Below are positions 1-64,000 of a stretch of DNA of 64,000 nucleotides, in pieces. The notes beneath the pieces were generated by a model. That model had not been told where the DNA came from. It made no database searches and worked only from the letters and a program-made list of their open reading frames with translations. Origin of the DNA: Rhodanobacter sp. C06 (lineage in GTDB: Bacteria; Pseudomonadota; Gammaproteobacteria; Xanthomonadales; Rhodanobacteraceae); contig NZ_MUNP01000030.1 of the NCBI RefSeq assembly GCF_002001105.1, positions 1-64,000 of the forward strand. The letters are read 5' to 3'. Each line of letters begins with the position of its first letter. The stretch's first letter is position 1. The position numbers and the translations under genes are program-made.

Positions 1-57
1 CTGTTTGCGCTGGGCAACCTATGGATGGCGCGCGGGATACTGCTGCAACCGAGATAG
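1..57 (+). pseudogene. Possible C-terminal scrap of an IS5-type transposase
   Basis: The first bases read in frame as LFALGNLWMARGILLQPR followed by a stop. The pattern FAL-NLW-AR resembles the extreme C-terminus of IS5-family transposases. It is cut by the window edge, so it may be the end of an intact gene or another remnant. Only the short similarity and the IS debris immediately downstream support it, so the call is weak. Confidence 0.3.
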
Positions 58-154
58 GGTTGCTGCGTCCGCCGTGGCCTGAAAAGGCTGGCGGCGGCAC
101 GAAGAACATGGAATGGGGCTCGCGGGCGGGAGCATCTTGCCTGCCGCTGGCTCA

Positions 155-566
155 AATACGCGCCGAGAGCATGAGGCGGTGATTGATCAGACCATCCTTA
201 ACTGCTTCGCGTAGCGGCTTGACCAGGCCATGCTTCTCTAGCAAGTGGCGGAACTTGCATACTGTCGTCTCCTCCGGCGCACCCTCACTCCGCAGGTCGA
301 TGCCCACGAACCGCCGCTCGCCGTCGAGTCGTACAGCGCCTCTTCTACCGCCGGATCGGGCAGTGCGTACAACTGCTGCAGGAAGTGAATGCGCAGCATC
401 CGTTCTAGACCCACCGCACGCGACCGCCGCCGACCGGTTCTTTCGGATAGTGCCGCTCGATCGCCGCGCACGGTGCTGACCACGGCACCACCTGGTCCAT
501 CTCCGCCAAGAACATGTCGCGCCGCGTCGCTTTGCGGCGCCGCTCGAATCCGGCATCGCGCTGCAT
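155..566 (-). pseudogene. IS5-family transposase, N-terminal remnant with frameshifts
   Basis: Read from ATG at 566 on the minus strand, three frames must be joined to rebuild a recognisable IS5-type N-terminus. The first gives FERRRKATRRDMFLAEMDQV and a CAAIE-HYPK stretch. The second gives GLERMLRIHFLQQ and DPAVEEALYDS. The third gives RRFVGIDL, ETTVCKFRHLLEKHGL. After HGL the similarity stops and the frame ends at about 152. The DDE catalytic core is missing, so this is a decayed fragment of roughly 120 residues with at least two frameshifts. It abuts an IS3-type fragment on its upstream side. Confidence 0.75.
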
Positions 567-594
567 CGACCTTGTCAGGGCCGTTGTCCAGGCG

Positions 595-690
595 CAGGCG
601 TTGGGGCGCACCGCGTAGCTCCACCAACTCGTCCAACGCCCGGATCACCCGCAGAGACGGCAAACTGGTGTCGATCTCACACTGTGCCAG
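595..690 (-). pseudogene. IS3-family OrfB (integrase-like) fragment
   Basis: Minus-strand translation gives EIDTSLPSLRVIRALDELVE, then RGAPQRLRLDNGPD. This matches the region around the second catalytic aspartate of IS3-family OrfB transposases (S-RVIRAL...G-P--LR-DNGPE). Only about 30 codons remain. It is interrupted upstream by a stop and runs directly into the IS5 remnant, which suggests that IS5 inserted into, or recombined with, an older IS3 copy. Confidence 0.55.
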
Positions 691-836
691 AGGTCAGTCT
701 TGTCTGATTGTATAAGTGCTTATACATTTTGCTTCGCCGGCCGCGCCATGACCTGACCTGACCTGCCGAGCGATGGCCCATTCCAGTTGCCCTGTCACAT
801 AGAAAGGCCCGTGCGCCCCTCTACCAGGAGCTCCTT

Positions 837-2627
837 ATGTACAAGTCACTCTCGCTCGGCGCGGCTCTCCTGCTCGCGCTTCATGCCGTGCCCGCACCCT
901 GTCACGCTACTCCCACGGCACCACCCGCTTGGATCACTCGCAGCAACGATGCATCCCGTGTCTTGCTTGACGCAACCGGACCGTTCAGTCCCGAGGACGC
1001 GTCGGACTATGGCGACGCGCGGTTCGACACGCGTGTGGCAGATCTCCGGCCACGCGCCAGCGAGCGCCAAAAGGCGGCTTTGCTGGAGGCGCGCAAGGAA
1101 TTGGAGCGCCGTCTGCATGGTGAGCAGGACGAAAATGTCCGCCAGGATCTGAACATCCTGATTGGACAGATCGACCTGCAGGTCGAAGGGATCGACCTCG
1201 ACGACAAATACATGCTGCCGTTTGTCGACCTGGGCCAACTCGTATTCAACGGCGAGTTCGTCCTGCTGAAGGACGGAGTTGCCAAGGAACGGCACCCCGC
1301 AGCGCTCAAGCGGCTCGAATGCTATGCAGGAATGGCGCCAGGTTGCACTCCCATCACCAAGCTCGCTGAAGCCCAGACTGAGAGCCGCCTCGGAAACCGG
1401 ACCCTGCTCGGGCCCTTCCGTGATGCCCTGACGGACCAGCTTGATAAACGCGAACGGTACATGGCCGGACTTCGCCAGCTCTTTAAAAAGAATCATCTGG
1501 AAGGTGCTGGTCCAGCGCTGAATGCCCTCGACCAGCAACTGCGGGACTACGACCGCTGGGCGCGGCAGACAGTGTTGCCACGCGCCAGGGCGGACTTCCG
1601 CCTGCCGGAGGCCGAATACGCCCATAACCTCAAAGTCGTAGGTTTGAACATCGATACACGCGACTTGATCCATCAAGCGATGGTCGAATTCGCCGAAACA
1701 CGATCAGCCATGCAGGTGCTTGCCCCCGTGGTGGCCAAGGCGGAGGGTATCCAGGGAACCGACTACCGGGAGGTGCTCAAGGCGCTGAAGGCCAAACAAT
1801 TGGACAAGTCCTCGGTTCTACCTACCTATCGGCGCGTGATCGCCCAGGTAGAGGCCACGATCCGAAAGCAGGGCATCGTAACGTTGCCCAAGCGCGAAAT
1901 GGACGTTCGCATGGCGTCGGACGCGGAGGACGCGGCGATCCCCGCACCTCACATGGATCCTCCGCCATTCATCGGAAACAAGGGCGAGCACGGCACGTTC
2001 GTGCTGACCAGCGGGCACCAGGGAGGCGGCTCCAAGCAGACCTACGACGACTTCACGTACGAAGCGGCAGCCTGGACCATGACCGCCCACGAGGGGCGGC
2101 CCGGACACGAATTGCAGTTCGACGGGATGATAGAACACGGCGTTTCGCTGGCACGCGCCTTGTTCGCCTTCAACAGCGTAAACGCGGAAGGGTGGGCGCT
2201 CTATTCGGAAATGGAGATGCTCCCCTACGAACCGCCGGCGGGCCAGTTCGTCGCCTATCAGCTCCGTCTGTTGCGCGCAGCCCGGGCCTTCCTCGACCCC
2301 ATGCTCAACCTTGGCATGATCACCCGCCAGCGCGCACACGATGTCCTGGTGCAGGACGTGGGTCTGTCCGAGGGACTGGCGCGTGAGGAGCTGGATCGCT
2401 ATACGGCCGAATCTCCCGGGCAGGCGACCGCCTACTTCTATGGATATTCGCGTATCGTCCAATTGCGCGAGGCCACCGAACTGGCATTGGGAAACAAATT
2501 CAACCGAAAAGCATTCAACGACTTCCTGGTAAGCCTGGGGATGTTGCCGCCCGACCTCGTCGCCGAAGCAGTCCGTACGCAGTTCATCCCGGCCGCGGAA
2601 CGGGCAACCCAGCAAACGTCCCATTGA
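837..2627 (+). CDS. DUF885 family secreted metallopeptidase-like protein
   Basis: A 596-residue protein. The N-terminal 24 residues form a signal peptide (MYKSLSLGAALLLALHAVPA, then a small-residue cleavage site CHA). The C-terminal half has the DUF885 hallmarks: H418-E419-G-R-P-G-H424, a variant of the HExxH zinc site, and a downstream NAEGWALYSEME that would give the third ligand. The family is generally treated as putative zinc peptidases/carboxypeptidases; substrates are mostly unknown. The signal peptide implies a periplasmic or secreted location. The start is supported by AGGAG about eight bases upstream. A MarR regulator follows 21 bases after the stop, probably in the same transcript. 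Confidence 0.85.
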   Translation: MYKSLSLGAALLLALHAVPAPCHATPTAPPAWITRSNDASRVLLDATGPFSPEDASDYGDARFDTRVADLRPRASERQKAALLEARKELERRLHGEQDENVRQDLNILIGQIDLQVEGIDLDDKYMLPFVDLGQLVFNGEFVLLKDGVAKERHPAALKRLECYAGMAPGCTPITKLAEAQTESRLGNRTLLGPFRDALTDQLDKRERYMAGLRQLFKKNHLEGAGPALNALDQQLRDYDRWARQTVLPRARADFRLPEAEYAHNLKVVGLNIDTRDLIHQAMVEFAETRSAMQVLAPVVAKAEGIQGTDYREVLKALKAKQLDKSSVLPTYRRVIAQVEATIRKQGIVTLPKREMDVRMASDAEDAAIPAPHMDPPPFIGNKGEHGTFVLTSGHQGGGSKQTYDDFTYEAAAWTMTAHEGRPGHELQFDGMIEHGVSLARALFAFNSVNAEGWALYSEMEMLPYEPPAGQFVAYQLRLLRAARAFLDPMLNLGMITRQRAHDVLVQDVGLSEGLAREELDRYTAESPGQATAYFYGYSRIVQLREATELALGNKFNRKAFNDFLVSLGMLPPDLVAEAVRTQFIPAAERATQQTSH

Positions 2628-2648
2628 AAGGCATTTAGGCAGTCGATC

Positions 2649-3170
2649 ATGGCAACAAAGCGTCGCGCGGCAACCAGAGCTCACCACAACGACCTCTCCG
2701 GTCCCGGCCCGGCTCAGCCGGGCCTGGGCACGCAGCTGCGCCGCCTGGTCAACCACCTGGACAGCGCCGTCGAGGAAGCATACCGGCGGGCAGGGCTGGA
2801 CTATCGCGCACGCTATACCCCAATCGTGCGCATGTTGATTGAGCAGGGGTCTTGCACGCTTCGGGAGATTTCCCAAAGCATCGGCATCAGCCATTCGGCA
2901 GTCAGCCAGACCGTGTCCCAAATGGCGAGCCGGCAATTGGTTGATGTTTGTTCGGCCACGGATGGACGCGAACGCCTCGTAAGCCTTTCGCCGCAAGCGA
3001 GGGCGCTCTTGCCGGACCTGGAACGCTGCTGGCGTGCGACAGCCAGAGCTGCCGCTTCCATCGACGCGGAACTGAGCTTTCCGCTCTCGACACTGTTAAA
3101 CGAAGCACTCCAGGCGCTTGAGCGGCGCTCGTTCTCCACCCGATTGGCCAGCGCACCCCCGTCCGACTGA
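2649..3170 (+). CDS. MarR-family transcriptional regulator
   Basis: A 173-residue cytoplasmic DNA-binding protein. After a basic, disordered-looking 25-residue head, the winged helix-turn-helix occupies about residues 60-115. The recognition-helix region is around residues 69-98 (TLREISQSIGISHSAVSQTV) and the wing carries D-GRERLVSLS. C-terminal helices would form the dimer interface. It lies 21 bases downstream of the DUF885 gene and is probably co-transcribed. MarR proteins usually repress their own operon in response to a small ligand; neither ligand nor operator can be named from the sequence. Confidence 0.85.
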   Translation: MATKRRAATRAHHNDLSGPGPAQPGLGTQLRRLVNHLDSAVEEAYRRAGLDYRARYTPIVRMLIEQGSCTLREISQSIGISHSAVSQTVSQMASRQLVDVCSATDGRERLVSLSPQARALLPDLERCWRATARAAASIDAELSFPLSTLLNEALQALERRSFSTRLASAPPSD

Positions 3171-3484
3171 ATGCCTTCGCCGTGCCTTGGCAAGTCTGTC
3201 TCGGGGGCGTGTTTTCCTATCATCAGAGGCCACGAGCGTCACTGGTAGGACCCGTGGCCTCCCCCTTGGATATCGGTGAGTTGGATCATCGACGGTGGGT
3301 CGGGCTGGTTAGCTCCCTGGCGCATCCAGATGCGGAGTCCGAGCGGTGATCCGGAGTCCTCTGGGATTGCGATGTAGGATTGGACTACCTTTTACCAACG
3401 ACCACTTTGTCTCTGATCGCGGGAATCAAACGAAACGAGCCGGCATCTGCCGGCTCTTTTCGATTCAGGCTGCTGACTCGACGC
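3171..3484. other. Convergent intergenic region between MarR gene and cyoD
   Basis: A 314-base gap between converging genes. It holds a loose inverted repeat (AGGCCACG at 3227-3234 and CGTGGCCT at 3253-3260) with no T-run, and a good terminator hairpin at 3437-3460. No coding region or RNA gene was recognised. Confidence 0.5.
3437..3460 (+). terminator. Rho-independent terminator, possibly bidirectional
   Basis: A perfect 8-bp stem GAGCCGGC/GCCGGCTC with loop ATCT is followed by TTTT on the plus strand. On the minus strand the stem is followed by GTTTCGTTT, so it may also stop the cyo transcript arriving from the right. Confidence 0.65.
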
Positions 3485-3865
3485 TCAGCTATCCCCGCTG
3501 CGCTGATACTGCGGCGACATCGGCATCATGTTCGCGTTCTCGTTGTACATGACCCAGATGGAGGCGCCCAGCACGATCACCACCAGCACGATGGTGAAGA
3601 TGAAGGCCATCATGTTCCAGCCGCCTTCCGAGTGCGTGTCGAGGTGCAGGAAATAGACGATGTGCACGAAGATCTGCACGATCGCGAGCAGCAGCACCAG
3701 GGTGATGGTCAGCCAGTGGCTGTCGAACACATGCCCCATCACCAGCCAGAACGGGATGATGGTGAGGATCGCCGCCAGCACGAAGCCGGTCAGGTAGCCG
3801 CGCAGGCTGCCCTGGTGCACATGCAGGGTGTCGTCCGCGTGGCCGGGAGAGGATGGATGGCTCAT
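3485..3865 (-). CDS. cyoD: Cytochrome bo3 ubiquinol oxidase subunit IV (CyoD)
   Basis: A 126-residue inner-membrane protein with three predicted helices (around GYLTGFVLAAILTIIPF, ITLVLLLAIVQIFVHIVYFL and MMAFIFTIVLVVIVLGASIW). This is the size and layout of CyoD, a non-catalytic subunit that helps assemble subunit I. The ATG at 3865 overlaps the cyoC stop by four bases (ATGA) and has AGGAGTG upstream, so translation is probably coupled. It is the last gene of the cyoABCD operon. The heme O synthase gene cyoE, common at this position in enterobacteria, is absent. Confidence 0.95.
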   Translation of the reverse strand: MSHPSSPGHADDTLHVHQGSLRGYLTGFVLAAILTIIPFWLVMGHVFDSHWLTITLVLLLAIVQIFVHIVYFLHLDTHSEGGWNMMAFIFTIVLVVIVLGASIWVMYNENANMMPMSPQYQRSGDS

Positions 3866-4488
3866 CGCAGCACTCCTGCCAGATAGACGAAGCTGAAGAC
3901 GCCAACCCACACCAGGTCCAGGAAGTGCCAGAACATGCTCAGACACTGGAGGCGCCGGATGTTCGCTTCGGTGAGGCCGAACTTGCCCAGCTGCACCATC
4001 AGCACGATCAGCCACAGGATGCCGACGGAGACATGCAGGCCGTGCGTGCCGACCAGGGTGAAGAACGAAGACAGGAAGGCGCTGCGGTCGGGGCCGGCGC
4101 CGGCCTCGATCATGTCGTGGAACTCGTGCAGCTCCAGCCCCACGAAGCCCGCCGCCAGCAGGCCGGCCACCGCCAGCCACGCCAGCATGGCGCGCTTGCG
4201 CTGCCGCGCCATTTCCAGCATCGCGAAACCGAAGGTCACCGACGACAGCAGCAGCAGCGCCGTGTTCACCGCCAGGCCGGGCAGGTCGAGTATCTGGGCG
4301 GCCGACGGCCCACCGGCGTCGTTGGTGCCCAGCACGGCATAGCAGGCGAACAGCGAGGCGAAGATGAAGCAGTCGCTCATCAGGTAGATCCAGAACCCGA
4401 GCAGGGTTCCGTTGTGAGCGGGCGGCTCCTCGTGGCAGAGGAACGTCGAGGGTGCGCTACCGGCAGTATCGACAGCCGTACTGTTCAT
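3862..4488 (-). CDS. cyoC: Cytochrome bo3 ubiquinol oxidase subunit III (CyoC)
   Basis: A 208-residue polytopic membrane protein of the heme-copper oxidase subunit III family. Characteristic segments are [20 protein letters not shown] near the N-terminus, the [10 protein letters not shown] segment late in the protein, and a C-terminal [16 protein letters not shown]. It packs beside subunit I and has no redox centre. ATG at 4488 overlaps the cyoB stop by four bases and its own stop overlaps cyoD in the same way, which is typical translational coupling. Confidence 0.95.
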
Positions 4489-6515
4489 GCGCGTGCCCCT
4501 TGGGTTTCAGCTTGCCAATTGCCGGTGTGTTCGAACTCCCGTACCTCTTCTGCATGGATGTGGAAGTCGCGGTGGTAGTTGAAGGTGTGGGCGATGGCCG
4601 CGACGATGATGCCCACGAAGGACGCCGCCGCCAGCCACCAGATGTACCAGACCAGGCCGAAGCAGCAGAGGAAGGACAGCACGCCGATGACTGCGCCCGC
4701 TGCCGTGTTCTTCGGCATGTGGATCGGGTGGAAGCCTTCCAGCGGGCGCCGGTAGCCGTGCTTCTTCATGTCGGTCCAGGCGTCGCGCGCGTGGATGTTG
4801 GGAATGAACGCGAAGTTGTAGTCCGGCGGCGGCGACGAGGTGGACCACTCCAGCGTGCGGCCGTTCCACGGGTCGCCGCCCACGGCGTAGGCCTTGCGCC
4901 GCACGATGCTGACGTAGATCTGGATGATGAAGGCCAGGATGCCGAGCGCGATCAGCAAGGCGCCGAACGCGGCGACGATGAAATACGGCTGCAGGGCCGG
5001 GTTGTCGAAATGGCTGAGGCGGCGGGTCACGCCCATGAAGCCCATGATGTACAGCGGCGTGAACGCCACCCAGAAGCCCACCAGCCAGAACCAGAAGCTG
5101 GCCTTGCCCCAGGACTCGTCGAGCTTGAAGCCGAACGCCTTGGGGAACCAGTAGTTGACCGCCGCGAACACGCCGAACACCACGCCGCCGATGATCACGT
5201 TGTGGAAGTGCGCGATCAGGAACAGGCTGTTGTGCAGCAGGAAGTCCGCCGGCGCCACCGACAGCATCACGCCGGTCATGCCGCCGATGGTGAAGGTGAA
5301 CAGGAAGCCCATCGTCCACAGCATCGGTACGGTGAAGTGCACGCGGCCGCGGTACATGGTGAACAGCCAGTTGAAGATCTTCACTCCCGTGGGGATGGAA
5401 ATCATCATGGTGGTCAGCGAGAAGAACGAGTTGACGTCGGCACCCGAGCCCATCGTGAAAAAGTGGTGCAGCCACACCAGGTACGACAGGATCATGATCG
5501 CGACGGTGGCGTAGACCATCGACGAATAGCCGAACAGCGGCTTGCCCGAGAACGTGGGCACGACTTCCGAATACACGCCGAAGATCGGCAGGATCAGGAT
5601 GTACACCTCCGGATGCCCCCACACCCAGATCAGGTTGATGTACATCATCACGTTGCCACCGAAGCCGCTGGTGAAGAAGTGGGTGCCGAGGTAGCGGTCC
5701 AGCGAGAGCAGCAGCAGCGTGGCGGTGAGCACCGGGAACGTCGCGATGATCAGTCCGCTGGTGCACAGCGCGGTCCAGCTGAATACCGGCATCTTCATCA
5801 TCGTCATGCCGGGCGCGCGCATCTTCAGGATCGTGGTCACGAAGTTGACGCCGGTCAGCAACGTGCCCACGCCGGACAGCTGCAGGCCCCAGATGTAGTA
5901 GTCGACGCCGGGACCCTGCTGCAGTTCCGAGACGGGCGGGTAGCCCAGCCAGCCGGCGGTCGAGAAGTCGCCGACGAACAGCGACACCATGAACAGGATC
6001 GCGCCCCAGAACGTGAACCAGAAGCTCAGGTTGTTGAGGAAGGGGAACGCCACGTCGCGCGCGCCGATCTGCAGCGGCATCACGTAGTTCATCAGGCCAA
6101 CGATGTAGGCCATCGCCACGAAGAAGATCATGATCGCGCCGTGCGCCGAGAAGATCTGGTCGTAGTGTTCCGGCGGCAGGTAACCCATCTGCGGGCCGAA
6201 GGCGTAGGCCTGCTGCGCGCGCATCATGATGGCGTCGGAGAAGCCGCGCAGCAGCATCACCGTGCCGAGGATCATGTACATGATGCCGAGCTTCTTGTGA
6301 TCCACGCTGGTGAACCAGTCGTGCCACAGGTAACCCCACAGGCGCTTCTTCGTGATGTACCCGAGAATGGCCACGCCGCCGAGCGCCACCACGACCAGGG
6401 TGACGAGGACGATGCGGCCTTCGAGGTCGGGTTTCAGGAACGGCAGCGAGTCGAGCGTGAGCCGACCGAACAGGAAATCCCACACGGGCGCACGATGGGG
6501 CATGGCTTCGGGCAT
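4485..6515 (-). CDS. cyoB: Cytochrome bo3 ubiquinol oxidase subunit I (CyoB)
   Basis: A 676-residue catalytic subunit that oxidises ubiquinol, reduces oxygen and pumps protons across the inner membrane. All signature ligands can be read: WGHPEVY (CuB histidine with the cross-linked tyrosine), [10 protein letters not shown] (the two further CuB histidines) and [11 protein letters not shown] (the two heme ligands). [15 protein letters not shown] near the N-terminus supplies the low-spin heme histidine. Length matches other CyoB proteins. ATG at 6515 has GGAG upstream; an in-frame ATG four codons later is possible. It lies 22 bases after cyoA and overlaps cyoC by four bases. Confidence 0.97.
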
Positions 6516-6537
6516 GGCTTGAATCTCCGCAAGCAGG

Positions 6538-7539
6538 TCAGTGCGCCGCCGCAGCCTGGGCGGGGACTGTTTTCCCGGTATCCACCAGCGAGGCGGCGCC
6601 GGCGTGCACAGGGGGTTCGTGCATGCCCTGCATGGGTGGCCCGGCGTCGGTCGACATCATCTGGCTCATGCACAACTCGCCGGGGTCGATGCAGCGATCG
6701 AGGATGCGCGTGTACAGGTCGGGCTCGAAGCGTGCGTAGTAGTGCACCGGTGCATCGCGCTCGGGCTGGCGCAGCCGGTCGTATGCCTTGGTGTCGAGTT
6801 CGCTGCCTTCGGCGCGGACCCTCGCCACCCAGGCGTCGAAGTCATGCGTGTTCATGCCCTCGAAGTCGAAGCGCATGTCGGTGAAGCCCGCGCCGCTGTA
6901 GTTGGCCGAGAATCCCCGGTATTGGCCCGGCTTGTTGATGACGGCGTGCAACACCGTCTGCATGCCGGGCATGGTGTAGACCATGCCGGCCAGCTCCGGC
7001 ACGGAGAACGCATCCATCATCGCGTCCGAGGTCATCTTGAAGCGGATCGGCACGTCCACCGGCGCCGCCAGCTGGTTCACCGTGGCGATGCCGTACTGCG
7101 GATAGAAGAACAGCCACTTCCAGCGCAGCGACACCACGTCCACTTCCAGCGGCTTGGTGCCGGCGGCAACGGGTTGTCCCTTGGCCACGCGGTCGAGCGG
7201 ACGATAGGGGTCGAGCTGGTGGGTGCCGATCCAGCTGATCGCGCCGATGGCGATGATGATAAGCAGCGGCCCGGCCCACACCACCAGCTCCAGCTGGGGC
7301 GAATGATCCCACTCGGCATCGTAGCGGGCCTGCTTGTTGGAGGCCCGGTAGCGCCACGCGACGACGCCGATCGCGATCAGCACCGGCACGATGATCAGCA
7401 TCATGATGATCGTGGTGACGATCATCACGTCGCTTTGCTGGCGCGCCACGTCGCCGGACGGATCCAGCAATGCCAAGTGGCAACCGCCGAGCAGTGCAAG
7501 TGGCGACAACAGCAAGCCACGAAGACGTTTCACGGTCAT
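6538..7539 (-). CDS. cyoA: Cytochrome bo3 ubiquinol oxidase subunit II (CyoA), lipoprotein
   Basis: A 333-residue subunit II with a lipoprotein signal peptide: basic MTVKRLRG, hydrophobic core, then LALLGGC with the lipid-modified cysteine at residue 20. Two membrane helices follow (near [20 protein letters not shown] and [19 protein letters not shown]), then a periplasmic cupredoxin-like domain ([34 protein letters not shown]). The CuA ligands of cytochrome c oxidases are not evident, as expected for a quinol oxidase. ATG at 7539 was preferred to an upstream TTG at 7560 because the lipobox then sits at the usual distance. First gene of the operon, divergent from the MFS gene. Confidence 0.93.
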
Positions 7540-7760
7540 GGGCGCGTGTGCATCAGGCAACGAGGTGCGCCTACACTACTCTTCAAGGGCGGGCCTATAC
7601 TACCCCCGCAAAACCTGTTTTCCGACTGATTCGCCACGCCGGAGATCGGTCGGAGTTGCAAAGGGAAGTTGTGGTGGCCATGTGAATCGACCGCCGCATT
7701 GCGCGATGCCGCAGCCGGTCCGTCCGGCGACTTCATGCACGATCTCGCCAGGGAATTGCC
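7540..7760. promoter_or_regulatory. Divergent promoter region between cyoA and the MFS gene
   Basis: About 220 bases separate the two 5' ends, so both promoters should lie here. A TATACT hexamer at 7596-7601 (plus strand) and TAGTAT on the opposite strand are possible -10 elements, but no convincing -35 partner was found. The assignment rests mainly on gene layout. Confidence 0.4.
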
Positions 7761-9092
7761 ATGCCAAGCAGCCACACCCAGTCGGTCCCAGGTTTGGTCG
7801 TGCCTGCGCATGACGGGAGTTCCCACGCGGATCAGATGACGCCGGGAGATCTCGCGGTCGGCGTGCTGGTCGGTCGCGTCAGCCAGTCCTTCGACTTCTT
7901 CGTGTTCGGCATCGGCTGCGTGCTGGCGTTCCCCGAGGTGTTCTTTCCCTTCGCCAGCCAGATCGATGGCGTCTTCTACTCCTTCGCGATCTTCGCGCTC
8001 GCCTTCATCGCACGGCCGCTGGGCTCGATGTTCTTCGTGGTGCTGCAGCGCCAGCTCGGCCTCCCCACCAAGCTGACCATCGCGCTGTTCCTGCTCGGCA
8101 TGGCGACGGCCGGCACGGCCTTCCTGCCCGGTTACGCGACGCTGGGCTGGGCGGCCATCCTGGCGCTGGCGGTGTTGCGCTTCGGGCAGGGTTTCGCGCT
8201 GGGCGGCAGCTGGAGCGGGCTGGCTTCGCTGATGGTGCTCAAGTCGCCCAAGGAGCGGCGCGGCTGGTATGCGATGCTGCCCCAGTTGAGCGAGCCGATC
8301 GGGTTCATCATCGCGGCCGCGCTGTTCGCCTACATCTGGGCCAGCCTGTCGCATCAGGAGTTCGTCGACTGGGGCTGGCGCTATCCGTTCTTCGCGGCCT
8401 TCGCCATCAACGTGGTGGCCTTGTTCGCGCGTTTGCGCATGGTGGTCGCGCCCCGCTATGCCGAGCAGCTCAAGGAGCGCGATCTCGAACCGTCGTCGAT
8501 GCGCGAGCTGGTGCGGTCGCAGGGCAACAACATCGTGTTGGGTGCCTTCGCTCCGCTGGCCAGCTACGCGATGTTCCACCTGGTGACCATCTTCGCGTTG
8601 TCATGGGCGTTGCTGTTCACGCGGCAATCGGTGGTCAGTTTCCTCGTGGTGCAGATCATTGGCGCCTTCGTGGCGCTGCCTTGCATGATCCTGTCCGGCC
8701 GCGTGGCAAACCGGTTCGGTCGCCGCACCACCCTGGCTGTCGGCGGCGTGCTGATCGCGGTCTACAGCGGCTGGACCGCGTTGTTGCTCGCCGGCGGTAC
8801 CGCGAACAGCTACGTGTTCATCATCCTCGGTTACGCCTTGCTCGGCTTCACGCTCGCGCAGGCGGCCGGTGCGGTGAGTTCGAACTTCCGGCCGGAATTT
8901 CGCTACTCCGGCGCCATGATCACCTCGGATCTGGGCTGGCTGATCGGCGCGGGCTTCGCCCCGCTGGTGGCGCTGGCGCTCGCCCGCTATGCCGGGGTGC
9001 CTTACGTGGGCCTGTACCTGCTTTCGGGGGCAGTGGGCACGCTGGCCGCCTTGTGGATCAGCCGTCGCTCGGGTGGCTTGCCCAACGACTGA
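7761..9092 (+). CDS. MFS transporter (metabolite:H+ symporter type)
   Basis: A 443-residue inner-membrane protein with about 12 hydrophobic segments. The first segment carries VGRVSQSFDFFVFGIGCVLA. FIARPLGSMFFVVL lies near the conserved loop 2-3 position, and RFGQGFALGGSWSG resembles the fifth-helix motif of the MHS (sugar/carboxylate:H+ symporter) branch. A second-half loop carries SGRVANRFGRRTT. The substrate cannot be told. The gene lies between cyoABCD and a SURF1 gene, so a link to respiration is possible but inferred. ATG at 7761 has AGGGAA upstream. Confidence 0.85.
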   Translation: MPSSHTQSVPGLVVPAHDGSSHADQMTPGDLAVGVLVGRVSQSFDFFVFGIGCVLAFPEVFFPFASQIDGVFYSFAIFALAFIARPLGSMFFVVLQRQLGLPTKLTIALFLLGMATAGTAFLPGYATLGWAAILALAVLRFGQGFALGGSWSGLASLMVLKSPKERRGWYAMLPQLSEPIGFIIAAALFAYIWASLSHQEFVDWGWRYPFFAAFAINVVALFARLRMVVAPRYAEQLKERDLEPSSMRELVRSQGNNIVLGAFAPLASYAMFHLVTIFALSWALLFTRQSVVSFLVVQIIGAFVALPCMILSGRVANRFGRRTTLAVGGVLIAVYSGWTALLLAGGTANSYVFIILGYALLGFTLAQAAGAVSSNFRPEFRYSGAMITSDLGWLIGAGFAPLVALALARYAGVPYVGLYLLSGAVGTLAALWISRRSGGLPND

Positions 9093-9191
9093 TGCTTGCT
9101 CGGGCCCCGCCGCGGCATGATGTCGCTGATCGCGTGGCTGGCGTAGAACCTTCGGTGACGCGCGGCGTGCATGGTGCGATCATGCCGCGCC

Positions 9192-9971
9192 ATGCCTGAC
9201 ACCCGAATCCCTTCCGACAACGATGATCGCCACGTGCGCGGCCCGCTGGCGCTGGGCCTGCTGGCCCTGCTCGGCCTCGTGTTGTTTGCCAGCTTCGTGG
9301 CGCTGGGCACTTGGCAGGTGCACCGGCTGGCGTGGAAGACGGCGCTGATCGCCCATGTCGACGAGCGCGTGCATGCGGCGCCCGTGCCAGCGCCGGGTCC
9401 GGCGGACTGGGCCGGCGTCACGGCGGCCAACGCCGAATACCGCCACGTTCGGCTCAGCGGCACTTGGCTCGGCGGCCGACAGACGCGGGTGTGGACGGCC
9501 ACCGACGCCGGCAGCGGTTACTGGATCCTCACCCCGCTGCGCCGCGACGACGGCAGCATCGTGCTGGTGAACCGCGGCTTTGCGCCGGCGGGGTGGTGTG
9601 ACCTCAAGGGTCATTGCCCGGCGCCGCCGACTGGTGAAGTCACGGTCACCGGCCTGCTGCGGATCAGCGAACCGTCCGGCCTGTTCCGCCACAACGCCCC
9701 CGCCAGCGACACCTGGTACACCCGCGACGTGGCGGCGATCGCGAAGGCGCGTGGCTTGGCGGACGTGGCGCCATACTTCGTGGATGCCGATGTATCCAGC
9801 GGTACAACCTGGCCGCGTGGTGGCATGACGGTGATCCACTTCCCCAACCACCACCTCAACTACCTGATCACCTGGTACGTGCTGGCGCTGATGGTGCTCG
9901 GGGCAGCAGGCTACGTGGCGCGCGACGAATACCGGCTGCGGCATCGGCGACGGCTCAAAGGCCCCGGTTGA
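9192..9971 (+). CDS. SURF1 family cytochrome oxidase assembly protein
   Basis: A 259-residue protein with the SURF1 layout: one N-terminal membrane helix (LALGLLALLGLVLFASFVAL) followed by GTWQVHRLAWK, a periplasmic domain with YRHVRLSGTW, the conserved VLVNRGFAPAGW, and a final helix after HFPNHHLNYLITWY. SURF1 proteins help insert heme into subunit I of heme-copper oxidases. Its position next to the cyo operon suggests it serves the bo3 oxidase. ATG at 9192 was chosen; another ATG at 9171 is in frame and neither has a clear ribosome binding site. Confidence 0.9.
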   Translation: MPDTRIPSDNDDRHVRGPLALGLLALLGLVLFASFVALGTWQVHRLAWKTALIAHVDERVHAAPVPAPGPADWAGVTAANAEYRHVRLSGTWLGGRQTRVWTATDAGSGYWILTPLRRDDGSIVLVNRGFAPAGWCDLKGHCPAPPTGEVTVTGLLRISEPSGLFRHNAPASDTWYTRDVAAIAKARGLADVAPYFVDADVSSGTTWPRGGMTVIHFPNHHLNYLITWYVLALMVLGAAGYVARDEYRLRHRRRLKGPG

Positions 9972-10309
9972 CCGGGAGCGATTGTCTCCCGATGCACGAA
10001 GAGTGGTGGTAGGACGCCAACTCCAATGACGGCAGGGCTCTGCAAAGAACACACTCGCTGCGGAATGCGGGGCTGATGGATCTAATCACCATGCCGCCAT
10101 GCACGCAGTTGCAAGCTTCAGCAGGCCAAGGCGGAGCAGTCGCGACGACGATCGTGCAATTGTGTGTGGCGACAGGCAGAAGCGGGGGACATCGCTGTCT
10201 CTCCGCGACTTGGGCGCCCCGAGCGTTGCGAGTCGTCGTTGCTGCCGAGCGCGTGCGATGACCGAGTCATCGGCACGCAACCCTGGATCAACATACTCAA
10301 GATGGAAGA
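9972..10309. other. Convergent intergenic region, nothing recognised
   Basis: A gap of 338 bases between the SURF1 stop and the stop of the methyltransferase on the opposite strand. Short open frames here resemble no known protein and have poor start contexts. No clear terminator hairpin was found. Confidence 0.4.
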
Positions 10310-11122
10310 TCAGGGGTCGCTCTTGGTTTTGCGACTGACCCGCGCGGAGAGGGGCACCGACCATTTTTGGGGCCAGTAAATGCCGTGGCGCAGATCGGAC
10401 CCGCTATAGATGGTGATTTCATCGAAACCGGCTCTTGTCAGCTCATCCAGCATCGACGATTCAGAAAAAACCCGCATTTCCAGCGTGCTCCCGGGGCCGC
10501 CGTGGAAAATAAGGTCATCGAAATACTGCACCCTCCCGTCGCGCGTCGTGTTCTTCAGCTGATAACCCTTGGGCGTTTTCGTTATGGAATAGTCGTTCAG
10601 ATCGGGAAAGTGTTCCTGTGTTGGAACCATCTCCTCGCCCGGGTGGCTGAACGGGACGGAGAAAATGAAGGCGCCGCCGGGCTTCAGTAGCTTTTTCGCA
10701 TTTTCGAAGGCACGCGAAACCGGTGGCTCGACATGTTCGAATACGTCGGTGGAAACGACGAAATCCAGTGTCCCTTCCATGGATGGTTCAATATTGGTGA
10801 TGTCGAGATGTGGCGCCTGGTGGTAATAAGTATTTTTGTAGGCTAGCCGATGGGCCAGCGGAATGGCATAGCCATCCCAGCAGCTCATGCCTATGCCGAC
10901 AATATCAGGGCGTGGAGGGTTGATTTGCGAAATGCTCAGGCTGCGCCCGAACAATTCAGTTGTGAGAATCTGGATGATGGAGCGCATCCGGACCGTGGAG
11001 CCACATTTGCCGCACGTCGAAGCTTCACGAGTTAGTTCGCTTAAAGCCACCTCGTTCTGCATGTCGCAAATATTGCAATGGAAAGCGAATGGCTCGTCAG
11101 GGCGGTGATGCGCTGCTGTCAT
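10310..11122 (-). CDS. Class I SAM-dependent methyltransferase with zinc-ribbon-like N-terminus
   Basis: A 270-residue protein. Residues 16-40 carry two CxxC pairs (C16/C19, C37/C40), which looks like a small zinc ribbon. The Rossmann-type methyltransferase part follows: GIGMSCWDGYAIPLAHRL at the cofactor loop, LDFVVSTDVFEHVEPP (typical acidic motif IV region) and KKLLKPGGAFIFSVPFSHPG (post-I loop). Such proteins often modify sugars near LPS clusters, but the target is unknown. ATG at 11122 with an AAGGGG stretch ten bases upstream was chosen over a TTG two codons earlier. Coding sequence is visibly richer in A/T than its neighbours, suggesting acquisition. Confidence 0.8.
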   Translation of the reverse strand: MTAAHHRPDEPFAFHCNICDMQNEVALSELTREASTCGKCGSTVRMRSIIQILTTELFGRSLSISQINPPRPDIVGIGMSCWDGYAIPLAHRLAYKNTYYHQAPHLDITNIEPSMEGTLDFVVSTDVFEHVEPPVSRAFENAKKLLKPGGAFIFSVPFSHPGEEMVPTQEHFPDLNDYSITKTPKGYQLKNTTRDGRVQYFDDLIFHGGPGSTLEMRVFSESSMLDELTRAGFDEITIYSGSDLRHGIYWPQKWSVPLSARVSRKTKSDP

Positions 11123-11489
11123 GTTCAATGTACCCCTTACCCTCTATGGTGCTCTATGGTGCTGAACCATGATGGTCGCATGGTTTTATGGCCGTACTTC
11201 GAGATTCTGGCTGTGCGGTTGTGATCATGTCAACGACCATGAACTGCACACGTACCCAACTGGACTGCCACTGGCCATTTTCGTTGAGCAACCTGGCAAG
11301 AAGGGAGCGCTTGCTCGTGTTGTATTGCTTCGTGGACTCAACGGTATGCGAGCCAAAACCAGATGTACGATCGATGCTGCCTTTCATGTGTTCAACCACC
11401 CACTTGCACATGTCACGACGTCACTTTTTGCAAAGTCCGTATGCTGAGTCGCCAAGGCCGGACTTGGTCGAGCCAGGAGCGGGATCGCG
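11123..11489. other. Intergenic region with short tandem repeat, no gene recognised
   Basis: A 367-base gap between the stop of xanB and the start of the methyltransferase, both on the minus strand. CTCTATGGTG is repeated in tandem near 11142-11161. Two overlapping short open frames on opposite strands (about 85-110 codons) have no recognisable features. A promoter for the methyltransferase should lie here but none stands out. Confidence 0.4.
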
Positions 11490-12902
11490 TCAGGCGCGAC
11501 CGTACACGTCGTCGTAGCGCACGATGTCGTCTTCGCCGAGGTAGCTGCCGGACTGCACCTCGATCAGCTCCAGCGCCACCTTGCCGGGGTTGCGCAGGCG
11601 GTGCTTGCTGCCGAGCGGGATGTAGGTGCTCTGGTTCTCGCCGAGCAGGAACACCTTGTCGTCGCAGGTGACCTCGGCGGTGCCGGAAACCACGATCCAG
11701 TGCTCGGCGCGATGGTGGTGCTTCTGCAGGCTGAGGCTGGCGCCGGGCTTCACCACGATGCGCTTCACCTGGAAACGTTCGCCCGCCTCCAGCGAGTCGT
11801 AGCTGCCCCAGGGGCGGTGCACCACGCGGTGGAAGGAGTGCTCGCTGCGGCCGGCGCGCTTGAGCTGTTCCACGATCTTTTTCACGTCCTGCGCGGCATC
11901 GCGATGCGCAACGAGGGTGGCATCGGGTGTGGTGACCACCACCAGATCGTCCACGCCCACGGTGGCGACGAGATGGCGGTCGTGCGAGCGCAGCAGCGAG
12001 TTGCGCGTGTTCACCGCGAGCGTGTCGCCTTCGCGCAGGTTGCCGTCGGCATCACGCTCGCCGGCCAGCCACAACGCCGACCAGGAGCCGATGTCGCTCC
12101 AGCCGCAGCTCACCGGCACCACTGCGGCGCGCGTGGTCTTTTCCATCACCGCGTAGTCGATGGAATCCTCCGGCACCTTGGCGAAAGCGTCCTTGTCCAC
12201 GCGCACGAAGTCGAGGTCGGCATGGGCGGCGGCATGCGCGGCGCGCACGGCGGCCAGCATCGCGGGCGCGTGCGCCGCCAGCTCTTCGAGATAGCGGTCG
12301 GCGCGGAACAGGAACATGCCGGAGTTCCAGTCGTAGCCGCCATCGGCGAGATACCCCTCGGCGGTGGCGAGGTCGGGTTTCTCCACGAAACGTTCGACGC
12401 GGAACGCGCCTTCGCCCAGCGCCTCGCCGCGGCGGATGTAGCCGAAGCCGGTCTCGGCGCGGTCCGGGCGGATGCCGAAGGTGGCCAGCCAGCCCTGCCT
12501 GGCCAGTGGCAGCGCTTGCGTTACGGCTGCGGTGAAAGCGGCGGTTTCAGTGATCAAATGGTCGGCGGGCAGCACCAGCAGCAGCGACTCGGGGTCGCGC
12601 TTCAACGCCTCCAGCGCGCCCAGCGCGATCGCCGGCGCGGTGTTGCGTGCCAGCGGCTCCAGCACCACGGTGCCGCCTTCGATGCCGGCTTCCAGCAACT
12701 GCTCGGCGGCAAGAAAGCGGTGGTCCTCGCTGGCCACCACGATCGGCGCCGCCACCTCGGGCAGGGCGCGCGTGCGCGCGACGGTCTGCTGGAACAGCGT
12801 GCCGTGGCCGGCCAGCGACAGGAACTGCTTGGGCAGGTTCCGGCGCGAGACGGGCCACAACCGGGTGCCGCTGCCGCCGCTGAGGATCAGGGGAATGAGC
12901 AT
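11490..12902 (-). CDS. xanB: Bifunctional mannose-6-phosphate isomerase / mannose-1-phosphate guanylyltransferase
   Basis: A 470-residue bifunctional enzyme of the XanB/AlgA/ManC type-II PMI-GMP family. It isomerises fructose-6-P to mannose-6-P and makes GDP-mannose from mannose-1-P and GTP. The N-terminal nucleotidyltransferase has GGSGTRLWPVSR at residues 9-20 and FVEKPDLATAEGYL. The C-terminal cupin isomerase carries RPWGSYDSLEAGERFQVK, a histidine cluster HHHRAEHWIVVSGTAEV and YIPLGSKHRLRNPG. Length matches the family. It ends the minus-strand block after rfbD, separated by 114 bases that contain a palindromic repeat. No phosphomannomutase (xanA) gene is in the window. Confidence 0.95.
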   Translation of the reverse strand: MLIPLILSGGSGTRLWPVSRRNLPKQFLSLAGHGTLFQQTVARTRALPEVAAPIVVASEDHRFLAAEQLLEAGIEGGTVVLEPLARNTAPAIALGALEALKRDPESLLLVLPADHLITETAAFTAAVTQALPLARQGWLATFGIRPDRAETGFGYIRRGEALGEGAFRVERFVEKPDLATAEGYLADGGYDWNSGMFLFRADRYLEELAAHAPAMLAAVRAAHAAAHADLDFVRVDKDAFAKVPEDSIDYAVMEKTTRAAVVPVSCGWSDIGSWSALWLAGERDADGNLREGDTLAVNTRNSLLRSHDRHLVATVGVDDLVVVTTPDATLVAHRDAAQDVKKIVEQLKRAGRSEHSFHRVVHRPWGSYDSLEAGERFQVKRIVVKPGASLSLQKHHHRAEHWIVVSGTAEVTCDDKVFLLGENQSTYIPLGSKHRLRNPGKVALELIEVQSGSYLGEDDIVRYDDVYGRA

Positions 12903-12944
12903 GGTGGATCGACCTTTGTTTGCCTGCGTTTCGCGGCTTGCCGC

Positions 12945-13007
12945 AGGAGCGCACCCTGTGCGCGAATGAACTCGCGAAGAGCGTCATCGCGCACAGGGTG
13001 CGCTCCT
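12945..13007. repeat. REP-like palindromic element
   Basis: Two perfect 21-base inverted arms (12945-12965 and 12987-13007) begin AGGAGCGCACCCTGTG and end in the complementary TGCGCTCCT, separated by 21 bases. The same arms occur at 62125-62189, and a related element at 49574-49627. Intergenic GTAGGAGC palindromes are common in Xanthomonadales. It may act as an attenuating or RNA-stabilising hairpin between rfbD and xanB. Confidence 0.85.
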
Positions 13008-13016
13008 AGAGAGATG

Positions 13017-13952
13017 TCAGGCGCGCTGGTGCACGAGCGCATCCAGCACGTCGTTCAAGCCGCTTTGCCAATCGGGCAAAGCATAGCCGAAGCGCTGCTG
13101 GAAGCCGGTGTTGTCCAGCACCGACCAAGCCGGTCGTTTGGCTGGCGTGGGGTAGTCGGCAGTGGTGATTGCCGCCACGCGCGGAGCGCGCGCGATCAAC
13201 CCGCGCTCGACGGCGCCGGCGAAGATCGCCTCGGCGAAGCCGTGCCAACTGGTGTGGCCGCTGGCGACCAGATGGTGGGTGCCCTCCAGCTCACGACGTT
13301 GCGTGGCGTCGGCAGCTTGCCAGGCATCGAGCGCGGCCAGCGTGCCGGCCACGATCAGTGCCGTACTGGTGGGTGCGCCGACCTGGTCGGCCACCACGCG
13401 CAGCTCGTCGCGCTCGGCGCCCACGCGCAGCATGGTGCGCAGGAAGTTCTGGCCGTGCGGCGCATATACCCAGGCGGTACGGAAGATGAAATGCGCAGCC
13501 CCGCTGCTGCGCAACGCCTGCTCGCCGGCGAGCTTGCTGCGGCCGTAGGCGCCCAGCGGCGCGGTGGGCGCGTCGACGGGGTAAGGTACGGTGGCCGCGC
13601 CGTCGAACACGTAGTCGGTGGAGTAGTGGATCACCAGCGCGCCGTGCGCGGCAGCCCAGCGACTGAGCACGCCCACGGCTTCGCCGTTGACGCGGGTGGC
13701 CAGTGACTCTTCCTGTTCGGCGCGATCCACCGCGGTGTAGGCGGCAGCGTTGACGATCACGTCGGGGCACAGACGGTCGAGCAGGGTGGGCAAGCTGTCC
13801 GGTACGGCGAGATCGGCGGTCCCGATGGTCGCGCCATCAAAGCGGTTGCCGTCGCGGCTGGCAGTGACGAGTTCGCCACGCATCGCCAGTCCGCCATCCT
13901 CGACAAAGCTGCGGCCGAGCTGGCCGTTGGCACCGAGCAACAGGGTTTTCAT
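13017..13952 (-). CDS. rfbD: dTDP-4-dehydrorhamnose reductase (RmlD)
   Basis: A 311-residue NAD(P)-dependent short-chain dehydrogenase that carries out the last step to dTDP-L-rhamnose. The N-terminal GANGQLGRSF (residues 8-17) binds the cofactor, DVIVNAAAYTAVDRAE is the family signature, and the catalytic Tyr-xxx-Lys is in YGRSKLAGEQAL. HYSTDYVFDG is also typical. It follows rfbC after about 115 bases that contain an imperfect repeated palindrome, and it precedes xanB. Confidence 0.95.
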   Translation of the reverse strand: MKTLLLGANGQLGRSFVEDGGLAMRGELVTASRDGNRFDGATIGTADLAVPDSLPTLLDRLCPDVIVNAAAYTAVDRAEQEESLATRVNGEAVGVLSRWAAAHGALVIHYSTDYVFDGAATVPYPVDAPTAPLGAYGRSKLAGEQALRSSGAAHFIFRTAWVYAPHGQNFLRTMLRVGAERDELRVVADQVGAPTSTALIVAGTLAALDAWQAADATQRRELEGTHHLVASGHTSWHGFAEAIFAGAVERGLIARAPRVAAITTADYPTPAKRPAWSVLDNTGFQQRFGYALPDWQSGLNDVLDALVHQRA

Positions 13953-13971
13953 GTTTACCTCAAACCATCAT

Positions 13972-14054
13972 CGTCATCCCCGCGCAAGCGGGGATCTCGT
14001 GCCTTGGCGTCGCCAAGCATTGCAGGCACTGGATCCCGGCCTTCGCTGGGATGA
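13972..14054. repeat. Dispersed imperfect palindrome (GTCATCCC / GGGATGA type)
   Basis: The segment runs from GTCATCCCCGCGCAAGCGGG through CAGGCACTGGATCCCGG to CTTCGCTGGGATGAT. The outer arms pair imperfectly. This is a widespread intergenic repeat style in proteobacteria. It lies between rfbC and rfbD and could form a hairpin in the transcript. Confidence 0.6.
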
Positions 14055-14067
14055 TGGGCAAGAAAGC

Positions 14068-14625
14068 CTAGGCCGTGTACACCGGCAAGCGCTCTGCAGG
14101 CACCTCGGCCAGCAGCGGCGTCTTGCCATCCTTGTCCGACAGCAGCGGCTCGCTGATCGGCCAGTCGATGCCCAGTGCCGCATCGTTCCAGCGGATGCCG
14201 GCATCGGCCTTGGGGTCGTACAGCGCGGTGCACTGGTAGCTGAAGGTAGCGAACTCGGAGACCACGCAGAAGCCGTGCGCGAAACCTTCCGGCACCCAGA
14301 AGTGGCGGTGATTCTCCGCAGTAAGCATCACGCCGACCGATTGCCCGAACGTGGGCGAGCCGTGGCGGATGTCCACCGCCACGTCGTACACCTCGCCCTC
14401 CAGCACGCTGACCAGCTTGCCCTGCGGGTTCGGCCACTGATAGTGGAGGCCGCGCAGCACGCCGCGCGCGGAGCGCGACACGTTGGACTGCACGAACACA
14501 TGGTCGATGCCGGCCTCGCGGTACTTCGCCTCGTTGTAGCTCTCGTAGAAGAAACCGCGGGCGTCGCCGAACACCTGGGGTTCGATCACGAGCGTGCCGG
14601 GCAGGCGGGTCTGGATCACTTTCAT
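14068..14625 (-). CDS. rfbC: dTDP-4-dehydrorhamnose 3,5-epimerase (RmlC)
   Basis: A 185-residue cupin-fold epimerase that inverts C3 and C5 of dTDP-4-keto-6-deoxyglucose. Signature stretches are [20 protein letters not shown] (with the catalytic histidine), [16 protein letters not shown], and [15 protein letters not shown]. The ATG at 14625 overlaps the rfbA stop by four bases. Length is normal for RmlC. Confidence 0.96.
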
Positions 14626-15506
14626 CGCACGGGGCCTTGCGTGGTCAGCTGCTGCAGATACTGGCCGTAGCCGGTCTTGGCCAGCGGTGCGGCCAGCGCC
14701 AGCAGCTGTTCGCCGTTGATCCAGTCATTCAAGTAGGCGATCTCCTCGGGGCAGCAGACCTTGAGACCCTGGCGGTTCTCGATGGTCTCGATGTAGTTGC
14801 CCGCCTCCATCAGCGACTCGTGGGTGCCGGTGTCCAGCCAAGCGAAGCCGCGGCCGAGCTGTTCCAGGTGCAGCGAACCGTCGTCGAGGTAGCAGCGGTT
14901 GAGGTCGGTGATCTCCAGTTCGCCGCGCGGCGAAGGCTTCAGCGCCGCGGCGTAGTCGCAGACGCGGGCGTCGTAGAAGTACAGGCCGGTGACGGCGTAG
15001 TGCGACTTCGGCTGGGCGGGTTTTTCCTCCAGCCCGATCACGCGGCCCGAAGCGTCGAACTCGGCCACGCCGTAGCGCTCCGGATCCTTCACCCAGTAGC
15101 CGAACACGGTGGCGCCGTGGTCGCGCGCGACGGCGCGCTTCAGTCGCTCGGTAAAGCCGTGGCCGTAGAAGATGTTGTCACCCAGCACCAGGCAGCTGGG
15201 CTGGCCGGCGATGAAGTCGCGACCGATGGTGAAAGCCTGCGCCAGTCCGTCCGGCGAGGGCTGCACGGCATAGCTGATCTCGATGCCCCACTGCGAGCCG
15301 TCGCCCAGCAGGCGCTGGAACATCGCCTGCTCGTGCGGGGTGTTGATCACCAGCACCTCGCGGATGCCGGCCAGCATCAGCGTGGCCAGCGGGTAGTAGA
15401 TCATCGGTTTGTCGTACACCGGCAGCAGCTGCTTACTCACCGCGCGGGTGATCGGGTGCAGCCGGGTGCCGGAACCGCCGGCGAGAATGATGCCTTTCGT
15501 GCTCAT
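14622..15506 (-). CDS. rfbA: Glucose-1-phosphate thymidylyltransferase (RmlA)
   Basis: A 294-residue enzyme that joins dTTP and glucose-1-phosphate to dTDP-glucose, the entry step of the dTDP-sugar pathway. It shows [19 protein letters not shown] near the N-terminus, [25 protein letters not shown] and [23 protein letters not shown] at 15506 gives the standard N-terminus [11 protein letters not shown] and overlaps the rfbB stop by four bases. Its product also feeds the aminotransferase at 43132-44265 through the rfbB intermediate. Confidence 0.96.
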
Positions 15507-16552
15507 GCGCCCAGCCTCTCCATGCGGTAGCTGCCATCCAGCACGCGTTGCACCCACGGCTGGTTGGCGAGGTACCAGTCCACCGTGGCGGCGATGCCGG
15601 TTTCGAAGGTCTGCGAGGGCTTCCAGCCCAGCTCGCGCTGCAGCTTGCTGGAGTCGATCGCGTAGCGGCGGTCGTGGCCGGGGCGGTCCTTCACGTAGGT
15701 GATCAGCGACTCGCGCTTGCGGCCATCGGCCAGCGGCCGGCGCGCGTCCAGCAGCGCGCAGATCGTCTTCACCACGGTGATGTTGGTGCGCTCGGCGTTG
15801 CCGCCCACGTTGTAGGTCTCGCCCATGCGGCCGGCTTCCAGCACACGGCGGATCGCCGAGCAGTGGTCGCCCACGAACAGCCAGTCGCGGATGTTCAGGC
15901 CGTCGCCGTAGACCGGCAGCGGTTCGCCGGCCAGCGCCTTCGCGGTGACCAGCGGGATGAGCTTTTCGGGGAACTGGAACGGCCCGTAGTTGTTCGAGCA
16001 GTTGGTGGTCAGCACCGGCAAACCATAGGTGTGGTGGAAGGCGCGCACCAGGTGGTCGGAGGCAGCCTTCGACGCTGAGTAGGGCGAGTTCGGCGCGTAC
16101 GGCGTGGTCTCGGTGAAGCTGCCGGTTTCGCCCAGCGAGCCGTAGACCTCGTCGGTGGAGACGTGCAGGAAGCGGAAATCATCGCGCGCGGCCCCTTCCA
16201 GGCCGCGCCAGTAGTCGCGGGCGCATTCCAGCAGGCCCAGCGTGCCCACCACGTTGGTCTGCACGAACTCGGCGGGGCGGTCGATGGAACGGTCCACGTG
16301 CGATTCGGCAGCGAAATTCACGATCGCGTCGGGCCGATGCTCGGCCAGCAGCTTCGATACCAAGGCACGGTCGCCGATATCGCCCTGCACGAACACCTGG
16401 CGACTGTTGTCGTCCAGCGTAGCCAGGGTGTTGAGGTTGCCCGCATAGGTGAGCTTGTCGAGGTTGACTACGGTGAGGCCGTCGGCTACCGCCTGCAGCA
16501 CGAAGTTCGCGCCAATGAAGCCGGCGCCGCCGGTGACGAGGAGGGTTTGCAT
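15503..16552 (-). CDS. rfbB: dTDP-glucose 4,6-dehydratase (RmlB)
   Basis: A 349-residue NAD-dependent extended SDR enzyme that makes dTDP-4-keto-6-deoxyglucose. [13 protein letters not shown] binds [15 protein letters not shown] and [12 protein letters not shown] are family signatures, and the catalytic [14 protein letters not shown] is intact. The ATG at 16552 ([11 protein letters not shown]) is preferred to an upstream extension. First gene of the minus-strand rfbBACD-xanB block, divergent from metB. Confidence 0.96.
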
Positions 16553-16735
16553 GGGGCGCGCGATCCGTGTGGCGACAAAGTTCCATTTTTGCATGCTCTT
16601 CCCGTGACTCAAATACGCCGGCAAGCGGCGCTCGAGGCTTGGTTAAGGCAAATGCCGGTCTCACGGGTACAATGCACGATCCTTTCACGCGGCAGCTGGT
16701 CATTGGCAGCTGTCGCCCAGCACGGTTGCTTGTCC
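16553..16735. promoter_or_regulatory. Divergent promoter region rfbB / metB
   Basis: The 183 bases between two divergent starts should contain both promoters. A plus-strand GGGTACAAT with hexamer TACAAT at 16668-16673 is a reasonable -10 for metB. A TTGGTT at 16639 is too far upstream (23 bases) to be a convincing -35. No clear candidate was seen for rfbB. Confidence 0.4.
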
Positions 16736-17902
16736 ATGCCCAAGAAGACGCCTGCCGCCAGCCACGGACTCGGAACCCGCGCGATCCACGCCGGCCAGCA
16801 TCCCGATCCCTCGACCGGCGCGATCATGACGCCGATCTACGCCACCTCCACCTACGTGCAGGAGAGCCCGGGCAAGCACAAGGGCTACGAGTACTCGCGC
16901 ACGCAGAATCCTACGCGCATGGCCTACGAGCGCTGCGTGGCGGATCTGGAAGGCGGCGTGGCCGGTTTCGCGTTCGCCTCCGGCTTGGCGGCCGCGGCCA
17001 CCACGCTGGACCTGCTGGATTCCGGCAGCCACGTGATCGCGATGGACGACCTCTACGGCGGCAGCTACCGTCTGTTCGAGCGGGTGCGCCGGCGCTCGGC
17101 GGGGCTGGATTTCAGCTTCATCGACCTGAACGACATGGCGGCGCTGAAGGCCGCGCTGAAGCCGAACACGCGGATGATCTGGGCCGAGACGCCCACCAAC
17201 CCGATGCTGAAGCTGGTCGACCTGGCCAAGGTCGCCGCGTTCGCGAAGAAGCACGGCCTGATCCTGGTGGTGGACAACACGTTCTGTTCGCCGATGGTGC
17301 AGCGGCCGCTGGAGTTCGGCGCGGACCTGGTGCTGCACTCGGCCACCAAGTACTTGAACGGCCACTCCGACATGGTGGGCGGCATCGTCGTCGCCAACAG
17401 CAAGGAACTGGCCGAGCATATGGGCTTCCTGCAGAACTCGGTGGGCGCCGTGGCCGGCCCGTTCGATGCCTTCCTCGCCATGCGCGGCCTGAAGACCCTG
17501 CACCTGCGCATGCGCCAGCACTGCGCCAGTGCGCTGGAACTGGCGGGCTGGCTGGACAAGCATCCGGCCGTCGAGCGGGTGATCTACCCCGGCCTGAAGA
17601 GCCACCCGCAGCATGCATTGGCGAAGCGCCAGATGCATGGCTTCGGCGGCATCATCAGCATCGAAGTCAAGAGCGGTTTGAAGAAGGCACGCCGCATGCT
17701 GGAGCGTTGCGAACTGTTCGCGCTGGCCGAATCGCTCGGTGGTGTGGAAAGCCTGATCGAGCACCCGGCCATCATGACCCACGCCTCGGTGCCGCCGGCG
17801 AACCGCAAGCGGCTGGGCATCAGCGATGCCTTGGTGCGACTGTCGGTGGGTGTGGAGGACATCGCCGACTTGCGTGCCGAGTTGGCCGGGGCATTGGGCT
17901 AA
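16736..17902 (+). CDS. metB: Cystathionine gamma-synthase/gamma-lyase family PLP enzyme
   Basis: A 388-residue enzyme of the Cys/Met metabolism PLP family. YEYSRTQNPTRMAYE, ASGLAAAATTLDLL, DNTFCSPMVQRPLEFGADLV and HSATKYLNGHSDMVGG (with the PLP-binding lysine) are intact. LGGVESLIEHPAIMTHASVP is the usual C-terminal signature. Whether it works as cystathionine synthase (methionine synthesis) or lyase cannot be settled from motifs. The symbol follows the Xanthomonas usage for the gene that borders the LPS cluster. wzm begins 21 bases downstream. Confidence 0.85.
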   Translation: MPKKTPAASHGLGTRAIHAGQHPDPSTGAIMTPIYATSTYVQESPGKHKGYEYSRTQNPTRMAYERCVADLEGGVAGFAFASGLAAAATTLDLLDSGSHVIAMDDLYGGSYRLFERVRRRSAGLDFSFIDLNDMAALKAALKPNTRMIWAETPTNPMLKLVDLAKVAAFAKKHGLILVVDNTFCSPMVQRPLEFGADLVLHSATKYLNGHSDMVGGIVVANSKELAEHMGFLQNSVGAVAGPFDAFLAMRGLKTLHLRMRQHCASALELAGWLDKHPAVERVIYPGLKSHPQHALAKRQMHGFGGIISIEVKSGLKKARRMLERCELFALAESLGGVESLIEHPAIMTHASVPPANRKRLGISDALVRLSVGVEDIADLRAELAGALG

Positions 17903-17923
17903 GGTCGGGGCGGGGGCAGTCAC

Positions 17924-18757
17924 TTGGATTCTCGCATTGCCACTACTGCGTCGACATCGACGTCGGGGCCGTTCAGTGCGCTTGGCGCGTATCGGTCGCT
18001 GACGATCGAGTTGGCCAAACGTGATGTGCTGGGGCGATATCGTGGCGCCAGTTTCGGGCTGTTGTGGTCGCTGATCAGCCCGTTCCTGATGCTGATGGTG
18101 TATTCGTTCGCATTCGGCTTCGTGATGAAGTCGCGCTGGCCGCAAGGCGAGCACGGGCATGCGCACTATTCGGTGATCCTGTTCGTCGGGCTCATCGTGC
18201 ACGGTTTTTTCGCGGAGTGCCTCAACCGATCCCCAGTCCTGATCACCAGTAACGCGAATTTCGTCAAGCGAGTGATCTTTCCGCTGGAAATCCTGCCTTG
18301 GCCGATGGTGGCTTCGGCGTTGTTCCACACGTTGATGAACTTCGTGGTGTTCCTGTTGCTGCACGCGGTGCTGGACCACGCCTTGGCGTGGACCACGATC
18401 TTTCTGCCGCTGGTACTGCTGCCCCTGGTGCTGCTGACGCTGGGAGTGTCGTGGTTTCTCGCGGCCATCGGAGTCTATCTGCGCGATGTAAACCAGATCA
18501 CCGGCGTGCTGGCAACCGCCATGCTGTTCCTGTCCACGGCGATGTTTCCGATCGATGCGCTGCCGCCGCAATACCGTTGGCTGCTGATCGCCAATCCGCT
18601 TACCTTCATCATCGACCAGGCGCGTGCCGTGGCGCTGTGGGGGCAATTACCCGATTGGGTCGGGCTGGGCATTTATACCGGCTGTGCGCTCGTGATGGTT
18701 TATCTGGGGTACGGCGTGTTCCGCCTGACCCGGCGGGGGTTTGCCGATGTCATCTGA
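17924..18757 (+). CDS. wzm: ABC-2 type polysaccharide export permease (Wzm)
   Basis: A 277-residue inner-membrane permease with about six helices. The N-terminal RDVLGRYRGASFGLLWSLIS is the classic Wzm/TagG cytoplasmic motif before the first helix, and the late GVYLRDVNQITGV is also typical. With Wzt it would move undecaprenyl-PP-linked O-polysaccharide to the periplasmic face. Translation appears to start at TTG 17924, preceded by a G-rich box; no ATG fits near the conserved N-terminus. It overlaps wzt by 11 bases. Confidence 0.92.
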   Translation: MDSRIATTASTSTSGPFSALGAYRSLTIELAKRDVLGRYRGASFGLLWSLISPFLMLMVYSFAFGFVMKSRWPQGEHGHAHYSVILFVGLIVHGFFAECLNRSPVLITSNANFVKRVIFPLEILPWPMVASALFHTLMNFVVFLLLHAVLDHALAWTTIFLPLVLLPLVLLTLGVSWFLAAIGVYLRDVNQITGVLATAMLFLSTAMFPIDALPPQYRWLLIANPLTFIIDQARAVALWGQLPDWVGLGIYTGCALVMVYLGYGVFRLTRRGFADVI

Positions 18758-20162
18758 GTTGGCCATCCGCATCGAGGGGCTGAGCAAGTCGTTCCCCATC
18801 TATGACCAGCCGATGCACCGGCTCTATCAGATGTTGTCGCCGCGCAAGCACAAACAGCGCTGGTACCGGCAATTCCAGGCGCTGAACGGCATCGACCTGA
18901 GCGTGCGCAAGGGCGAAACACTTGGCGTTGTCGGACGCAATGGTTCGGGAAAATCCACGTTGCTGCAGGTCATCTGCGGCACCCTGACGCCTTCCGCGGG
19001 CGAGGTACAGGTCAACGGGCGCATCGCCGCCTTGCTGGAACTGGGGGCGGGCTTCAATCCCGAATTCACGGGTCGCGAGAACGTGTTCCTGTACGGCACC
19101 GTGCTCGGGTTGACCCGGCAGCAGGTGCAGGAGCGGTTCGACGAGATCGCCGCGTTCGCGGATATCGGCGAATTCATCGAGCAGCCCGTCAAGAACTACT
19201 CCAGCGGCATGTACGTGCGACTTGCGTTCGCGGTGGCCATCAACGTGACCCCCGACATCCTGGTCGTGGACGAGGCATTGTCAGTGGGGGACGAGGCGTT
19301 CCAGCGCAAATGCTTCGCGCGCATCAATCGCATCCGCGACGACGGCGCTACGGTGCTGTTCGTTTCGCATTCCGCCGGCATCGTCACGCAACTGTGTGAT
19401 CGCGCGGTGCTGCTGGAGCGTGGCGAGCTGCTGTCGAACGGGTCACCCAAGTTCGTGGTGTCCCGTTATCACAAGATGCTTTACGCACCGCTGGATCGGC
19501 TCGAGGCGATCCGGGAAGCCATCCGCATGGAGAAGGAGGGGTCGGATCGACCCGTTTCCGCGACCTTGCCGAGTCTGTCGGCAACCGACCGGGAAGATGC
19601 GAAGCTGGTGTCTGACGCTGGCCGCACTTCGACGGCGTCATCGGGATCAGCGTCGCGCGGCTGGTATGACGATGGCCTGGTGCCGAAGAGTACGGTGCGC
19701 TACGACACCCGTGGCGCGCGGATCGCCGCACCGCACATCGAAACACCCGACGGGCGCAAGGTGAATGTGCTGCACGCGGGTGACGAGTACGTTTATGTCT
19801 TCCAGGTGCATTTCCAGGAAAGCGTCGGTGGCGTGCGTTTCGGCATGCTGATCAAGACACTGACCGGCCTCGAACTGGGTGGCGCGGCCAGCAGCCTGCC
19901 GCAGGACTCCCTGGCACTGGTCGAGGCCGGTCGCACCGTCGAGGCGCGCTTCCGCTTCCGCTGCCTTCTGGATGGAGGCACCTATTTCTGCAATGCGGGA
20001 GTGTTGGCGCGGATCGCGGAAGAGGAGACCTACATCGATCGCCTGATCGATGCGGCGATGTTTCGTGTCATGCCACAGCCGGAGCGCCTGGCCACGGGCT
20101 ATGTCGATTTCTGTGTCAGTCCGGATATCGCCGTGGTGGACGCTGGCAAGGTGAGCGCATGA
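18747..20162 (+). CDS. wzt: ABC polysaccharide export ATPase with C-terminal glycan-binding domain (Wzt)
   Basis: A 471-residue protein. The ABC ATPase spans about residues 1-245, with Walker A GRNGSGKST at 63-71, signature YSSGMYVRLAFA near 151 and Walker B ILVVDEALSVGDE near 171. A linker of about 70 residues rich in Ser/Thr/Asp leads to a C-terminal Wzt_C-like beta domain (about 310-460: NVLHAGDEYVYVFQVHF, GMLIKTLTGLELGGA). In E. coli O9a the equivalent domain binds the capped non-reducing end of the O-antigen, so this system probably exports a capped chain. ATG 18747 was chosen over TTG 18741. Confidence 0.92.
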   Translation: MSSELAIRIEGLSKSFPIYDQPMHRLYQMLSPRKHKQRWYRQFQALNGIDLSVRKGETLGVVGRNGSGKSTLLQVICGTLTPSAGEVQVNGRIAALLELGAGFNPEFTGRENVFLYGTVLGLTRQQVQERFDEIAAFADIGEFIEQPVKNYSSGMYVRLAFAVAINVTPDILVVDEALSVGDEAFQRKCFARINRIRDDGATVLFVSHSAGIVTQLCDRAVLLERGELLSNGSPKFVVSRYHKMLYAPLDRLEAIREAIRMEKEGSDRPVSATLPSLSATDREDAKLVSDAGRTSTASSGSASRGWYDDGLVPKSTVRYDTRGARIAAPHIETPDGRKVNVLHAGDEYVYVFQVHFQESVGGVRFGMLIKTLTGLELGGAASSLPQDSLALVEAGRTVEARFRFRCLLDGGTYFCNAGVLARIAEEETYIDRLIDAAMFRVMPQPERLATGYVDFCVSPDIAVVDAGKVSA

Positions 20163-23100
20163 AGCAAGCAGGGCGTGAAGGCAGGCAGGCGCTGCTGGTT
20201 GCAGGAATGCATCGCAGTGGAACATCCGCATTGACCAGGGTGCTCGATTTGCACGGGGTGTCTCTCGGCTCGGAGCTCCTGGAGGCGGCCGCCGACAACC
20301 AGGCGGGGTTCTGGGAAAATCGGCGTGTGGTGGATTTTCACGAACGCCTGCTCGGCGTGCTGGGCTCGAGCTGGGACGATCCGCGCGAACTGCGCCACGA
20401 TTGGGTTGACGTGGCGGTATCCGCCGGCCACCTCGACGAACTGGTCGAGTTGCTGGACAGCGAGTTTGGCGACGCAGACATCTGGGCAGTCAAGGACCCC
20501 CGCCTGTGTCGAGTGTTGCCGCTGTGGCGGATGGCCCTTGATCGTCTGCAAATCGCACCGAAACTGATTTTCAGCCTTCGCGATCCCGGCGAGGTGGTCG
20601 GCTCACTCAGGCAGCGCAACGGCTTGTCCGCGGCGACGGGGGCACTGTTGTGGCTGCGGCATCTGGCGGAACCCGTGCAGGCATCGCTCGATTTGCCGCA
20701 TTGTGCGATCGGTTATCACGAATTGCTGGACGATTGGCGTGGCTGCATGGCGCGCCTTGCTTCGACCCTGGGGATTGTCTGGCCGGTGTCGTCGTCCGAA
20801 TGTGCGGCTGCGGTGGATGGGCATTTGCGAAGCGATCTGCGCCACCAGGAAGCGGCGTCGACGCGGGAACTGCTTCCTGCGGCATGGCGCGAGTTGCTGC
20901 TGAACGTGCATGCCGAGGCTCAGGCCGTGGCACGGGATGGCGGGGACTGGGGCGTTTTTGCAGCGACGCTGCAAGGTGCATTGGATCAGTTCGCGTTTGC
21001 ACGGCCGCTCATCGCCGATCTGCAGCCCGCTTCCGTTGGGGAGCGGCTGCGCGAGCGGCTTGCAGAAACGGATCGTGCCAAGGCGGCCTATCAGGCGGAA
21101 GCCGCGCGCCTGTTCGCCGCGAGTGCCGAGGCGCAACAGCAGACAATGGAGGCGGAGCACAGATGTCTGGAGGCGGAGCGCAAACAGCAAGAGACGGAGC
21201 ATGCGCTGGAAATTGCCCGCATCAAGCAGGTCGAGGCGCAGGGTGAGATCGTCAAGCGCAACGCCCGGATTGCCGCACTTGAGCAGGTGAAGGCCGAGCT
21301 GGAACAGATCAAGGCCAGTCGTTCCTGGCGCTGGACGCGGCCGCTCCGCTTCGTGTTGCGCACGTTGCGCCACCGTGGCATCAGCCAGGAGGATCGGCGC
21401 CGATTAGGCTGGCGACAACCCGCTCATGGCATCGTGTCGGCCGGCATGCCCGCGACCGGCTCGGCGTCTGCGGTGCAGACCCCATCGTCGCAGCTCGACC
21501 CAGTGACGAACGGCGTGGCGGCGGGCTCTGTATCCTCGCCGGATATCCAGCTCGCACCGCAGGTGCCGAACCAGCGTGATTTCTTCCTGTGGGCGGTCAT
21601 CGACTGGCATTTCCGCATCCAGCGGCCGCAGCACCTGGCGCGCGAACTGGCCGCGGCCGGGCATCGGGTGTTCTACGTCTCGAACAATTTCATCGATCGC
21701 GCAGAGCCTGGCTTCAGTGTCGAAGCCCTGGATACCGATGGCCGTCTCTTCCAGGTGCACATGCACCTCGCTGGCAGTCCGGTCATCTACCATGCGGCTC
21801 CGGACGAAACGCAACGCGAGCAACTGCGTGCGGGCATCGGCCTGCTGCTGGCCTGGACGCGCAGCCGCTCCTGCGCCTCGCTGGTGCAGCATCCGTACTG
21901 GCTGGAAACGGCCCGGGTACTACCGAACCAGCGCCTGGTCTACGATTGCATGGATCATCACGGCGGCTTCGCCGACAACACGCAGGACGTGCTGGCGCGC
22001 GAGAACGAGCTGATGCGAGTCGCCGATCTGCTGGTGGTGACCTCCGACTGGTTGCAGCGCGAAGCGGAGCACCACAACCCGCACAGCCTGATGGTGCGCA
22101 ACGCCTGCCAATACGAACACTTCTGCCGGCAACCGGCGGAGGTGTTTCGCGATTCCCGTGGCCGCCGGGTGATCGGCTACTACGGCGCGATCGCCGAGTG
22201 GTTCGACCTGGATCTGCTGGAGAAGGTGGCACGCAGCCATCGGGATTGCCTCGTGCTCATGGTGGGCGCCGACACGTGCGGCGCGCAGCAGCGGCTGCAG
22301 CATCTGGACAACGTCGAGTTCACCGGCGAGGTGGCTTACGCCAGGCTGCCGTATTACCTCTACGGTTTCGACGTCTGCCTGCTGCCGTTCCAGGTCATTC
22401 CGCTCACTCTCGCCACCAACCCGGTGAAGGTCTACGAATACCTGAGCGCCGGCAAGGACGTGGTCTCGATCGAGCTGCCTGAAATCAAGCAGTTCGGCGA
22501 CCTGGCGCGCACCGGTACCGACCATGACGGCTTCCTTTCAGCGCTGGATACGACGCTGCGCGCGCCTGCCGACCCGCAGCTCGTCGCGCGCAGGCGGGAG
22601 TTCGCCGCCGAACAGACCTGGGCGCACCGCGTGCGCGACTTGGCCCAGGGCGTCGATGCGCTGCCGCAGCCCAAGGTCAGCGTGGTCGTGGTGACCTACA
22701 ACAATCTCGACCTTACCAAGGTCTGCCTCGATAGCCTCGACCGCTACAGCGATTACCCCAACCTCGAGTTGATCGTGGTCGACAACGCCTCGGCAGACGA
22801 GACACCCGCGTACCTGCGTGCCTGGGAGGCAGCCGGCAGTAACCGGCATGTCATCCTCAATCCGGACAATCGCGGCTTTGCCGCCGCCAACAACCAGGGC
22901 CTGGCCGCTGCCACGGGCGAGTACCTGGTGATGCTCAACAACGATACCCACGTCACGCCCGGCTGGGTGGCCACCCTGGTGGGCCACCTGCAACGCACGC
23001 CGACGCTGGGCATGCTGGGTCCGGTCACCAACAACATCGGCAACGAGGCACGCATAGACATCCGCTACAACGACATGGAGCAGATGCTGCAGGCCGCCGC

Positions 23101-23431
23101 CGACTACACGGCGCGCCATGCGGGCCAACTCACGACACTGCACACGGCGGCGTTCTTCTGCGTGGCGATGCCGCGCGGTGTCTACGAAAAGGTGGGGGAG
23201 CTGGACGAAGCTTTCGGCATCGGCATGTTCGAGGACGACGACTACTGCCGCCGCGTGCAGCAGGCCGGCTGGAGCATTGCCTGCGCCGACGACGTGTTCA
23301 TCCATCACCACCTGTCCGCCTCGTTCAACAAGATCAAGCAGGAAAAGCGCCAGGCGATGTTCGAGCAGAACAAGGCGATCTACGAGGCGAAGTGGGGCAC
23401 GTGGGAGCCGCACAGGTACCGGCAGTCGTAG
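20159..23431 (+). CDS. Sulfotransferase-like / coiled-coil / GT4-like / GT2 fusion protein
   Basis: A 1090-residue cytoplasmic multidomain protein. Residues 10-260 look like a sulfotransferase: 5' phosphosulfate loop GMHRSGTSALTRVL at 16-29 and 3'-phosphate motif FSLRDPGEVVGSLRQRN near 138. Residues about 294-388 form a charged coiled coil ending in SRSWRWTRPLR, a motif often preceding glycosyltransferase domains. Residues 474-830 resemble a GT4-type enzyme (RIQRPQHLARELAAAGHRV...NPVKVYEYLSAGKDVV). Residues 838-1070 are a GT2 (SVVVVTYNNLDLTKVCLDSL, VMLNNDTHVTPGW, FEDDDYCRRVQQAGW). It overlaps wzt by four bases. Its place after wzt is the place of WbdD in E. coli O9a. Confidence 0.8.
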   Translation: MKQAGREGRQALLVAGMHRSGTSALTRVLDLHGVSLGSELLEAAADNQAGFWENRRVVDFHERLLGVLGSSWDDPRELRHDWVDVAVSAGHLDELVELLDSEFGDADIWAVKDPRLCRVLPLWRMALDRLQIAPKLIFSLRDPGEVVGSLRQRNGLSAATGALLWLRHLAEPVQASLDLPHCAIGYHELLDDWRGCMARLASTLGIVWPVSSSECAAAVDGHLRSDLRHQEAASTRELLPAAWRELLLNVHAEAQAVARDGGDWGVFAATLQGALDQFAFARPLIADLQPASVGERLRERLAETDRAKAAYQAEAARLFAASAEAQQQTMEAEHRCLEAERKQQETEHALEIARIKQVEAQGEIVKRNARIAALEQVKAELEQIKASRSWRWTRPLRFVLRTLRHRGISQEDRRRLGWRQPAHGIVSAGMPATGSASAVQTPSSQLDPVTNGVAAGSVSSPDIQLAPQVPNQRDFFLWAVIDWHFRIQRPQHLARELAAAGHRVFYVSNNFIDRAEPGFSVEALDTDGRLFQVHMHLAGSPVIYHAAPDETQREQLRAGIGLLLAWTRSRSCASLVQHPYWLETARVLPNQRLVYDCMDHHGGFADNTQDVLARENELMRVADLLVVTSDWLQREAEHHNPHSLMVRNACQYEHFCRQPAEVFRDSRGRRVIGYYGAIAEWFDLDLLEKVARSHRDCLVLMVGADTCGAQQRLQHLDNVEFTGEVAYARLPYYLYGFDVCLLPFQVIPLTLATNPVKVYEYLSAGKDVVSIELPEIKQFGDLARTGTDHDGFLSALDTTLRAPADPQLVARRREFAAEQTWAHRVRDLAQGVDALPQPKVSVVVVTYNNLDLTKVCLDSLDRYSDYPNLELIVVDNASADETPAYLRAWEAAGSNRHVILNPDNRGFAAANNQGLAAATGEYLVMLNNDTHVTPGWVATLVGHLQRTPTLGMLGPVTNNIGNEARIDIRYNDMEQMLQAAADYTARHAGQLTTLHTAAFFCVAMPRGVYEKVGELDEAFGIGMFEDDDYCRRVQQAGWSIACADDVFIHHHLSASFNKIKQEKRQAMFEQNKAIYEAKWGTWEPHRYRQS

Positions 23432-23480
23432 ACCGGTACGCTCCGCGGGCAGATTGGAAAGTCAATGGTTGGATTCTGGT

Positions 23481-23501
23481 GCCCGGCATGATCTGCCGGG
23501 C
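23481..23501. other. Intergenic hairpin
   Basis: A perfect 8-bp stem GCCCGGCA/TGCCGGGC with a 5-base loop lies just before the membrane-protein gene at 23522. It is followed by AAAGCG rather than T-residues, so it is more likely a transcript-folding or partial-attenuation element than a strong terminator. Confidence 0.35.
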
Positions 23502-23521
23502 AAAGCGCATGGGGTAGCCGA

Positions 23522-26410
23522 ATGATCGGTTTTGCGAAGATGCAGGAAACTCACCTGCGCGTGATGTCGTGGTCCCTGCTCTGGCTCGGTTGTGCTTTGG
23601 TAGTAGTGGGCTTCGTGACCAACAGCATGTGGAACAACGTGCCGTGGGCCGAAGCCGTCTTGCTGGGCGGACTGGGCTTGGCGGCCGCCTTGATAGCATG
23701 GGCCTTGAAGCGCCTGACGGGTGCAGCGTTGGCCACGTCGACCGCACTGGTGTGGCTGCTGGCGCTGGTCTACTACGCCGGGTTTGCTTCCTTCGCTGCC
23801 GTGGCTCTGCTCGCGGTGGCGAGCTTGGCGCTGGGCAGCCTGTTCATTCCGGCGGACTGGCCGGCACGAGGCACGCTGTCGATCCTTGCGGGACTGGCGC
23901 TGATCAGCGGGGTGGTGGGTTGGCTGTTGCCTTTTCCGGTGCATGGACGCGCGGCGTACTGCATCGTGTTGCTGGCCATGATCCTTGTGCGCTGGCGCGT
24001 CATTGGCGAGGTGCTGAGACCGATGCCGCAGGCATGGCGCGCGGCGGTTGCCGCGGCTCCCGTCGGCATGTGGCTGGCGGTGATGGGCACGGGCATCGCC
24101 ACGACCTGCGCGTGGATGCCCACCGTGCACTTCGACGACCTGGCCGGACATCTGGCGCTGCCTTCGCAACTCGTCAGTCTCGGCTACTACAAAATGGACG
24201 CGGCCTCTCAGGTATGGGCCGTGACTGCTTGGGCGTCAGATGTCCTGCAAGGGGTGGCTTGGTTGGTGGCGGGGCGCGAGTCACGCGGCATGCTGGACGC
24301 GTTCTGGTTGCTGCTTGGCTTGGCGCTAATGTGGCGCCTGTGTGAGGCGCTCGATTTGCCGCCGTGGTTGCGCTGTCTGGCCGTGGCACTGTATGCCAGC
24401 CTGCCGCTGACAGTGGGTGCGATGACGGGTATGCAGACCGAGGGGCCGACCACCGCGTTGGTCGCAGGCATCGCGTTGCTGATCCAGCGCTCGTCGAAGC
24501 CTGATCGACGCCAGTTGCTGGCGTTTGCCGTGCTGTTCGGCCTGTTGCTGGCGATGAAGGTCAGCAATCTCATGATTGCCGGTCCGTTGGGGCTGTGGCT
24601 GCTTTGCCGCTGGCGCGCGCGCCTGCCATGGTCGACGTTGCCGGTCGCGCTGTTGTTGCTGCTGCTGGTCGCGGGTTCGAGCTACACCTACGGCTGGCTG
24701 CTGACGGGCAACCCGGTGCTGCCGGTATTCAACGCCATATTCCGCTCGCCTTATTACACGCCGACCAATTTCCATGATGATCACTGGGATGCGGGCTTCC
24801 ACTGGAACATCGTGTGGAATCTCGTGTTCCACACCTCGCGTTACGTCGAGGGTGGCGACGGCACGGCCGGTTTCGTGCTCATTGCACTGGGCGGCAGTCT
24901 GCTGGTGGCGCTGTTCCATCGGCGCTCGCGCCCACTTGCCCTGGTGGCGCTCGGGTCTTTTCTGTTGCCGCTCTCCCAGATCCAGTACCTGCGCTATGCG
25001 CACCAGGCACTGGTGCTGATGATTCCCGCGATGCTTTGCGGCATGTCGGTATTGGTGCAAGACGCGCAGCGACGGCGCTGGGTCGCAGGCGTTCTTGGCG
25101 CATTGATCCTGACCAACCTGGTTTTCGTGCCGACCGCAGATTGGCAGCTCAGGCATGGCGAGCTTGGTCAATTCCTGACTCAGTCAAGGCGCGAATTCAT
25201 GGAGCACTATGCACCCATTGAACGCGTGATCGAGCTCGTCGACAACCGCTACGGGGCGACGGCGCGGGTATTGATCACCTCTGACACGATGCCTTTCGCG
25301 GCCGGTTTCGCTGGACGGGCTTACGTTGTCGGATGGTACGACCAGGAGCTAGGTGGCAAGGCGGCGCGAGCCAACCAAGATGCTACAGGGAATACATGGA
25401 CGCGGTTGCTGAACGAGATCGGAGTAAATCTCTTGGTGCTGAAATCAGGACAGGTGTCGACTGCGCTTGCCTCGGCGTTGGCAACTGCGCATGGTCGCTT
25501 GGTGCTCCAGGAGGGGGATCTTCAACTCTGGGAGATCGGGCGAGCCGTCACTGGCTTTCTCCAGCCCGGGCCACCCGATACGGTGAGTGTGAAGTTCGAC
25601 GTATCCACGCTACCTGATGGCCCGACGCTCGCGAAGACAGAGTTGGTGCTGGATTGCCAGCCGCAAGCGGCGCCGATAGCTTTGTCGTGGAGCATGACGC
25701 GGCAGGGCGCTGAACCATGGTCGTACTACCGCTGGGCAAACTGCCTCCCCGATGGCGTCGCGCGAGTCGCCACCGATTTCGCCGTTCCGCAAGCGATTGA
25801 TGGTCTTGCGATCTCCGCCCGCTCGGCGACGTCGACTCCGATGAAACTGAGCCTGGCTTCCGCCGGGCTGGATGCACGTCCGGATTTCGGGGCACATCGC
25901 GATCTGGCGCGTCGAATGCGGCAAGATCTAGCGTCCAATTTGGCGCGCTGGGTCGATCCGAGAACCGCGAAATCGGTTCAGCATGCCGGGTTCACGTTGA
26001 GGCCGCCTGCACACGGCGTGGCCGTAGGCTTCGACACGAAAAAGTCGCCATCCCGTGCCGGTTTCGTCCAGGCCACGCTGGAACTGGGTTGCCGTTATGC
26101 GCCTACTCCGATCGTGGTGGGCTGGAAAACCGTCGAGGAAGGCGGGGTGCCGGAGCTGCACTACGCATGGGCGCAATGCGGCCGCAATGGCGTGGCGCAT
26201 GCATCCTTCGACACCAAGGTCAAGCGCCGCCTGACTTCGTTCACGGTGACCGCCGTGCCAGCGCAAGGCGCGGACATGGATCTGCGACTGGTGGGCGCCG
26301 ATTCAAGCTATGTCACCAACAAGGGTTTTCGAGGCGTCGTCAATCGCAAACGCATCAAGTTCGCTCAATGGCTGATGCCCGCGCCCGGGATGGTGAGGGT
26401 CGAACCATGA
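23522..26410 (+). CDS. Large GT-C-like polytopic membrane protein
   Basis: A 962-residue inner-membrane protein. The first about 530 residues contain a dozen or more hydrophobic helices. The stretch HFDDLAGHLALPSQLVSLGYY in the first large periplasmic loop has the paired acidic residues seen in GT-C lipid-sugar glycosyltransferases. The C-terminal about 400 residues are soluble, and two segments look similar to one another (LDCQPQAAPIALSWSM...YRWANC and LGCRYAPTPIVVGWKT...YAWAQC), suggesting a duplicated beta domain. The acceptor and donor are unknown. ATG 23522 with a GGGG box; ATG 23540 is possible. Its stop overlaps the GtrA gene (ATGA). Confidence 0.6.
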   Translation: MIGFAKMQETHLRVMSWSLLWLGCALVVVGFVTNSMWNNVPWAEAVLLGGLGLAAALIAWALKRLTGAALATSTALVWLLALVYYAGFASFAAVALLAVASLALGSLFIPADWPARGTLSILAGLALISGVVGWLLPFPVHGRAAYCIVLLAMILVRWRVIGEVLRPMPQAWRAAVAAAPVGMWLAVMGTGIATTCAWMPTVHFDDLAGHLALPSQLVSLGYYKMDAASQVWAVTAWASDVLQGVAWLVAGRESRGMLDAFWLLLGLALMWRLCEALDLPPWLRCLAVALYASLPLTVGAMTGMQTEGPTTALVAGIALLIQRSSKPDRRQLLAFAVLFGLLLAMKVSNLMIAGPLGLWLLCRWRARLPWSTLPVALLLLLLVAGSSYTYGWLLTGNPVLPVFNAIFRSPYYTPTNFHDDHWDAGFHWNIVWNLVFHTSRYVEGGDGTAGFVLIALGGSLLVALFHRRSRPLALVALGSFLLPLSQIQYLRYAHQALVLMIPAMLCGMSVLVQDAQRRRWVAGVLGALILTNLVFVPTADWQLRHGELGQFLTQSRREFMEHYAPIERVIELVDNRYGATARVLITSDTMPFAAGFAGRAYVVGWYDQELGGKAARANQDATGNTWTRLLNEIGVNLLVLKSGQVSTALASALATAHGRLVLQEGDLQLWEIGRAVTGFLQPGPPDTVSVKFDVSTLPDGPTLAKTELVLDCQPQAAPIALSWSMTRQGAEPWSYYRWANCLPDGVARVATDFAVPQAIDGLAISARSATSTPMKLSLASAGLDARPDFGAHRDLARRMRQDLASNLARWVDPRTAKSVQHAGFTLRPPAHGVAVGFDTKKSPSRAGFVQATLELGCRYAPTPIVVGWKTVEEGGVPELHYAWAQCGRNGVAHASFDTKVKRRLTSFTVTAVPAQGADMDLRLVGADSSYVTNKGFRGVVNRKRIKFAQWLMPAPGMVRVEP

Positions 26411-26790
26411 GCATCGCGCGCCAAGGGATCAGCTTCCTGCTCGTGGGGGCATGCTTGGTCGCTGCCGACTGGGCGGTGTTCGTGATGTTGACGGCGCTGG
26501 GCGTTGGGCCACCAGAAGCCAATGTTGCGGGGCGCATCGCAGGCGCCTTACTGGGGTTTTGGGCAAATGGAAGAATAACGTTCGGAGCCGACAGATCCTC
26601 CAAGCTTGGGCGCAGACATTTCGCCAAGTTCGCCGCTTCATGGTTGGTGGTAACTTTGCTGAGCACTTATTTTGTGACCATCGTGGCCGATTATCTTGGC
26701 CTGAAGATGGCATGGTTGGCCAAGCCCATTGTTGAAGGAGTGTTGGCTATGTTGACTTTCTTCATTTCACGCCATTGGGTGTATCGATGA
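26407..26790 (+). CDS. GtrA family membrane protein
   Basis: A 127-residue protein with four helices and the GtrA pattern: FLLVGACLVAADWAVFVML, VAGRIAGALLGFWANGRITF, a basic loop, and LTFFISRHWVYR at the end. GtrA proteins are thought to flip polyprenol-phosphate-linked sugars across the inner membrane for periplasmic O-antigen modification. It is coupled by four-base overlaps to the large membrane protein before it and the glycosyltransferase after it, giving a flippase / lipid-sugar synthase / GT-C module. Confidence 0.88.
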   Translation: MSIARQGISFLLVGACLVAADWAVFVMLTALGVGPPEANVAGRIAGALLGFWANGRITFGADRSSKLGRRHFAKFAASWLVVTLLSTYFVTIVADYLGLKMAWLAKPIVEGVLAMLTFFISRHWVYR

Positions 26791-27797
26791 GCGCGGATGT
26801 CGCTATTTCGAATCCACGCATTGCCGTAGTGATCCCATGCTATCGCGTGGCTGCACATGTGCTCCACGTGATCGAGAGAGTTGGCCCCGAGGTGGGTTGG
26901 ATCATCGCTGTGGACGATGCATGCCCCGAACACAGTGGCGATGTAATTGAGCAGCAATGCCGAGATCCGCGTGTAAAGGTATTGCGGCATGCCGAGAATC
27001 AAGGCGTCGGTGGCGCCGTCATGACTGGCTATGCAGCCGCAGTCGATTTGCCGGCGGACGCCGTCGTGAAGCTGGATGGCGATGGTCAGATGGCTCCGGA
27101 GTTGATTGCCAGACTCGCGGCGCCATTGCTTGCAGGACGAGCGGACTACGTCAAGGGAAATCGCTTTCACCGAGTGGCTGACGTGACCGGCATGCCGGCG
27201 GTGCGCCTGTTTGGCAACGCCATGCTTTCGTTCCTGACCAAGCTTTCTTCGGGGTATTGGCAGCTTTTCGATCCGACCAATGGCTTTACGGCAATCCACC
27301 GGCGCGTACTGGCCGAGCTCGACATGGAGCGCATCGCCAAGCGTTACTTCTTCGAATCAGACATGTTGTACAACCTGAATCAGTTGCGGGCCGTGGTGGT
27401 GGATATGCCCATGCAAGCCAGCTACGGCGACGAGTCATCAAGTTTGCGGCCGATGCACATGATCGGCCCTTTCATGCGCGGCAACATCAGGAACTTTTGT
27501 CGAAGACTGCTGTACAGCTACTTCCTCAGGGGGTTTTCGGCGGCATCGCTGGAATTGGCGTTGGGATTTCCCATGTTTATATTTGGCTTGCTGTTCGGTG
27601 TCGGGCATTGGGGGGCTTCCGTAGCCGGCCATGCACCAGCTACCGCTGGAACGGTCATGCTGGCGGCGTTGCCGCTTATTATTGGAACACAATTTCTGTT
27701 GTCGTGGCTGAACTTCGATATCGCGTCCGAGCCAAAATATGTAATCCATCTCCATCTCGACGGAATGGGTGGATCGAGACAAGTGGGTAGGGCGTGA
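26787..27797 (+). CDS. GT2 polyprenol-phosphate glycosyltransferase (DPM/GtrB-like)
   Basis: A 336-residue protein. The N-terminal GT2 domain has IAVVIPCYRVAAHV, IIAVDDACPEHSGD, HAENQGVGGAVMTGY and VKLDGDGQMAPEL (DxD-like). FDPTNGFTAIHR and KRYFFESDMLYNLNQ are typical of dolichyl/undecaprenyl-phosphate sugar synthases. Two C-terminal hydrophobic segments would anchor it to the inner membrane. It probably loads one sugar onto undecaprenyl phosphate for the adjacent GtrA. The ATG at 26787 overlaps the GtrA stop. Confidence 0.88.
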   Translation: MSADVAISNPRIAVVIPCYRVAAHVLHVIERVGPEVGWIIAVDDACPEHSGDVIEQQCRDPRVKVLRHAENQGVGGAVMTGYAAAVDLPADAVVKLDGDGQMAPELIARLAAPLLAGRADYVKGNRFHRVADVTGMPAVRLFGNAMLSFLTKLSSGYWQLFDPTNGFTAIHRRVLAELDMERIAKRYFFESDMLYNLNQLRAVVVDMPMQASYGDESSSLRPMHMIGPFMRGNIRNFCRRLLYSYFLRGFSAASLELALGFPMFIFGLLFGVGHWGASVAGHAPATAGTVMLAALPLIIGTQFLLSWLNFDIASEPKYVIHLHLDGMGGSRQVGRA

Positions 27798-27835
27798 AAG
27801 TATCGTAGCGTGATATCGGTGATGGGGGTTTGTCC

Positions 27836-28690
27836 ATGTTTGACTTTCAGGAATCACAATGCGATGACGGAGCGCTGCAGCGTTATGCGACGCTTTTCAG
27901 AATTTGCTTCCCGAACGCAAGTCATCTGACGCCTGCATATCTGCGATGGCTATATCATGACAACCCTTGTGGTCACGTTGTGGGTATGGACGCATTGGTG
28001 GATGGGGTGCTTGCCGCGCATTACGTCTGTATTCCCGCGGTCATCAATTTGCAAGGTGTTGAGGCAAGGGCGCTTCTATCCCTGAATACGGCGACTCATC
28101 CCAGCTACCAAGGCAAAGGCTTGTTCACGAAGCTGGCCGAGCTGACTTATGACCTGGGTCGCCGCATGGGGTTTTCATCCGTTTACGGTGTGGCGAATGC
28201 AAACAGTACCCCGGGGTTTCTTCGCAAGCTTGGTTTCCAACATGTCGCGTGTCTAGACGCCAGGATTGGTCTGGGACGCCCAGCAAGCATCGACTGGGAC
28301 AGGGTCGGAAGAGAGGCCGAGTTTTGCAGGCGATGGAACTCCGAGCAGCTGCAATGGCGGATGCGCAATCCGGTCAATCCACTCCGATTTTCGAGGCTCG
28401 ATGAAGGTAGCTCCGCTTTTTACGCAAAGACGGACAAGCGCGGAGTGATGGTTTGGGGCGAGGCCCCGCTCGCGCTTGATGGAGTTGCCGAAGTTCGGCC
28501 AAGCGCATTCTCGCCGAAGTTGTTCCTTGGGCTTTATCCGCATGGGGCCGCCACTCGAAGGCTAAGCATTGATATACCAAGCTGGATGCGCCCGTCACCG
28601 CTGAATTTTATTTATCGCTCCCTCCGCGAGGATCATCGAATCGACCCGCGAGCGGTAAGTTTCAATTTCATGGATTTCGATGCATATTGA
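27836..28690 (+). CDS. GNAT-fold N-acetyltransferase-like protein
   Basis: A 284-residue protein. The central part matches the GNAT acetyl-CoA loop and following helix: LSLNTATHPSYQGKGLFTKLAEL (Q/RxxGxG/A type), then YGVANANSTPGFLRKLGFQH, as in GNATs. The C-terminal about 120 residues are not recognised. It may acylate an amino sugar of the glycan. ATG 27836 has GGGGG upstream. It overlaps the following PIG-L deacetylase gene by 11 bases, so the two are probably made together. Base composition is A/T-richer than the flanking transport genes. Confidence 0.7.
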   Translation: MFDFQESQCDDGALQRYATLFRICFPNASHLTPAYLRWLYHDNPCGHVVGMDALVDGVLAAHYVCIPAVINLQGVEARALLSLNTATHPSYQGKGLFTKLAELTYDLGRRMGFSSVYGVANANSTPGFLRKLGFQHVACLDARIGLGRPASIDWDRVGREAEFCRRWNSEQLQWRMRNPVNPLRFSRLDEGSSAFYAKTDKRGVMVWGEAPLALDGVAEVRPSAFSPKLFLGLYPHGAATRRLSIDIPSWMRPSPLNFIYRSLREDHRIDPRAVSFNFMDFDAY

Positions 28691-29501
28691 ACCACCGATC
28701 GAGGCCCATGGCCTGTTCGTTTTTGCGCACCCGGATGACGAATTCGGGTGCTTTGAATCGATTCGTCTCGAGATTGATGGCGGTCGGCGTGTTGTCTGCT
28801 ACTACTTGACCGACGGAGGGTATGGAGGACAGCCGGTGGCGCGACGCAAGGAGGAAAGTATCCGGGTTCTATCATTGCTTGGGGTCAATTCCAGGGATAT
28901 CCATTTCCTGGGTATTGATCTCGAAGTCAAGGATGGGCTGCTGCACGAAAACATGGAGCGCGTGGCTGATGAATTGTCATCGTCCATTCGTCGAATGGGT
29001 ATCATTGAAAGGCTGTATGTCCCGGCGTGGGAAGGTGGGCATCAGGATCACGACTCTGCACATGTCATTGCACTGGCCGTGTGCAACAGGCTGAACTTGT
29101 CTGAAAATGTATGGCAGTTCTCACTTTATCATGGCGCTGGATTGCGGGGTCCGCTCTTTCATGTCATGAAGCCACTTTCGGGTAATGGTGATTGCGTCGT
29201 TCAGCGGCTCTCGATCGCGCGCCGATTCAGGTATTTGAAATTATGTCTTTCCTATCCGTCTCAGTGGAAGACATGGTTGGGTCTTTATCCTTTTGTTTTT
29301 TGCAGGTTGCTCTTTGGCCGTGGCTATTCGATACAGTGCACGGATTTGCGTCGAGTTCGGCATAGGCCGCATCAGGGTGCGCTTTTGTACGAGCGCCGAT
29401 GCGCAATGGATTATGGTTTTCTTGGTGAAAGGTTCCGGATGTTTATGGACAATTATGATTCGGGTGCCGGATTGATTGTTGACCAGTCGCGCGAGTCATG
29501 A
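28680..29501 (+). CDS. PIG-L / LmbE family deacetylase
   Basis: A 273-residue metal-dependent de-N-acetylase. The zinc site is present as A16-H-P-D-D-E21 and as G119-G-H-Q-D-H124-D. YYLTDGGYGGQPVARRKEES is also typical of the family. Members remove acetyl groups from GlcNAc-type sugars or from lipid- or nucleotide-linked sugars; the substrate here is unknown. It overlaps the acetyltransferase by 11 bases, an interesting pairing of N-acyl removal and N-acylation. The 3' part is notably A/T-rich, suggesting acquisition. Confidence 0.85.
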   Translation: MHIEPPIEAHGLFVFAHPDDEFGCFESIRLEIDGGRRVVCYYLTDGGYGGQPVARRKEESIRVLSLLGVNSRDIHFLGIDLEVKDGLLHENMERVADELSSSIRRMGIIERLYVPAWEGGHQDHDSAHVIALAVCNRLNLSENVWQFSLYHGAGLRGPLFHVMKPLSGNGDCVVQRLSIARRFRYLKLCLSYPSQWKTWLGLYPFVFCRLLFGRGYSIQCTDLRRVRHRPHQGALLYERRCAMDYGFLGERFRMFMDNYDSGAGLIVDQSRES

Positions 29502-29556
29502 CCCTTGATGGGCGGCTGCTGGTTATCCGGTTGGTCGAATGGGTACAATTGTGCAT

Positions 29557-30681
29557 ATGAAACACATCCTCTGCATCGTTGGTACGCGCCCCGAAGGCAT
29601 CAAGATGGCGCCGCTGATCAAGGCGCTGAAGCGCGAGCCGTGGGCGAAGGTGACGGTGCTGGCCACGGCGCAGCATCGCGATCTGCTGGATCAGGTACTG
29701 GCCCTGTTCGACATCCGGCCGGACGTGGATCTGGACATCATGCGCGCGAACCAGCAGTTGCCGGAATTGACCGCGCGACTGATCACGGCGCTGGACGAGA
29801 AGTTCACGGAGCTGGCGCCGGACGTGGTGCTGGCGCAGGGCGATACCACCACCGTCATGACGGCAGCGCTGGTGGCGTTCTACCGGCGTATTCCGTTTGG
29901 CCATGTCGAGGCGGGCTTGCGCACGCACGATCTGGACAACCCGTTCCCGGAGGAAATGAACAGGTTGGTGGCCGGGCATCTGGCGCGTTGGCATTTCGTG
30001 CCGACCGGGCGTTCGCGACAGAATCTGCTGCGCGAAGGCATAGATGATGCCGCGATCCACGTGACCGGCAATACGGTGATCGACGCCCTGCTGGAAGTGG
30101 CGGCTACCGACTGGCCGCTGGATGTCCCGCTCGATGCCTCGAAGCGCTTGGTGCTGGTGACGGCGCACCGGCGCGAAAACTTCGGCGAGCCGTTCCGGGC
30201 GGTGTGCCGGGCCATCCGCACCCTGGTCGAGCGCCATGTCGATATCGAAGTCCTGTATCCCGTTCATCCGAATCCCAACGTGCAGGCGGTGGTGCACGAG
30301 CTGCTGGGCGACCATCCGCGCATCCGGTTGTGTGCCCCGCTGGACTACGCGCCGTTCGTCGAGGCACAGAAGCGCGCACATCTGATCCTCACCGACTCCG
30401 GTGGCGTGCAGGAGGAGGCGCCTGCGCTGGGCAAGCCGGTGCTGGTGATGCGAATCGAGACCGAGCGTCCCGAGGCCGTGGACGAGGGCGTGGTGCGGCT
30501 GGTGGGTACCGACGAGGCGCGCATCGTGCACGAGGCCTCGCGCCTGCTGGATGATCCGCAGGCCTATCGCGAGATGGCGCGTGGCGTGTCGCCCTACGGC
30601 GATGGCAAGGCTGCGCAGCGCATTGTCGCGGTGCTGCATGATGCGCTGGTCGGGAACACCGAGGCGGCGGCTGGCCGTTGA
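29557..30681 (+). CDS. wecB: UDP-N-acetylglucosamine 2-epimerase (non-hydrolysing)
   Basis: A 374-residue GT-B-fold epimerase that interconverts UDP-GlcNAc and UDP-ManNAc. The N-terminus ILCIVGTRPEGIKMAPLIKA, VLAQGDTTTVMTAALVAFY, HVEAGLRTHDLDNPFPEEMN, VTAHRRENFG and LTDSGGVQEEAPALGKPVLV are all intact. No wecC dehydrogenase is present in the window, so ManNAc itself may be used. ATG 29557 fits the family N-terminus; an ATG at 29539 is in frame. A TACAAT hexamer at 29544-29549 might be a -10 of an internal promoter, in which case the first ATG would be excluded. Confidence 0.93.
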   Translation: MKHILCIVGTRPEGIKMAPLIKALKREPWAKVTVLATAQHRDLLDQVLALFDIRPDVDLDIMRANQQLPELTARLITALDEKFTELAPDVVLAQGDTTTVMTAALVAFYRRIPFGHVEAGLRTHDLDNPFPEEMNRLVAGHLARWHFVPTGRSRQNLLREGIDDAAIHVTGNTVIDALLEVAATDWPLDVPLDASKRLVLVTAHRRENFGEPFRAVCRAIRTLVERHVDIEVLYPVHPNPNVQAVVHELLGDHPRIRLCAPLDYAPFVEAQKRAHLILTDSGGVQEEAPALGKPVLVMRIETERPEAVDEGVVRLVGTDEARIVHEASRLLDDPQAYREMARGVSPYGDGKAAQRIVAVLHDALVGNTEAAAGR

Positions 30682-30741
30682 GCCTGGTCAAGCATGGGCT
30701 TTTCGGGCACGTGAAGGGTGCGCCGGATACCATGGACACCG

Positions 30742-32052
30742 ATGCGCATCTTGCTGATTGCCTACAACTACCCGCCACAGGCTTCGCCGCAGGCGATCCG
30801 CTGGTATTACCTGAGTCGCGAACTGGCGCGGCGCGGCGCGGAGGTCCACGTCCTGGCGCCGGACATTCCGGCGCAGGCGGGTGCGGCACTGGATGTACCG
30901 GCCGGCGTGACGGTCCATCGGTGTGACGCGGGTGGGCTGGCTGGGTGGTTGGCGCGTGCGCAACGACGCCGTCACCGGAACGGCGTGGCCGAGCCGTGCG
31001 TGGATGCCGCCGAGACCGAGCAGGTGAGCGGTACGGTCACGCTGAATTGGAAGGGTCGTTGGCTGCAGCGGCTGCAGCGATGGGTCGGTCTGGTCTGTTT
31101 CCCCGACAACCGCGGGCAGTGGCGGCGGCCGGCGCGGGCGGCACTCGATCGCCTGATCGAAACCTTGCGACCGGACATCCTGATCAGTTCGCACGAGCCG
31201 GCGGTGACCCTGGAACTGGGGCTGAGTGTGGCTGCGCGGGTGCCGGCATGGCTGGCCGATCTGGGTGATCCCGTGTTGACGTCGTACACGCCACCACGTT
31301 GGCGTCGGCGTGCCTGGCGGCTGGAGGAGGCGGTGTGTCGTGCGGCCAGTGTAATTGGCGTAACCACGGACGACACGCGCGAGCTTCTTCGGTTACGTCA
31401 CGGAGTGGATGCGGCGAAGATCTTCGTGCTCAGCCAGGGTTTCGATGACAGCGTGCCGCGCATGCCGTCCACGGAGGCGTTGGCGCAGGGGCAATTCCTC
31501 CATCTCCTCTACAGCGGACGCTTCTATCCATTCCGCGACCCGGTACCGTTGCTGGAGGCGGTCGTCGCACTGGATCGCGTTCACCTGACCGTGATCGCGC
31601 CCGAGGTGAAGCCGGAATTGCTGGCCTATGCCGAGCGCAGCGGAGGACGCATCGTGTTTGCGGGCGAGCAGCCGCATGGTCGCGTGCTGGCATGGCAGCG
31701 CGAATGCGATGTGCTGGTGAACATCGGCAACGCGCTGCAGGCGCAGGTGCCGGGCAAGCTGTTCGAATACCTGGGCAGCGGCAAGCCGGTCCTGCATTGC
31801 CAATCCGCGGACGAGGACCCAGCGGTGATGTTGCTGGCGCAATGGGGTTGCGGCTGGGTCTGCCGCAACGAGCACGCCAGCCTGCAGGCTCTGCTCGCCG
31901 GTCTGCTGGCATCGCCAATGCAAATGGTTGATGCCGCTGCGGGTAATGCCGAGGCCATTGCACGCCACGGCTGGTCGCGGCTGGGAGGTGAATTGTTCGA
32001 GCGTTGCGGGCGCCTCGTGACGCTGGGCACCACCACCGATGCCGGGCATTGA
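30742..32052 (+). CDS. Glycosyltransferase, GT4-like
   Basis: A 436-residue GT-B glycosyltransferase. The N-terminal domain begins MRILLIAYNYPPQASPQAIR (typical GT4 start). The C-terminal donor domain has FLHLLYSGRFYPFRDPVPLL, then VLVNIGNALQAQVPGKLFEY and GSGKPVLHC, which carry the sugar-nucleotide binding glutamate region. The specific sugar is not predictable. It lies 60 bases after wecB in the same direction and ends the first plus-strand arm of the locus. Confidence 0.85.
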   Translation: MRILLIAYNYPPQASPQAIRWYYLSRELARRGAEVHVLAPDIPAQAGAALDVPAGVTVHRCDAGGLAGWLARAQRRRHRNGVAEPCVDAAETEQVSGTVTLNWKGRWLQRLQRWVGLVCFPDNRGQWRRPARAALDRLIETLRPDILISSHEPAVTLELGLSVAARVPAWLADLGDPVLTSYTPPRWRRRAWRLEEAVCRAASVIGVTTDDTRELLRLRHGVDAAKIFVLSQGFDDSVPRMPSTEALAQGQFLHLLYSGRFYPFRDPVPLLEAVVALDRVHLTVIAPEVKPELLAYAERSGGRIVFAGEQPHGRVLAWQRECDVLVNIGNALQAQVPGKLFEYLGSGKPVLHCQSADEDPAVMLLAQWGCGWVCRNEHASLQALLAGLLASPMQMVDAAAGNAEAIARHGWSRLGGELFERCGRLVTLGTTTDAGH

Positions 32053-32093
32053 TGGTGGTGGCCGCGTCGCCATGTGCGTCGCTTTCGACGGAT

Positions 32094-32471
32094 CTAGTTG
32101 CAGGGCGCTTTGGGTACCTGCACCGTGGCCAGGACATCGTCGTTCTTAGCATCGGTAACGATGATCGTCGTGCCGGGATACATCCAGGCGCCGGTGGTGG
32201 CCGAGCCCGTTTCGCCGCCGTGCGTCCACAAGGTGCCCGGGTCGCCGCCGAAGACGCCGGTGCGCTTCGGGGTCGGGTCGTTGTTGATCCACAGCTTCAC
32301 CCCATCCTTCGGGGCAGCCTGGGTCGCGTCCCAGTGCACCTCGACGACGCTGGGCGCGTTTTTGCTGCCGCAGTCCTTGAGTGCGGCGGGGGTGAAGGTG
32401 ACGCTGGCGCTGCGGTGATGGCAGCCGGCTAGCGCAGCGACGCAGAATGCGGCGAGAACGAGTTGGCGCAT
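32094..32471 (-). CDS. Small lipoprotein of unknown function
   Basis: A 125-residue protein with a lipoprotein signal: MRQLVLAAFCVAALAGC, the cysteine being residue 17. The mature part is a compact beta-rich-looking domain with a conserved-looking VEVHWDATQAAPKDGVKLWI and GAWMYPGTTIIVTDAK. No family is recognised. It sits 23 bases after the sulfatase-fold protein gene on the minus strand, so the two may be co-transcribed. Confidence 0.7.
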   Translation of the reverse strand: MRQLVLAAFCVAALAGCHHRSASVTFTPAALKDCGSKNAPSVVEVHWDATQAAPKDGVKLWINNDPTPKRTGVFGGDPGTLWTHGGETGSATTGAWMYPGTTIIVTDAKNDDVLATVQVPKAPCN

Positions 32472-32494
32472 GATGACCCCCTGTCTGATGGTCG

Positions 32495-34219
32495 TTACTG
32501 GAAGACGTGCAACTGCTCGAAGGTCCATGCGTAGTAGGACTTGAGCAGGGGTTTGTCCGGGCAGTCCTCGTACAGTCCCTTGCAGCGCGTTTCCATGCTG
32601 CTCAGCGCCGAGAAATAGGGATCCTCGGGCAGGCCGGCGGCCTGCAGCACCATGGCTGGCAGGTAGGCGATGTCGAGCATCGGATAGTCGGGCAGCGCGG
32701 GGCCGTCGAAGTTGCTCTTGAGCATGAAGTAGGTGAGGGTGTTCTTGTACGGCTCGAGCGCCGGAGGCAACGTGCGCGGCATGTCGCGGATCAAGCCGCT
32801 GAAGGACGGCTGGTGGTCGCCGAAGTGCATGAGCACGGTCGGCTGCGGGCGATGCAGGAAGTCCTGTTCGAGTTGATCCATGCCCTTGTCCGAATCCTGC
32901 AGTCGCGACAGGTAGGCGCTCAGGTTCAGTTCCTGGTCGGCGGACAGGTTCGGCAGCAAGCCCTGGTTGAACGGCGCGGGCAGCTCCTTCAACGGCTTGG
33001 TGTCGTGCGGGCCGTGCTGCTCCAGCGTCAGGATCATCATGAAGATCGGTTGGCCGGGCTTCTTGTTCTCGTCGTAAACCTTTTTTGCTGCCGCGAACAT
33101 CTGCGCGTCACTGGTGTGCCAGACCTTCAGGCCGAGATCGCGGGCGTCATAGAACTTGTCGAAGCCGTAGGCCTTGTAGGCATTGCGCGCATTGAGGAAG
33201 TTTCCGTCGACTGGATAGACGGCGATCGTCTGGTAACCCAGCCGTTTCAGCAGCAGTGGAAGGCTGTCGCGCAGGCGCGGCGCCAGCACGAATGGCGCGT
33301 ACATGCCGGCTGGGCCGAAGATGTCCTGTGGCATGCCGCTGAATACGGAGAATTCACTCACCCAGGTGCCGCCACCGAAGGTATGCGTGCGCAGCGGACC
33401 GTGGGCGCGGGTGTACTGGTCGGGCTGGAACATCCTCACATGGCATTGCGGGATGGTGCAGCCGGTGAAGTTGGAGGGATCGAACGTGCTCTCCTCCAGT
33501 ACTTGGACAATGTCTGGGTGCTGACTTGGCGCATCAGCCGGTGCCGAAGTGTCCTTGGCCGTGGCGGCCCAGTTGTGCTCCGCCGCCATTGCGTTGCTCA
33601 TGGCGGGCAGCTCAGGACTCATGTCATGGATGCTGACGAAGAAGTTGGTGAGATGCGCGTTGTCGGACAGCTTGTTCCACAGTCCGACGTCGTAGATCGG
33701 GCTGAACGGCCCGGTCGGTTGCAGGCACCACCACATGGCCAGTGCGCATGCCGCGGTGCCGGCAACGCGCAACCCGGCTTGCAGCCAGCCATGGCGTACG
33801 CGGGACAGGAAGCGGATATCGAAGCGCCAGATCAGCCACAGCAGCAGCGGCACGACAAGGCAGACTGCAACCAGCAGGCCAAGCAGATGCGGATACTGCT
33901 TCAGCGTTTCGAGCAGGCTGTCACGGACAAAATAGATGAAATCGGCGGGCATCAGCGGCGATTCCAGGTACCGCAACTTCATCACCGAGATGAACTTGAG
34001 CCCGAAGAACAGGGTTCCACCAAGCACCAGCGCGAACGAGAGGCGGCCGCAGGCGAAGGCGATCACGCCAACCACGCAGACGGTCAGTGCCAGGATGTAG
34101 TTCTGCTCGAGCGGCTGCGGTTCAAGCCAGGCACTGTTCCAGACGCAGAAGAAGAAGTAGCCGATGGCAAGCAACAGGATCAGCGCTTGCAGCGAGCGGC
34201 GGTACACGTTTCTATTCAC
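32495..34219 (-). CDS. LTA synthase / OpgB-like sulfatase-fold membrane protein
   Basis: A 574-residue protein. About four to five N-terminal helices (LILLLAIGYFFFCVW, YILALTVCVVGVIAFACG, LLGLLVAVCLVVPLLLWLIW) are followed by a periplasmic alkaline-phosphatase/sulfatase-fold domain. Its signature pieces are PDIVQVLEESTFDPSNF (the threonine is the likely nucleophile), GGGTWVSEFSVFSGMP, LTLEQHGPHD and MHFGDHQPSF. Relatives transfer phosphoglycerol or phosphoethanolamine to glycans. GTG 34219 is preferred because GAGGGA lies seven bases upstream; an upstream TTG at 34234 has no such box. A second family member is at 34948-37206 on the other strand. Confidence 0.85.
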   Translation of the reverse strand: MNRNVYRRSLQALILLLAIGYFFFCVWNSAWLEPQPLEQNYILALTVCVVGVIAFACGRLSFALVLGGTLFFGLKFISVMKLRYLESPLMPADFIYFVRDSLLETLKQYPHLLGLLVAVCLVVPLLLWLIWRFDIRFLSRVRHGWLQAGLRVAGTAACALAMWWCLQPTGPFSPIYDVGLWNKLSDNAHLTNFFVSIHDMSPELPAMSNAMAAEHNWAATAKDTSAPADAPSQHPDIVQVLEESTFDPSNFTGCTIPQCHVRMFQPDQYTRAHGPLRTHTFGGGTWVSEFSVFSGMPQDIFGPAGMYAPFVLAPRLRDSLPLLLKRLGYQTIAVYPVDGNFLNARNAYKAYGFDKFYDARDLGLKVWHTSDAQMFAAAKKVYDENKKPGQPIFMMILTLEQHGPHDTKPLKELPAPFNQGLLPNLSADQELNLSAYLSRLQDSDKGMDQLEQDFLHRPQPTVLMHFGDHQPSFSGLIRDMPRTLPPALEPYKNTLTYFMLKSNFDGPALPDYPMLDIAYLPAMVLQAAGLPEDPYFSALSSMETRCKGLYEDCPDKPLLKSYYAWTFEQLHVFQ

Positions 34220-34252
34220 TCGTTGGTCCCTCAAACGAAGCGGGTGACGGGT

Positions 34253-34903
34253 TCAGGCACGACGGGAGTACACGTACACCCGGGCCGGCGGCAGGTTGCG
34301 CCAGGCCAGGCCAACACGACGGCACTCCAGGCCCAGTTGCTGACGCACGCCGTCGTCCAGCGGATGGTTGGGGCCATAGGTGTATTGGATGAAGACGCCT
34401 TGCGGATGCAGCACCTGGAAAGCCGCTGTCAGGATGTCGTGCTGCAGGTCGTGCGGCATGGTCAGCAGCCCCAGGCTGCTGCAGACCACATCAACCTGCC
34501 CGGGGGCGAAAGTACGGGTAGCGTGCACCAGCGTGTGGAGGTGACGGGCGTCGCCGCAGGCCACGTGAGTGTCGGGAAAGCGCCGCTGCAACAGGCGATG
34601 CAGCACGGGATTCATCTCGACGGCCAGCAAGGCCTGCGGCTGGATGCCGTGGCGCAGCAGGGCATCCGTGATCGCACCGGTGCCCGCCCCCAGTTCCACC
34701 ACGCGCTGCGAGCCAGGCGGCATCGCAGTTGCCATCAGACGTGCCAATTGGCGTCCCGAGGGGGTAACCGAGGCCATGCTGCGCGGATTGCGCAGCCATT
34801 GGCCGAAAAAGGTCAACCATTTCAGTCTCAGCGCGTTCGGAGAATCCGAGGCGCCGGAGCTCACTTGTTCACCATAATGGGTAGCCTCGCTCCCTGCAGT
34901 CAC
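34253..34903 (-). CDS. Class I SAM methyltransferase, phospholipid-methyltransferase-like
   Basis: A 216-residue protein. SMASVTPSGRQLARLMATAM followed by VVELGAGTGAITDALL (motif I) and LAVEMNPVLHRLLQRRFPD resemble bacterial PmtA-type phospholipid N-methyltransferases and the related KsgA-like fold. VDVVCSSLGLLTMP supplies motif IV. Membrane-lipid or lipid-linked substrates are plausible but unproven. GTG 34903 is the best start visible. It is divergent from the sulfatase-fold gene at 34948 with only 44 bases between the start codons. Confidence 0.75.
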   Translation of the reverse strand: MTAGSEATHYGEQVSSGASDSPNALRLKWLTFFGQWLRNPRSMASVTPSGRQLARLMATAMPPGSQRVVELGAGTGAITDALLRHGIQPQALLAVEMNPVLHRLLQRRFPDTHVACGDARHLHTLVHATRTFAPGQVDVVCSSLGLLTMPHDLQHDILTAAFQVLHPQGVFIQYTYGPNHPLDDGVRQQLGLECRRVGLAWRNLPPARVYVYSRRA

Positions 34904-34947
34904 AACCGACCCGGGCCGGGGCCCGTCAAACCAAACGCGGATGATAC

Positions 34948-37206
34948 ATGACGGAGCTATTGCAATTTTGGGTCAACAAATTGCGCCTCAAGAAATTGCG
35001 TGCCGGTTTGTTGAAATGGAGCCCGGCCTGGACGGTGCTGGCGGCCATTCTGCTTCCCACGCTGCTGGATCCCGACCTCGGTTTTCGCAGCCCGCTGGCC
35101 GCGCAGGCGGTGAATGCATCCTTGCCCTTTGCCATGCTGTTGCTGGCATGGGGGCTCAGTGGCAGGGCATGGGTGGCACTGGGTTGCGAGGTGGCGTTGC
35201 TGGGGGCGTTGCGCTATGCGGACCAGGTAAAACTGACCTATCTCAATACCGGGCTGGTTTACGCGGATTTCGCCGCCGTTCCAGGTTTGTTGCGCGAACC
35301 TCGCCTGATTCTCGGTTTCATCCGGCCGACCGCCAAGGAAGTGGTCGCCATCGTCATTGCGCTGCTGCTGGCGGGTATCGCCGCGTGGTGGTTCCGGCGG
35401 CGACGTCCCGCCAGTCCCTGGCTTCGTGGCGGTTGTCTCGTGCTGGTTGCCGCGCTGCTGGCGGCCATGGTTTGCGTGCGCATTCCGGACAGCGTTCCGA
35501 ACCTGGGCTGGAGCGTCTGGACCCAGCGGATCGGAGCAAAAAGCGTGGGCGTGGCCGGCAACATCGTGCTGGGCCGGATGGCCTCGCACAATGCGGTGCG
35601 TGCCGCCGATCCTGCGGCTGAGCGCGCATTCTGGGGCGAGCCGCTGGTGCGCCAGGCGCTGCAAAAGACGGTTGTCGGCGGCAATGGCCGGCAGCCGGAC
35701 ATCGTGATCGTGCAGAGCGAATCGCTGTTCGAACCATCCATGTTGCGCGGTTTCGCCGATACGCCGGTATTGAGCCGGATCGCCGGAGAGAAACCGGGTG
35801 TGCCCGGCAATCTGCGCGTGCCGGTGTTCGGCGGCCGTACCTTGCAGACCGAGTTCGAGGTGCTGACCGGCACACCGATCGCGTTTTACCCGGGTTCGAT
35901 GTTCGCCTACTTCGAGTTGATGGGTTGGCACTCGATCGATGCCCTGCCGCGTGTGCTGGCGGATCAGGGCTACGCCACGGTGCTGGTGCATCCGAATGAT
36001 CGCGGTTTCTGGAACCGGGGCACGGTGATGCCCGAGATGGGTTTCTCCACGTTCCAGGACGTTGGCAGTTTCCTCTATCCTCGCGACTACTCGGACCGCA
36101 GCTACGTCAGCGACATGGCGATGACGCGTGCGGTGCTGTCCGAGCTCGATGCGTCGAACCGCCCCACCTTCGTTACCGCGATCAGCATCGAGAACCACGG
36201 GCCGTGGGGACAGTATCCGCCGAAGGACGACAGCGACTTGGGTTTGCCGCCCGGCCTGCATGGTGAGGCGCGCGAGGAGCTGGCGGAATACGTGGAGCAT
36301 GCGATTGCGGCAGATCGCGCCTACGGCCATCTGCTCGACGCGCTGCGGCGACGTGGCCGCCCCACCATCGTGCTGATCTATGGCGACCATCTGCCTGCGT
36401 TGGCGGGTGCCTACCGGCAGCTGGGCTTCAAGGACGGCCGGCCGGCCGATGAGCACGACCCGCCGTACCGGATCTGGGCGAACTTCCCGATTCCCGAACC
36501 GCCGCCCGTTACCTCGGCGTATCTGCTGCAGGGGTGGCTGCTGCATGCGGCGGGCCTGCCGCTGGATGGGCACGCATTGGCCAACTATCTCGCCGGAACG
36601 ATCGCGGCTGATGCCTCCGTGCCGGCTGCCGATCGGCAGCGCGTACTGGACGAGTACGCGAACATCGCCGCCGCCAACGTGGCGACGCCGGTGCGTCCAC
36701 GCGGAGTCAATGCGGGCACGATCTTCATCGGCCATGACCATCTGGCCAGCGTCGTGCACCGGCTCGCAGCGCCAAACGATCGCAAGGCGGTGGATGTGGC
36801 GGATGGCGAGGACTTGCGGATGCAACTCGTGCCCGACCATCAGGCACAGCTCGATTTCGACGTCAATGACGGCGTGGCTTCCATCAGCCTGCGCCCGTAC
36901 CTGGCTCTGCAGTGCCGGCCTGTGGCCGACGATCCGCCGCATTTCACGGTGACCGGCGATGGCCGGGTGCTTTACCGGACAACGTTGCCGGCGGCGGCAC
37001 TGCGGCTGGCGACGCTGGATTTGCGTGGCACGCGTCGACTCACGCTTCGTGTCGAAGGAGCGGTTGGTCCCGGTTGCGATGGCGTGCACGTGCGAATCGC
37101 GCAATTGCTCTGCTACGCGGCGACTTGCACCACGCCCGGCCCGACCGTGCCGCCGGCCGCTGCCATGCGGCCCTCGCGCACCTTGGCGGCACCGCCAGGC
37201 GGTTGA
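34948..37206 (+). CDS. LTA synthase / OpgB-like sulfatase-fold membrane protein with C-terminal extension
   Basis: A 752-residue protein. Several N-terminal helices lead to a periplasmic sulfatase-fold domain: PDIVIVQSESLFEPSMLRGF, GGRTLQTEFEVLTGTP, VHPNDRGFWNRGTVMPEMGF, ISIENHGPWGQYP and IYGDHLPALAG. These match the phosphoglycerol/phosphoethanolamine transferase family. Unlike the minus-strand paralogue it has about 150 extra C-terminal residues that look like a small beta domain (LRGTRRLTLRVEGAVGPGCD), reminiscent of NPCBM-type carbohydrate-binding modules; that reading is tentative. ATG 34948 sits just after the divergent methyltransferase start. Confidence 0.82.
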   Translation: MTELLQFWVNKLRLKKLRAGLLKWSPAWTVLAAILLPTLLDPDLGFRSPLAAQAVNASLPFAMLLLAWGLSGRAWVALGCEVALLGALRYADQVKLTYLNTGLVYADFAAVPGLLREPRLILGFIRPTAKEVVAIVIALLLAGIAAWWFRRRRPASPWLRGGCLVLVAALLAAMVCVRIPDSVPNLGWSVWTQRIGAKSVGVAGNIVLGRMASHNAVRAADPAAERAFWGEPLVRQALQKTVVGGNGRQPDIVIVQSESLFEPSMLRGFADTPVLSRIAGEKPGVPGNLRVPVFGGRTLQTEFEVLTGTPIAFYPGSMFAYFELMGWHSIDALPRVLADQGYATVLVHPNDRGFWNRGTVMPEMGFSTFQDVGSFLYPRDYSDRSYVSDMAMTRAVLSELDASNRPTFVTAISIENHGPWGQYPPKDDSDLGLPPGLHGEAREELAEYVEHAIAADRAYGHLLDALRRRGRPTIVLIYGDHLPALAGAYRQLGFKDGRPADEHDPPYRIWANFPIPEPPPVTSAYLLQGWLLHAAGLPLDGHALANYLAGTIAADASVPAADRQRVLDEYANIAAANVATPVRPRGVNAGTIFIGHDHLASVVHRLAAPNDRKAVDVADGEDLRMQLVPDHQAQLDFDVNDGVASISLRPYLALQCRPVADDPPHFTVTGDGRVLYRTTLPAAALRLATLDLRGTRRLTLRVEGAVGPGCDGVHVRIAQLLCYAATCTTPGPTVPPAAAMRPSRTLAAPPGG

Positions 37207-37257
37207 GGCTATGCTTCGAGATCGAGATGACCTGGGCCGTCGCGACGAGGAGGGTGC

Positions 37258-38868
37258 TTGATCGAGTCATTCCGGCAACAAGAGTCCGAGGCAAGCAGCG
37301 GTGCGTGCGATTCGCCGCCGAGGCAGGCAGGCGCTACCTCATTCGTGCTGGACGAAGGATGCGCGGCGCAACTGGTGGAGCGAACCACGCTGGAGGCGCG
37401 GTGGGCCGAGTTTTCTCATGCGCCGCAGCGCGAGCGGGGTCTGGTACTGCTGGTCGGTGAGCGGCTGGAACTTCCGGCGCTGCGCTGTCCGCCTGAGCCG
37501 GTATTGTGGTTGCGCTGCATGCGCGGACTTCCCCGGATCAGCGACGACGGATTGGATGTGGAAGTCTGGGGGAGTCCTCCGGGCGATGCGCCGGCACGGC
37601 TGCTGTTGTCGCTGCGTTTGGAGAATGCGCAGCCGCAAGCCGGCATGCGCGAAGTGTTGCTGGATTTGCCGCTGGCGGTCGATGAGGTCTGGAAGCTGGA
37701 ACTGCGATGCGAGCCGGGGCCGCAGGGCCAAGGCGACGCGGATTGGCTGGCTCTGATCGGGCTGGTGGTCTGTGCGGGGGAGGAATTGCCCTTGCTGCGC
37801 GCACGCTCGCATCATGCCTGGAGGCTCGCGAATGAAATCGAGCATTTCAGTCACGTCTACTCGAATGCGTTCTACCGCGACCGTCACGTGGATCGTCGTG
37901 GCGAAGGCGGTGCGGCCATGGGTCCGGTGCGCTCCCTCCCTGTCAGTGCATCGCTCGACGATGCCGGGGAGCGGGTGCGTGCGGCGTTGCTGGCCCGCCT
38001 GCAAGATGTCCCGCCGCGAGCCGGTGAGAATGCATATGGCTATGCCACGCGCATGCTCGGCAAGCTGATTCCGGAGCGGGCGCCGGATTTCGTCGGACGC
38101 TTGCGACAAATGTTCGCGAGCCGGGACGGCCAACCGCTGCGCATGCTGGCCTTGTGCGCGGGCGAAGCTGCCGTCGAAGGGCAGGTACTGGCGCAAGCCG
38201 ACGTGCCGGTCGAGTTGTGCATCGTCGATGTCAATGCCGGTTTGCTGGAGCAGGCGGCTTTGCGCATGCCGCCAAGTGTCACGGTGGATCGCGTGCTGGG
38301 TGACGCCAATGACATCGGCCTGCAGCTCGGTCGGTTCGATGTCATCTGCATCACCTCCGGCCTGCACCATCTGGTCGAATTGGAACGGGTGCTAGGCGCG
38401 ATCGCGAAGATGCTGCGGCCGGGGGGTGAGTTCTGGTTGATCGGCGAGCAGGTTGGTCGCAATGGCAACCGGCTATGGCCCGAGGCTTCTGACATGGCGA
38501 ATCGGGTCTTTGCAGCTTGGCCCGAGGCCAAACGGCTGAATCACAACACCGGGATGGTGGACAAGCTGCTGCCGGACGTCGATTGTTCGGCCTCCAGCTT
38601 CGAGGGTATTCGCAGCCAGGACATTCTCGGCCAGGTCGATCGTCACTTTCTGCCCGTGGCGCGCTATTTGCGTAACGCTTTCCTGTGGCGATTGGTGGAT
38701 GTAGCCTACGCCGCCAACTTCGATCTGGCTGCGGCCGCCGATCGGGAATTGCTGATGGACGCCGTGGTGGAAGAAGCCATGCATTGGGCATGCGGCGGTC
38801 GCGGTACCGAGTTGCATGCGGTCTATCGTAGCAAATGGGCCGACATGGGCGGATTGGCTCTCGCCTGA
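37258..38868 (+). CDS. Two-part class I SAM methyltransferase
   Basis: A 536-residue cytoplasmic protein. The first about 210 residues are a beta-rich region of unknown type (LVLLVGERLELPALRCPPEP, LLLSLRLENAQPQ). The methyltransferase core begins near residue 295: MLALCAGEAAVEGQVLA is a variant motif I, followed by ELCIVDVNAGLLEQA, FDVICITSGLHHLVELERVL and KMLRPGGEFWLIGEQVGRNG. This resembles methyltransferases of polysaccharide clusters. Start at TTG 37258, preceded by GAGGAGGG; no nearby ATG fits. It is 51 bases after the sulfatase-fold gene on the same strand. Confidence 0.75.
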   Translation: MIESFRQQESEASSGACDSPPRQAGATSFVLDEGCAAQLVERTTLEARWAEFSHAPQRERGLVLLVGERLELPALRCPPEPVLWLRCMRGLPRISDDGLDVEVWGSPPGDAPARLLLSLRLENAQPQAGMREVLLDLPLAVDEVWKLELRCEPGPQGQGDADWLALIGLVVCAGEELPLLRARSHHAWRLANEIEHFSHVYSNAFYRDRHVDRRGEGGAAMGPVRSLPVSASLDDAGERVRAALLARLQDVPPRAGENAYGYATRMLGKLIPERAPDFVGRLRQMFASRDGQPLRMLALCAGEAAVEGQVLAQADVPVELCIVDVNAGLLEQAALRMPPSVTVDRVLGDANDIGLQLGRFDVICITSGLHHLVELERVLGAIAKMLRPGGEFWLIGEQVGRNGNRLWPEASDMANRVFAAWPEAKRLNHNTGMVDKLLPDVDCSASSFEGIRSQDILGQVDRHFLPVARYLRNAFLWRLVDVAYAANFDLAAAADRELLMDAVVEEAMHWACGGRGTELHAVYRSKWADMGGLALA

Positions 38869-38932
38869 CAAGTGAACCCCGCTTCGCGAGAATTGCGGGT
38901 CAACGTGGATCGACCAGTGGGGAACTGTCGGG

Positions 38933-40468
38933 ATGTGGAAAAGATGGCACGCTCGTGCAGGACACGCGAGCAGCATTTCGCACCGAGTGGTCTGGGTGCG
39001 CCCACTGGCATGGGCGGTGGCGTTGGCTGCATGGATTGACGCCCTGTATTTCGTTTTGCGCAGTGCAAACCCGGTCATCCGGTCGGACGACTGGTATTAC
39101 TTGGATGTCTTCGTGCGCAAGGCGGTGGCAGGCCAACTCGGCCTCGTCGACTTCTTCGCCAGACGCTACGACGCCGACCATGCGCAGCCGTTGAACAAAC
39201 TGGTGATGTTGCTGGAGTGGCGCTGGTTTGATCTCGATTTTGCCGTGGGTGCGGTGATCGGCGTGATGGCCGCTGCCGTGTGCGCGATGATCCTGCACCG
39301 GGTCTTGCTGCCGTCGCAGCGCGACCCGCGGGGTGATGCGCGTCGTTATCTGGCCTGGTCCGTCATCTGCGCGTTGCTGTTCTCGCTCAACGCCAGCGGC
39401 ATCTGGACATGGCCGCTGGTGGCGCTCGGCTACCTAGCCGTCGTGCCGATCCTGTTGTTTCTGCTGGCGACGTGGCAGGCGTGGCAGCACCAGCGCTATC
39501 TGCTGCTGACGCTGGCGACCCTGCTGCTCGGCGTGGTGGCGGACGACAGCGCCATGATCACCGTGGTTGCCACGCTGGCGGCCCTGTTGCTGCTCGCGTT
39601 CCGTGATCCGTCACCGTCGCGCGCCGTCCCGTGGAAGACGGTGCTGGTGATCCTCGCCTGCACGGTGCTGGTGCGGATCGGCTACACCCTCGTTCCCGTG
39701 CTGGACAGCACGCCCAGCCCGTCGCTGTCCACCCATCTGGCCGTGCTGCACGGACAGTTGCAAGCCGGCGGGGCGTGGCAATGGCTCAGCATTCCACTGG
39801 CATCGTCGGTGGCGCACGACAACCCCTTTCACGGTTTGTCGGCGACGACGTGGAACACGCTGCAGATGATCGTGGTCGCGGGTCTGCTCGCCGCGCATGC
39901 GATGTTCTGGTGGCGCGCCCTGCGTGGCGGATACAACAAGCCGGTGTTTGTCGCCGTGTGCCTGATGCTGCTTTCGTATGGCTGGCTGGCGGGCATCATC
40001 GTCATGCGCGTGTCGTATTTCGGCAGTGGTTACCTTGCCCAGGATCGCTATGTCGAGTTCTACCAGTTCAACCTGATGGCGCTGTTGCTGATGTGGGCGA
40101 GTGCGTCGCCGCCCGCCTGTCCGAGTACACCGTGGCGGCACTGGCTCACGGGGCACGTTCCCGCGGCGGCCTGCGTGCTGTTGCTGCTGCTGCAGATTCC
40201 GCTGGCGCAGGCTGCCTGGCAGCAGCGGCGCTACAGCCTTCCCTACTATGGCCAGATGGCGACCCAGATCGAGCAGATGTCGGCTGACCCGACACGGACG
40301 CAAGGCTGCCTGCCGCTGCTGGTGGTTTGCCAGTGGCCGCTCGAGCGCCGGCGCGCGGCGCTGGACCTGCTGCGCGACCAGCGCCTGAACGTGTTTTCGT
40401 CACGCGTACAAGCACGGCACCGGTTCCTGCCACGCTGGCCTGCCGATGCCGAAGGACACGCGCCATGA
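38933..40468 (+). CDS. Polytopic membrane protein, GT-C-like
   Basis: A 511-residue inner-membrane protein with about ten hydrophobic helices. The first periplasmic loop carries NPVIRSDDWYYLDVFVRKA, with the paired aspartates seen in GT-C/PMT-type glycosyltransferases, then FFARRYDADHAQPLNKL. A soluble C-terminal tail of about 80 residues follows. A role in moving sugars from polyprenol-phosphate to the O-antigen in the periplasm is likely by analogy. ATG 38933 with GGGA-like box. The next gene begins close to its end, also GT-C-like. Confidence 0.65.
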   Translation: MWKRWHARAGHASSISHRVVWVRPLAWAVALAAWIDALYFVLRSANPVIRSDDWYYLDVFVRKAVAGQLGLVDFFARRYDADHAQPLNKLVMLLEWRWFDLDFAVGAVIGVMAAAVCAMILHRVLLPSQRDPRGDARRYLAWSVICALLFSLNASGIWTWPLVALGYLAVVPILLFLLATWQAWQHQRYLLLTLATLLLGVVADDSAMITVVATLAALLLLAFRDPSPSRAVPWKTVLVILACTVLVRIGYTLVPVLDSTPSPSLSTHLAVLHGQLQAGGAWQWLSIPLASSVAHDNPFHGLSATTWNTLQMIVVAGLLAAHAMFWWRALRGGYNKPVFVAVCLMLLSYGWLAGIIVMRVSYFGSGYLAQDRYVEFYQFNLMALLLMWASASPPACPSTPWRHWLTGHVPAAACVLLLLLQIPLAQAAWQQRRYSLPYYGQMATQIEQMSADPTRTQGCLPLLVVCQWPLERRRAALDLLRDQRLNVFSSRVQARHRFLPRWPADAEGHAP

Positions 40469-40505
40469 CGCGGCAGGTACGCCGCGGCCGGTTCGGGGTT
40501 TCGGC

Positions 40506-42110
40506 ATGATGGCGCCGTCCATGCAATCTCCCGATGCCATGTCGCAGCGGCTCGATCATCGGATCGTCTGCGCGGCCCTGTTGTTGGCCGTTGCCGCTTC
40601 CCTGGCGAGATTTCTGCTGGAAGCGCATCTCGGCTTCAATCTGTGGGACGAGGGTTATCTCTGGTACGGCGTGCAGCGCGTGCTGCATGGCGAAGTGCCG
40701 ATTCGAGATTTCATGTCCTATGACCTGGGTCGCTATTACTGGGCCGCGGGTGTGCTGTGGTTGTTCGATGTGCACGGTATCGTCGCCGTGCGTGCGGCGA
40801 CGGAGTTGTTCTCCACGCTGGGTGTCGTTGCGGCCGCCTGGCTCGTGCTGCGCGGATCAAATGGCAACGGACTGATGCGCCTGGGTCTGTGCGCCGTGGC
40901 AGTGGTGTTGTGCCTGCTGTGGATGGTGCCGTGGTGGAAGGGGTACGACGCGGCCATCTCGATCATCCTGGTCGCCAGCCTGGCGCGGGTACTGACTAGT
41001 CCATCGCCCGTACGCTTCCTGGTACATGGTGTGGTGATTGGCGTTGCCGCGGTGTTCGGAAAAAATCACGGATTCTACGGTGTGGTTGCATGTCTGCTTG
41101 CCACGCCTGCGTTGATGCTGCGCGTTGCCCCGCCTGCATGGCGTCGCTGCATTCCGGCGTGGCTGGCGGGGGTGACCGTCGGCTTCTCCCCGATCCTGCT
41201 GGGGCTGGTGCTGGATCACCAGTTCGCGGTCATGTTCTGGGAGAGCATCCGTTTCCTCCTGTTCGAGTACCACGGGACCAACCTTCCGTTGCCGGTGCCA
41301 TGGCCGTGGACAGTGCATGGCGATGGCGCGTTGACGCAGGCACTGCTCGCGCGATGGGTGACGGGGGGCATGTTCCTGCTGCTTCCGCTTTTTTGCGTCA
41401 TTGGCATGGCGGTCGTCGCGCATCGCTTGCGCCGCCACGGCAGGATTGTGCACCCGGAGTTTGTGGCCTGTGTAGCCACCGCGATTCCCTATCTCAACGT
41501 GGCGTTCTCGCGGGCGGACGCCTCTCATCTCGCCCAGGCGATATTTCCGCTACTGATCGGCGTGCTGATTCTCCCCGCGCGTGGCTTGGGCCAGGCGTTG
41601 CTTCGCTGGCTGGGATTTCCGTTGCTGGCGTTGGCCTCGTTGCTGGTCGCACTGCCACTGCATCCCTGGTACCAGGCGCGGACGCAGCCCGGTTGGCGCG
41701 TCGTCGATGTGCGGGGTGACGCATTGCGCATGAGTGACGCCGCGGCGGTCCCGGTCGAAGCCGTCGAGAGCCTGGCACATCGCTACGTCCCGAGTGGTGG
41801 CACGCTGCTCGCGGCGCCGGTCTGGCCGGGAGCGTACGCGCTGCTGGGAATCAGGTCGCCGGTATGGGAAATCTATCCGCTGTTTCCGCGCAGCGACAGT
41901 TTCCAGAGACAGGAAATCGGTCGGCTGCAACAGGCCCGTCCGTCGCTGGTACTCGTCTATGACATCGGGGTCGATGGGCGCGAAGACCTGCGTTATGCGC
42001 ACACCCATCCGGTCATCTGGAGCTATGTGCAAACGAACTACAGGCAGCTCGAATCACCTCGCGAGTTACCCGAGCTGCGGGTCTATATCCCGAAACTCTC
42101 GACGGAGTAG
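40506..42110 (+). CDS. Polytopic membrane protein, GT39/GT-C-like
   Basis: A 534-residue inner-membrane protein. The first loop after helix 1 reads LGFNLWDEGYLWYGVQRVLH and then PIRDFMSYDLGRYYWAAGVL, a DE-type acidic pair plus a second aspartate typical of PMT/ArnT-family GT-C enzymes. About ten helices and a periplasmic C-terminal domain follow. ATG 40506 has a GGGG box nine bases upstream; ATG 40446, which overlaps the previous gene, is an alternative. Converges with the minus-strand operon only 18 bases downstream. Confidence 0.7.
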   Translation: MMAPSMQSPDAMSQRLDHRIVCAALLLAVAASLARFLLEAHLGFNLWDEGYLWYGVQRVLHGEVPIRDFMSYDLGRYYWAAGVLWLFDVHGIVAVRAATELFSTLGVVAAAWLVLRGSNGNGLMRLGLCAVAVVLCLLWMVPWWKGYDAAISIILVASLARVLTSPSPVRFLVHGVVIGVAAVFGKNHGFYGVVACLLATPALMLRVAPPAWRRCIPAWLAGVTVGFSPILLGLVLDHQFAVMFWESIRFLLFEYHGTNLPLPVPWPWTVHGDGALTQALLARWVTGGMFLLLPLFCVIGMAVVAHRLRRHGRIVHPEFVACVATAIPYLNVAFSRADASHLAQAIFPLLIGVLILPARGLGQALLRWLGFPLLALASLLVALPLHPWYQARTQPGWRVVDVRGDALRMSDAAAVPVEAVESLAHRYVPSGGTLLAAPVWPGAYALLGIRSPVWEIYPLFPRSDSFQRQEIGRLQQARPSLVLVYDIGVDGREDLRYAHTHPVIWSYVQTNYRQLESPRELPELRVYIPKLSTE

Positions 42111-42128
42111 GGCACGTCGTTCCTGCGC

Positions 42129-43073
42129 CTACTTTTGTTCGTTGCGTGGATGCCGCAGCAGGAGCAGCAGGCAGGCGAGCCCCGCCAGTGCGGTCAAGGG
42201 CGTGAGCAGACGCAGCGCAATTGCGACGGCTTCTGCATCGGCGACGGAAGCCCCCAGCCAGAGCATGATGCCGCGGCTGCCGAGCTCCGACACGCCCAGG
42301 CCGCCGGGCGTCATGCTGGCGACCACGGCCAGCATGACGCCGCCCAGCAGCAGGCAGACCTCGCTGAAATCCACGCGCACGTTGATGGCCAGTATGGCGA
42401 GCCACCATAGGCCGGCATAGAGCAGCCAGATGATCACCGTCAGCAGGCTGGCGCGAACGATCCGCTTGCGGTGCCGCAACACTTCCGCGTACGGCTGCAG
42501 CCGCACTGGCAGATGGTGCAGATAAATGGCCAGAACGCTGAGCAGCAGCGCCGCCAGCAGCGGCAAAAGCAGTGCCAACGGAGCCAGCCATGCCAACCCG
42601 AAGTGCCAGGCGACGCCGCACAGGCCCATGCCAAGCACACCGCCGAGGTCGAGTACCCGTTCGACGAAGAAGGCGGAGACGCCCAGTCGCCAGGCACTGG
42701 CATGATGGTCTGGAATCAAACGAATCTTGATGACCTCACCCAGCTGGAACGGGGTGAGCGAGGCCAGCCCCGAGGCGGCGCCGTTGGCGCACAGCGACTG
42801 CCAGAAGCGGTGACGATCGGGTTCGATCCCCAGCACGAGCAGCCAGCGCAAGCCGCGCACCGAGAAGGTCGCGAGCAGCAGGGGCAGTGCGCCTGCCAGC
42901 AGCAGGCCTGGATGCAGGTGCACCAGCGCGTGCGCCACCATATGCCAGTCGAACAACCGGATGGTTGCCACCACGCAGGTGACGGCGATCAGCAGCACCA
43001 GCAGATGACGCCAGCGGCGGCGGATCAGCGCACGCATGGATGGCCATTGCGGCGGCCGGCGAGGCGCGACCAT
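42129..43073 (-). CDS. UPF0104 / AglD-like lysylphosphatidylglycerol synthase-type membrane protein
   Basis: A 314-residue inner-membrane protein with about eight helices. The pattern ATFSVRGLRWLLVL, ANGAASGLASLTPFQLGEVIKIRLIP, VSAFFVERVLDLGGVLG and MTPGGLGVSELGSRG matches the UPF0104 family (YbhN, AglD, MprF flippase part). Members are linked to lipid or lipid-sugar translocation. ATG 43073 was chosen since earlier starts would overlap the aminotransferase; ATG 43037 is an alternative. Last gene of the minus-strand operon. Confidence 0.8.
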   Translation of the reverse strand: MVAPRRPPQWPSMRALIRRRWRHLLVLLIAVTCVVATIRLFDWHMVAHALVHLHPGLLLAGALPLLLATFSVRGLRWLLVLGIEPDRHRFWQSLCANGAASGLASLTPFQLGEVIKIRLIPDHHASAWRLGVSAFFVERVLDLGGVLGMGLCGVAWHFGLAWLAPLALLLPLLAALLLSVLAIYLHHLPVRLQPYAEVLRHRKRIVRASLLTVIIWLLYAGLWWLAILAINVRVDFSEVCLLLGGVMLAVVASMTPGGLGVSELGSRGIMLWLGASVADAEAVAIALRLLTPLTALAGLACLLLLLRHPRNEQK

Positions 43074-43131
43074 GCCCGTCGATGATCGGCGATGGCAGGT
43101 GCCTGTGGATGGGGCTGGGCGTACATGCGTC

Positions 43132-44265
43132 TCAAGCCTGTTCCAGCACGCACTGCGCCGCTTGCATGACGTGCTCCTGCTGGCTTTCGAGCCCGATCCA
43201 CAGCGGCAGGCGTACCAGGCCGTCGCTGGCGGCATCGGTATGCGCCAACGTTCCGGACATGCGCCCGTAGCGCTGGCCGGCGGGCGAGCTGTGCAGCGGG
43301 ATGTAGTGGAAGACCGTGCCGATACCGGCGGCCTTCATTGCCTCGATGAAATGCGTGCGCGCTTCCAGCCCGTGCAGCAGCAGAAAATACATGTGCGCGT
43401 TGTGCGCGCATTCCGCGGGGATGACCGGACGGCGCAGCCGGCCGGCCGATTCCAGCGGAGCCGCCCATGCATGGTAACGGTCCCAGATCGCCAGTCGCCG
43501 GCTGGTGATGTGGTCGGCTTCCTCCAGCTGGGCGGCCAGGAAGGCTGCGACCAATTCGCTGGGCAGGTAGGACGAGCCGAGGTCGACCCAGGTGTACTTG
43601 TCGACCTGGCCGCGGAAAAATCGGGTGCGGTTGGTGCCCTTTTCGCGGATGACCTCCGCGCGCTCGACCAGGGCCGGGTCGTTGATCAGCAGCGCACCGC
43701 CCTCGCCCGAGATCACGTTCTTGGTTTCGTGGAAACTCAACGCCGCCAGGTCACCGATGCTGCCGAGCGGGCGCCCCTTGTACAGCGACAGCATCGCTTG
43801 AGCGGCGTCCTCGACCACGCGCAGCCTGTGGCGCGCCGCGATCGCCATGATGGTGTCCATCTCGCAGGCGACGCCGGCGTAATGCACCACGCAGATGGCG
43901 CGTGTGCGCGGGGTGATCGCCTGTTCGATCAGTGCCTCGTCGATATTCAACGTATCGGGACGGATGTCCACGAACACCGGCACCGCGCCCCGCAGCACGA
44001 AGGCATTGGCCGTCGAGACGAAGGTGAACGAAGGCATGATCACTTCGTCGCCAGGCTGCAGGTCGAGCAGGATGGCCGCCATCTCCAGGGCCGCCGTGCA
44101 GGAATGGGTGAGCAGCGCCTTGCGTGTCCCGGTGCGACGTTCCAGCCACGCGTGGCAGGCGCGTGTGAACGAGCCATCGCCGGACAGCTGGCCCATGGCG
44201 TGCGCCTGGGCGATGTTGTCGAGCTCGCGGCCGACCAGATAGGGGCGGTTGAATGGAATGGTCAT
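43132..44265 (-). CDS. rffA: dTDP-4-amino-4,6-dideoxygalactose transaminase (WecE/RffA)
   Basis: A 377-residue PLP-dependent DegT/DnrJ/EryC1 aminotransferase. MTIPFNRPYLVGRELDNI is the characteristic WecE start. MPSFTFVSTANAFVLRGAVP, VVEDAAQAMLSLYKGRPLG and FHETKNVISGEGGAL (the lysine binds PLP) are intact. In the known pathway it converts dTDP-4-keto-6-deoxyglucose, made here by rfbA and rfbB, to dTDP-4-amino-4,6-dideoxygalactose. No rffC-like acetyltransferase is directly beside it, so the amine may be acylated differently (see WbqC and ATP-grasp neighbours). Confidence 0.92.
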   Translation of the reverse strand: MTIPFNRPYLVGRELDNIAQAHAMGQLSGDGSFTRACHAWLERRTGTRKALLTHSCTAALEMAAILLDLQPGDEVIMPSFTFVSTANAFVLRGAVPVFVDIRPDTLNIDEALIEQAITPRTRAICVVHYAGVACEMDTIMAIAARHRLRVVEDAAQAMLSLYKGRPLGSIGDLAALSFHETKNVISGEGGALLINDPALVERAEVIREKGTNRTRFFRGQVDKYTWVDLGSSYLPSELVAAFLAAQLEEADHITSRRLAIWDRYHAWAAPLESAGRLRRPVIPAECAHNAHMYFLLLHGLEARTHFIEAMKAAGIGTVFHYIPLHSSPAGQRYGRMSGTLAHTDAASDGLVRLPLWIGLESQQEHVMQAAQCVLEQA

Positions 44266-44308
44266 GCGGACGCTCGGCGGATGGACGCGTGCTTGGACGG
44301 CCGTGGGA

Positions 44309-45058
44309 TCACGGATGCGGTGATGTCTGTGCCGGAGGGGCCCGGTCGGTATTCGTGGCGGCGCATCGGTGACCCCAGATGTATTCGGGCGCTTGCGGAC
44401 CGGCGTTGAAAATCAGGTCGAGCACGCTCACGGCATGTTCGAATGGCGGGTAAAGCTGCGGATACTCGGGGTAATCCGAGTAGTCCTTGTATAGCAGTTC
44501 GATGCCCGCAGCATCGAAACGTGCCGGGTCGATATAGTCTTGCGCATTCGGACCGGAAACGTAGGAAGAAGCGCCGGCCTTGAGTAACAGGTCAAGCAGA
44601 CGGTCAAGCTTCTGTCCTTGTGGCGCACGATCGCGCGAATCACTGAATGTGGTGACGATACCCAGCAGATCTGTGGCGATGCTCCGGATCAAATGCTGGT
44701 TCATTTCGGACAATGACGACCAAGTTGTACCGAGATAGAAACCTTCAAAGAATTCGCGATAGGTTTTGAAATACGGCGCCCTGGAATAATTCTGCTGAAT
44801 GGATCGCCAGTGCTTGGCCTGCCACATCGCGTTCTCCAGCGATACTTCGCATATCAATCGTCTGTTGCTGGAACCGGCTGGAACGCTCAGCCACTGCGAG
44901 CCCTGTGCCGTCTTGATCCTGTTGCGCGTGCGCCAATCGCGCGACGTGAACTGCACATCGTCGAGAAAGATGAACTCGTCCACGTCGTGGATGATGTCGA
45001 AATATCCCTTCCACGGGATATACGACGACTGGATGATCGCGACCTTGTGTCCGTTCAT
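44309..45058 (-). CDS. WbqC family protein
   Basis: A 249-residue protein of the WbqC-like family found in many O-antigen clusters. The N-terminus VAIIQSSYIPWKGYFDIIHD is the family hallmark, followed by FLDDVQFTSRDWRTRNRIK and a GSQWLSVPA segment. VSGPNAQDYIDPARFDAAGI is also typical. Biochemistry is not firmly known to me; the family is often found near amino-sugar genes. The ATG at 45058 overlaps the ATP-grasp/HAD stop by four bases, arguing for joint function. Base composition is A/T-richer than adjacent genes. Confidence 0.85.
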   Translation of the reverse strand: MNGHKVAIIQSSYIPWKGYFDIIHDVDEFIFLDDVQFTSRDWRTRNRIKTAQGSQWLSVPAGSSNRRLICEVSLENAMWQAKHWRSIQQNYSRAPYFKTYREFFEGFYLGTTWSSLSEMNQHLIRSIATDLLGIVTTFSDSRDRAPQGQKLDRLLDLLLKAGASSYVSGPNAQDYIDPARFDAAGIELLYKDYSDYPEYPQLYPPFEHAVSVLDLIFNAGPQAPEYIWGHRCAATNTDRAPPAQTSPHP

Positions 45059-46704
45059 GGGTTCAGGCAGGCATGGCGGGCCGAAAGCAGGCTGTCGAGG
45101 ACATCGATGCGGCGGCTGATCGCGCTGGGGACGGTCGCCGCAAGGGCTGCATTGGGGCTAAGGAAGATGCCATTCCTGCGGACGATCAAGGCGTGCATGT
45201 AGCCCGCGCGAATCGCACCGACGCCATCGCGGAAGTAGTTGTCGCCGATCATCACCAGTTGGGCCGGGTCCATGCCCAGCGCATGCGCCGCCTGCAGGAA
45301 CGCGGCGGGAGCGGGTTTTTCCCCGCCGTGCTCGCGGCTGCAGACGACGGCGTCGATGCAGTCGAGCGCCCGCGCCTGGCGTATCTTGGCGCGCTGTGTC
45401 GCGGGAGGGTTGTCGGTGAGGATGGCCAGGGGCAGGCCGGCGGCCTTCAGCGCCTTGAGTGTCGCCTCGACATCGTCGAACAGGGGCGTCTCGGCAACGA
45501 TCGCCGCGCGATACGCATCCATCGCCACGGTGCGCAGGCTTTCCGGCAGCGCCAGCATCGCAAGCAGTCGATCGATCAGGAACGCGCGTTCACCCTCGTC
45601 GATCAATTGCGCTGCGCACAGCAGGAAGGCGGATCGTTCCACCCATGCGGAAAAGACGTCCGCATGGATGAGTTGCAGCTTTTCGAGCATCCACTCCTTG
45701 TGCCTGACCAGGGTATCGTCGAGGTCGAAGACGATGCCCCGGGGTGCGGGCTGCAGCAGCGGTACGACGATGTCTTCGAGCACGCGCACGGTCTTGACGG
45801 CCCTGCGTGCCGACAAGTCCGGTGCCGCCGCGGCCGCGCCGGTTCCCATGAAGAATCCCGGCAAGTTGATGCCCTCGGCGAGCGCATGCGTGGCGGAGGT
45901 TCCGGTGCGCGGGTTGACGTCGGAAACGAACGCGATGCCGTCCGGCGGCGCGACTATCTGGGTGTTGTAGATACCGCAGCCGCCCGCGGCGGCGATGGCT
46001 GCCGCCGTCTGCTGCGCGAGCGCGGCGATGCGTGGATCGTGCACCGATGTGGAGATGACGGCGAAACCGCCGGATGTCCGCAGCCGCTGACGCAGCACGA
46101 CCGGCGAGATGCGGCCATGCGGATCGACCGCGAAGTCGGCCGAGTACTCTTCGAAGGCAGGTAACCACGCCGACCACACATGGGTGGCGAAGTCACCTTG
46201 ATACGCAAGCGCTTCCTCGCGGCTGCGCAGGAGCACGGTGCCGCGGCCGCCCCAGCCTTCGCACGGCCTGCCGAACAGGGGTTGTGCATAGCCGTGAGTG
46301 AGCGGGTCCAGCAGCTCCGGTACCGGCAAGCCGGCGTCGTCGAGAAATTGATGGGTGCGCAGTTTGTCCAGCAGCGTCGTGGTCAGTTCTTCGCCGGCCA
46401 CGGCCACGGCGGCGCCCAGGTCGGCCAACCGGTTCCTGAGGCGCGCCAGCGTGGGCAGCTCATAGGCGGTCGCGGGGAAAATGGCGTCCACGCGCTCGTG
46501 GCGTACCAGGTCGATCAGGAACGTCTCGAATGCGTGCTCATCCGCCAGTGGCGGGGCCACGAAACATTCCCCACAGACATAACGCACGGGGTGTTCGGCG
46601 TGGATGTCGCAGACCAGCACCCTGGTGCGATCCAGTCGCTGCAGGGCGCGCACGATGCCCAGCCCTTGGAAGCCGCCCGCGCTGACGACGAGCGCGGTTT
46701 TCAT
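45055..46704 (-). CDS. ATP-grasp / HAD hydrolase fusion protein
   Basis: A 549-residue two-domain protein. The N-terminal half (about 1-315) resembles carbamoyl-phosphate-synthase-type ATP-grasp ligases: ALVVSAGGFQGLGIVRALQR, LLDKLRTHQFLDDAGLPVPE, PCEGWGGRGTVLLRS and FVSDVNPRTGTSATHAL (metal-binding acidic/Asn motif). The C-terminal half (about 321-540) is a HAD-superfamily hydrolase: D327-L-D329-D-T-L nucleophile loop, LAILTDNPPATQRAKIRQ, and MIGDNYFRDGVGA. It may ligate an acid or amino acid to a sugar amine while the HAD part removes a phosphate. Four-base overlaps join it to WbqC and the methyltransferase. Confidence 0.82.
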   Translation of the reverse strand: MKTALVVSAGGFQGLGIVRALQRLDRTRVLVCDIHAEHPVRYVCGECFVAPPLADEHAFETFLIDLVRHERVDAIFPATAYELPTLARLRNRLADLGAAVAVAGEELTTTLLDKLRTHQFLDDAGLPVPELLDPLTHGYAQPLFGRPCEGWGGRGTVLLRSREEALAYQGDFATHVWSAWLPAFEEYSADFAVDPHGRISPVVLRQRLRTSGGFAVISTSVHDPRIAALAQQTAAAIAAAGGCGIYNTQIVAPPDGIAFVSDVNPRTGTSATHALAEGINLPGFFMGTGAAAAAPDLSARRAVKTVRVLEDIVVPLLQPAPRGIVFDLDDTLVRHKEWMLEKLQLIHADVFSAWVERSAFLLCAAQLIDEGERAFLIDRLLAMLALPESLRTVAMDAYRAAIVAETPLFDDVEATLKALKAAGLPLAILTDNPPATQRAKIRQARALDCIDAVVCSREHGGEKPAPAAFLQAAHALGMDPAQLVMIGDNYFRDGVGAIRAGYMHALIVRRNGIFLSPNAALAATVPSAISRRIDVLDSLLSARHACLNP

Positions 46705-47438
46705 GCAGGCCGCGCGGTCAGCAGGATGCCATTGCAGATATCCGGCAGGTCGTAGCCGACATCGATGAACGCGTTCTCGATATCCGGGGCGAGCGACAGT
46801 TGCTGCAGTTGCGACGTGGTCAGCGGCTTGAGCACCAACCCCACCTTGTCCAGGATGGCGTAGCCGGAGTCTTCCACCAGGCGGCTGATCGAGCCGTTGT
46901 CGAAATAGCGCTTGTGGCCCAGTTCCCGGTCGTACTGGCTCAGGGCGTACAGGTCGGTCAGGAGGCCTGCGGAGTGACCCAGCAGGCGGTGCAGCGAGCG
47001 GGCGTTGGGCACGGCCGCAAACAGGACGCCGGTCGGTTTCAGGAAGGCCCGGAAGCGGCGCAGGATCAGGCCCGGATCATCGACGTGTTCCAGCACGAAT
47101 CCCATCTCGATCGCATCGAATGGCTGATCGAAATGCGCCTGCTCGAAATAGGTGTGGTGGATCGTGACATGCGCCGGCGGCGACGTCTCGGCCCGGTAGC
47201 GGGCGATGATGTCAGCGGCCCCCTCGAGAACGTGGTAGTCCGTCACGTCGAGTCGATCGCGGATCGCCTGGCTGACACGCTGCCCGCCGATACCCAGGCT
47301 GAGTACCCGCAACGCCCGCTGGCCTTGCAGCCGTTCGACGATCTTCCGCGCGTAGGCCGCCAGCAAGGCTTCCTCATCGCGGTGGTAGGGAAATTGCTCG
47401 GTATAGGCGCCCTGGTAGGCGTTGAGATCTTCTTGCAT
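46701..47438 (-). CDS. Class I SAM-dependent methyltransferase
   Basis: A 245-residue protein. RVLSLGIGGQRVSQAIRDRL is motif I, YHVLEGAADIIARY the acidic loop, DAIEMGFVLEHVDDPGLILR motif IV, and FLKPTGVLFAAVPNARSLH the post-I loop. This pattern is usual for sugar O- or N-methyltransferases in polysaccharide clusters. It is 9 bases after the GT2 gene and overlaps the ATP-grasp/HAD gene by four bases. It may methylate the amino sugar or its acyl group. Confidence 0.82.
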   Translation of the reverse strand: MQEDLNAYQGAYTEQFPYHRDEEALLAAYARKIVERLQGQRALRVLSLGIGGQRVSQAIRDRLDVTDYHVLEGAADIIARYRAETSPPAHVTIHHTYFEQAHFDQPFDAIEMGFVLEHVDDPGLILRRFRAFLKPTGVLFAAVPNARSLHRLLGHSAGLLTDLYALSQYDRELGHKRYFDNGSISRLVEDSGYAILDKVGLVLKPLTTSQLQQLSLAPDIENAFIDVGYDLPDICNGILLTARPA

Positions 47439-47447
47439 CCGGGAGCC

Positions 47448-48419
47448 TCAATCGTGAAATTCGCGAACGATAAACAGGGGGCGGTTCTGCGTCTGGGTGT
47501 AGATGCGCGAGATATACAGACCGATCACGCCGAGCACCGTGATGATAATGCCGGACATGCCGATGATGACCAGCATCAGCGAAGTGAAGCCGGTCAGTAC
47601 CGCCTCGGGGTGGAGCAGTTTGCGGACGATCAGGGCGATGCCGGCGACGCCGGCGCACAGCGTGATGCCTATACCGCCGCCGAGAACCAGCTTCAGCGGC
47701 ACGGTGGAGAAGGAGGTCACCGCTTCCAGCAGCAGCGCGAATCGCTTGCGCAAGGAGTAGGTCGAGGCATTCTCACGTTGCGTCTTCTCGACGAGAACGG
47801 CCACCTGGTGGAAACCCGACCAGTACATCATGCCGCCAAGAAAGACATTGCGATCGCCCAGCGACAGCAGGGCATCGACATAGCGACGCGTCATCAGCCG
47901 CTCGCTGAGCACGTTGGCGGGAACCTTGGTGTCGCTGAGGCGATTGAACAGACGCCAGAACAGTGCGCCGCCGACGCGCTCGGTCAACGCACCCTTGCGC
48001 TTGCCCTGGATGCCGTAGACGACATCCGCGCCGGTTCTGCGGAGTGTCTCCAGGAAATGCGGCAATACACCCGGGCGCACTTCCAGATCGCAGTCGATGA
48101 TGAACAGCAGATCGCCGCTGGCATGGGCCAAGCCCGCCATCACGGCCTTGTGATGGCCGAAGTTGCGTGACAGATCCACGATCTTGATGGCGGCATTCGT
48201 GCTGCGTGCATGGATGAGATGCTGCATCGATTCATCGGGAGAGCCATCGTTGACGAAGACCAGCTCATAACGATCGATGCCCGCTTCACCGATGGCGGCG
48301 ATCATCTCGTCGATGAAACGAGTGATGAACCGCTCGGAGCGGTAGACGGACGTGACGATGCTCAGCAGCGGGGCTGGCACCGCCGATTCCCGAGATGGTG
48401 TGGTGCCGGGCGTCAGCAT
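47448..48419 (-). CDS. GT2 polyprenol-phosphate glycosyltransferase (ArnC/DPM-like)
   Basis: A 323-residue membrane-anchored glycosyltransferase. The GT2 domain shows SIVTSVYRSERFITRFIDEM, YELVFVNDGSPDESMQHLI, DLSRNFGHHKAVMAGLAHA and FIIDCDLEVRPGVL. Two C-terminal helices (LVLGGGIGITLCAGVAGIAL, MLVIIGMSGIIITVLGVIGL) lead to YISRIYTQTQNRPLFIV, the classic end of ArnC/GtrB/DPM-like proteins. It would place a sugar, perhaps the 4-amino-4,6-dideoxy sugar, on undecaprenyl phosphate. ATG 48419 with AGGAA upstream; an upstream extension in the same frame is rejected. First gene of the minus-strand operon. Confidence 0.88.
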   Translation of the reverse strand: MLTPGTTPSRESAVPAPLLSIVTSVYRSERFITRFIDEMIAAIGEAGIDRYELVFVNDGSPDESMQHLIHARSTNAAIKIVDLSRNFGHHKAVMAGLAHASGDLLFIIDCDLEVRPGVLPHFLETLRRTGADVVYGIQGKRKGALTERVGGALFWRLFNRLSDTKVPANVLSERLMTRRYVDALLSLGDRNVFLGGMMYWSGFHQVAVLVEKTQRENASTYSLRKRFALLLEAVTSFSTVPLKLVLGGGIGITLCAGVAGIALIVRKLLHPEAVLTGFTSLMLVIIGMSGIIITVLGVIGLYISRIYTQTQNRPLFIVREFHD

Positions 48420-48587
48420 GGGGCCGGATTCCTGCGGGGTGAGGACGTCGTAAGAATGAAGTGCGGTAGCTTGCCTGGAGCACAACCAGAGGCAATGGCG
48501 CAGTGATCCGGCGGCAGCTGGTTGCTGTCTGGCCAAGCAGGGTACCCCGGATGATACGGAGCAGCCCAGGCTCACGTCATGGCCGGT

Positions 48588-49532
48588 TTAACCCAGTGCC
48601 TGCTCCAGCTCCGGTATCAGCTTGAACAGATCCCCCACCAGGCCAAAGTCGGCTACCTCGAAGATCGGCGCCTCGGCGTCCTTGTTGATCGCCACGATGG
48701 TGCCGGCGTCCTTGATGCCGGTGAGGTGCTGGATGGCGCCGGAGATGCCGATCGCCATGTACAGTTCGGGCGCGATGATCTTGCCGGTCTGGCCCACCTG
48801 CAGGTCGCTTGGCACGTAGCCGGCGTCGACCGCTGCGCGCGAAGCGCCCACGGCGGCACCGATCCTGTCCGCGAATTTGTAGATGATCTCGAAGTTTTCC
48901 TTCGAACCCACGCCACGACCGCCGGAGACGACCTTGTTCGCGCCTTGCAGGTCGGGGCGATCGCTCTTGCCCGACTGCAGGCCGATGTAGCGGGTGTGGC
49001 CGGGCAGGATCACGTCCAGCGCAAGCGCTTCGACCGGTGCGCTGTTCGTGCCTGTCGCGGCAGCGGGCCATGAAGCGGTGCGGATGGTGGCGACCACGGG
49101 ATGCGACGGTTCGGCCTCGACGGTGACGATCGCATTGCCGGCATAGATCGGCCGCTTGAAGGTGTGCGTACCTTCCACGCTCATCACGTCGCTGACCTGG
49201 GCCACGCCGAGCAGGGCGGCGACACGCGGCGTCACGTCCTTGCCGAAGGTGGTGGACGGTGCGAACACGTGGCTGTAGCCAGCGGCGGCCTTGGCGATCT
49301 GCGGCGCCAGCACGGCGGCCAGCGGGTGGGCGTTCTCGGCGCGCTCGACGGTGAGCACGCGGTTCACGCCGTTGATCGTCGCGGCCTCGGCGGCGAGTGT
49401 GGCGACATTGTCGGCCAGCACCAGCACGTCGATGGCTGCGGGCTTCACCGCGGCAGCGGCGCTCACGGCGCGGGCGGTGGAGGAGTTCAGCTTGCCGTCC
49501 AGATGTTCGGCGATGACGAGGATCTTGCTCAT
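48588..49532 (-). CDS. etfA: Electron transfer flavoprotein subunit alpha
   Basis: A 314-residue FAD-binding subunit. It accepts electrons from acyl-CoA and other dehydrogenases and passes them to ETF-ubiquinone oxidoreductase. The C-terminal FAD domain has [60 protein letters not shown] and [14 protein letters not shown]. It follows etfB after 111 bases that hold a palindromic repeat. In Xanthomonas this gene marks the border of the LPS cluster, as it does here. Confidence 0.96.
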
Positions 49533-49573
49533 GGCATGGTTCCTTGTGTCCTGCTTTTCGGTAGGAGCACTGC

Positions 49574-49627
49574 AGGAGCGGCTTCAGCCGCGATTCGTTT
49601 CAGCCGTTCGCGGCTGAAGCCGCTCCT
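49574..49627. repeat. REP-like palindromic element
   Basis: Perfect 20-base inverted arms (49574-49593 and 49608-49627) begin AGGAGCGGCTTCAGCCG and end GAAGCCGCTCCT, separated by 14 bases; a preceding GTAGGAGC at 49561 hints at a second, degenerate unit. It lies inside the etfB-etfA operon. Confidence 0.85.
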
Positions 49628-49643
49628 ACGGGTGATGTGGGGG

Positions 49644-50390
49644 TTACAGCAAACCCTTCTGCTTCAGCGCCGCGACCAATTCGGCGGCGTCCTTCACCAT
49701 CACGCCCTTGCTGCGCTTGGCCGGCACGGCGTAGTGGGTGGTATTCAGGTGGTCGCCGTTGTCAACGCCCAGCGAGGCCAGCTCGACCACGTCGATGGGC
49801 TTGCTCTTGGCCTTCATGATGTCCGGCAGCTTGATGAAGCGCGGTTCGTTGAGGCGCAAGTCGCTGGTGATCACTGCAGGCAGTTCCACCTCGATGGTTT
49901 CGAGGCCGGCATCCACTTCGCGCGTCACGGTGGCCTTGCCATCGGCGATCTCGACCTTGCTGGCGAAGGTGGCCTGCGGGCGGTCCCATAGCGCGGCGAG
50001 CATCTGGCCGGCCTGGTTGGCGTCGTCGTCGATCGCCTGCTTGCCCAGGATCACCAAGCCAGGCTGTTCCTTCTCCACCAGCTTCAGGAACGCGCGTGCT
50101 GCAGTGAGAGGCTGCACGGCGTCGCTAGTGGTCACGTGTATGGCACGATTGGCGCCCATCGCCAGGCCATTGCGCAGGTGCGCGGTGAGGTCGGACGGAC
50201 CGATGCTGACCACGATCACCTCCGTGGCGACACCCTTCTCGCGCAGGCGCAGCGCCTCTTCCAGAGCGATGTCGTCGAACGGATTGGCGGACAGCTTCAC
50301 GCCATCGGTGACCACACCGCTGCTGTCGGGCTTGACCTGGATGCGCACGTTGTAGTCCACCACGCGCTTGTAACCGACCAGAATTTTCAT
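49644..50390 (-). CDS. etfB: Electron transfer flavoprotein subunit beta
   Basis: A 248-residue subunit that binds AMP and pairs with EtfA. It starts MKILVGYKRVVDYNVRIQVK and shows VKLSANPFDDIALEEALRL, GKQAIDDDANQAGQMLAALW and the family signature VTREVDAGLETIEVELPAV. ATG 50390 has a strong GGAGGGAAGG box; longer forms of the frame are rejected. A minus-strand TACAAT at 50452-50447 may be the -10 of its promoter. Confidence 0.96.
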   Translation of the reverse strand: MKILVGYKRVVDYNVRIQVKPDSSGVVTDGVKLSANPFDDIALEEALRLREKGVATEVIVVSIGPSDLTAHLRNGLAMGANRAIHVTTSDAVQPLTAARAFLKLVEKEQPGLVILGKQAIDDDANQAGQMLAALWDRPQATFASKVEIADGKATVTREVDAGLETIEVELPAVITSDLRLNEPRFIKLPDIMKAKSKPIDVVELASLGVDNGDHLNTTHYAVPAKRSKGVMVKDAAELVAALKQKGLL

Positions 50391-50733
50391 GTGCCTTCCC
50401 TCCATCGGGCGCCCGCTCGGCGCTTGGCCTAGCCACGCAAACGGCGATTGTAGCCCATGCCCCAACCGGTTCAGAACCGTGGGCCATGCCGCGGCCGTCC
50501 GGCTTGGTGAGAAGGGCGGGGCCAAGGTTTCGGCGCGGCGATGCCGGTCTGTCTGTGTCTCCCGGGATGCCTTCCCACTCTGGGCATGATATGCCGCCAT
50601 CGACGTTCCGACTGGCCACCGGACGCCGCTGTCCCATGATGGGGTATGCGACGCGCACGGCCCTGCGGCGATCGATCGCATGGCAAAAGTGCCGGACAAA
50701 AGTCCGGCACTTTCCGTGCAACACCGATTTTGA
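50391..50733. other. Intergenic region: etfB promoter side and terminator of the secreted HExxE protein
   Basis: A 343-base gap. The part next to etfB should hold its promoter (TACAAT at 50452-50447 on the minus strand, no clear -35). The part next to 50734 holds a strong terminator. No gene was recognised between. Confidence 0.5.
50685..50713 (-). terminator. Rho-independent terminator of the secreted HExxE-protein gene
   Basis: On the minus strand a 12-bp perfect stem AAAGTGCCGGAC/GTCCGGCACTTT with a TTTT loop is followed by a T-run (TTTTG) about 20 bases after the stop at 50734. Confidence 0.8.
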
Positions 50734-52791
50734 CTAGTTCCCGTGGAAGGGCTTTGCCTGGACCACTGCGCTGGAAGGCAGCGTCACGGGCGCCCCCGCG
50801 ACGTTGTGCAAACGGTAGCCCTGGAAGTCCGAGCCGGTGCTTTGCCAATCGTAGGCATCCCCCGCTGCGTCCATCCACAAGACATCCGCTTTGCCGTCGC
50901 CGTTGAAATCGGCGATCTTCGCAATCCAGTATCCCGGCGCGACAGGGCGGGTGCCGCGGGCAGTGACGGTGTTGCCATTCATCAGCCACCAGCCGAACTG
51001 ATGCGTGGTGTCGTTGGTGAACAGCAAGTCACTCTTGCCATCGCCGTCGACATCGCCCGCGCCCTGCAGGACCCAACCCGCAGGGAAGTCGCCCACAAAG
51101 TGATGGGCGAAGTGCCCGGTGCCGTCGTTGATCCAGGTGTACAGGTCGTTGTTGGGGCCGGTAAACACGAAGTCCATGAAGCCATCGCCATTGAGATCGG
51201 CGAGCGTCAGCTTGTAATCGATGGCGGTTGGCAGCAGCGCGGAATAGCTCACCGCCACTTGGGAGCTGCCTGGCGTGAAAGTCAGTTCCCACCAAGCCAC
51301 CTGTCCCGTCGATTCATTGCACCATATCAACGCATTCTTGCCGGAGGCGTCCACCTTGCCGGCACCCACCAGCGTCCAGCCGGCGGGGTAGGGCGAGCCC
51401 ACTTTGTAGGCGGTGCGACCGCCATTGCCATCGTTCAGCCAGACGTAAAGCTGGCGGCTCGTCGGGCTGGTAAACGCGAAGTCGGCGATGCCGTCGTTGT
51501 TCAGGTCGACCGTCGCGCCGATCGTGTAGCCCGCGGCGATCGCCTGGGTTTGCGATTGCACGACAGTCGCGCCGTTCACGCCCAATTGGGTCAGTGCGCC
51601 GGCCGCTGGATTGATATAGGTGATGGTGGCCACGACTGGGGGTGGGGGAGTGCCTACAATCGGATGCGACATGTCGCACTCGTTGGTGTCATTCGACCAG
51701 ATGCTTTGCATGGCGTAGCTGCCATTGCCCATGACCACGTTCGCGAGGGCACCTTGGCCGCTGTATATCCAGGCGCACTCGTCACCGGACTCGCCGCCAT
51801 TGGTGGAGGCGTTGTTCGAGTTGAACCAGCCATAGTCCGGGATCTGGTCGGTGATGGTTTCGGCGTACTCGTGACCCTCGACGATGGAGAAGCCGTCCAG
51901 GTTGCCTTGTGCGGAATTGCCATTGACCAGGCCTTGTCCGCAGTTCATGTCATTGACGTAGGGCATGTTCGTGTATGCGACGAAACCGCCATAGGAGGAG
52001 GCCCAGGCGTCGCTGTGCCAAGCGCAAAAATTGCCGCTGGGGGTGTTGAAGCCATCGGGATGAGTGCCCGTCGGCGACAGGATCACGTATTGCGCATAGC
52101 GGTTGGAGTCAGCCGTCGTATTGCCGAAGTGCTGCGCCGCATTCAACGCTTCCTGCCCGAGTTGATCTTGGGTCGCCTGCGGTGGCGCGGCAGCCGAGTT
52201 GTCGTACCAGATGCCGGCGAATGCCGATCCGCCGGTCGGATAGCTGATGTACGCGGCGCCGACAGGGCAGGATGTCGCGCCGGACGATACCGCCGGGCCG
52301 TCGCAGTACTGTGTCATGGTGCCTGACCACAGTTCGCCCCCGGTACCCATGCCCTTGAACATGCTCTCCAGGTACGGCACCGCACCAAACGCGTCGCCGG
52401 ACAGGTTCATATTGCCATTGCCATCGGTACTGGCAGTACCCCATTGGTTTCCGTAGACAACCAGGTAAACCCTGGGGATGCCGCTGGTGACGCCGACGCC
52501 GTTGTAGCCGCCGCCGAAACTGAGCGTGTTCGGGCCGGTGGTGGCGGCCGTGGGCATGTGCAGCGCCCGGTATTGCATCATCTGGCTGTAGGCGTCGCGG
52601 GTCGGCACGGCACCATGGCGATACGGGTGACCATAGGCCGGCGCATACGGATTACCCACAGGATGCACGATGGTGTTGCTTGTCATGTTGTTGCTGCCGT
52701 CATCGCCGTTGGCGAGGGCAGTGCCGGCAACCATGCCCAGCAATGCAGTCGCGACGGCTATCAGCATTCTGCGATTCGTGCGGTAACTCAT
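50734..52791 (-). CDS. Secreted HExxE protein with C-terminal FG-GAP/VCBS-like module
   Basis: A 685-residue exported protein. A signal peptide ends near GMVAGTALA. The first about 390 residues have an enzyme-like part with VEGHEYAETITDQIPDYGW; H307-E308-x-x-E311 is close to a zincin motif but lacks the second histidine. It resembles the region around HELAExxTDP of phosphate-induced/EXO-type proteins; a peptidase role is not proven. The C-terminal about 300 residues carry repeated D-NGDG calcium-type motifs (DLNNDGIADF, DLNGDGFMDF, DVDGDGKSDL, DFNGDGKADV), as in FG-GAP/VCBS propellers, paralogous to the next gene. ATG 52791 has AAAGGAG upstream. Confidence 0.75.
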   Translation of the reverse strand: MSYRTNRRMLIAVATALLGMVAGTALANGDDGSNNMTSNTIVHPVGNPYAPAYGHPYRHGAVPTRDAYSQMMQYRALHMPTAATTGPNTLSFGGGYNGVGVTSGIPRVYLVVYGNQWGTASTDGNGNMNLSGDAFGAVPYLESMFKGMGTGGELWSGTMTQYCDGPAVSSGATSCPVGAAYISYPTGGSAFAGIWYDNSAAAPPQATQDQLGQEALNAAQHFGNTTADSNRYAQYVILSPTGTHPDGFNTPSGNFCAWHSDAWASSYGGFVAYTNMPYVNDMNCGQGLVNGNSAQGNLDGFSIVEGHEYAETITDQIPDYGWFNSNNASTNGGESGDECAWIYSGQGALANVVMGNGSYAMQSIWSNDTNECDMSHPIVGTPPPPVVATITYINPAAGALTQLGVNGATVVQSQTQAIAAGYTIGATVDLNNDGIADFAFTSPTSRQLYVWLNDGNGGRTAYKVGSPYPAGWTLVGAGKVDASGKNALIWCNESTGQVAWWELTFTPGSSQVAVSYSALLPTAIDYKLTLADLNGDGFMDFVFTGPNNDLYTWINDGTGHFAHHFVGDFPAGWVLQGAGDVDGDGKSDLLFTNDTTHQFGWWLMNGNTVTARGTRPVAPGYWIAKIADFNGDGKADVLWMDAAGDAYDWQSTGSDFQGYRLHNVAGAPVTLPSSAVVQAKPFHGN
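50740..51640 (-). repeat. Duplicated FG-GAP-like module, copy 1
   Basis: This 3' part of the HExxE gene is closely similar at DNA and protein level to 53010-53930. Shared landmarks include MDFVFTGPNNDLY, INDGTGHF, LLFTNDTTHQFGWWLMNG and DAAGDAYDWQ. Long near-identical DNA blocks (for example around 51140-51200 against 53420-53480) suggest fairly recent duplication or gene conversion. Confidence 0.8.
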
Positions 52792-52954
52792 TTTATTGAC
52801 TCCTTTCAAAGAGGCATTGAGCCAGCCGATGTGGCTGGGCTGGGCTCATGCCAGGTGTGATAAAACGTGTGACTGGTCCGGCGGCCCTGACTTGACGCTC
52901 AGGATGAGAAGGGCCGCGAATGCTTGACGGTCCGACTCCAAAAGAGCCGATGGA

Positions 52955-52979
52955 ACAGGCCGGCGGAAGTCCGGCCTGT
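52955..52979 (-). terminator. Possible terminator after the S53 peptidase gene
   Basis: Inverted arms ACAGGCCGG (52955-52963) and CCGGCCTGT (52971-52979) lie 27 bases after the stop of the S53 gene on the minus strand. A T-rich CTCTTTTGG follows only after about ten more bases, so termination may be partial. Confidence 0.45.
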
Positions 52980-53005
52980 CCGTGCGGCAGTGGTCGCGAG
53001 CAAGA

Positions 53006-56000
53006 CTAGAACAGGAGTCCCTGGTAACGATTTGTCTGAACCTGCACTCCGGCAGGCAAGATCACGGGAGCCCCAGTGGTGTCGTTCAAGCGGAAGCTCT
53101 GGAAGTCTGCGCCGGTGCCTTGCCAGTCATAGGCATCGCCCGCCGCATCTGTCCACAGGATGTCGACCAGGCCGTCGCCATTGAAGTCGCCAATCGTCGA
53201 GATCTGATAGCCCGGCGTGATCGAGCGGACGCCCCTGTACGTGACGGTGCTGCCATTCATGAGCCACCAACCGAATTGATGCGTCGTGTCGTTGGTGAAC
53301 AGCAAGTCGCTCATGCCATCGCCATTGACGTCGCCGGCACCCTGCAAGATCCAGCCAGCCGGGAAGTTGGCGACAAAATGATGGCTGAAATGGCCGGTGC
53401 CATCATTGATCCAGGCGTACAGGTCGTTGTTGGGGCCGGTAAACACGAAATCCATGTAGCCGTCGCCATTGAGATCGGCGAGCGCAAGCCTGTAGCCGGG
53501 CGTGCTGGGCAGCACGGTGGCTGTCACCCCCACGGTGCTGCTGCCTGGCGTGAAGGTGAGGTCCCACCAACCCACCTGCCCGGTGGTTTCGTTCTGCCAG
53601 ATCAGGGCGCTGTGAAGTGATGCATCCACCGTGCCGCTGCCAACCAGCGTCCAGCCCGCAGGGTATGGCGCGCCTACCTTGTAGGCGGTACGTCCCCCAT
53701 TGCCATCGTTTACCCAGATATAGAGCTGGCGGGTTGCCGGGTTGGTGAACGCAAAGCTGGCGAGGGAACCGGAAGCATGAAATCCAGCCGAGGATTCCGC
53801 GTCCAGATCGGCCATGGCGCCAATCGAATAGCCTGCGGCAACCGACTGTGTGTGCGACTGCAGGACGGTTGGCCCACTCATGCCCAACTCGGTCAGCGTG
53901 TTGTTGCCGGGATCGATGTAGGCGATATCGCTGTGCCCATCGGCGGCATCGGCCGAAGCGCCGCCAAGAAAGTCGCTGACTACGCCGATGGCGCCGGCAG
54001 AGTAGGTGTGCTCTTCATTGGAAATTGCACTTGCGAGAACGCTTGCATTCACGGAGCCGAGGCCGGTGGCGTAGTTGTAGCCGGCGCCGGTCAGGTAGGC
54101 CGGTTGCAGCTGCGACTTCGAGGTGCTCAATACGCCGTACTGGTGACCCGGCCGGCTGTAGCAATTCGGGCTCAACGGCAGGCAGGGCTCGTCGATGTCG
54201 CCGACGGTGATGTTGTTGAACGCGCAACCGTTGCCCGCCAGTCCGGACGTCTCCGAGTTGCACGCTGCCAGCCCGGCGGCGTTCGGCGACTGCACGCTGC
54301 CGTACTCGCGCGTGGCGATGTCGTAATAGATGGGCAGTACGTTGCCGAGAGGATAGGCGGTTCCGGCGGGCAAGCCGAATCCTACGCTGGTTTCCTCGTT
54401 GACCAATGCCTGCACGCCGGCCATGGCCGGTGCCGCGAAGGAAGTGCCACCGGCGCTGTTGGCCTGCACGTCGCCCGCGACGGTGTAGGTGCAGGGCGTG
54501 CCGCCCTGGCTCGCATCGGACATGCAGTAGATCAACGCGTGGCCGTACAGGCCGTTGGCGGCAAACATCGAGACGTCCGGCAGCGTGCGCGCGCCATCGT
54601 TGCGGGTGCCGTACACGCCGTATTGCCAGGTCGGCTTGGCGATGTAGCTGCTGATGCCGCCACTGCCACCGCCGGTGCCCGTGAATTGCTGGCCAAAGGC
54701 CGTGTTGCAGAACGACTCGCCGTCCTGCGTTCCCGGGTAGCCTAGGCTGCCTGCCAGCGCCGTCAGCACGCTGCTGGCGCAGGAATCGTTCCATGTCTGC
54801 TCGGGGATGTAGCCCAGCGCCGACGCTCCGTTGGGCGCATTGGTCTGGCTCCAGTAATTGGCCTGGTTCGCGAAGTTTGCGTCCGGGCCCGCATCGTAGA
54901 AATCGGTGCCACCGACGGCCACGTTGTACGGCGTGGAGCCGAGCCCGTTGACGGCCGTGCCGGCCGTGGTGAACGGTTGGTTCTGGTCGCAACCGGCCGC
55001 GCCGGAATCGCCGGTGGACACGAACACCGTGACGCCTTGCAGCGCGGCCTGCTGCCACAGTCCGTTGACCTCGGCGAGGCCGGCAGTACCCTGCTGTGCT
55101 TCGCAGCCGCCGTAGCTCAGGCTCATGATGGTGACATGGAGGGTGTTGTTGTTCGTCAGGATGTTCTGCGCCGCGATGAATGGACCGAAGTTCGTGGCAC
55201 TGTCATTGCACGAGGCCACCATGACGTTTGCATCCGGTGCGGCGGCACCGGCCCACTCGGCGTCCAGCGCCGCCTCACCCTCGTCGCCGTTCGTGCCGGG
55301 GTTGGCGCAGACCTGAGGACCGGCAGGCTGCACATACGTCACGGTGCCGGCGGCGTTGGCTGGCAGGAAGGCGCTGCGGAAGGTGTTGACGTCGGCCGCC
55401 TGGATATTCGTACGCTCCAGCACGGCCACGGTCTGGCCGGCTCCACGTACCGGGGTGGCCTGTGTCCACAACGGATTGACGCTGTACACCGTGTTGAAAT
55501 CGGCCGGTGCCATGTCGTACTGGACAGGGGAGCCGTCTGTGAACAACGGCACAGCCCTGCCGTCGGCGGCTTTCCAGATGCCGGCGGCGCTCTTGTGCAC
55601 TGGCCCGACTTCGCGCATTTGCGGTGCGGGCTTGAAATCGTTCAGTGACGCCACGCCGACCACCACCGGGCTCAGCGCCGCGGGAATCTGCTGCGGGGTG
55701 GCGTTGGCGAAATGCACCACGCCGTTGACGACGTAATTGTGCAGCTCGGTGTGGAAGGCGCTCTGCACGGCCGTGGTGTTGCCGGAAAAATGCACGCGCA
55801 AGCCGGTCGGATCGACGCCATCCACCCGCAGGCCCTGGCTGGTGAGCCAGTCGATGACTTTCGCGATGTCCTGCTTGGAAGGACCGAACAGGTCGCCGAT
55901 TTGCTGGGCCGTCAGCCACTTGTGGAAATAGGGAGAGCGCGGATTGGCCAGCTGCCGCGCGTAGGCCTCGGCGCGTGCTTCACGCTCGGGACTGCGCTTG

Positions 56001-56263
56001 AGCATCAGGGTGAGCTGGCCCAACTGCAGGTTGGTATTGACCAGCCCGCGGTCGAAGCGTGGCGAGGCGGCCGTGATGACGGTGCCCGGCAGAGCGACCC
56101 GGTTGCTGTTGTCGACGGTGGCGGTGATCTGTGCGATGGCCGGTGCCGTGGCCAGGTTCGGCGCCGGAGCGATCGAATGGCCGGGAGCCGCTTGTGCGAC
56201 GGGGATCGCGCCGGCGCAGGCAACGCTGAAGAGCATCGCCCGTAGGCGATTTCGGGTGTGCAT
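53006..56263 (-). CDS. S53 sedolisin-type serine-carboxyl peptidase with FG-GAP-like C-terminus
   Basis: A 1085-residue secreted protease. The signal peptide ends near IPVAQA. A pro-kumamolisin activation domain follows (about 60-185: LMLKRSPEREARAEAYARQL, YFHKWLTAQQIGDLFG). The S53 domain (about 235-760) has E330-A-A-L-D334 for the catalytic Glu/Asp, SLSYGGCE, and GGTS608FAAPAMAG with the serine nucleophile. The last about 300 residues are the FG-GAP-like module shared with the gene downstream. S53 enzymes work at acidic pH, which suits an acid-tolerant soil bacterium. ATG 56263 with AGGGGA upstream. Confidence 0.92.
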   Translation of the reverse strand: MHTRNRLRAMLFSVACAGAIPVAQAAPGHSIAPAPNLATAPAIAQITATVDNSNRVALPGTVITAASPRFDRGLVNTNLQLGQLTLMLKRSPEREARAEAYARQLANPRSPYFHKWLTAQQIGDLFGPSKQDIAKVIDWLTSQGLRVDGVDPTGLRVHFSGNTTAVQSAFHTELHNYVVNGVVHFANATPQQIPAALSPVVVGVASLNDFKPAPQMREVGPVHKSAAGIWKAADGRAVPLFTDGSPVQYDMAPADFNTVYSVNPLWTQATPVRGAGQTVAVLERTNIQAADVNTFRSAFLPANAAGTVTYVQPAGPQVCANPGTNGDEGEAALDAEWAGAAAPDANVMVASCNDSATNFGPFIAAQNILTNNNTLHVTIMSLSYGGCEAQQGTAGLAEVNGLWQQAALQGVTVFVSTGDSGAAGCDQNQPFTTAGTAVNGLGSTPYNVAVGGTDFYDAGPDANFANQANYWSQTNAPNGASALGYIPEQTWNDSCASSVLTALAGSLGYPGTQDGESFCNTAFGQQFTGTGGGSGGISSYIAKPTWQYGVYGTRNDGARTLPDVSMFAANGLYGHALIYCMSDASQGGTPCTYTVAGDVQANSAGGTSFAAPAMAGVQALVNEETSVGFGLPAGTAYPLGNVLPIYYDIATREYGSVQSPNAAGLAACNSETSGLAGNGCAFNNITVGDIDEPCLPLSPNCYSRPGHQYGVLSTSKSQLQPAYLTGAGYNYATGLGSVNASVLASAISNEEHTYSAGAIGVVSDFLGGASADAADGHSDIAYIDPGNNTLTELGMSGPTVLQSHTQSVAAGYSIGAMADLDAESSAGFHASGSLASFAFTNPATRQLYIWVNDGNGGRTAYKVGAPYPAGWTLVGSGTVDASLHSALIWQNETTGQVGWWDLTFTPGSSTVGVTATVLPSTPGYRLALADLNGDGYMDFVFTGPNNDLYAWINDGTGHFSHHFVANFPAGWILQGAGDVNGDGMSDLLFTNDTTHQFGWWLMNGSTVTYRGVRSITPGYQISTIGDFNGDGLVDILWTDAAGDAYDWQGTGADFQSFRLNDTTGAPVILPAGVQVQTNRYQGLLF
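53010..53930 (-). repeat. Duplicated FG-GAP-like module, copy 2
   Basis: This is the counterpart of 50740-51640. It keeps the same order of motifs (DLNGDGYMDF, DVNGDGMSDL, DFNGDGLVDI) but carries an extra short insert (about residues AESSAGFHASGSLA) near its N-terminal end. Confidence 0.8.
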
Positions 56264-56720
56264 GGATTTCCCCTGTGCAATGACCAAGTATCCATGGCCT
56301 CGATCGCGCATCCCTGTTGTCCGGGAATTCAGCGGGCACTCGTTCCATGGAGTTCTGCCTTCCGGGAAAATGGATTCACCCGGAATAGGCGGCGGACATA
56401 GTCAGGGACCAATTAATACGCTGTCAAACGATTTTTGTTGAGCGGGTGTTATGCAACTCGGAGGAGAATGGCTGATGGCTCGATTGCGTCCGCAATAGAT
56501 TGCGGCTTTCGAATAAAATCACTTTTCCGTATTAAATTGCGATGCCCCTGCGGCTAAAGCCAAAGTCAGAAGCTCACCGCGGGCCATGGAGGCAACTTGC
56601 CTGCTTCAGCAAGTCGCCGGGTTTGCTGGTGCGTCGGTCACCGTGTGCAGCGGTCCGACCCCCGTATGACGATCTGCTGATCGCGACGGGCGTACGAACG
56701 ATGTCGGGATCGATATGCAA
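56264..56720. other. A/T-rich intergenic region upstream of the S53 gene
   Basis: A 457-base gap holding the leader of the S53 gene and the downstream side of the glycosyltransferase at 56721. The stretch 56400-56545 is strikingly A/T-rich compared with the rest of the window. No gene was recognised, and no T-tailed terminator for the glycosyltransferase was seen. Confidence 0.5.
56399..56427 (-). promoter_or_regulatory. Candidate sigma-70 promoter for the S53 peptidase gene
   Basis: Minus strand: TTGACA (56427-56422), then about 17-18 bases (GCGTATTAATTGGTCCC), then a weak -10 (GACTAT). It lies about 135 bases before the ATG at 56263, inside an A/T-rich block. The -35 is perfect, the -10 is poor. 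Confidence 0.35.
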
Positions 56721-58838
56721 TCAGGGGAGCACGCGTAGCAGGGCCTTTCGCGCTGCTTCAAACGAAAAATGTTGCTGGACATTGAGCAGCCCGGCGGTCG
56801 AGAGCCGGTTCCAGAGCGATTCGTCATCGTACAAGCGCAGTATCGCGGCGGCGAAACTTTCCGCGTCGTCGCCCAACAGGATGGTCTCGCTGTCGACGGC
56901 GTACATGCCTTCGGCGGCCATGGGAGTGGCTACCACTGGCAGGCCATGGCTCATCGCCATGTTGACCTTGCCCTTGACGCCGGCACCGTAGCGAAGCGGC
57001 GCCAGCGCGATGCGGCAACCGGCCATCCAGGGATCGAGGTCGGCGACGCGGCCGTGGATCTGCACGCCTTCCCCGGCGAACTGCGGACGCGCGGTTTCGG
57101 GAATGTCGCCGACCAGATGCAGCGCGATGTCGGGTCGCGCTGCACGGACGCGTGGGTAGATCTCGCCGGTCAGCCAGCGCACCGCGTCTTCGTTCGGCGG
57201 GTGGCCGAAGCCGCCCACGAACACCAGTCCGCTGCGATCGGAAAAGCCAGCCTTGCAGCCATGGACCGCGTGCACATTGGAGAGCAGCTCCACGCGCGCC
57301 TCCGGCATTTCCGCGCGCAGCATGTCGAGTTCGACCGGGCTGACCACGAGGCTGGCATCGCAGGCGCGGATCAGCGCCAACTCGCGCTGGCGCGAAGTTT
57401 CGGCTTGGCGGGCCAATATCACGTTGCTGGTGTGGCCGGCCGCGCGCCGTTCGCGCAGGAAATGCAGGTCCACGGTGTCGAACAGCACTATGGCGCGTGG
57501 TGCCAATCGACGCACGAGATCGAGGTTCGGAGCAGCGACGTAATGCCGGCACAGCATCACGGCGTCCAGCGTGGCGCCCTCGCGGCGCAGCCAGGTGGCG
57601 AGCGTGGACGACCACGGCTTGCACAGCACGTGCACGCCCACGCGGCCCAGCTGCAGAACCTCCTCATGCGAGGCATTGCGGTTGTCCGCCATGAAGCTGA
57701 CCCGCCAGCCCAGTTCGCGCAGCAGCCGCATGATGTTGATGAGGCGCAGCGAGCCGGAGTCGCGCGCGGCATCCGGGGTCAGTGCATCCATGATCAGGAT
57801 GCGGCGTCGGCCAGCGTGGTGCAACGCCGTTTCCACGGGCGTGCGCGGCGCCGGTTGATGTTGCAAGACGGATTGCCACTTGTCGACGAAAGTGGTGCGG
57901 TTGGCGATCTGGTATTGCTTGACCCCCACGAAGGGATCGAGCCCCGAGCTGATGCCTTCGCAATGCACCACCAGGCTTTCCGGTTGGTAGACCACACGAC
58001 GACCCGCGGCGCGCACTGCGAAGGCGAGATCCATGTCCTCGCAGTAGGCCGGGGCGTAGCGCGGATCGAAACCGCCGATCTGACGGAACAGTGCAGCATC
58101 GATCATCAGCGCCGCGCCGGAAACGTAGTCGACATCACGGCGGTACAGGATGCGCGGATCGTCGCGTTGCTCGAAACGGCCGTAGTTCCACGCGTTGCCG
58201 TCGGCGTAAACGATGCCGCCGGCTTCCTGCAGGCGGCCATCGGGATAGGCCAGCCGGCTGCCGGCAATGCCGCAGTCCGGCTCTTCGGCGAAGCAGTCGA
58301 GCAGGCGGTCCAGCCAGCCAGGCGTGACCTGGGTGTCGTTGTTGAGGAACAGCAGGTATCCGCCGCGGGCGGCTGCCGCGCCGGCATTGCAACTGCCGAT
58401 GAAGCCGAGGTTGCGCTCGTTGTGCAGCAGCCGCAGGCCGTCGATACGTGTCAGCGTCGCCGCGCTATCGTCGGGCGAGGCATCGTCCACCACGATCACC
58501 TCGAACGGTGCAGCGGCGCCGTGGCGTGCAATCGAGCGCAGGCAGGCGAGGGTGTACGGCAGCTTGCCGTGGATCGGCACGATCACCGAGACGTGCGGCG
58601 TCTCGCTGCAGGGCAGGGCGAATGGCGTGAATGGCGTATCCAGCGCTTCGAGCTGCCACGTCGCATCCTGCGTCGGATGACGGCGGAATTCCTGCGTGAT
58701 GCGCGCCACGGTGCCGTGCAGACCACGCTGCGCCATGCTGCCGCGGACGCGCTGAAGCAGGTAGCGCAGCCGCTTGAGTCGCCACGAGATCGTGCTGGTC
58801 AGGACTGCATCCTTGTTGAAAATCGGGTAGTGCGTCAT
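56721..58838 (-). CDS. GT2 + GT4 fusion glycosyltransferase
   Basis: A 705-residue protein with two glycosyltransferase domains. The N-terminal GT2 (about 80-310) shows SVIVPIHGKLPYTLACLRSI, FEVIVVDDASPDDSAATL, LLFLNNDTQVTPGWLDRLL and YCEDMDLAFAVRAAGRRV. The C-terminal GT-B/GT4 domain (about 345-705) shows ILIMDALTPDAARDSGSLR, FVGGFGHPPNEDAVRWL and IALAPLRYGAGVKGKVNMAM. Likely a bifunctional enzyme of rhamnan- or O-antigen-type chains. It lies outside the metB-etf interval, between the protease and the ETF-QO gene. ATG 58838 is the best start; upstream in-frame codons lie between the genes. Confidence 0.85.
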   Translation of the reverse strand: MTHYPIFNKDAVLTSTISWRLKRLRYLLQRVRGSMAQRGLHGTVARITQEFRRHPTQDATWQLEALDTPFTPFALPCSETPHVSVIVPIHGKLPYTLACLRSIARHGAAAPFEVIVVDDASPDDSAATLTRIDGLRLLHNERNLGFIGSCNAGAAAARGGYLLFLNNDTQVTPGWLDRLLDCFAEEPDCGIAGSRLAYPDGRLQEAGGIVYADGNAWNYGRFEQRDDPRILYRRDVDYVSGAALMIDAALFRQIGGFDPRYAPAYCEDMDLAFAVRAAGRRVVYQPESLVVHCEGISSGLDPFVGVKQYQIANRTTFVDKWQSVLQHQPAPRTPVETALHHAGRRRILIMDALTPDAARDSGSLRLINIMRLLRELGWRVSFMADNRNASHEEVLQLGRVGVHVLCKPWSSTLATWLRREGATLDAVMLCRHYVAAPNLDLVRRLAPRAIVLFDTVDLHFLRERRAAGHTSNVILARQAETSRQRELALIRACDASLVVSPVELDMLRAEMPEARVELLSNVHAVHGCKAGFSDRSGLVFVGGFGHPPNEDAVRWLTGEIYPRVRAARPDIALHLVGDIPETARPQFAGEGVQIHGRVADLDPWMAGCRIALAPLRYGAGVKGKVNMAMSHGLPVVATPMAAEGMYAVDSETILLGDDAESFAAAILRLYDDESLWNRLSTAGLLNVQQHFSFEAARKALLRVLP

Positions 58839-58872
58839 CGGGTGCCGTGGGTCGTGCGGTCGATCTTCCGGC

Positions 58873-60483
58873 TCACAGATTCTGGTAATTCGGCCCCGAA
58901 CCACCCTCCGGCGTCACCCAGGTGATGATCTCGTACGGGTCCTTGATGTCGCAGGTCTTGCAGTGCACGCAGTTGGCGGAGTTGATCTGCAGGCGCTTGC
59001 CGTGCGGGGCGCTTTCGTCGGCCACCATCTCGTAGACATTCGCTGGGCAGAAGCGGGTGCAGGGGTTGTCGTACTCCTCCACGCAGCGGGTGGCGCAGAT
59101 GTCGGTGTCGGCCACGTGCAGGTGGATGGGCTGGTCCTCGTCGTGCTCGGTGGCGGCGAAGTAGACGCCGGCGAGGCGGTCGCGCGGCGGCAGTTCGCGC
59201 TGCACGTAGTCGCGCTTGGGTTCCTCCTGCTGGCCGAGCTTGTGCAGGCTGGACCAGTCGGGCTTGTTCTTCAGCGTCCACGGCGAGCGGCCGCCGGTGA
59301 CGGTTTCCCAGGCGGCATTCAACATGCCGAACCACAGGCCCTTCTTGAAGCCGGGCTTGATGTTGCGCACCTGCTTCAGCTCGGCCATTGCCTCGGAGCC
59401 GCGCAGCTTCGCGTCGAAACCTTCGGCCCTGAGCCCGTTCGCGGCCAAATGTTCGGCGGCGAGCATGCCACTGCGGATCGCCTGGTGGGTACCCTTGATC
59501 TTGGGCACGTTGAGCAGGCCGGCGGTGTCGCCGATCAGCAGCGCGCCGGGCATCTCGCACTTCGGCAGCGACTGATAACCACCGGTGACGATGGCGCGCG
59601 CGCCGGCGGAGAGGATGCTGCCGCCTTCCAGCAACGGCTTCACGTGCGGGTGGTTCTTCCATTGCTGGAAGGCTTCCCAGGGCTGGTAGTTCGGGTCGCT
59701 GTAGTCGAGGCCGCTGACGTAGCCCAGCGCGATGCGATCCTGGTCCAGGTGGTACAGGAAGCTGCCGCCGTAGGTGTGGTTGTCGGCGGGCCAGCCGAAA
59801 CTGTGCACGATCTTGCCGAGCACGGCGCGGCCGGCGGGCACCTGCCACAGCTCCTTGATGCCGATCGAGTAACCCTGCGGATCGCTGTCCGCGTCCAGCC
59901 TGAAGCACTGGATGAGCTGCTTGGTGAGGCTGCCGCGCGCGCCTTCGGCCAGCACGGTGACCTTGGCCTTGATGTCGATGCCCTGGGTGTAGCCCGGCTT
60001 GTGCGAACCGTCCTTCGCCACGCCCATGTCGCCGATGCGCACGCCGGCGACCGAGCCGTCCTCGTTGTAGACGACATCGGCGGCGGCGAAGCCGGGGAAC
60101 ACGTCCACGCCCAGCGCCTCGGCCTGCGGCGCCAGCCACGCGCACATGGCGCCCAGCGAGACGATGAAGTTGCCATGGTTGTGCATGCCCGGCGGCACCG
60201 GCAGCTTGCGGCCGCCGGTCTTGGTGAGCAGCCAGAATTCGTCCTCGCCGGCCGGTACGCAGATCGGCGGCGGGGCGTCGCGCCAGCCGGGCAGCAGGGC
60301 GTCGAGCGGACCGGGTTCGATCACGGCGCCGGAGAGGATCTGCGCGCCGATGGTGGACGCCTTCTCGATCACGCACACCGTGGTATCGGGCTGGAGCTGC
60401 TTCAGCCGTATCGCGAACGACAGCCCGGCCGGGCCGGCGCCGACCACGACGACGTCGTATTCCATGGTTTCGCGTTCGCTCAT
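58873..60483 (-). CDS. Electron transfer flavoprotein-ubiquinone oxidoreductase
   Basis: A 536-residue monotopic inner-membrane enzyme that takes electrons from EtfAB to ubiquinone. FAD motif DVVVVGAGPAGLSFAIRL at about 10-27; EKASTIGAQILSGAVIEPG is typical. The C-terminal [4Fe-4S] domain has CATRCVEE, NPCTRFCPANVYE and NCVHCKTCDIKDP. Length matches the family. It sits about 8 kb from etfBA on the same strand, completing the ETF chain in this region. ATG 60483 was used; ATG 60465 is an alternative. Confidence 0.95.
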   Translation of the reverse strand: MSERETMEYDVVVVGAGPAGLSFAIRLKQLQPDTTVCVIEKASTIGAQILSGAVIEPGPLDALLPGWRDAPPPICVPAGEDEFWLLTKTGGRKLPVPPGMHNHGNFIVSLGAMCAWLAPQAEALGVDVFPGFAAADVVYNEDGSVAGVRIGDMGVAKDGSHKPGYTQGIDIKAKVTVLAEGARGSLTKQLIQCFRLDADSDPQGYSIGIKELWQVPAGRAVLGKIVHSFGWPADNHTYGGSFLYHLDQDRIALGYVSGLDYSDPNYQPWEAFQQWKNHPHVKPLLEGGSILSAGARAIVTGGYQSLPKCEMPGALLIGDTAGLLNVPKIKGTHQAIRSGMLAAEHLAANGLRAEGFDAKLRGSEAMAELKQVRNIKPGFKKGLWFGMLNAAWETVTGGRSPWTLKNKPDWSSLHKLGQQEEPKRDYVQRELPPRDRLAGVYFAATEHDEDQPIHLHVADTDICATRCVEEYDNPCTRFCPANVYEMVADESAPHGKRLQINSANCVHCKTCDIKDPYEIITWVTPEGGSGPNYQNL

Positions 60484-60586
60484 GGCTTTCCCGGCAAGTG
60501 TTGTGTGGGCGGTGTCGGCGGCGCGACACGGTCAATGCGGTATTGTCCGGTTTCGCGTGCTGCGCGGCAAACCCCGCACTCCGGGC

Positions 60587-60617
60587 TTGCACGGGCTTCA
60601 CGGGTGAAGGCGATAAT
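60587..60617 (+). promoter_or_regulatory. Candidate promoter for the amidase gene
   Basis: TTGCAC (60587-60592) and GATAAT (60612-60617) are separated by 19 bases, about 88 bases before the ATG at 60706. The region is the divergent gap between ETF-QO and amidase genes. Confidence 0.4.
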
Positions 60618-60705
60618 CCGCCCATGCTTATTTGAAGAGTGCGGCCAGGGATGGCCGCTTCTCGATCTTCGCGATCATGGATGAGCGCATATCCAAGGAA
60701 CGCCG

Positions 60706-62103
60706 ATGAGTTCGTTGCCGCCGATCACCGACCTGGACCTGCGCCGCGCCACCGTGTGTCAGCTGCTGCACTGGCTGGCTACCGGGCGCACCAATCCGCA
60801 GGCGCTGGCCGAGGCGACCCAGGAGGCGATCGAGCGCATCAATCCGCAGCTGAACGCCTACGTGGGCCTGAGCCCCGGCCTGCTGCAGGAGCAGGCGCGC
60901 ACCGCCGAGCACCGGCGTCGCGACGGTGTGATCGGCCGGCTCGACGGCATCCCGGTGGCGATCAAGGACAACCTCGACATCGCCGGCTGGCCCACCCGCG
61001 CCGGCCTGCCCGGGCGCGACCGGCCGGCGACGGACGACGCGCATGTGGTGGCACGGCTGCGCGCCTCGGGCGCGGTACTGGTGGGCAAGACCAACATGGA
61101 CGAGGGCGCGCTGGGCGCGGCCACCGAGAATCCGCATTTCGGCCCCACCCACAACCCGTGGAAGCACGGCTGGAGCGCGGGCGGCTCTTCCGGCGGCGCG
61201 GCGGCCGCGGTGGCCGCGGGCCTTGCGGCGGCGTCCGTCGGTTCGGACAGCTTGGGCTCGATCCGCATCCCCGCCAGTTATTGCGGTGTCTATGCGCTGA
61301 AGCCCACCCACGGCGAGATCTCCGCCCGCGGCCTGGTGCCGGCGGCGCGGCGGCTGGACGCGGTGGGCCTGATCGCGCGCAGCGTGGCCGACCTCACCGT
61401 GCTGCTGCAGGTGCTGGCCGGCTACGACGCCGACGACGCGCGCTCGCGCCGCCGCCGCGTGGCGCTGGCGCTGCCGGACTGGGAGCCGGGCAAGCTGCGC
61501 ACCGGCTTGTTGCCGGACCTCGCCGCGGTGGGCGTGCAGGCCGAGGTGGCGGCGCTGTTCGAGTCGGCGGTGGGCAAGCTCGCCCACGCGCTGGGCGAGC
61601 GCCGCACGGTGGATTTCGCCGACTGGGATTTCGCGCGTACCCGCCGCGCTGGCCTGCTGCTGATGGAGGCGGAGATGCTGGGCACCTACGCCGAGGACCT
61701 GGCTGATGCCGCGCACCCGGTCTCGCCGCGCTTCCGCGAGATGCTGGGCTACGCCACCCGCAAGAGCGCGGCGGACTATGCGAAGGCCGACCGCGTGCTG
61801 GACGCGGCCACGCTGAAGATGCGCCGGCTGTTCGCGCAGATCGACGTGCTGGTGCTGCCCACCACGCCGTGCGGCGCCTTCCCGCTGGGCGGCACGGAAC
61901 CGGATAACCACGCCGACCTCACCAGTTTCGCCAGCCTCGCCGGCTGCCCCGCGGTGAGTATCCCGATGGGCACGCTGTCGAATGGCTTGCCGGTGGGACT
62001 GCAACTGGTGGGTGGGCGCGGTTCGGACCTGCGCCTGCTGGAACTGGCCGCGGTGTGTGCGGCCACGCTGGATGCCGATCCGGTTTATCCCGCGATTGTT
62101 TGA
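60706..62103 (+). CDS. Amidase signature family enzyme
   Basis: A 465-residue amidohydrolase of the Ser-cisSer-Lys type. K87 lies in IPVAIKDNLDIAG. The cis-serine is in WSAGGSSGGAAAA (S161/S162). The nucleophile is S185 in SDSLGSIRIPASYCG, where the common TGGS is LGS. KTNMDEGALGAATEN and PVGLQLVGGRGSDLRLLELA also fit. The amide substrate is unknown; close relatives include biuret/allophanate-type hydrolases and GatA-like proteins, but the tRNA-amidotransferase partners are not here. ATG 60706 has AAGGA upstream. It is divergent from ETF-QO. Confidence 0.88.
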   Translation: MSSLPPITDLDLRRATVCQLLHWLATGRTNPQALAEATQEAIERINPQLNAYVGLSPGLLQEQARTAEHRRRDGVIGRLDGIPVAIKDNLDIAGWPTRAGLPGRDRPATDDAHVVARLRASGAVLVGKTNMDEGALGAATENPHFGPTHNPWKHGWSAGGSSGGAAAAVAAGLAAASVGSDSLGSIRIPASYCGVYALKPTHGEISARGLVPAARRLDAVGLIARSVADLTVLLQVLAGYDADDARSRRRRVALALPDWEPGKLRTGLLPDLAAVGVQAEVAALFESAVGKLAHALGERRTVDFADWDFARTRRAGLLLMEAEMLGTYAEDLADAAHPVSPRFREMLGYATRKSAADYAKADRVLDAATLKMRRLFAQIDVLVLPTTPCGAFPLGGTEPDNHADLTSFASLAGCPAVSIPMGTLSNGLPVGLQLVGGRGSDLRLLELAAVCAATLDADPVYPAIV

Positions 62104-62124
62104 CACTCGAGTCCGCGTTTTTGT

Positions 62125-62189
62125 AGGAGCGCACCCTGTGCGCGAATAGCTCTCCACGAAAAGCCACATCGCGCACAGGGTGCGCTCCT
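62125..62189. repeat. REP-like palindromic element
   Basis: Arms 62125-62145 and 62169-62189 are the same perfect 21-base inverted sequence as at 12945-13007, with a different 23-base centre. It lies in the 228-base gap between the amidase and cysD genes, where no other feature was recognised. Confidence 0.85.
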
Positions 62190-62331
62190 GCAGGTGACGC
62201 TTTGGCACCATATGCCATCCGGCGCATGTCCCTGCCGCCTTGGTTGTTTGGGCAATTGGCAGCGCTCGCGTAGCATGCCCGTTCGGCTCGGCCTGCTGCG
62301 GGCCGTACCTCGCTACTGAAACCGACACGCC

Positions 62332-63249
62332 ATGAACGCACGCCTCGCCCCCCGCACCGACCACCTCGACGAGCTCGAAGCCGAGAGCATCCACATCTTC
62401 CGCGAGGTGGCGGCCAGCTTCCGCAAGCCGGTGATGCTGTATTCCATCGGCAAGGATTCCTCGGTGCTGCTGCACCTGCTGCGCAAGGCGTTTTATCCGG
62501 CGAAGTCGCCGCTGCCGTTGCTGCACGTGGACACCACCTGGAAGTTCCGCGAGATGATCGCGTTCCGCGACCAGGTGGCCGCCGCGGGTGACGTCGAGGT
62601 GCTGGTGCACATCAACCAGGACGGCGTGCGCCAGGGCATCTCGCCGCTCACCCACGGTGCCACCGTGCACACCGACGTGATGAAGACCCAGGCGCTGAAG
62701 CAGGCGCTGGATCAGTACCGGTTCGATGCGGCGATCGGCGGCGCCCGCCGCGACGAGGAGAAGTCGCGCGCCAAGGAGCGCGTGTTCTCGTTCCGCAACG
62801 CCCAGCACCGCTGGGACCCCAAGCATCAGCGCCCGGAGTTCTGGCACACGTACAACACCCAGATCCGCCAGGGCGAGAGCGTGCGCGTGTTTCCCATCTC
62901 CAACTGGACCGAGATGGACGTGTGGCAGTACATCCGCCGCGAAAACATCCCGGTGGTGCCGCTGTACTTCGCCAAGCCGCGCCCGGTGGTGGCGCGCGAC
63001 GGCGCGCTGATCATGGTGGACGACGAGCGCTTCACCCTGCGCGAGGGCGAGAAGGTCGAGACGCGCATGGTGCGTTTCCGCACCCTGGGCTGCTATCCGC
63101 TCACCGGTGCGGTGGAGTCCAGCGCCGCCACGCTGGACGAGATCATCCGGGAGATGGCCGATTCCAGGAGTTCCGAGCGGCAGGGGCGGGTGATCGACCA
63201 CGATCCCACGGCCTCGATGGAGCGCAAGAAGCAGGAGGGCTATTTCTGA
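62332..63249 (+). CDS. cysD: Sulfate adenylyltransferase small subunit (CysD)
   Basis: A 305-residue PP-loop enzyme that adenylates sulfate to APS with Cys[21 protein letters not shown] holds the PP-loop-like motif, [15 protein letters not shown] and [20 protein letters not shown] are diagnostic. [15 protein letters not shown] and the C-terminal [11 protein letters not shown] complete the family pattern. Its stop overlaps the cysN start (TGATG). Besides cysteine synthesis, PAPS made downstream could feed the sulfotransferase-like protein at 20159-23431. Confidence 0.96.
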
Positions 63250-64000
63250 TGGATGCCGTGATTGCACCCACCACCGGCCAGGGCCTGCTGCGCTTCATCA
63301 CCTGCGGCAGCGTGGACGACGGCAAGAGCACCTTGCTCGGCCGCCTGCTGTACGACGCCGGCATGCTGCCGGACGACCAGCTCGCCGCACTCGCGCGCGA
63401 CAGCCGCAAGCTGCACGCCGACGCTGGCGACGCGCTGGACTTCGCCCTGCTCACCGACGGCCTCGATGCCGAGCGCGAGCAGGGCATCACCATCGACGTG
63501 GCCTACCGCTACTTCCACACCACGCGGCGCCACTTCATCGTGGCCGACTGCCCCGGCCACGAGCAGTACACGCGCAACATGGCCACCGGCGCCTCGAACG
63601 CCGAACTGGCGGTGGTGCTGGTGGATGCGCGCAAGGGCTTGCTGCCACAGACCCGCCGCCACACCTATATCTGCAGCCTGCTCGGCATCCGCCAGGTGGT
63701 GCTGGCGGTGAACAAGATGGACCTGGTGGACTGCAGCGAACAGGTCTACCGCGAGATCACCGAAGCCTACCGCCAGCTGGCGCAGACGCTGGGCATCGCC
63801 CGCGTTGACTGCCTGCCGGTGATCGCGCCGGGTGGCGACAACGTGGGCACGCGTTCCGCGCGGATGCCGTGGTATTCGGGCCCGACCCTGCTCGGTCTGC
63901 TGGAGGCGGCCGACGCCACGCCGGCGCGGGCGGCGGATTTCCGCATGCCGGTGCAGTGGGTGAATCGACCCGACCAGGGCTTCCGCGGCTACGCCGGCAC
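63249..64000 (+). CDS. cysN: Sulfate adenylyltransferase large subunit CysN (or CysNC), truncated by window end
   Basis: The first about 250 residues of a GTPase-type ATP sulfurylase subunit. GTP-binding motifs are G1 [19 protein letters not shown]3 [11 protein letters not shown] and G4 NKMD, with the switch region [15 protein letters not shown]. The open frame runs off position 64000, so the C-terminus, including any fused APS kinase (CysC), cannot be seen. ATG 63249 overlaps the cysD stop by one base. Confidence 0.95.

What the first reader, a model, noticed from the sequence alone, without database searches (positions are those of the whole stretch)
43132..47438. ATP-grasp/HAD fusion with WbqC, aminotransferase and methyltransferase: possible new acylation route for a 4-amino-4,6-dideoxy sugar
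The genes are tightly coupled (four-base overlaps between methyltransferase, ATP-grasp/HAD and WbqC genes; WecE follows). RmlA/RmlB and WecE would give dTDP-4-amino-4,6-dideoxygalactose, yet the usual acetyltransferase RffC is missing. An ATP-grasp ligase, a HAD phosphatase and WbqC together could attach an unusual acid or amino acid to the amine, which the methyltransferase could then methylate.
Basis: partly seen in the sequence, partly recalled or inferred. Interest (0 to 1): 0.72.

Follow-up and report, generated by a model that had tools for sequence, protein, structure and literature searches.

The report
Swappable amino-sugar capping gene cassette
A block of bacterial genes looks able to hang an unusual amino-acid-like group, instead of plain acetate, on a rare surface sugar, and comparison with relatives points to a so far unexplained protein in it (WbqC) as the enzyme that makes the bond.

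Summary
In detail: methyltransferase, ATP-grasp/HAD fusion and WbqC overlap by 4 bp, WecE follows, and no RffC-type acetyltransferase was found. The operon is larger: it starts with an ArnC/GtrB-like glycosyltransferase and ends with a flippase-like gene, a three-component periplasmic glycosylation layout. I examined 17 loci with the cassette; 14 have WecE. In 15 related WecE loci without it, WecE sits with a GNAT acetyltransferase (9), a hexapeptide acyltransferase (1), WbqC plus a small methyltransferase without ATP-grasp/HAD (2), or nothing recognised (3). That GNAT was found in 0 of 16 cassette genomes. The WecE tree forces at least 4 changes of module. So the cassette is an exchangeable substitute for N-acetylation. 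WbqC's predicted fold matches BshC (Z 14.3), the putative ligase joining cysteine to glucosamine, though no sequence link was found. WbqC lies near sugar aminotransferases in 12 of 14 distant loci, against 1 of 20 for RmlC. In E. coli O121, whose Qui4N carries N-acetylglycyl, it lies between aminotransferase and GNAT. Most likely WbqC joins an amino acid to the sugar amine, and ATP-grasp/HAD and methyltransferase elaborate it. Acid, order of steps and activity are unproven.

The parts
47448..48575 (-). GT2 of the ArnC/PgfS/GtrB kind (longest ORF; the true start is probably about 48419), proposed undecaprenyl-phosphate sugar transferase
   Evidence: PF00535; NCBIfam PgfS 183.4 bits and ArnC 122.5 bits, both under their cut-offs of 500 and 529; two C-terminal hydrophobic helices; present in 16 of 17 cassette loci
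46701..47438 (-). SAM methyltransferase, proposed to methylate the acyl group or sugar
   Evidence: PF13489; 16 of 17 cassette loci
45055..46704 (-). ATP-grasp (about residues 1-315) fused to HAD phosphatase (about 320-515)
   Evidence: PylC-like_N and PF00702; solved relatives 2pn1 and N-acylneuraminate-9-phosphatase; K114, W151-G153, D262-x-N264-P265-R266 and HAD residues D327, D329, T430, K463, D488, D493 invariant in 14 aligned sequences
44309..45058 (-). WbqC, proposed BshC-like amino-acid:amino-sugar ligase
   Evidence: PF08889; model pLDDT 88.5; BshC 4wbd Z 14.3; aminotransferase neighbours in 12 of 14 distant loci against 1 of 20 for RmlC
43132..44265 (-). WecE, dTDP-4-amino-4,6-dideoxygalactose transaminase
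   Evidence: TIGR02379 610.7 bits, NF008687 611.7 bits, both over cut-off; solved relatives 4piw and 6blg
42129..43037 (-). LPG_synthase_TM (flippase-like) protein; the longest ORF starts at 43235 inside wecE, the likely start is about 43037
   Evidence: PF03706 and TIGR00374 over cut-off; same place taken by an ArnF-like protein in 12 of 17 cassette loci
40446..42110 (+). Multi-helix membrane protein, candidate GT-C glycosyltransferase, convergent
   Evidence: No Pfam match; 9 predicted helices by a simple hydropathy count; relatives near 7 further cassette loci
38933..40468 (+). Second multi-helix membrane protein, candidate GT-C glycosyltransferase
   Evidence: No Pfam match; 7 predicted helices; relatives in L025 and L039
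15503..16624 (-). RmlB, source of dTDP-4-keto-6-deoxyglucose
   Evidence: PF16363
14622..15557 (-). RmlA
   Evidence: PF00483

Best explanation
The cassette is a swappable N-acylation module of a three-component periplasmic glycosylation system. (1) RmlA/RmlB and WecE make dTDP-4-amino-4,6-dideoxygalactose (families assigned here; the reactions are established knowledge). (2) WbqC, with a BshC-like fold, joins an amino acid to the 4-amine of the sugar (inferred from fold, gene context and the O121 glycan). (3) The ATP-grasp/HAD fusion prepares or adds a further acid, the HAD part removing a phosphate carried by that building block, and the methyltransferase methylates the product (inference; acid and order unknown). 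(4) The ArnC/GtrB-like GT2 puts the finished sugar on undecaprenyl phosphate, the LPG_synthase_TM protein (an ArnF-like protein in most relatives) flips it, and a GT-C enzyme attaches it to the surface glycan outside the cytoplasm (inferred from architecture). In related genomes a GNAT acetyltransferase stands in the place of steps 2-3.
For: Cassette in 17 loci, always with WbqC and a flippase, 14 with WecE. WecE in 12 of 14 cassette genomes and 27 of 233 family genomes. Of 15 WecE loci without the cassette, 9 have a GNAT, 1 a hexapeptide protein, 2 WbqC with a small methyltransferase. The GNAT is absent from 16 of 16 cassette genomes and found in 4 of 4 controls, one of them the query's own genome. 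WecE tree: at least 4 forced changes of the cassette label. WbqC fold: BshC Z 14.3 over 224 residues, next row 8.4. WbqC near DegT in 12 of 14 loci, RmlC in 1 of 20. E. coli O121: DegT-WbqC-GNAT and N-acetylglycyl on Qui4N (PMC3210612, passages). ATP-grasp and HAD catalytic residues kept in 14 of 14 aligned.
Against: Three of 17 cassettes lack WecE in the stretch; G065 and G095 have none at E <= 1e-60, and in G142 it lies about 87 kb away beside another acylation set. Foldseek alone is weak for BshC (E 0.013, none <= 0.001) and no sequence link was found. L118 also has a hexapeptide protein, and L119 a weak match to one, next to WbqC, and L039 has a weak hexapeptide match and a second methyltransferase-like match, so modules are not always cleanly separate. 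No model of the ATP-grasp/HAD protein could be used. GT-C identity rests on predicted helices and position. L125 and L130 have WbqC with no aminotransferase in the stretch.
Confidence: 0.55

Rival explanations
1. The ATP-grasp domain itself acylates the 4-amine with a phosphorylated acid and the HAD domain then removes the phosphate, as in the C. jejuni pair Cj1438C (amide formation) and Cj1435 (HAD phosphatase); WbqC has an accessory role.
For: Both domains keep their catalytic residues; precedent in PMC11800397 (passages); ATP-grasp enzymes commonly form amides (established knowledge); BshC activity had not been shown in vitro as of 2015 (PMC4360819, passages).
Against: WbqC serves with WecE without ATP-grasp/HAD in L083, L084 and L120; ATP-grasp/HAD was never seen without WbqC (17 of 17); WbqC and not ATP-grasp/HAD follows aminotransferases across the class.
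Confidence: 0.25
2. The amine is acetylated in the ordinary way by an enzyme encoded elsewhere, and the cassette modifies another part of the glycan.
For: G065 and G095 have the cassette but no WecE at E <= 1e-60, and G142 has WecE far from it; a generic GNAT lies at 27830-28690 of the window.
Against: WecE in 14 of 17 cassette loci; no RffC match over the cut-off in the own genome; no relative of the WecE-linked GNAT in 16 of 16 cassette genomes; repeated module changes on the WecE tree.
Confidence: 0.13
3. WbqC is a nucleotidyltransferase-like enzyme (the fold class also holds cytidylyl- and adenylyltransferases) that activates a small molecule rather than joining it to the sugar.
For: Many such enzymes appear in the fold list at Z about 7.
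Against: BshC stands well above them (14.3 against at most 8.4) and covers 224 of 249 residues; the O121 context fits an amide-former.
Confidence: 0.15

Closest known systems
Three-component periplasmic glycosylation (Shigella GtrABC; C. youngae pentofuranose system, PMC11127046, passages) and the Arn pathway for L-Ara4N
   Same: Und-P glycosyltransferase of the GtrB/ArnC kind, a flippase (LPG_synthase_TM, or ArnF-like in relatives), candidate GT-C enzymes; as in Arn, a DegT aminotransferase makes a 4-amino sugar (Arn steps recalled)
   Different: A WbqC + ATP-grasp/HAD + methyltransferase module for the amine, which neither has; acceptor unknown
Enterobacterial WecE-RffC (WecD) route to dTDP-Fuc4NAc
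   Same: WecE
   Different: No RffC over the cut-off; acylation module replaced
BshC, putative cysteine:GlcN-malate ligase of bacillithiol synthesis
   Same: Predicted WbqC fold (Z 14.3); proposed joining of an amino acid to a sugar amine; a methyltransferase acts afterwards in some bacteria (NmbA, PMC12719100, passages)
   Different: No detectable sequence relation; WbqC is about 249 residues against 540; different sugar
E. coli O121 O-antigen cluster
   Same: RmlB/RmlA-DegT-WbqC in a row; WbqC 25% identical over 222 residues
   Different: GNAT in place of ATP-grasp/HAD and methyltransferase; Wzx/Wzy genes rather than the three-component set
C. jejuni Cj1438C/Cj1435 amide pair
   Same: ATP-dependent amide formation with a phosphorylated partner, then a HAD phosphatase (PMC11800397, passages)
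   Different: There the sugar gives the carboxylate and the partner the amine; homology was not tested here

Membership tests
WecE (TIGR02379) | Score over the curated cut-off | tested here: met
   610.7 bits, cut-off 434.85
WbqC (PF08889) | Score over the curated cut-off | tested here: met
   253.7 bits, cut-off 21.3
BshC | Overall fold | tested here: met
   4wbd Z 14.3, rmsd 3.4, 224 aligned; Foldseek E 0.013
BshC | Sequence family membership | tested here: not met
   20 of 20 alignment members match PF08889 and no BshC family at E <= 1; no BshC chain in a profile search of the PDB
BshC | Joins an amino acid to a sugar amine | not testable with these tools
   Needs enzyme assay
Three-component periplasmic glycosylation | GtrB/ArnC-type GT2 with C-terminal helices | tested here: met
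   PF00535 and two C-terminal helices; the ArnC and PgfS models score under their cut-offs
Three-component periplasmic glycosylation | Flippase | tested here: inconclusive
   LPG_synthase_TM in the window; ArnF-like protein in 12 of 17 loci, one of which scored 54.4 bits against the ArnF cut-off of 99
Three-component periplasmic glycosylation | GT-C glycosyltransferase | tested here: inconclusive
   Two multi-helix proteins without Pfam match
RffC/WecD acetyltransferase route (TIGR02382) | RffC present in the genome | tested here: not met
   Best 26.1 bits, cut-off 195.1; the model also does not name the GNAT of relatives, so the second search is the better test: no match
HAD phosphatase | Four catalytic motifs | tested here: met
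   D327, D329, T430, K463, D488, D493 invariant in 14 sequences; motif roles recalled
ATP-grasp ligase | Family score and ATP/metal residues | tested here: inconclusive
   PylC-like_N over its cut-off, ATP-grasp_3 just under; 2pn1 at E 5.8e-21 with the profile; K114, WGG loop and DxNPR kept

The most novel reading that the evidence does not exclude
WbqC (PF08889), a family described in print as functionally uncharacterised, is a widespread class of BshC-type aminoacyl:amino-sugar ligases that put amino acids on the amine of DegT-made nucleotide sugars; in this cassette the ATP-grasp/HAD protein and the methyltransferase extend that amino acid into a methylated, peptide-like cap, and the whole module is exchanged for acetyltransferases as a unit that changes the surface glycan, often beside etfBA.
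Probability: 0.4. Interest if true: 0.78.

Novelty: new variant of a known kind. Interest (0 to 1): 0.62.

Why it matters
Many bacterial surface sugars carry amino-acid or hydroxy-acid caps (for Qui4N: formyl, acetyl, N-acetylglycyl and others, PMC3210612, passages). A concrete, testable assignment for the WbqC family could explain some of these in O-antigens and other surface glycans. Nature supplies a ready series in which one aminotransferase is paired with an acetyltransferase, with WbqC plus a small methyltransferase, or with WbqC plus ATP-grasp/HAD and methyltransferase, from which the contribution of each part can be read. It may also bear on BshC, whose activity had not been shown in vitro as of a 2015 review (PMC4360819, passages).

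Tried and rejected
Structure of the ATP-grasp/HAD fusion from 5 sequences: mean pLDDT 47.6, not used. ATP-grasp/HAD relatives in viral contigs: none confirmed; in plasmids two partial ATP-grasp matches only. At E <= 1e-40 the class sample gave 1 of 369 and the phylum sample 1 of 398 genomes, each time the own genome (only up to 3 first-look candidates were scored in each genome), against 12 of 398 in the order. A sequence-level bridge from WbqC to BshC was not found; BshC sequences could not be fetched for a profile comparison. Viral structure library: five matches at E <= 0.001, all without a name. Folds not listed are not excluded.

Considered and rejected: chance adjacency (17 of 17 loci keep ATP-grasp/HAD with WbqC); an ordinary WecE/RffC pair; WbqC lying near aminotransferases only because both sit in polysaccharide clusters (RmlC control 1 of 20). 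Caveats of that control: the 20 RmlC loci are high-scoring ones taken in rank order from 82 of 143 genomes with a match, skipping the 16 WbqC-positive genomes and two matches at a contig start; five of the 20 stretches are 10-16 kb instead of 19 kb. On the WbqC side the own genome and one match split by a stop were left out (14 of 16), and L125 is a 4-kb contig. The Fisher test takes genomes as independent, which they are not; the tree is the better guide. In one search some GT2, ArnF, GNAT, hexapeptide and methyltransferase queries come from the loci themselves and match there by construction; family scans of examples are.

Rows dropped: L102 (stop in its matched stretch), L103 and L117 (near copies) were not put in the WbqC alignment A3, so 15 of 18 viral loci are in it. 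A4 holds 14 of 17 ATP-grasp/HAD sequences. L005-L007 are the same places as L025-L027 and were counted once.

Literature: WbqC occurs in 12 held papers; five were opened at the passage. PMC5532660 calls the family functionally uncharacterised; PMC7848895 and PMC5507510 give only a possible O-antigen role; PMC9650423 and PMC10434189 list a WbqC protein together with a DegT aminotransferase. The other seven were seen in the listing only. Searches for ATP-grasp with WbqC-like, ATP-grasp with O-antigen and amide terms, wbnG with glycine, O121 with glycine, and Qui4N/GlyAc terms found nothing on this cassette. Recalled, not read: that the Pfam text mentions a proposed glycine transferase, that WbqC is named after the O121 cluster, and that the S. 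dysenteriae 7 antigen equals O121.
Full report
What is there. Family scans bear out each label; WecE is far over its curated cut-off, while the ATP-grasp half is weakly but consistently assigned. The nearest named relative of the ATP-grasp/HAD protein is from Rhodanobacter sp. 7MK24, 89% identical. The operon begins after etfBA with a GT2 of the ArnC/PgfS kind with two C-terminal helices and ends with an LPG_synthase_TM protein; two multi-helix proteins on the other strand converge on it. The window also holds rml genes, ManC, and an ABC exporter with a Wzt C-terminal domain, so the backbone glycan is probably made inside the cell and exported (inference).

Conservation. The ATP-grasp/HAD protein has relatives in 14 of 233 family genomes (E <= 1e-30), 12 of 398 order genomes (E <= 1e-40, two of them new) and only the own genome in 369 class and 398 phylum genomes. 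With a Luteimonas contig this gives 17 distinct loci, the window included. ATP-grasp/HAD is with WbqC in 17 of 17. GT2 and methyltransferase are in 16 of 17 (L033 ends at its contig edge). A flippase is in 17 of 17: LPG_synthase_TM in 5, a roughly 124-residue ArnF-like protein in 12. WecE is in the stretch in 14 of 17. Relatives of the window's two candidate GT-C proteins are near 9 of 17, the window included. In the Luteimonas locus WbqC is divergent and lies before GT2, so gene order is not what holds the set together. The exceptions are L029, L031 and L032. G065 and G095 have no WecE at E <= 1e-60 but have other DegT aminotransferases, best matched by ArnB, PseC and (G065) DesI models, all under their cut-offs. 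G142 has WecE about 87 kb away, beside hexapeptide and ketosynthase-like genes. The cassette may therefore accept other amines.

The swap. WecE occurs in 27 of 233 family genomes (E <= 1e-100), among them 12 of the 14 with the cassette (Fisher p 3.5e-11, not corrected for kinship). I fetched the 15 WecE loci without the cassette. Nine carry a GNAT, one a hexapeptide acyltransferase, two WbqC with a small methyltransferase and no ATP-grasp/HAD; in three nothing was recognised, two of which are 3-4 kb stretches. A GT2 of the same kind is in 11 of the 15 and a flippase in 10. The WecE-linked GNAT is absent from 16 of 16 cassette genomes searched and found in 4 of 4 controls, one being the query's own genome. 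A WecE tree of 31 rows needs 8 changes of the cassette label, at least 4 of them forced by well-supported branches, with supported pairs such as L033 (cassette) and L078 (GNAT), or L035 (cassette) and L075 (GNAT). Against a perfectly clean picture, L039 shows a weak hexapeptide match and a second methyltransferase-like match, and L008 a weak one.

What WbqC does. A model of the window's WbqC from 20 sequences is good (pLDDT 88.5, pTM 0.85). One solved structure stands out: BshC of B. subtilis, Z 14.3, rmsd 3.4, 224 residues, against 8.4 for the next row (a tRNA synthetase complex) and about 7 for pantothenate synthetases and nucleotidyltransferases. Foldseek alone is weak (best row, E 0.013) and no sequence relation is detectable, so this is likeness of fold, not membership. 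BshC is the putative cysteine ligase of bacillithiol synthesis, presumed to add cysteine to GlcN-malate; its activity had not been shown in vitro as of 2015 (PMC4360819, passages). Across 54 aligned rows the best-kept residues are Q10, P15, G18, D33, R45, N46, Y91, Y166, Y199, F206 and D214 (94-100%).

Independent context. In a class sample WbqC occurs in 16 of 158 genomes. In the 14 loci fetched (own genome and one split by a stop left out) a DegT aminotransferase lies in the stretch in 12, within 3 kb in 11; for RmlC the figures are 1 and 0 of 20. E. coli O121 has rfbB-rfbA-DegT-WbqC-GNAT with touching or overlapping ends, its WbqC is 25% identical to the window's over 222 residues, and a review cites the O121 polysaccharide for Qui4N bearing N-acetylglycyl (PMC3210612, passages). 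Aminotransferase for the amine, WbqC for glycine and GNAT for acetyl would account for that group one by one (inference). Two papers list WbqC with a DegT aminotransferase, in a Dickeya zeae flagellar region and in Bacteroides thetaiotaomicron (PMC9650423, PMC10434189, passages).

What the rest does. ATP-grasp/HAD was never seen without WbqC (17 of 17), while WbqC occurs with WecE but without ATP-grasp/HAD in L083, L084 and L120, where a methyltransferase is the only other modifying enzyme recognised; L118 also has a hexapeptide protein and L119 a weak match to one. So WbqC is the likelier amide-former and ATP-grasp/HAD an elaboration. The HAD residues are intact, and among its best-scoring solved relatives is N-acylneuraminate-9-phosphatase. 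A precedent for amide formation with a phosphorylated partner followed by a HAD phosphatase is C. jejuni Cj1438C and Cj1435 (PMC11800397, passages). For the methyltransferase, NmbA acting on bacillithiol is a parallel (PMC12719100, start of abstract and passages). The acid, the order and the number of residues remain open.

Assembly. GT2, flippase and GT-C form the three-component layout for adding sugars outside the cytoplasm (PMC11127046, passages), and aminotransferase plus ArnF-like partner recall the Arn pathway (recalled). The acceptor is unknown.

Verdict. The pieces (three-component glycosylation, WecE, N-acylated amino sugars) are known kinds; the acylation module is a new variant. 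Its real interest lies in a testable function for WbqC and in the natural series of exchanged modules.

Noticed in passing
window 48588-50393 (etfA, etfB): The place beside etfBA holds different WecE modules in different genomes: etfA is in the stretch in 8 of 17 cassette loci and 6 of 15 other WecE loci, as if it were a hot spot for exchanging glycan genes.
   Followed up: partly
L100-L117 (viral contigs): 18 viral contigs encode WbqC relatives, up to 54% identical to the window's; five viral proteins in the structure library also match the model. Phages may alter glycans with it.
   Followed up: no
own genome, contig C44, 10597-10704 and 171351-171458: Two short matches to PF08889 (positions 5-40 of the model, 45.2 bits each) in opposite orientation on one contig, in open frames of 80 aa.
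   Followed up: no
window 20159-23431: One long protein matches sulfotransferase, group-1 and family-2 glycosyltransferase models one after the other.
   Followed up: no
window 27830-29501: A GNAT protein and a PIG-L deacetylase overlap just before WecB: possibly another amino-sugar acyl exchange.
   Followed up: no
window 50734-52809 and 53006-56311: Two neighbouring long ORFs whose C-terminal parts look alike by eye, with repeated DxNGDG-type stretches; two cassette loci, L029 and L032, have FG-GAP repeat proteins near the cassette.
   Followed up: no
L090 9174-13819: In G142 WecE lies beside a ketosynthase III-like and a hexapeptide protein: possibly a further, ketosynthase-based way to cap the amine.
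   Followed up: no
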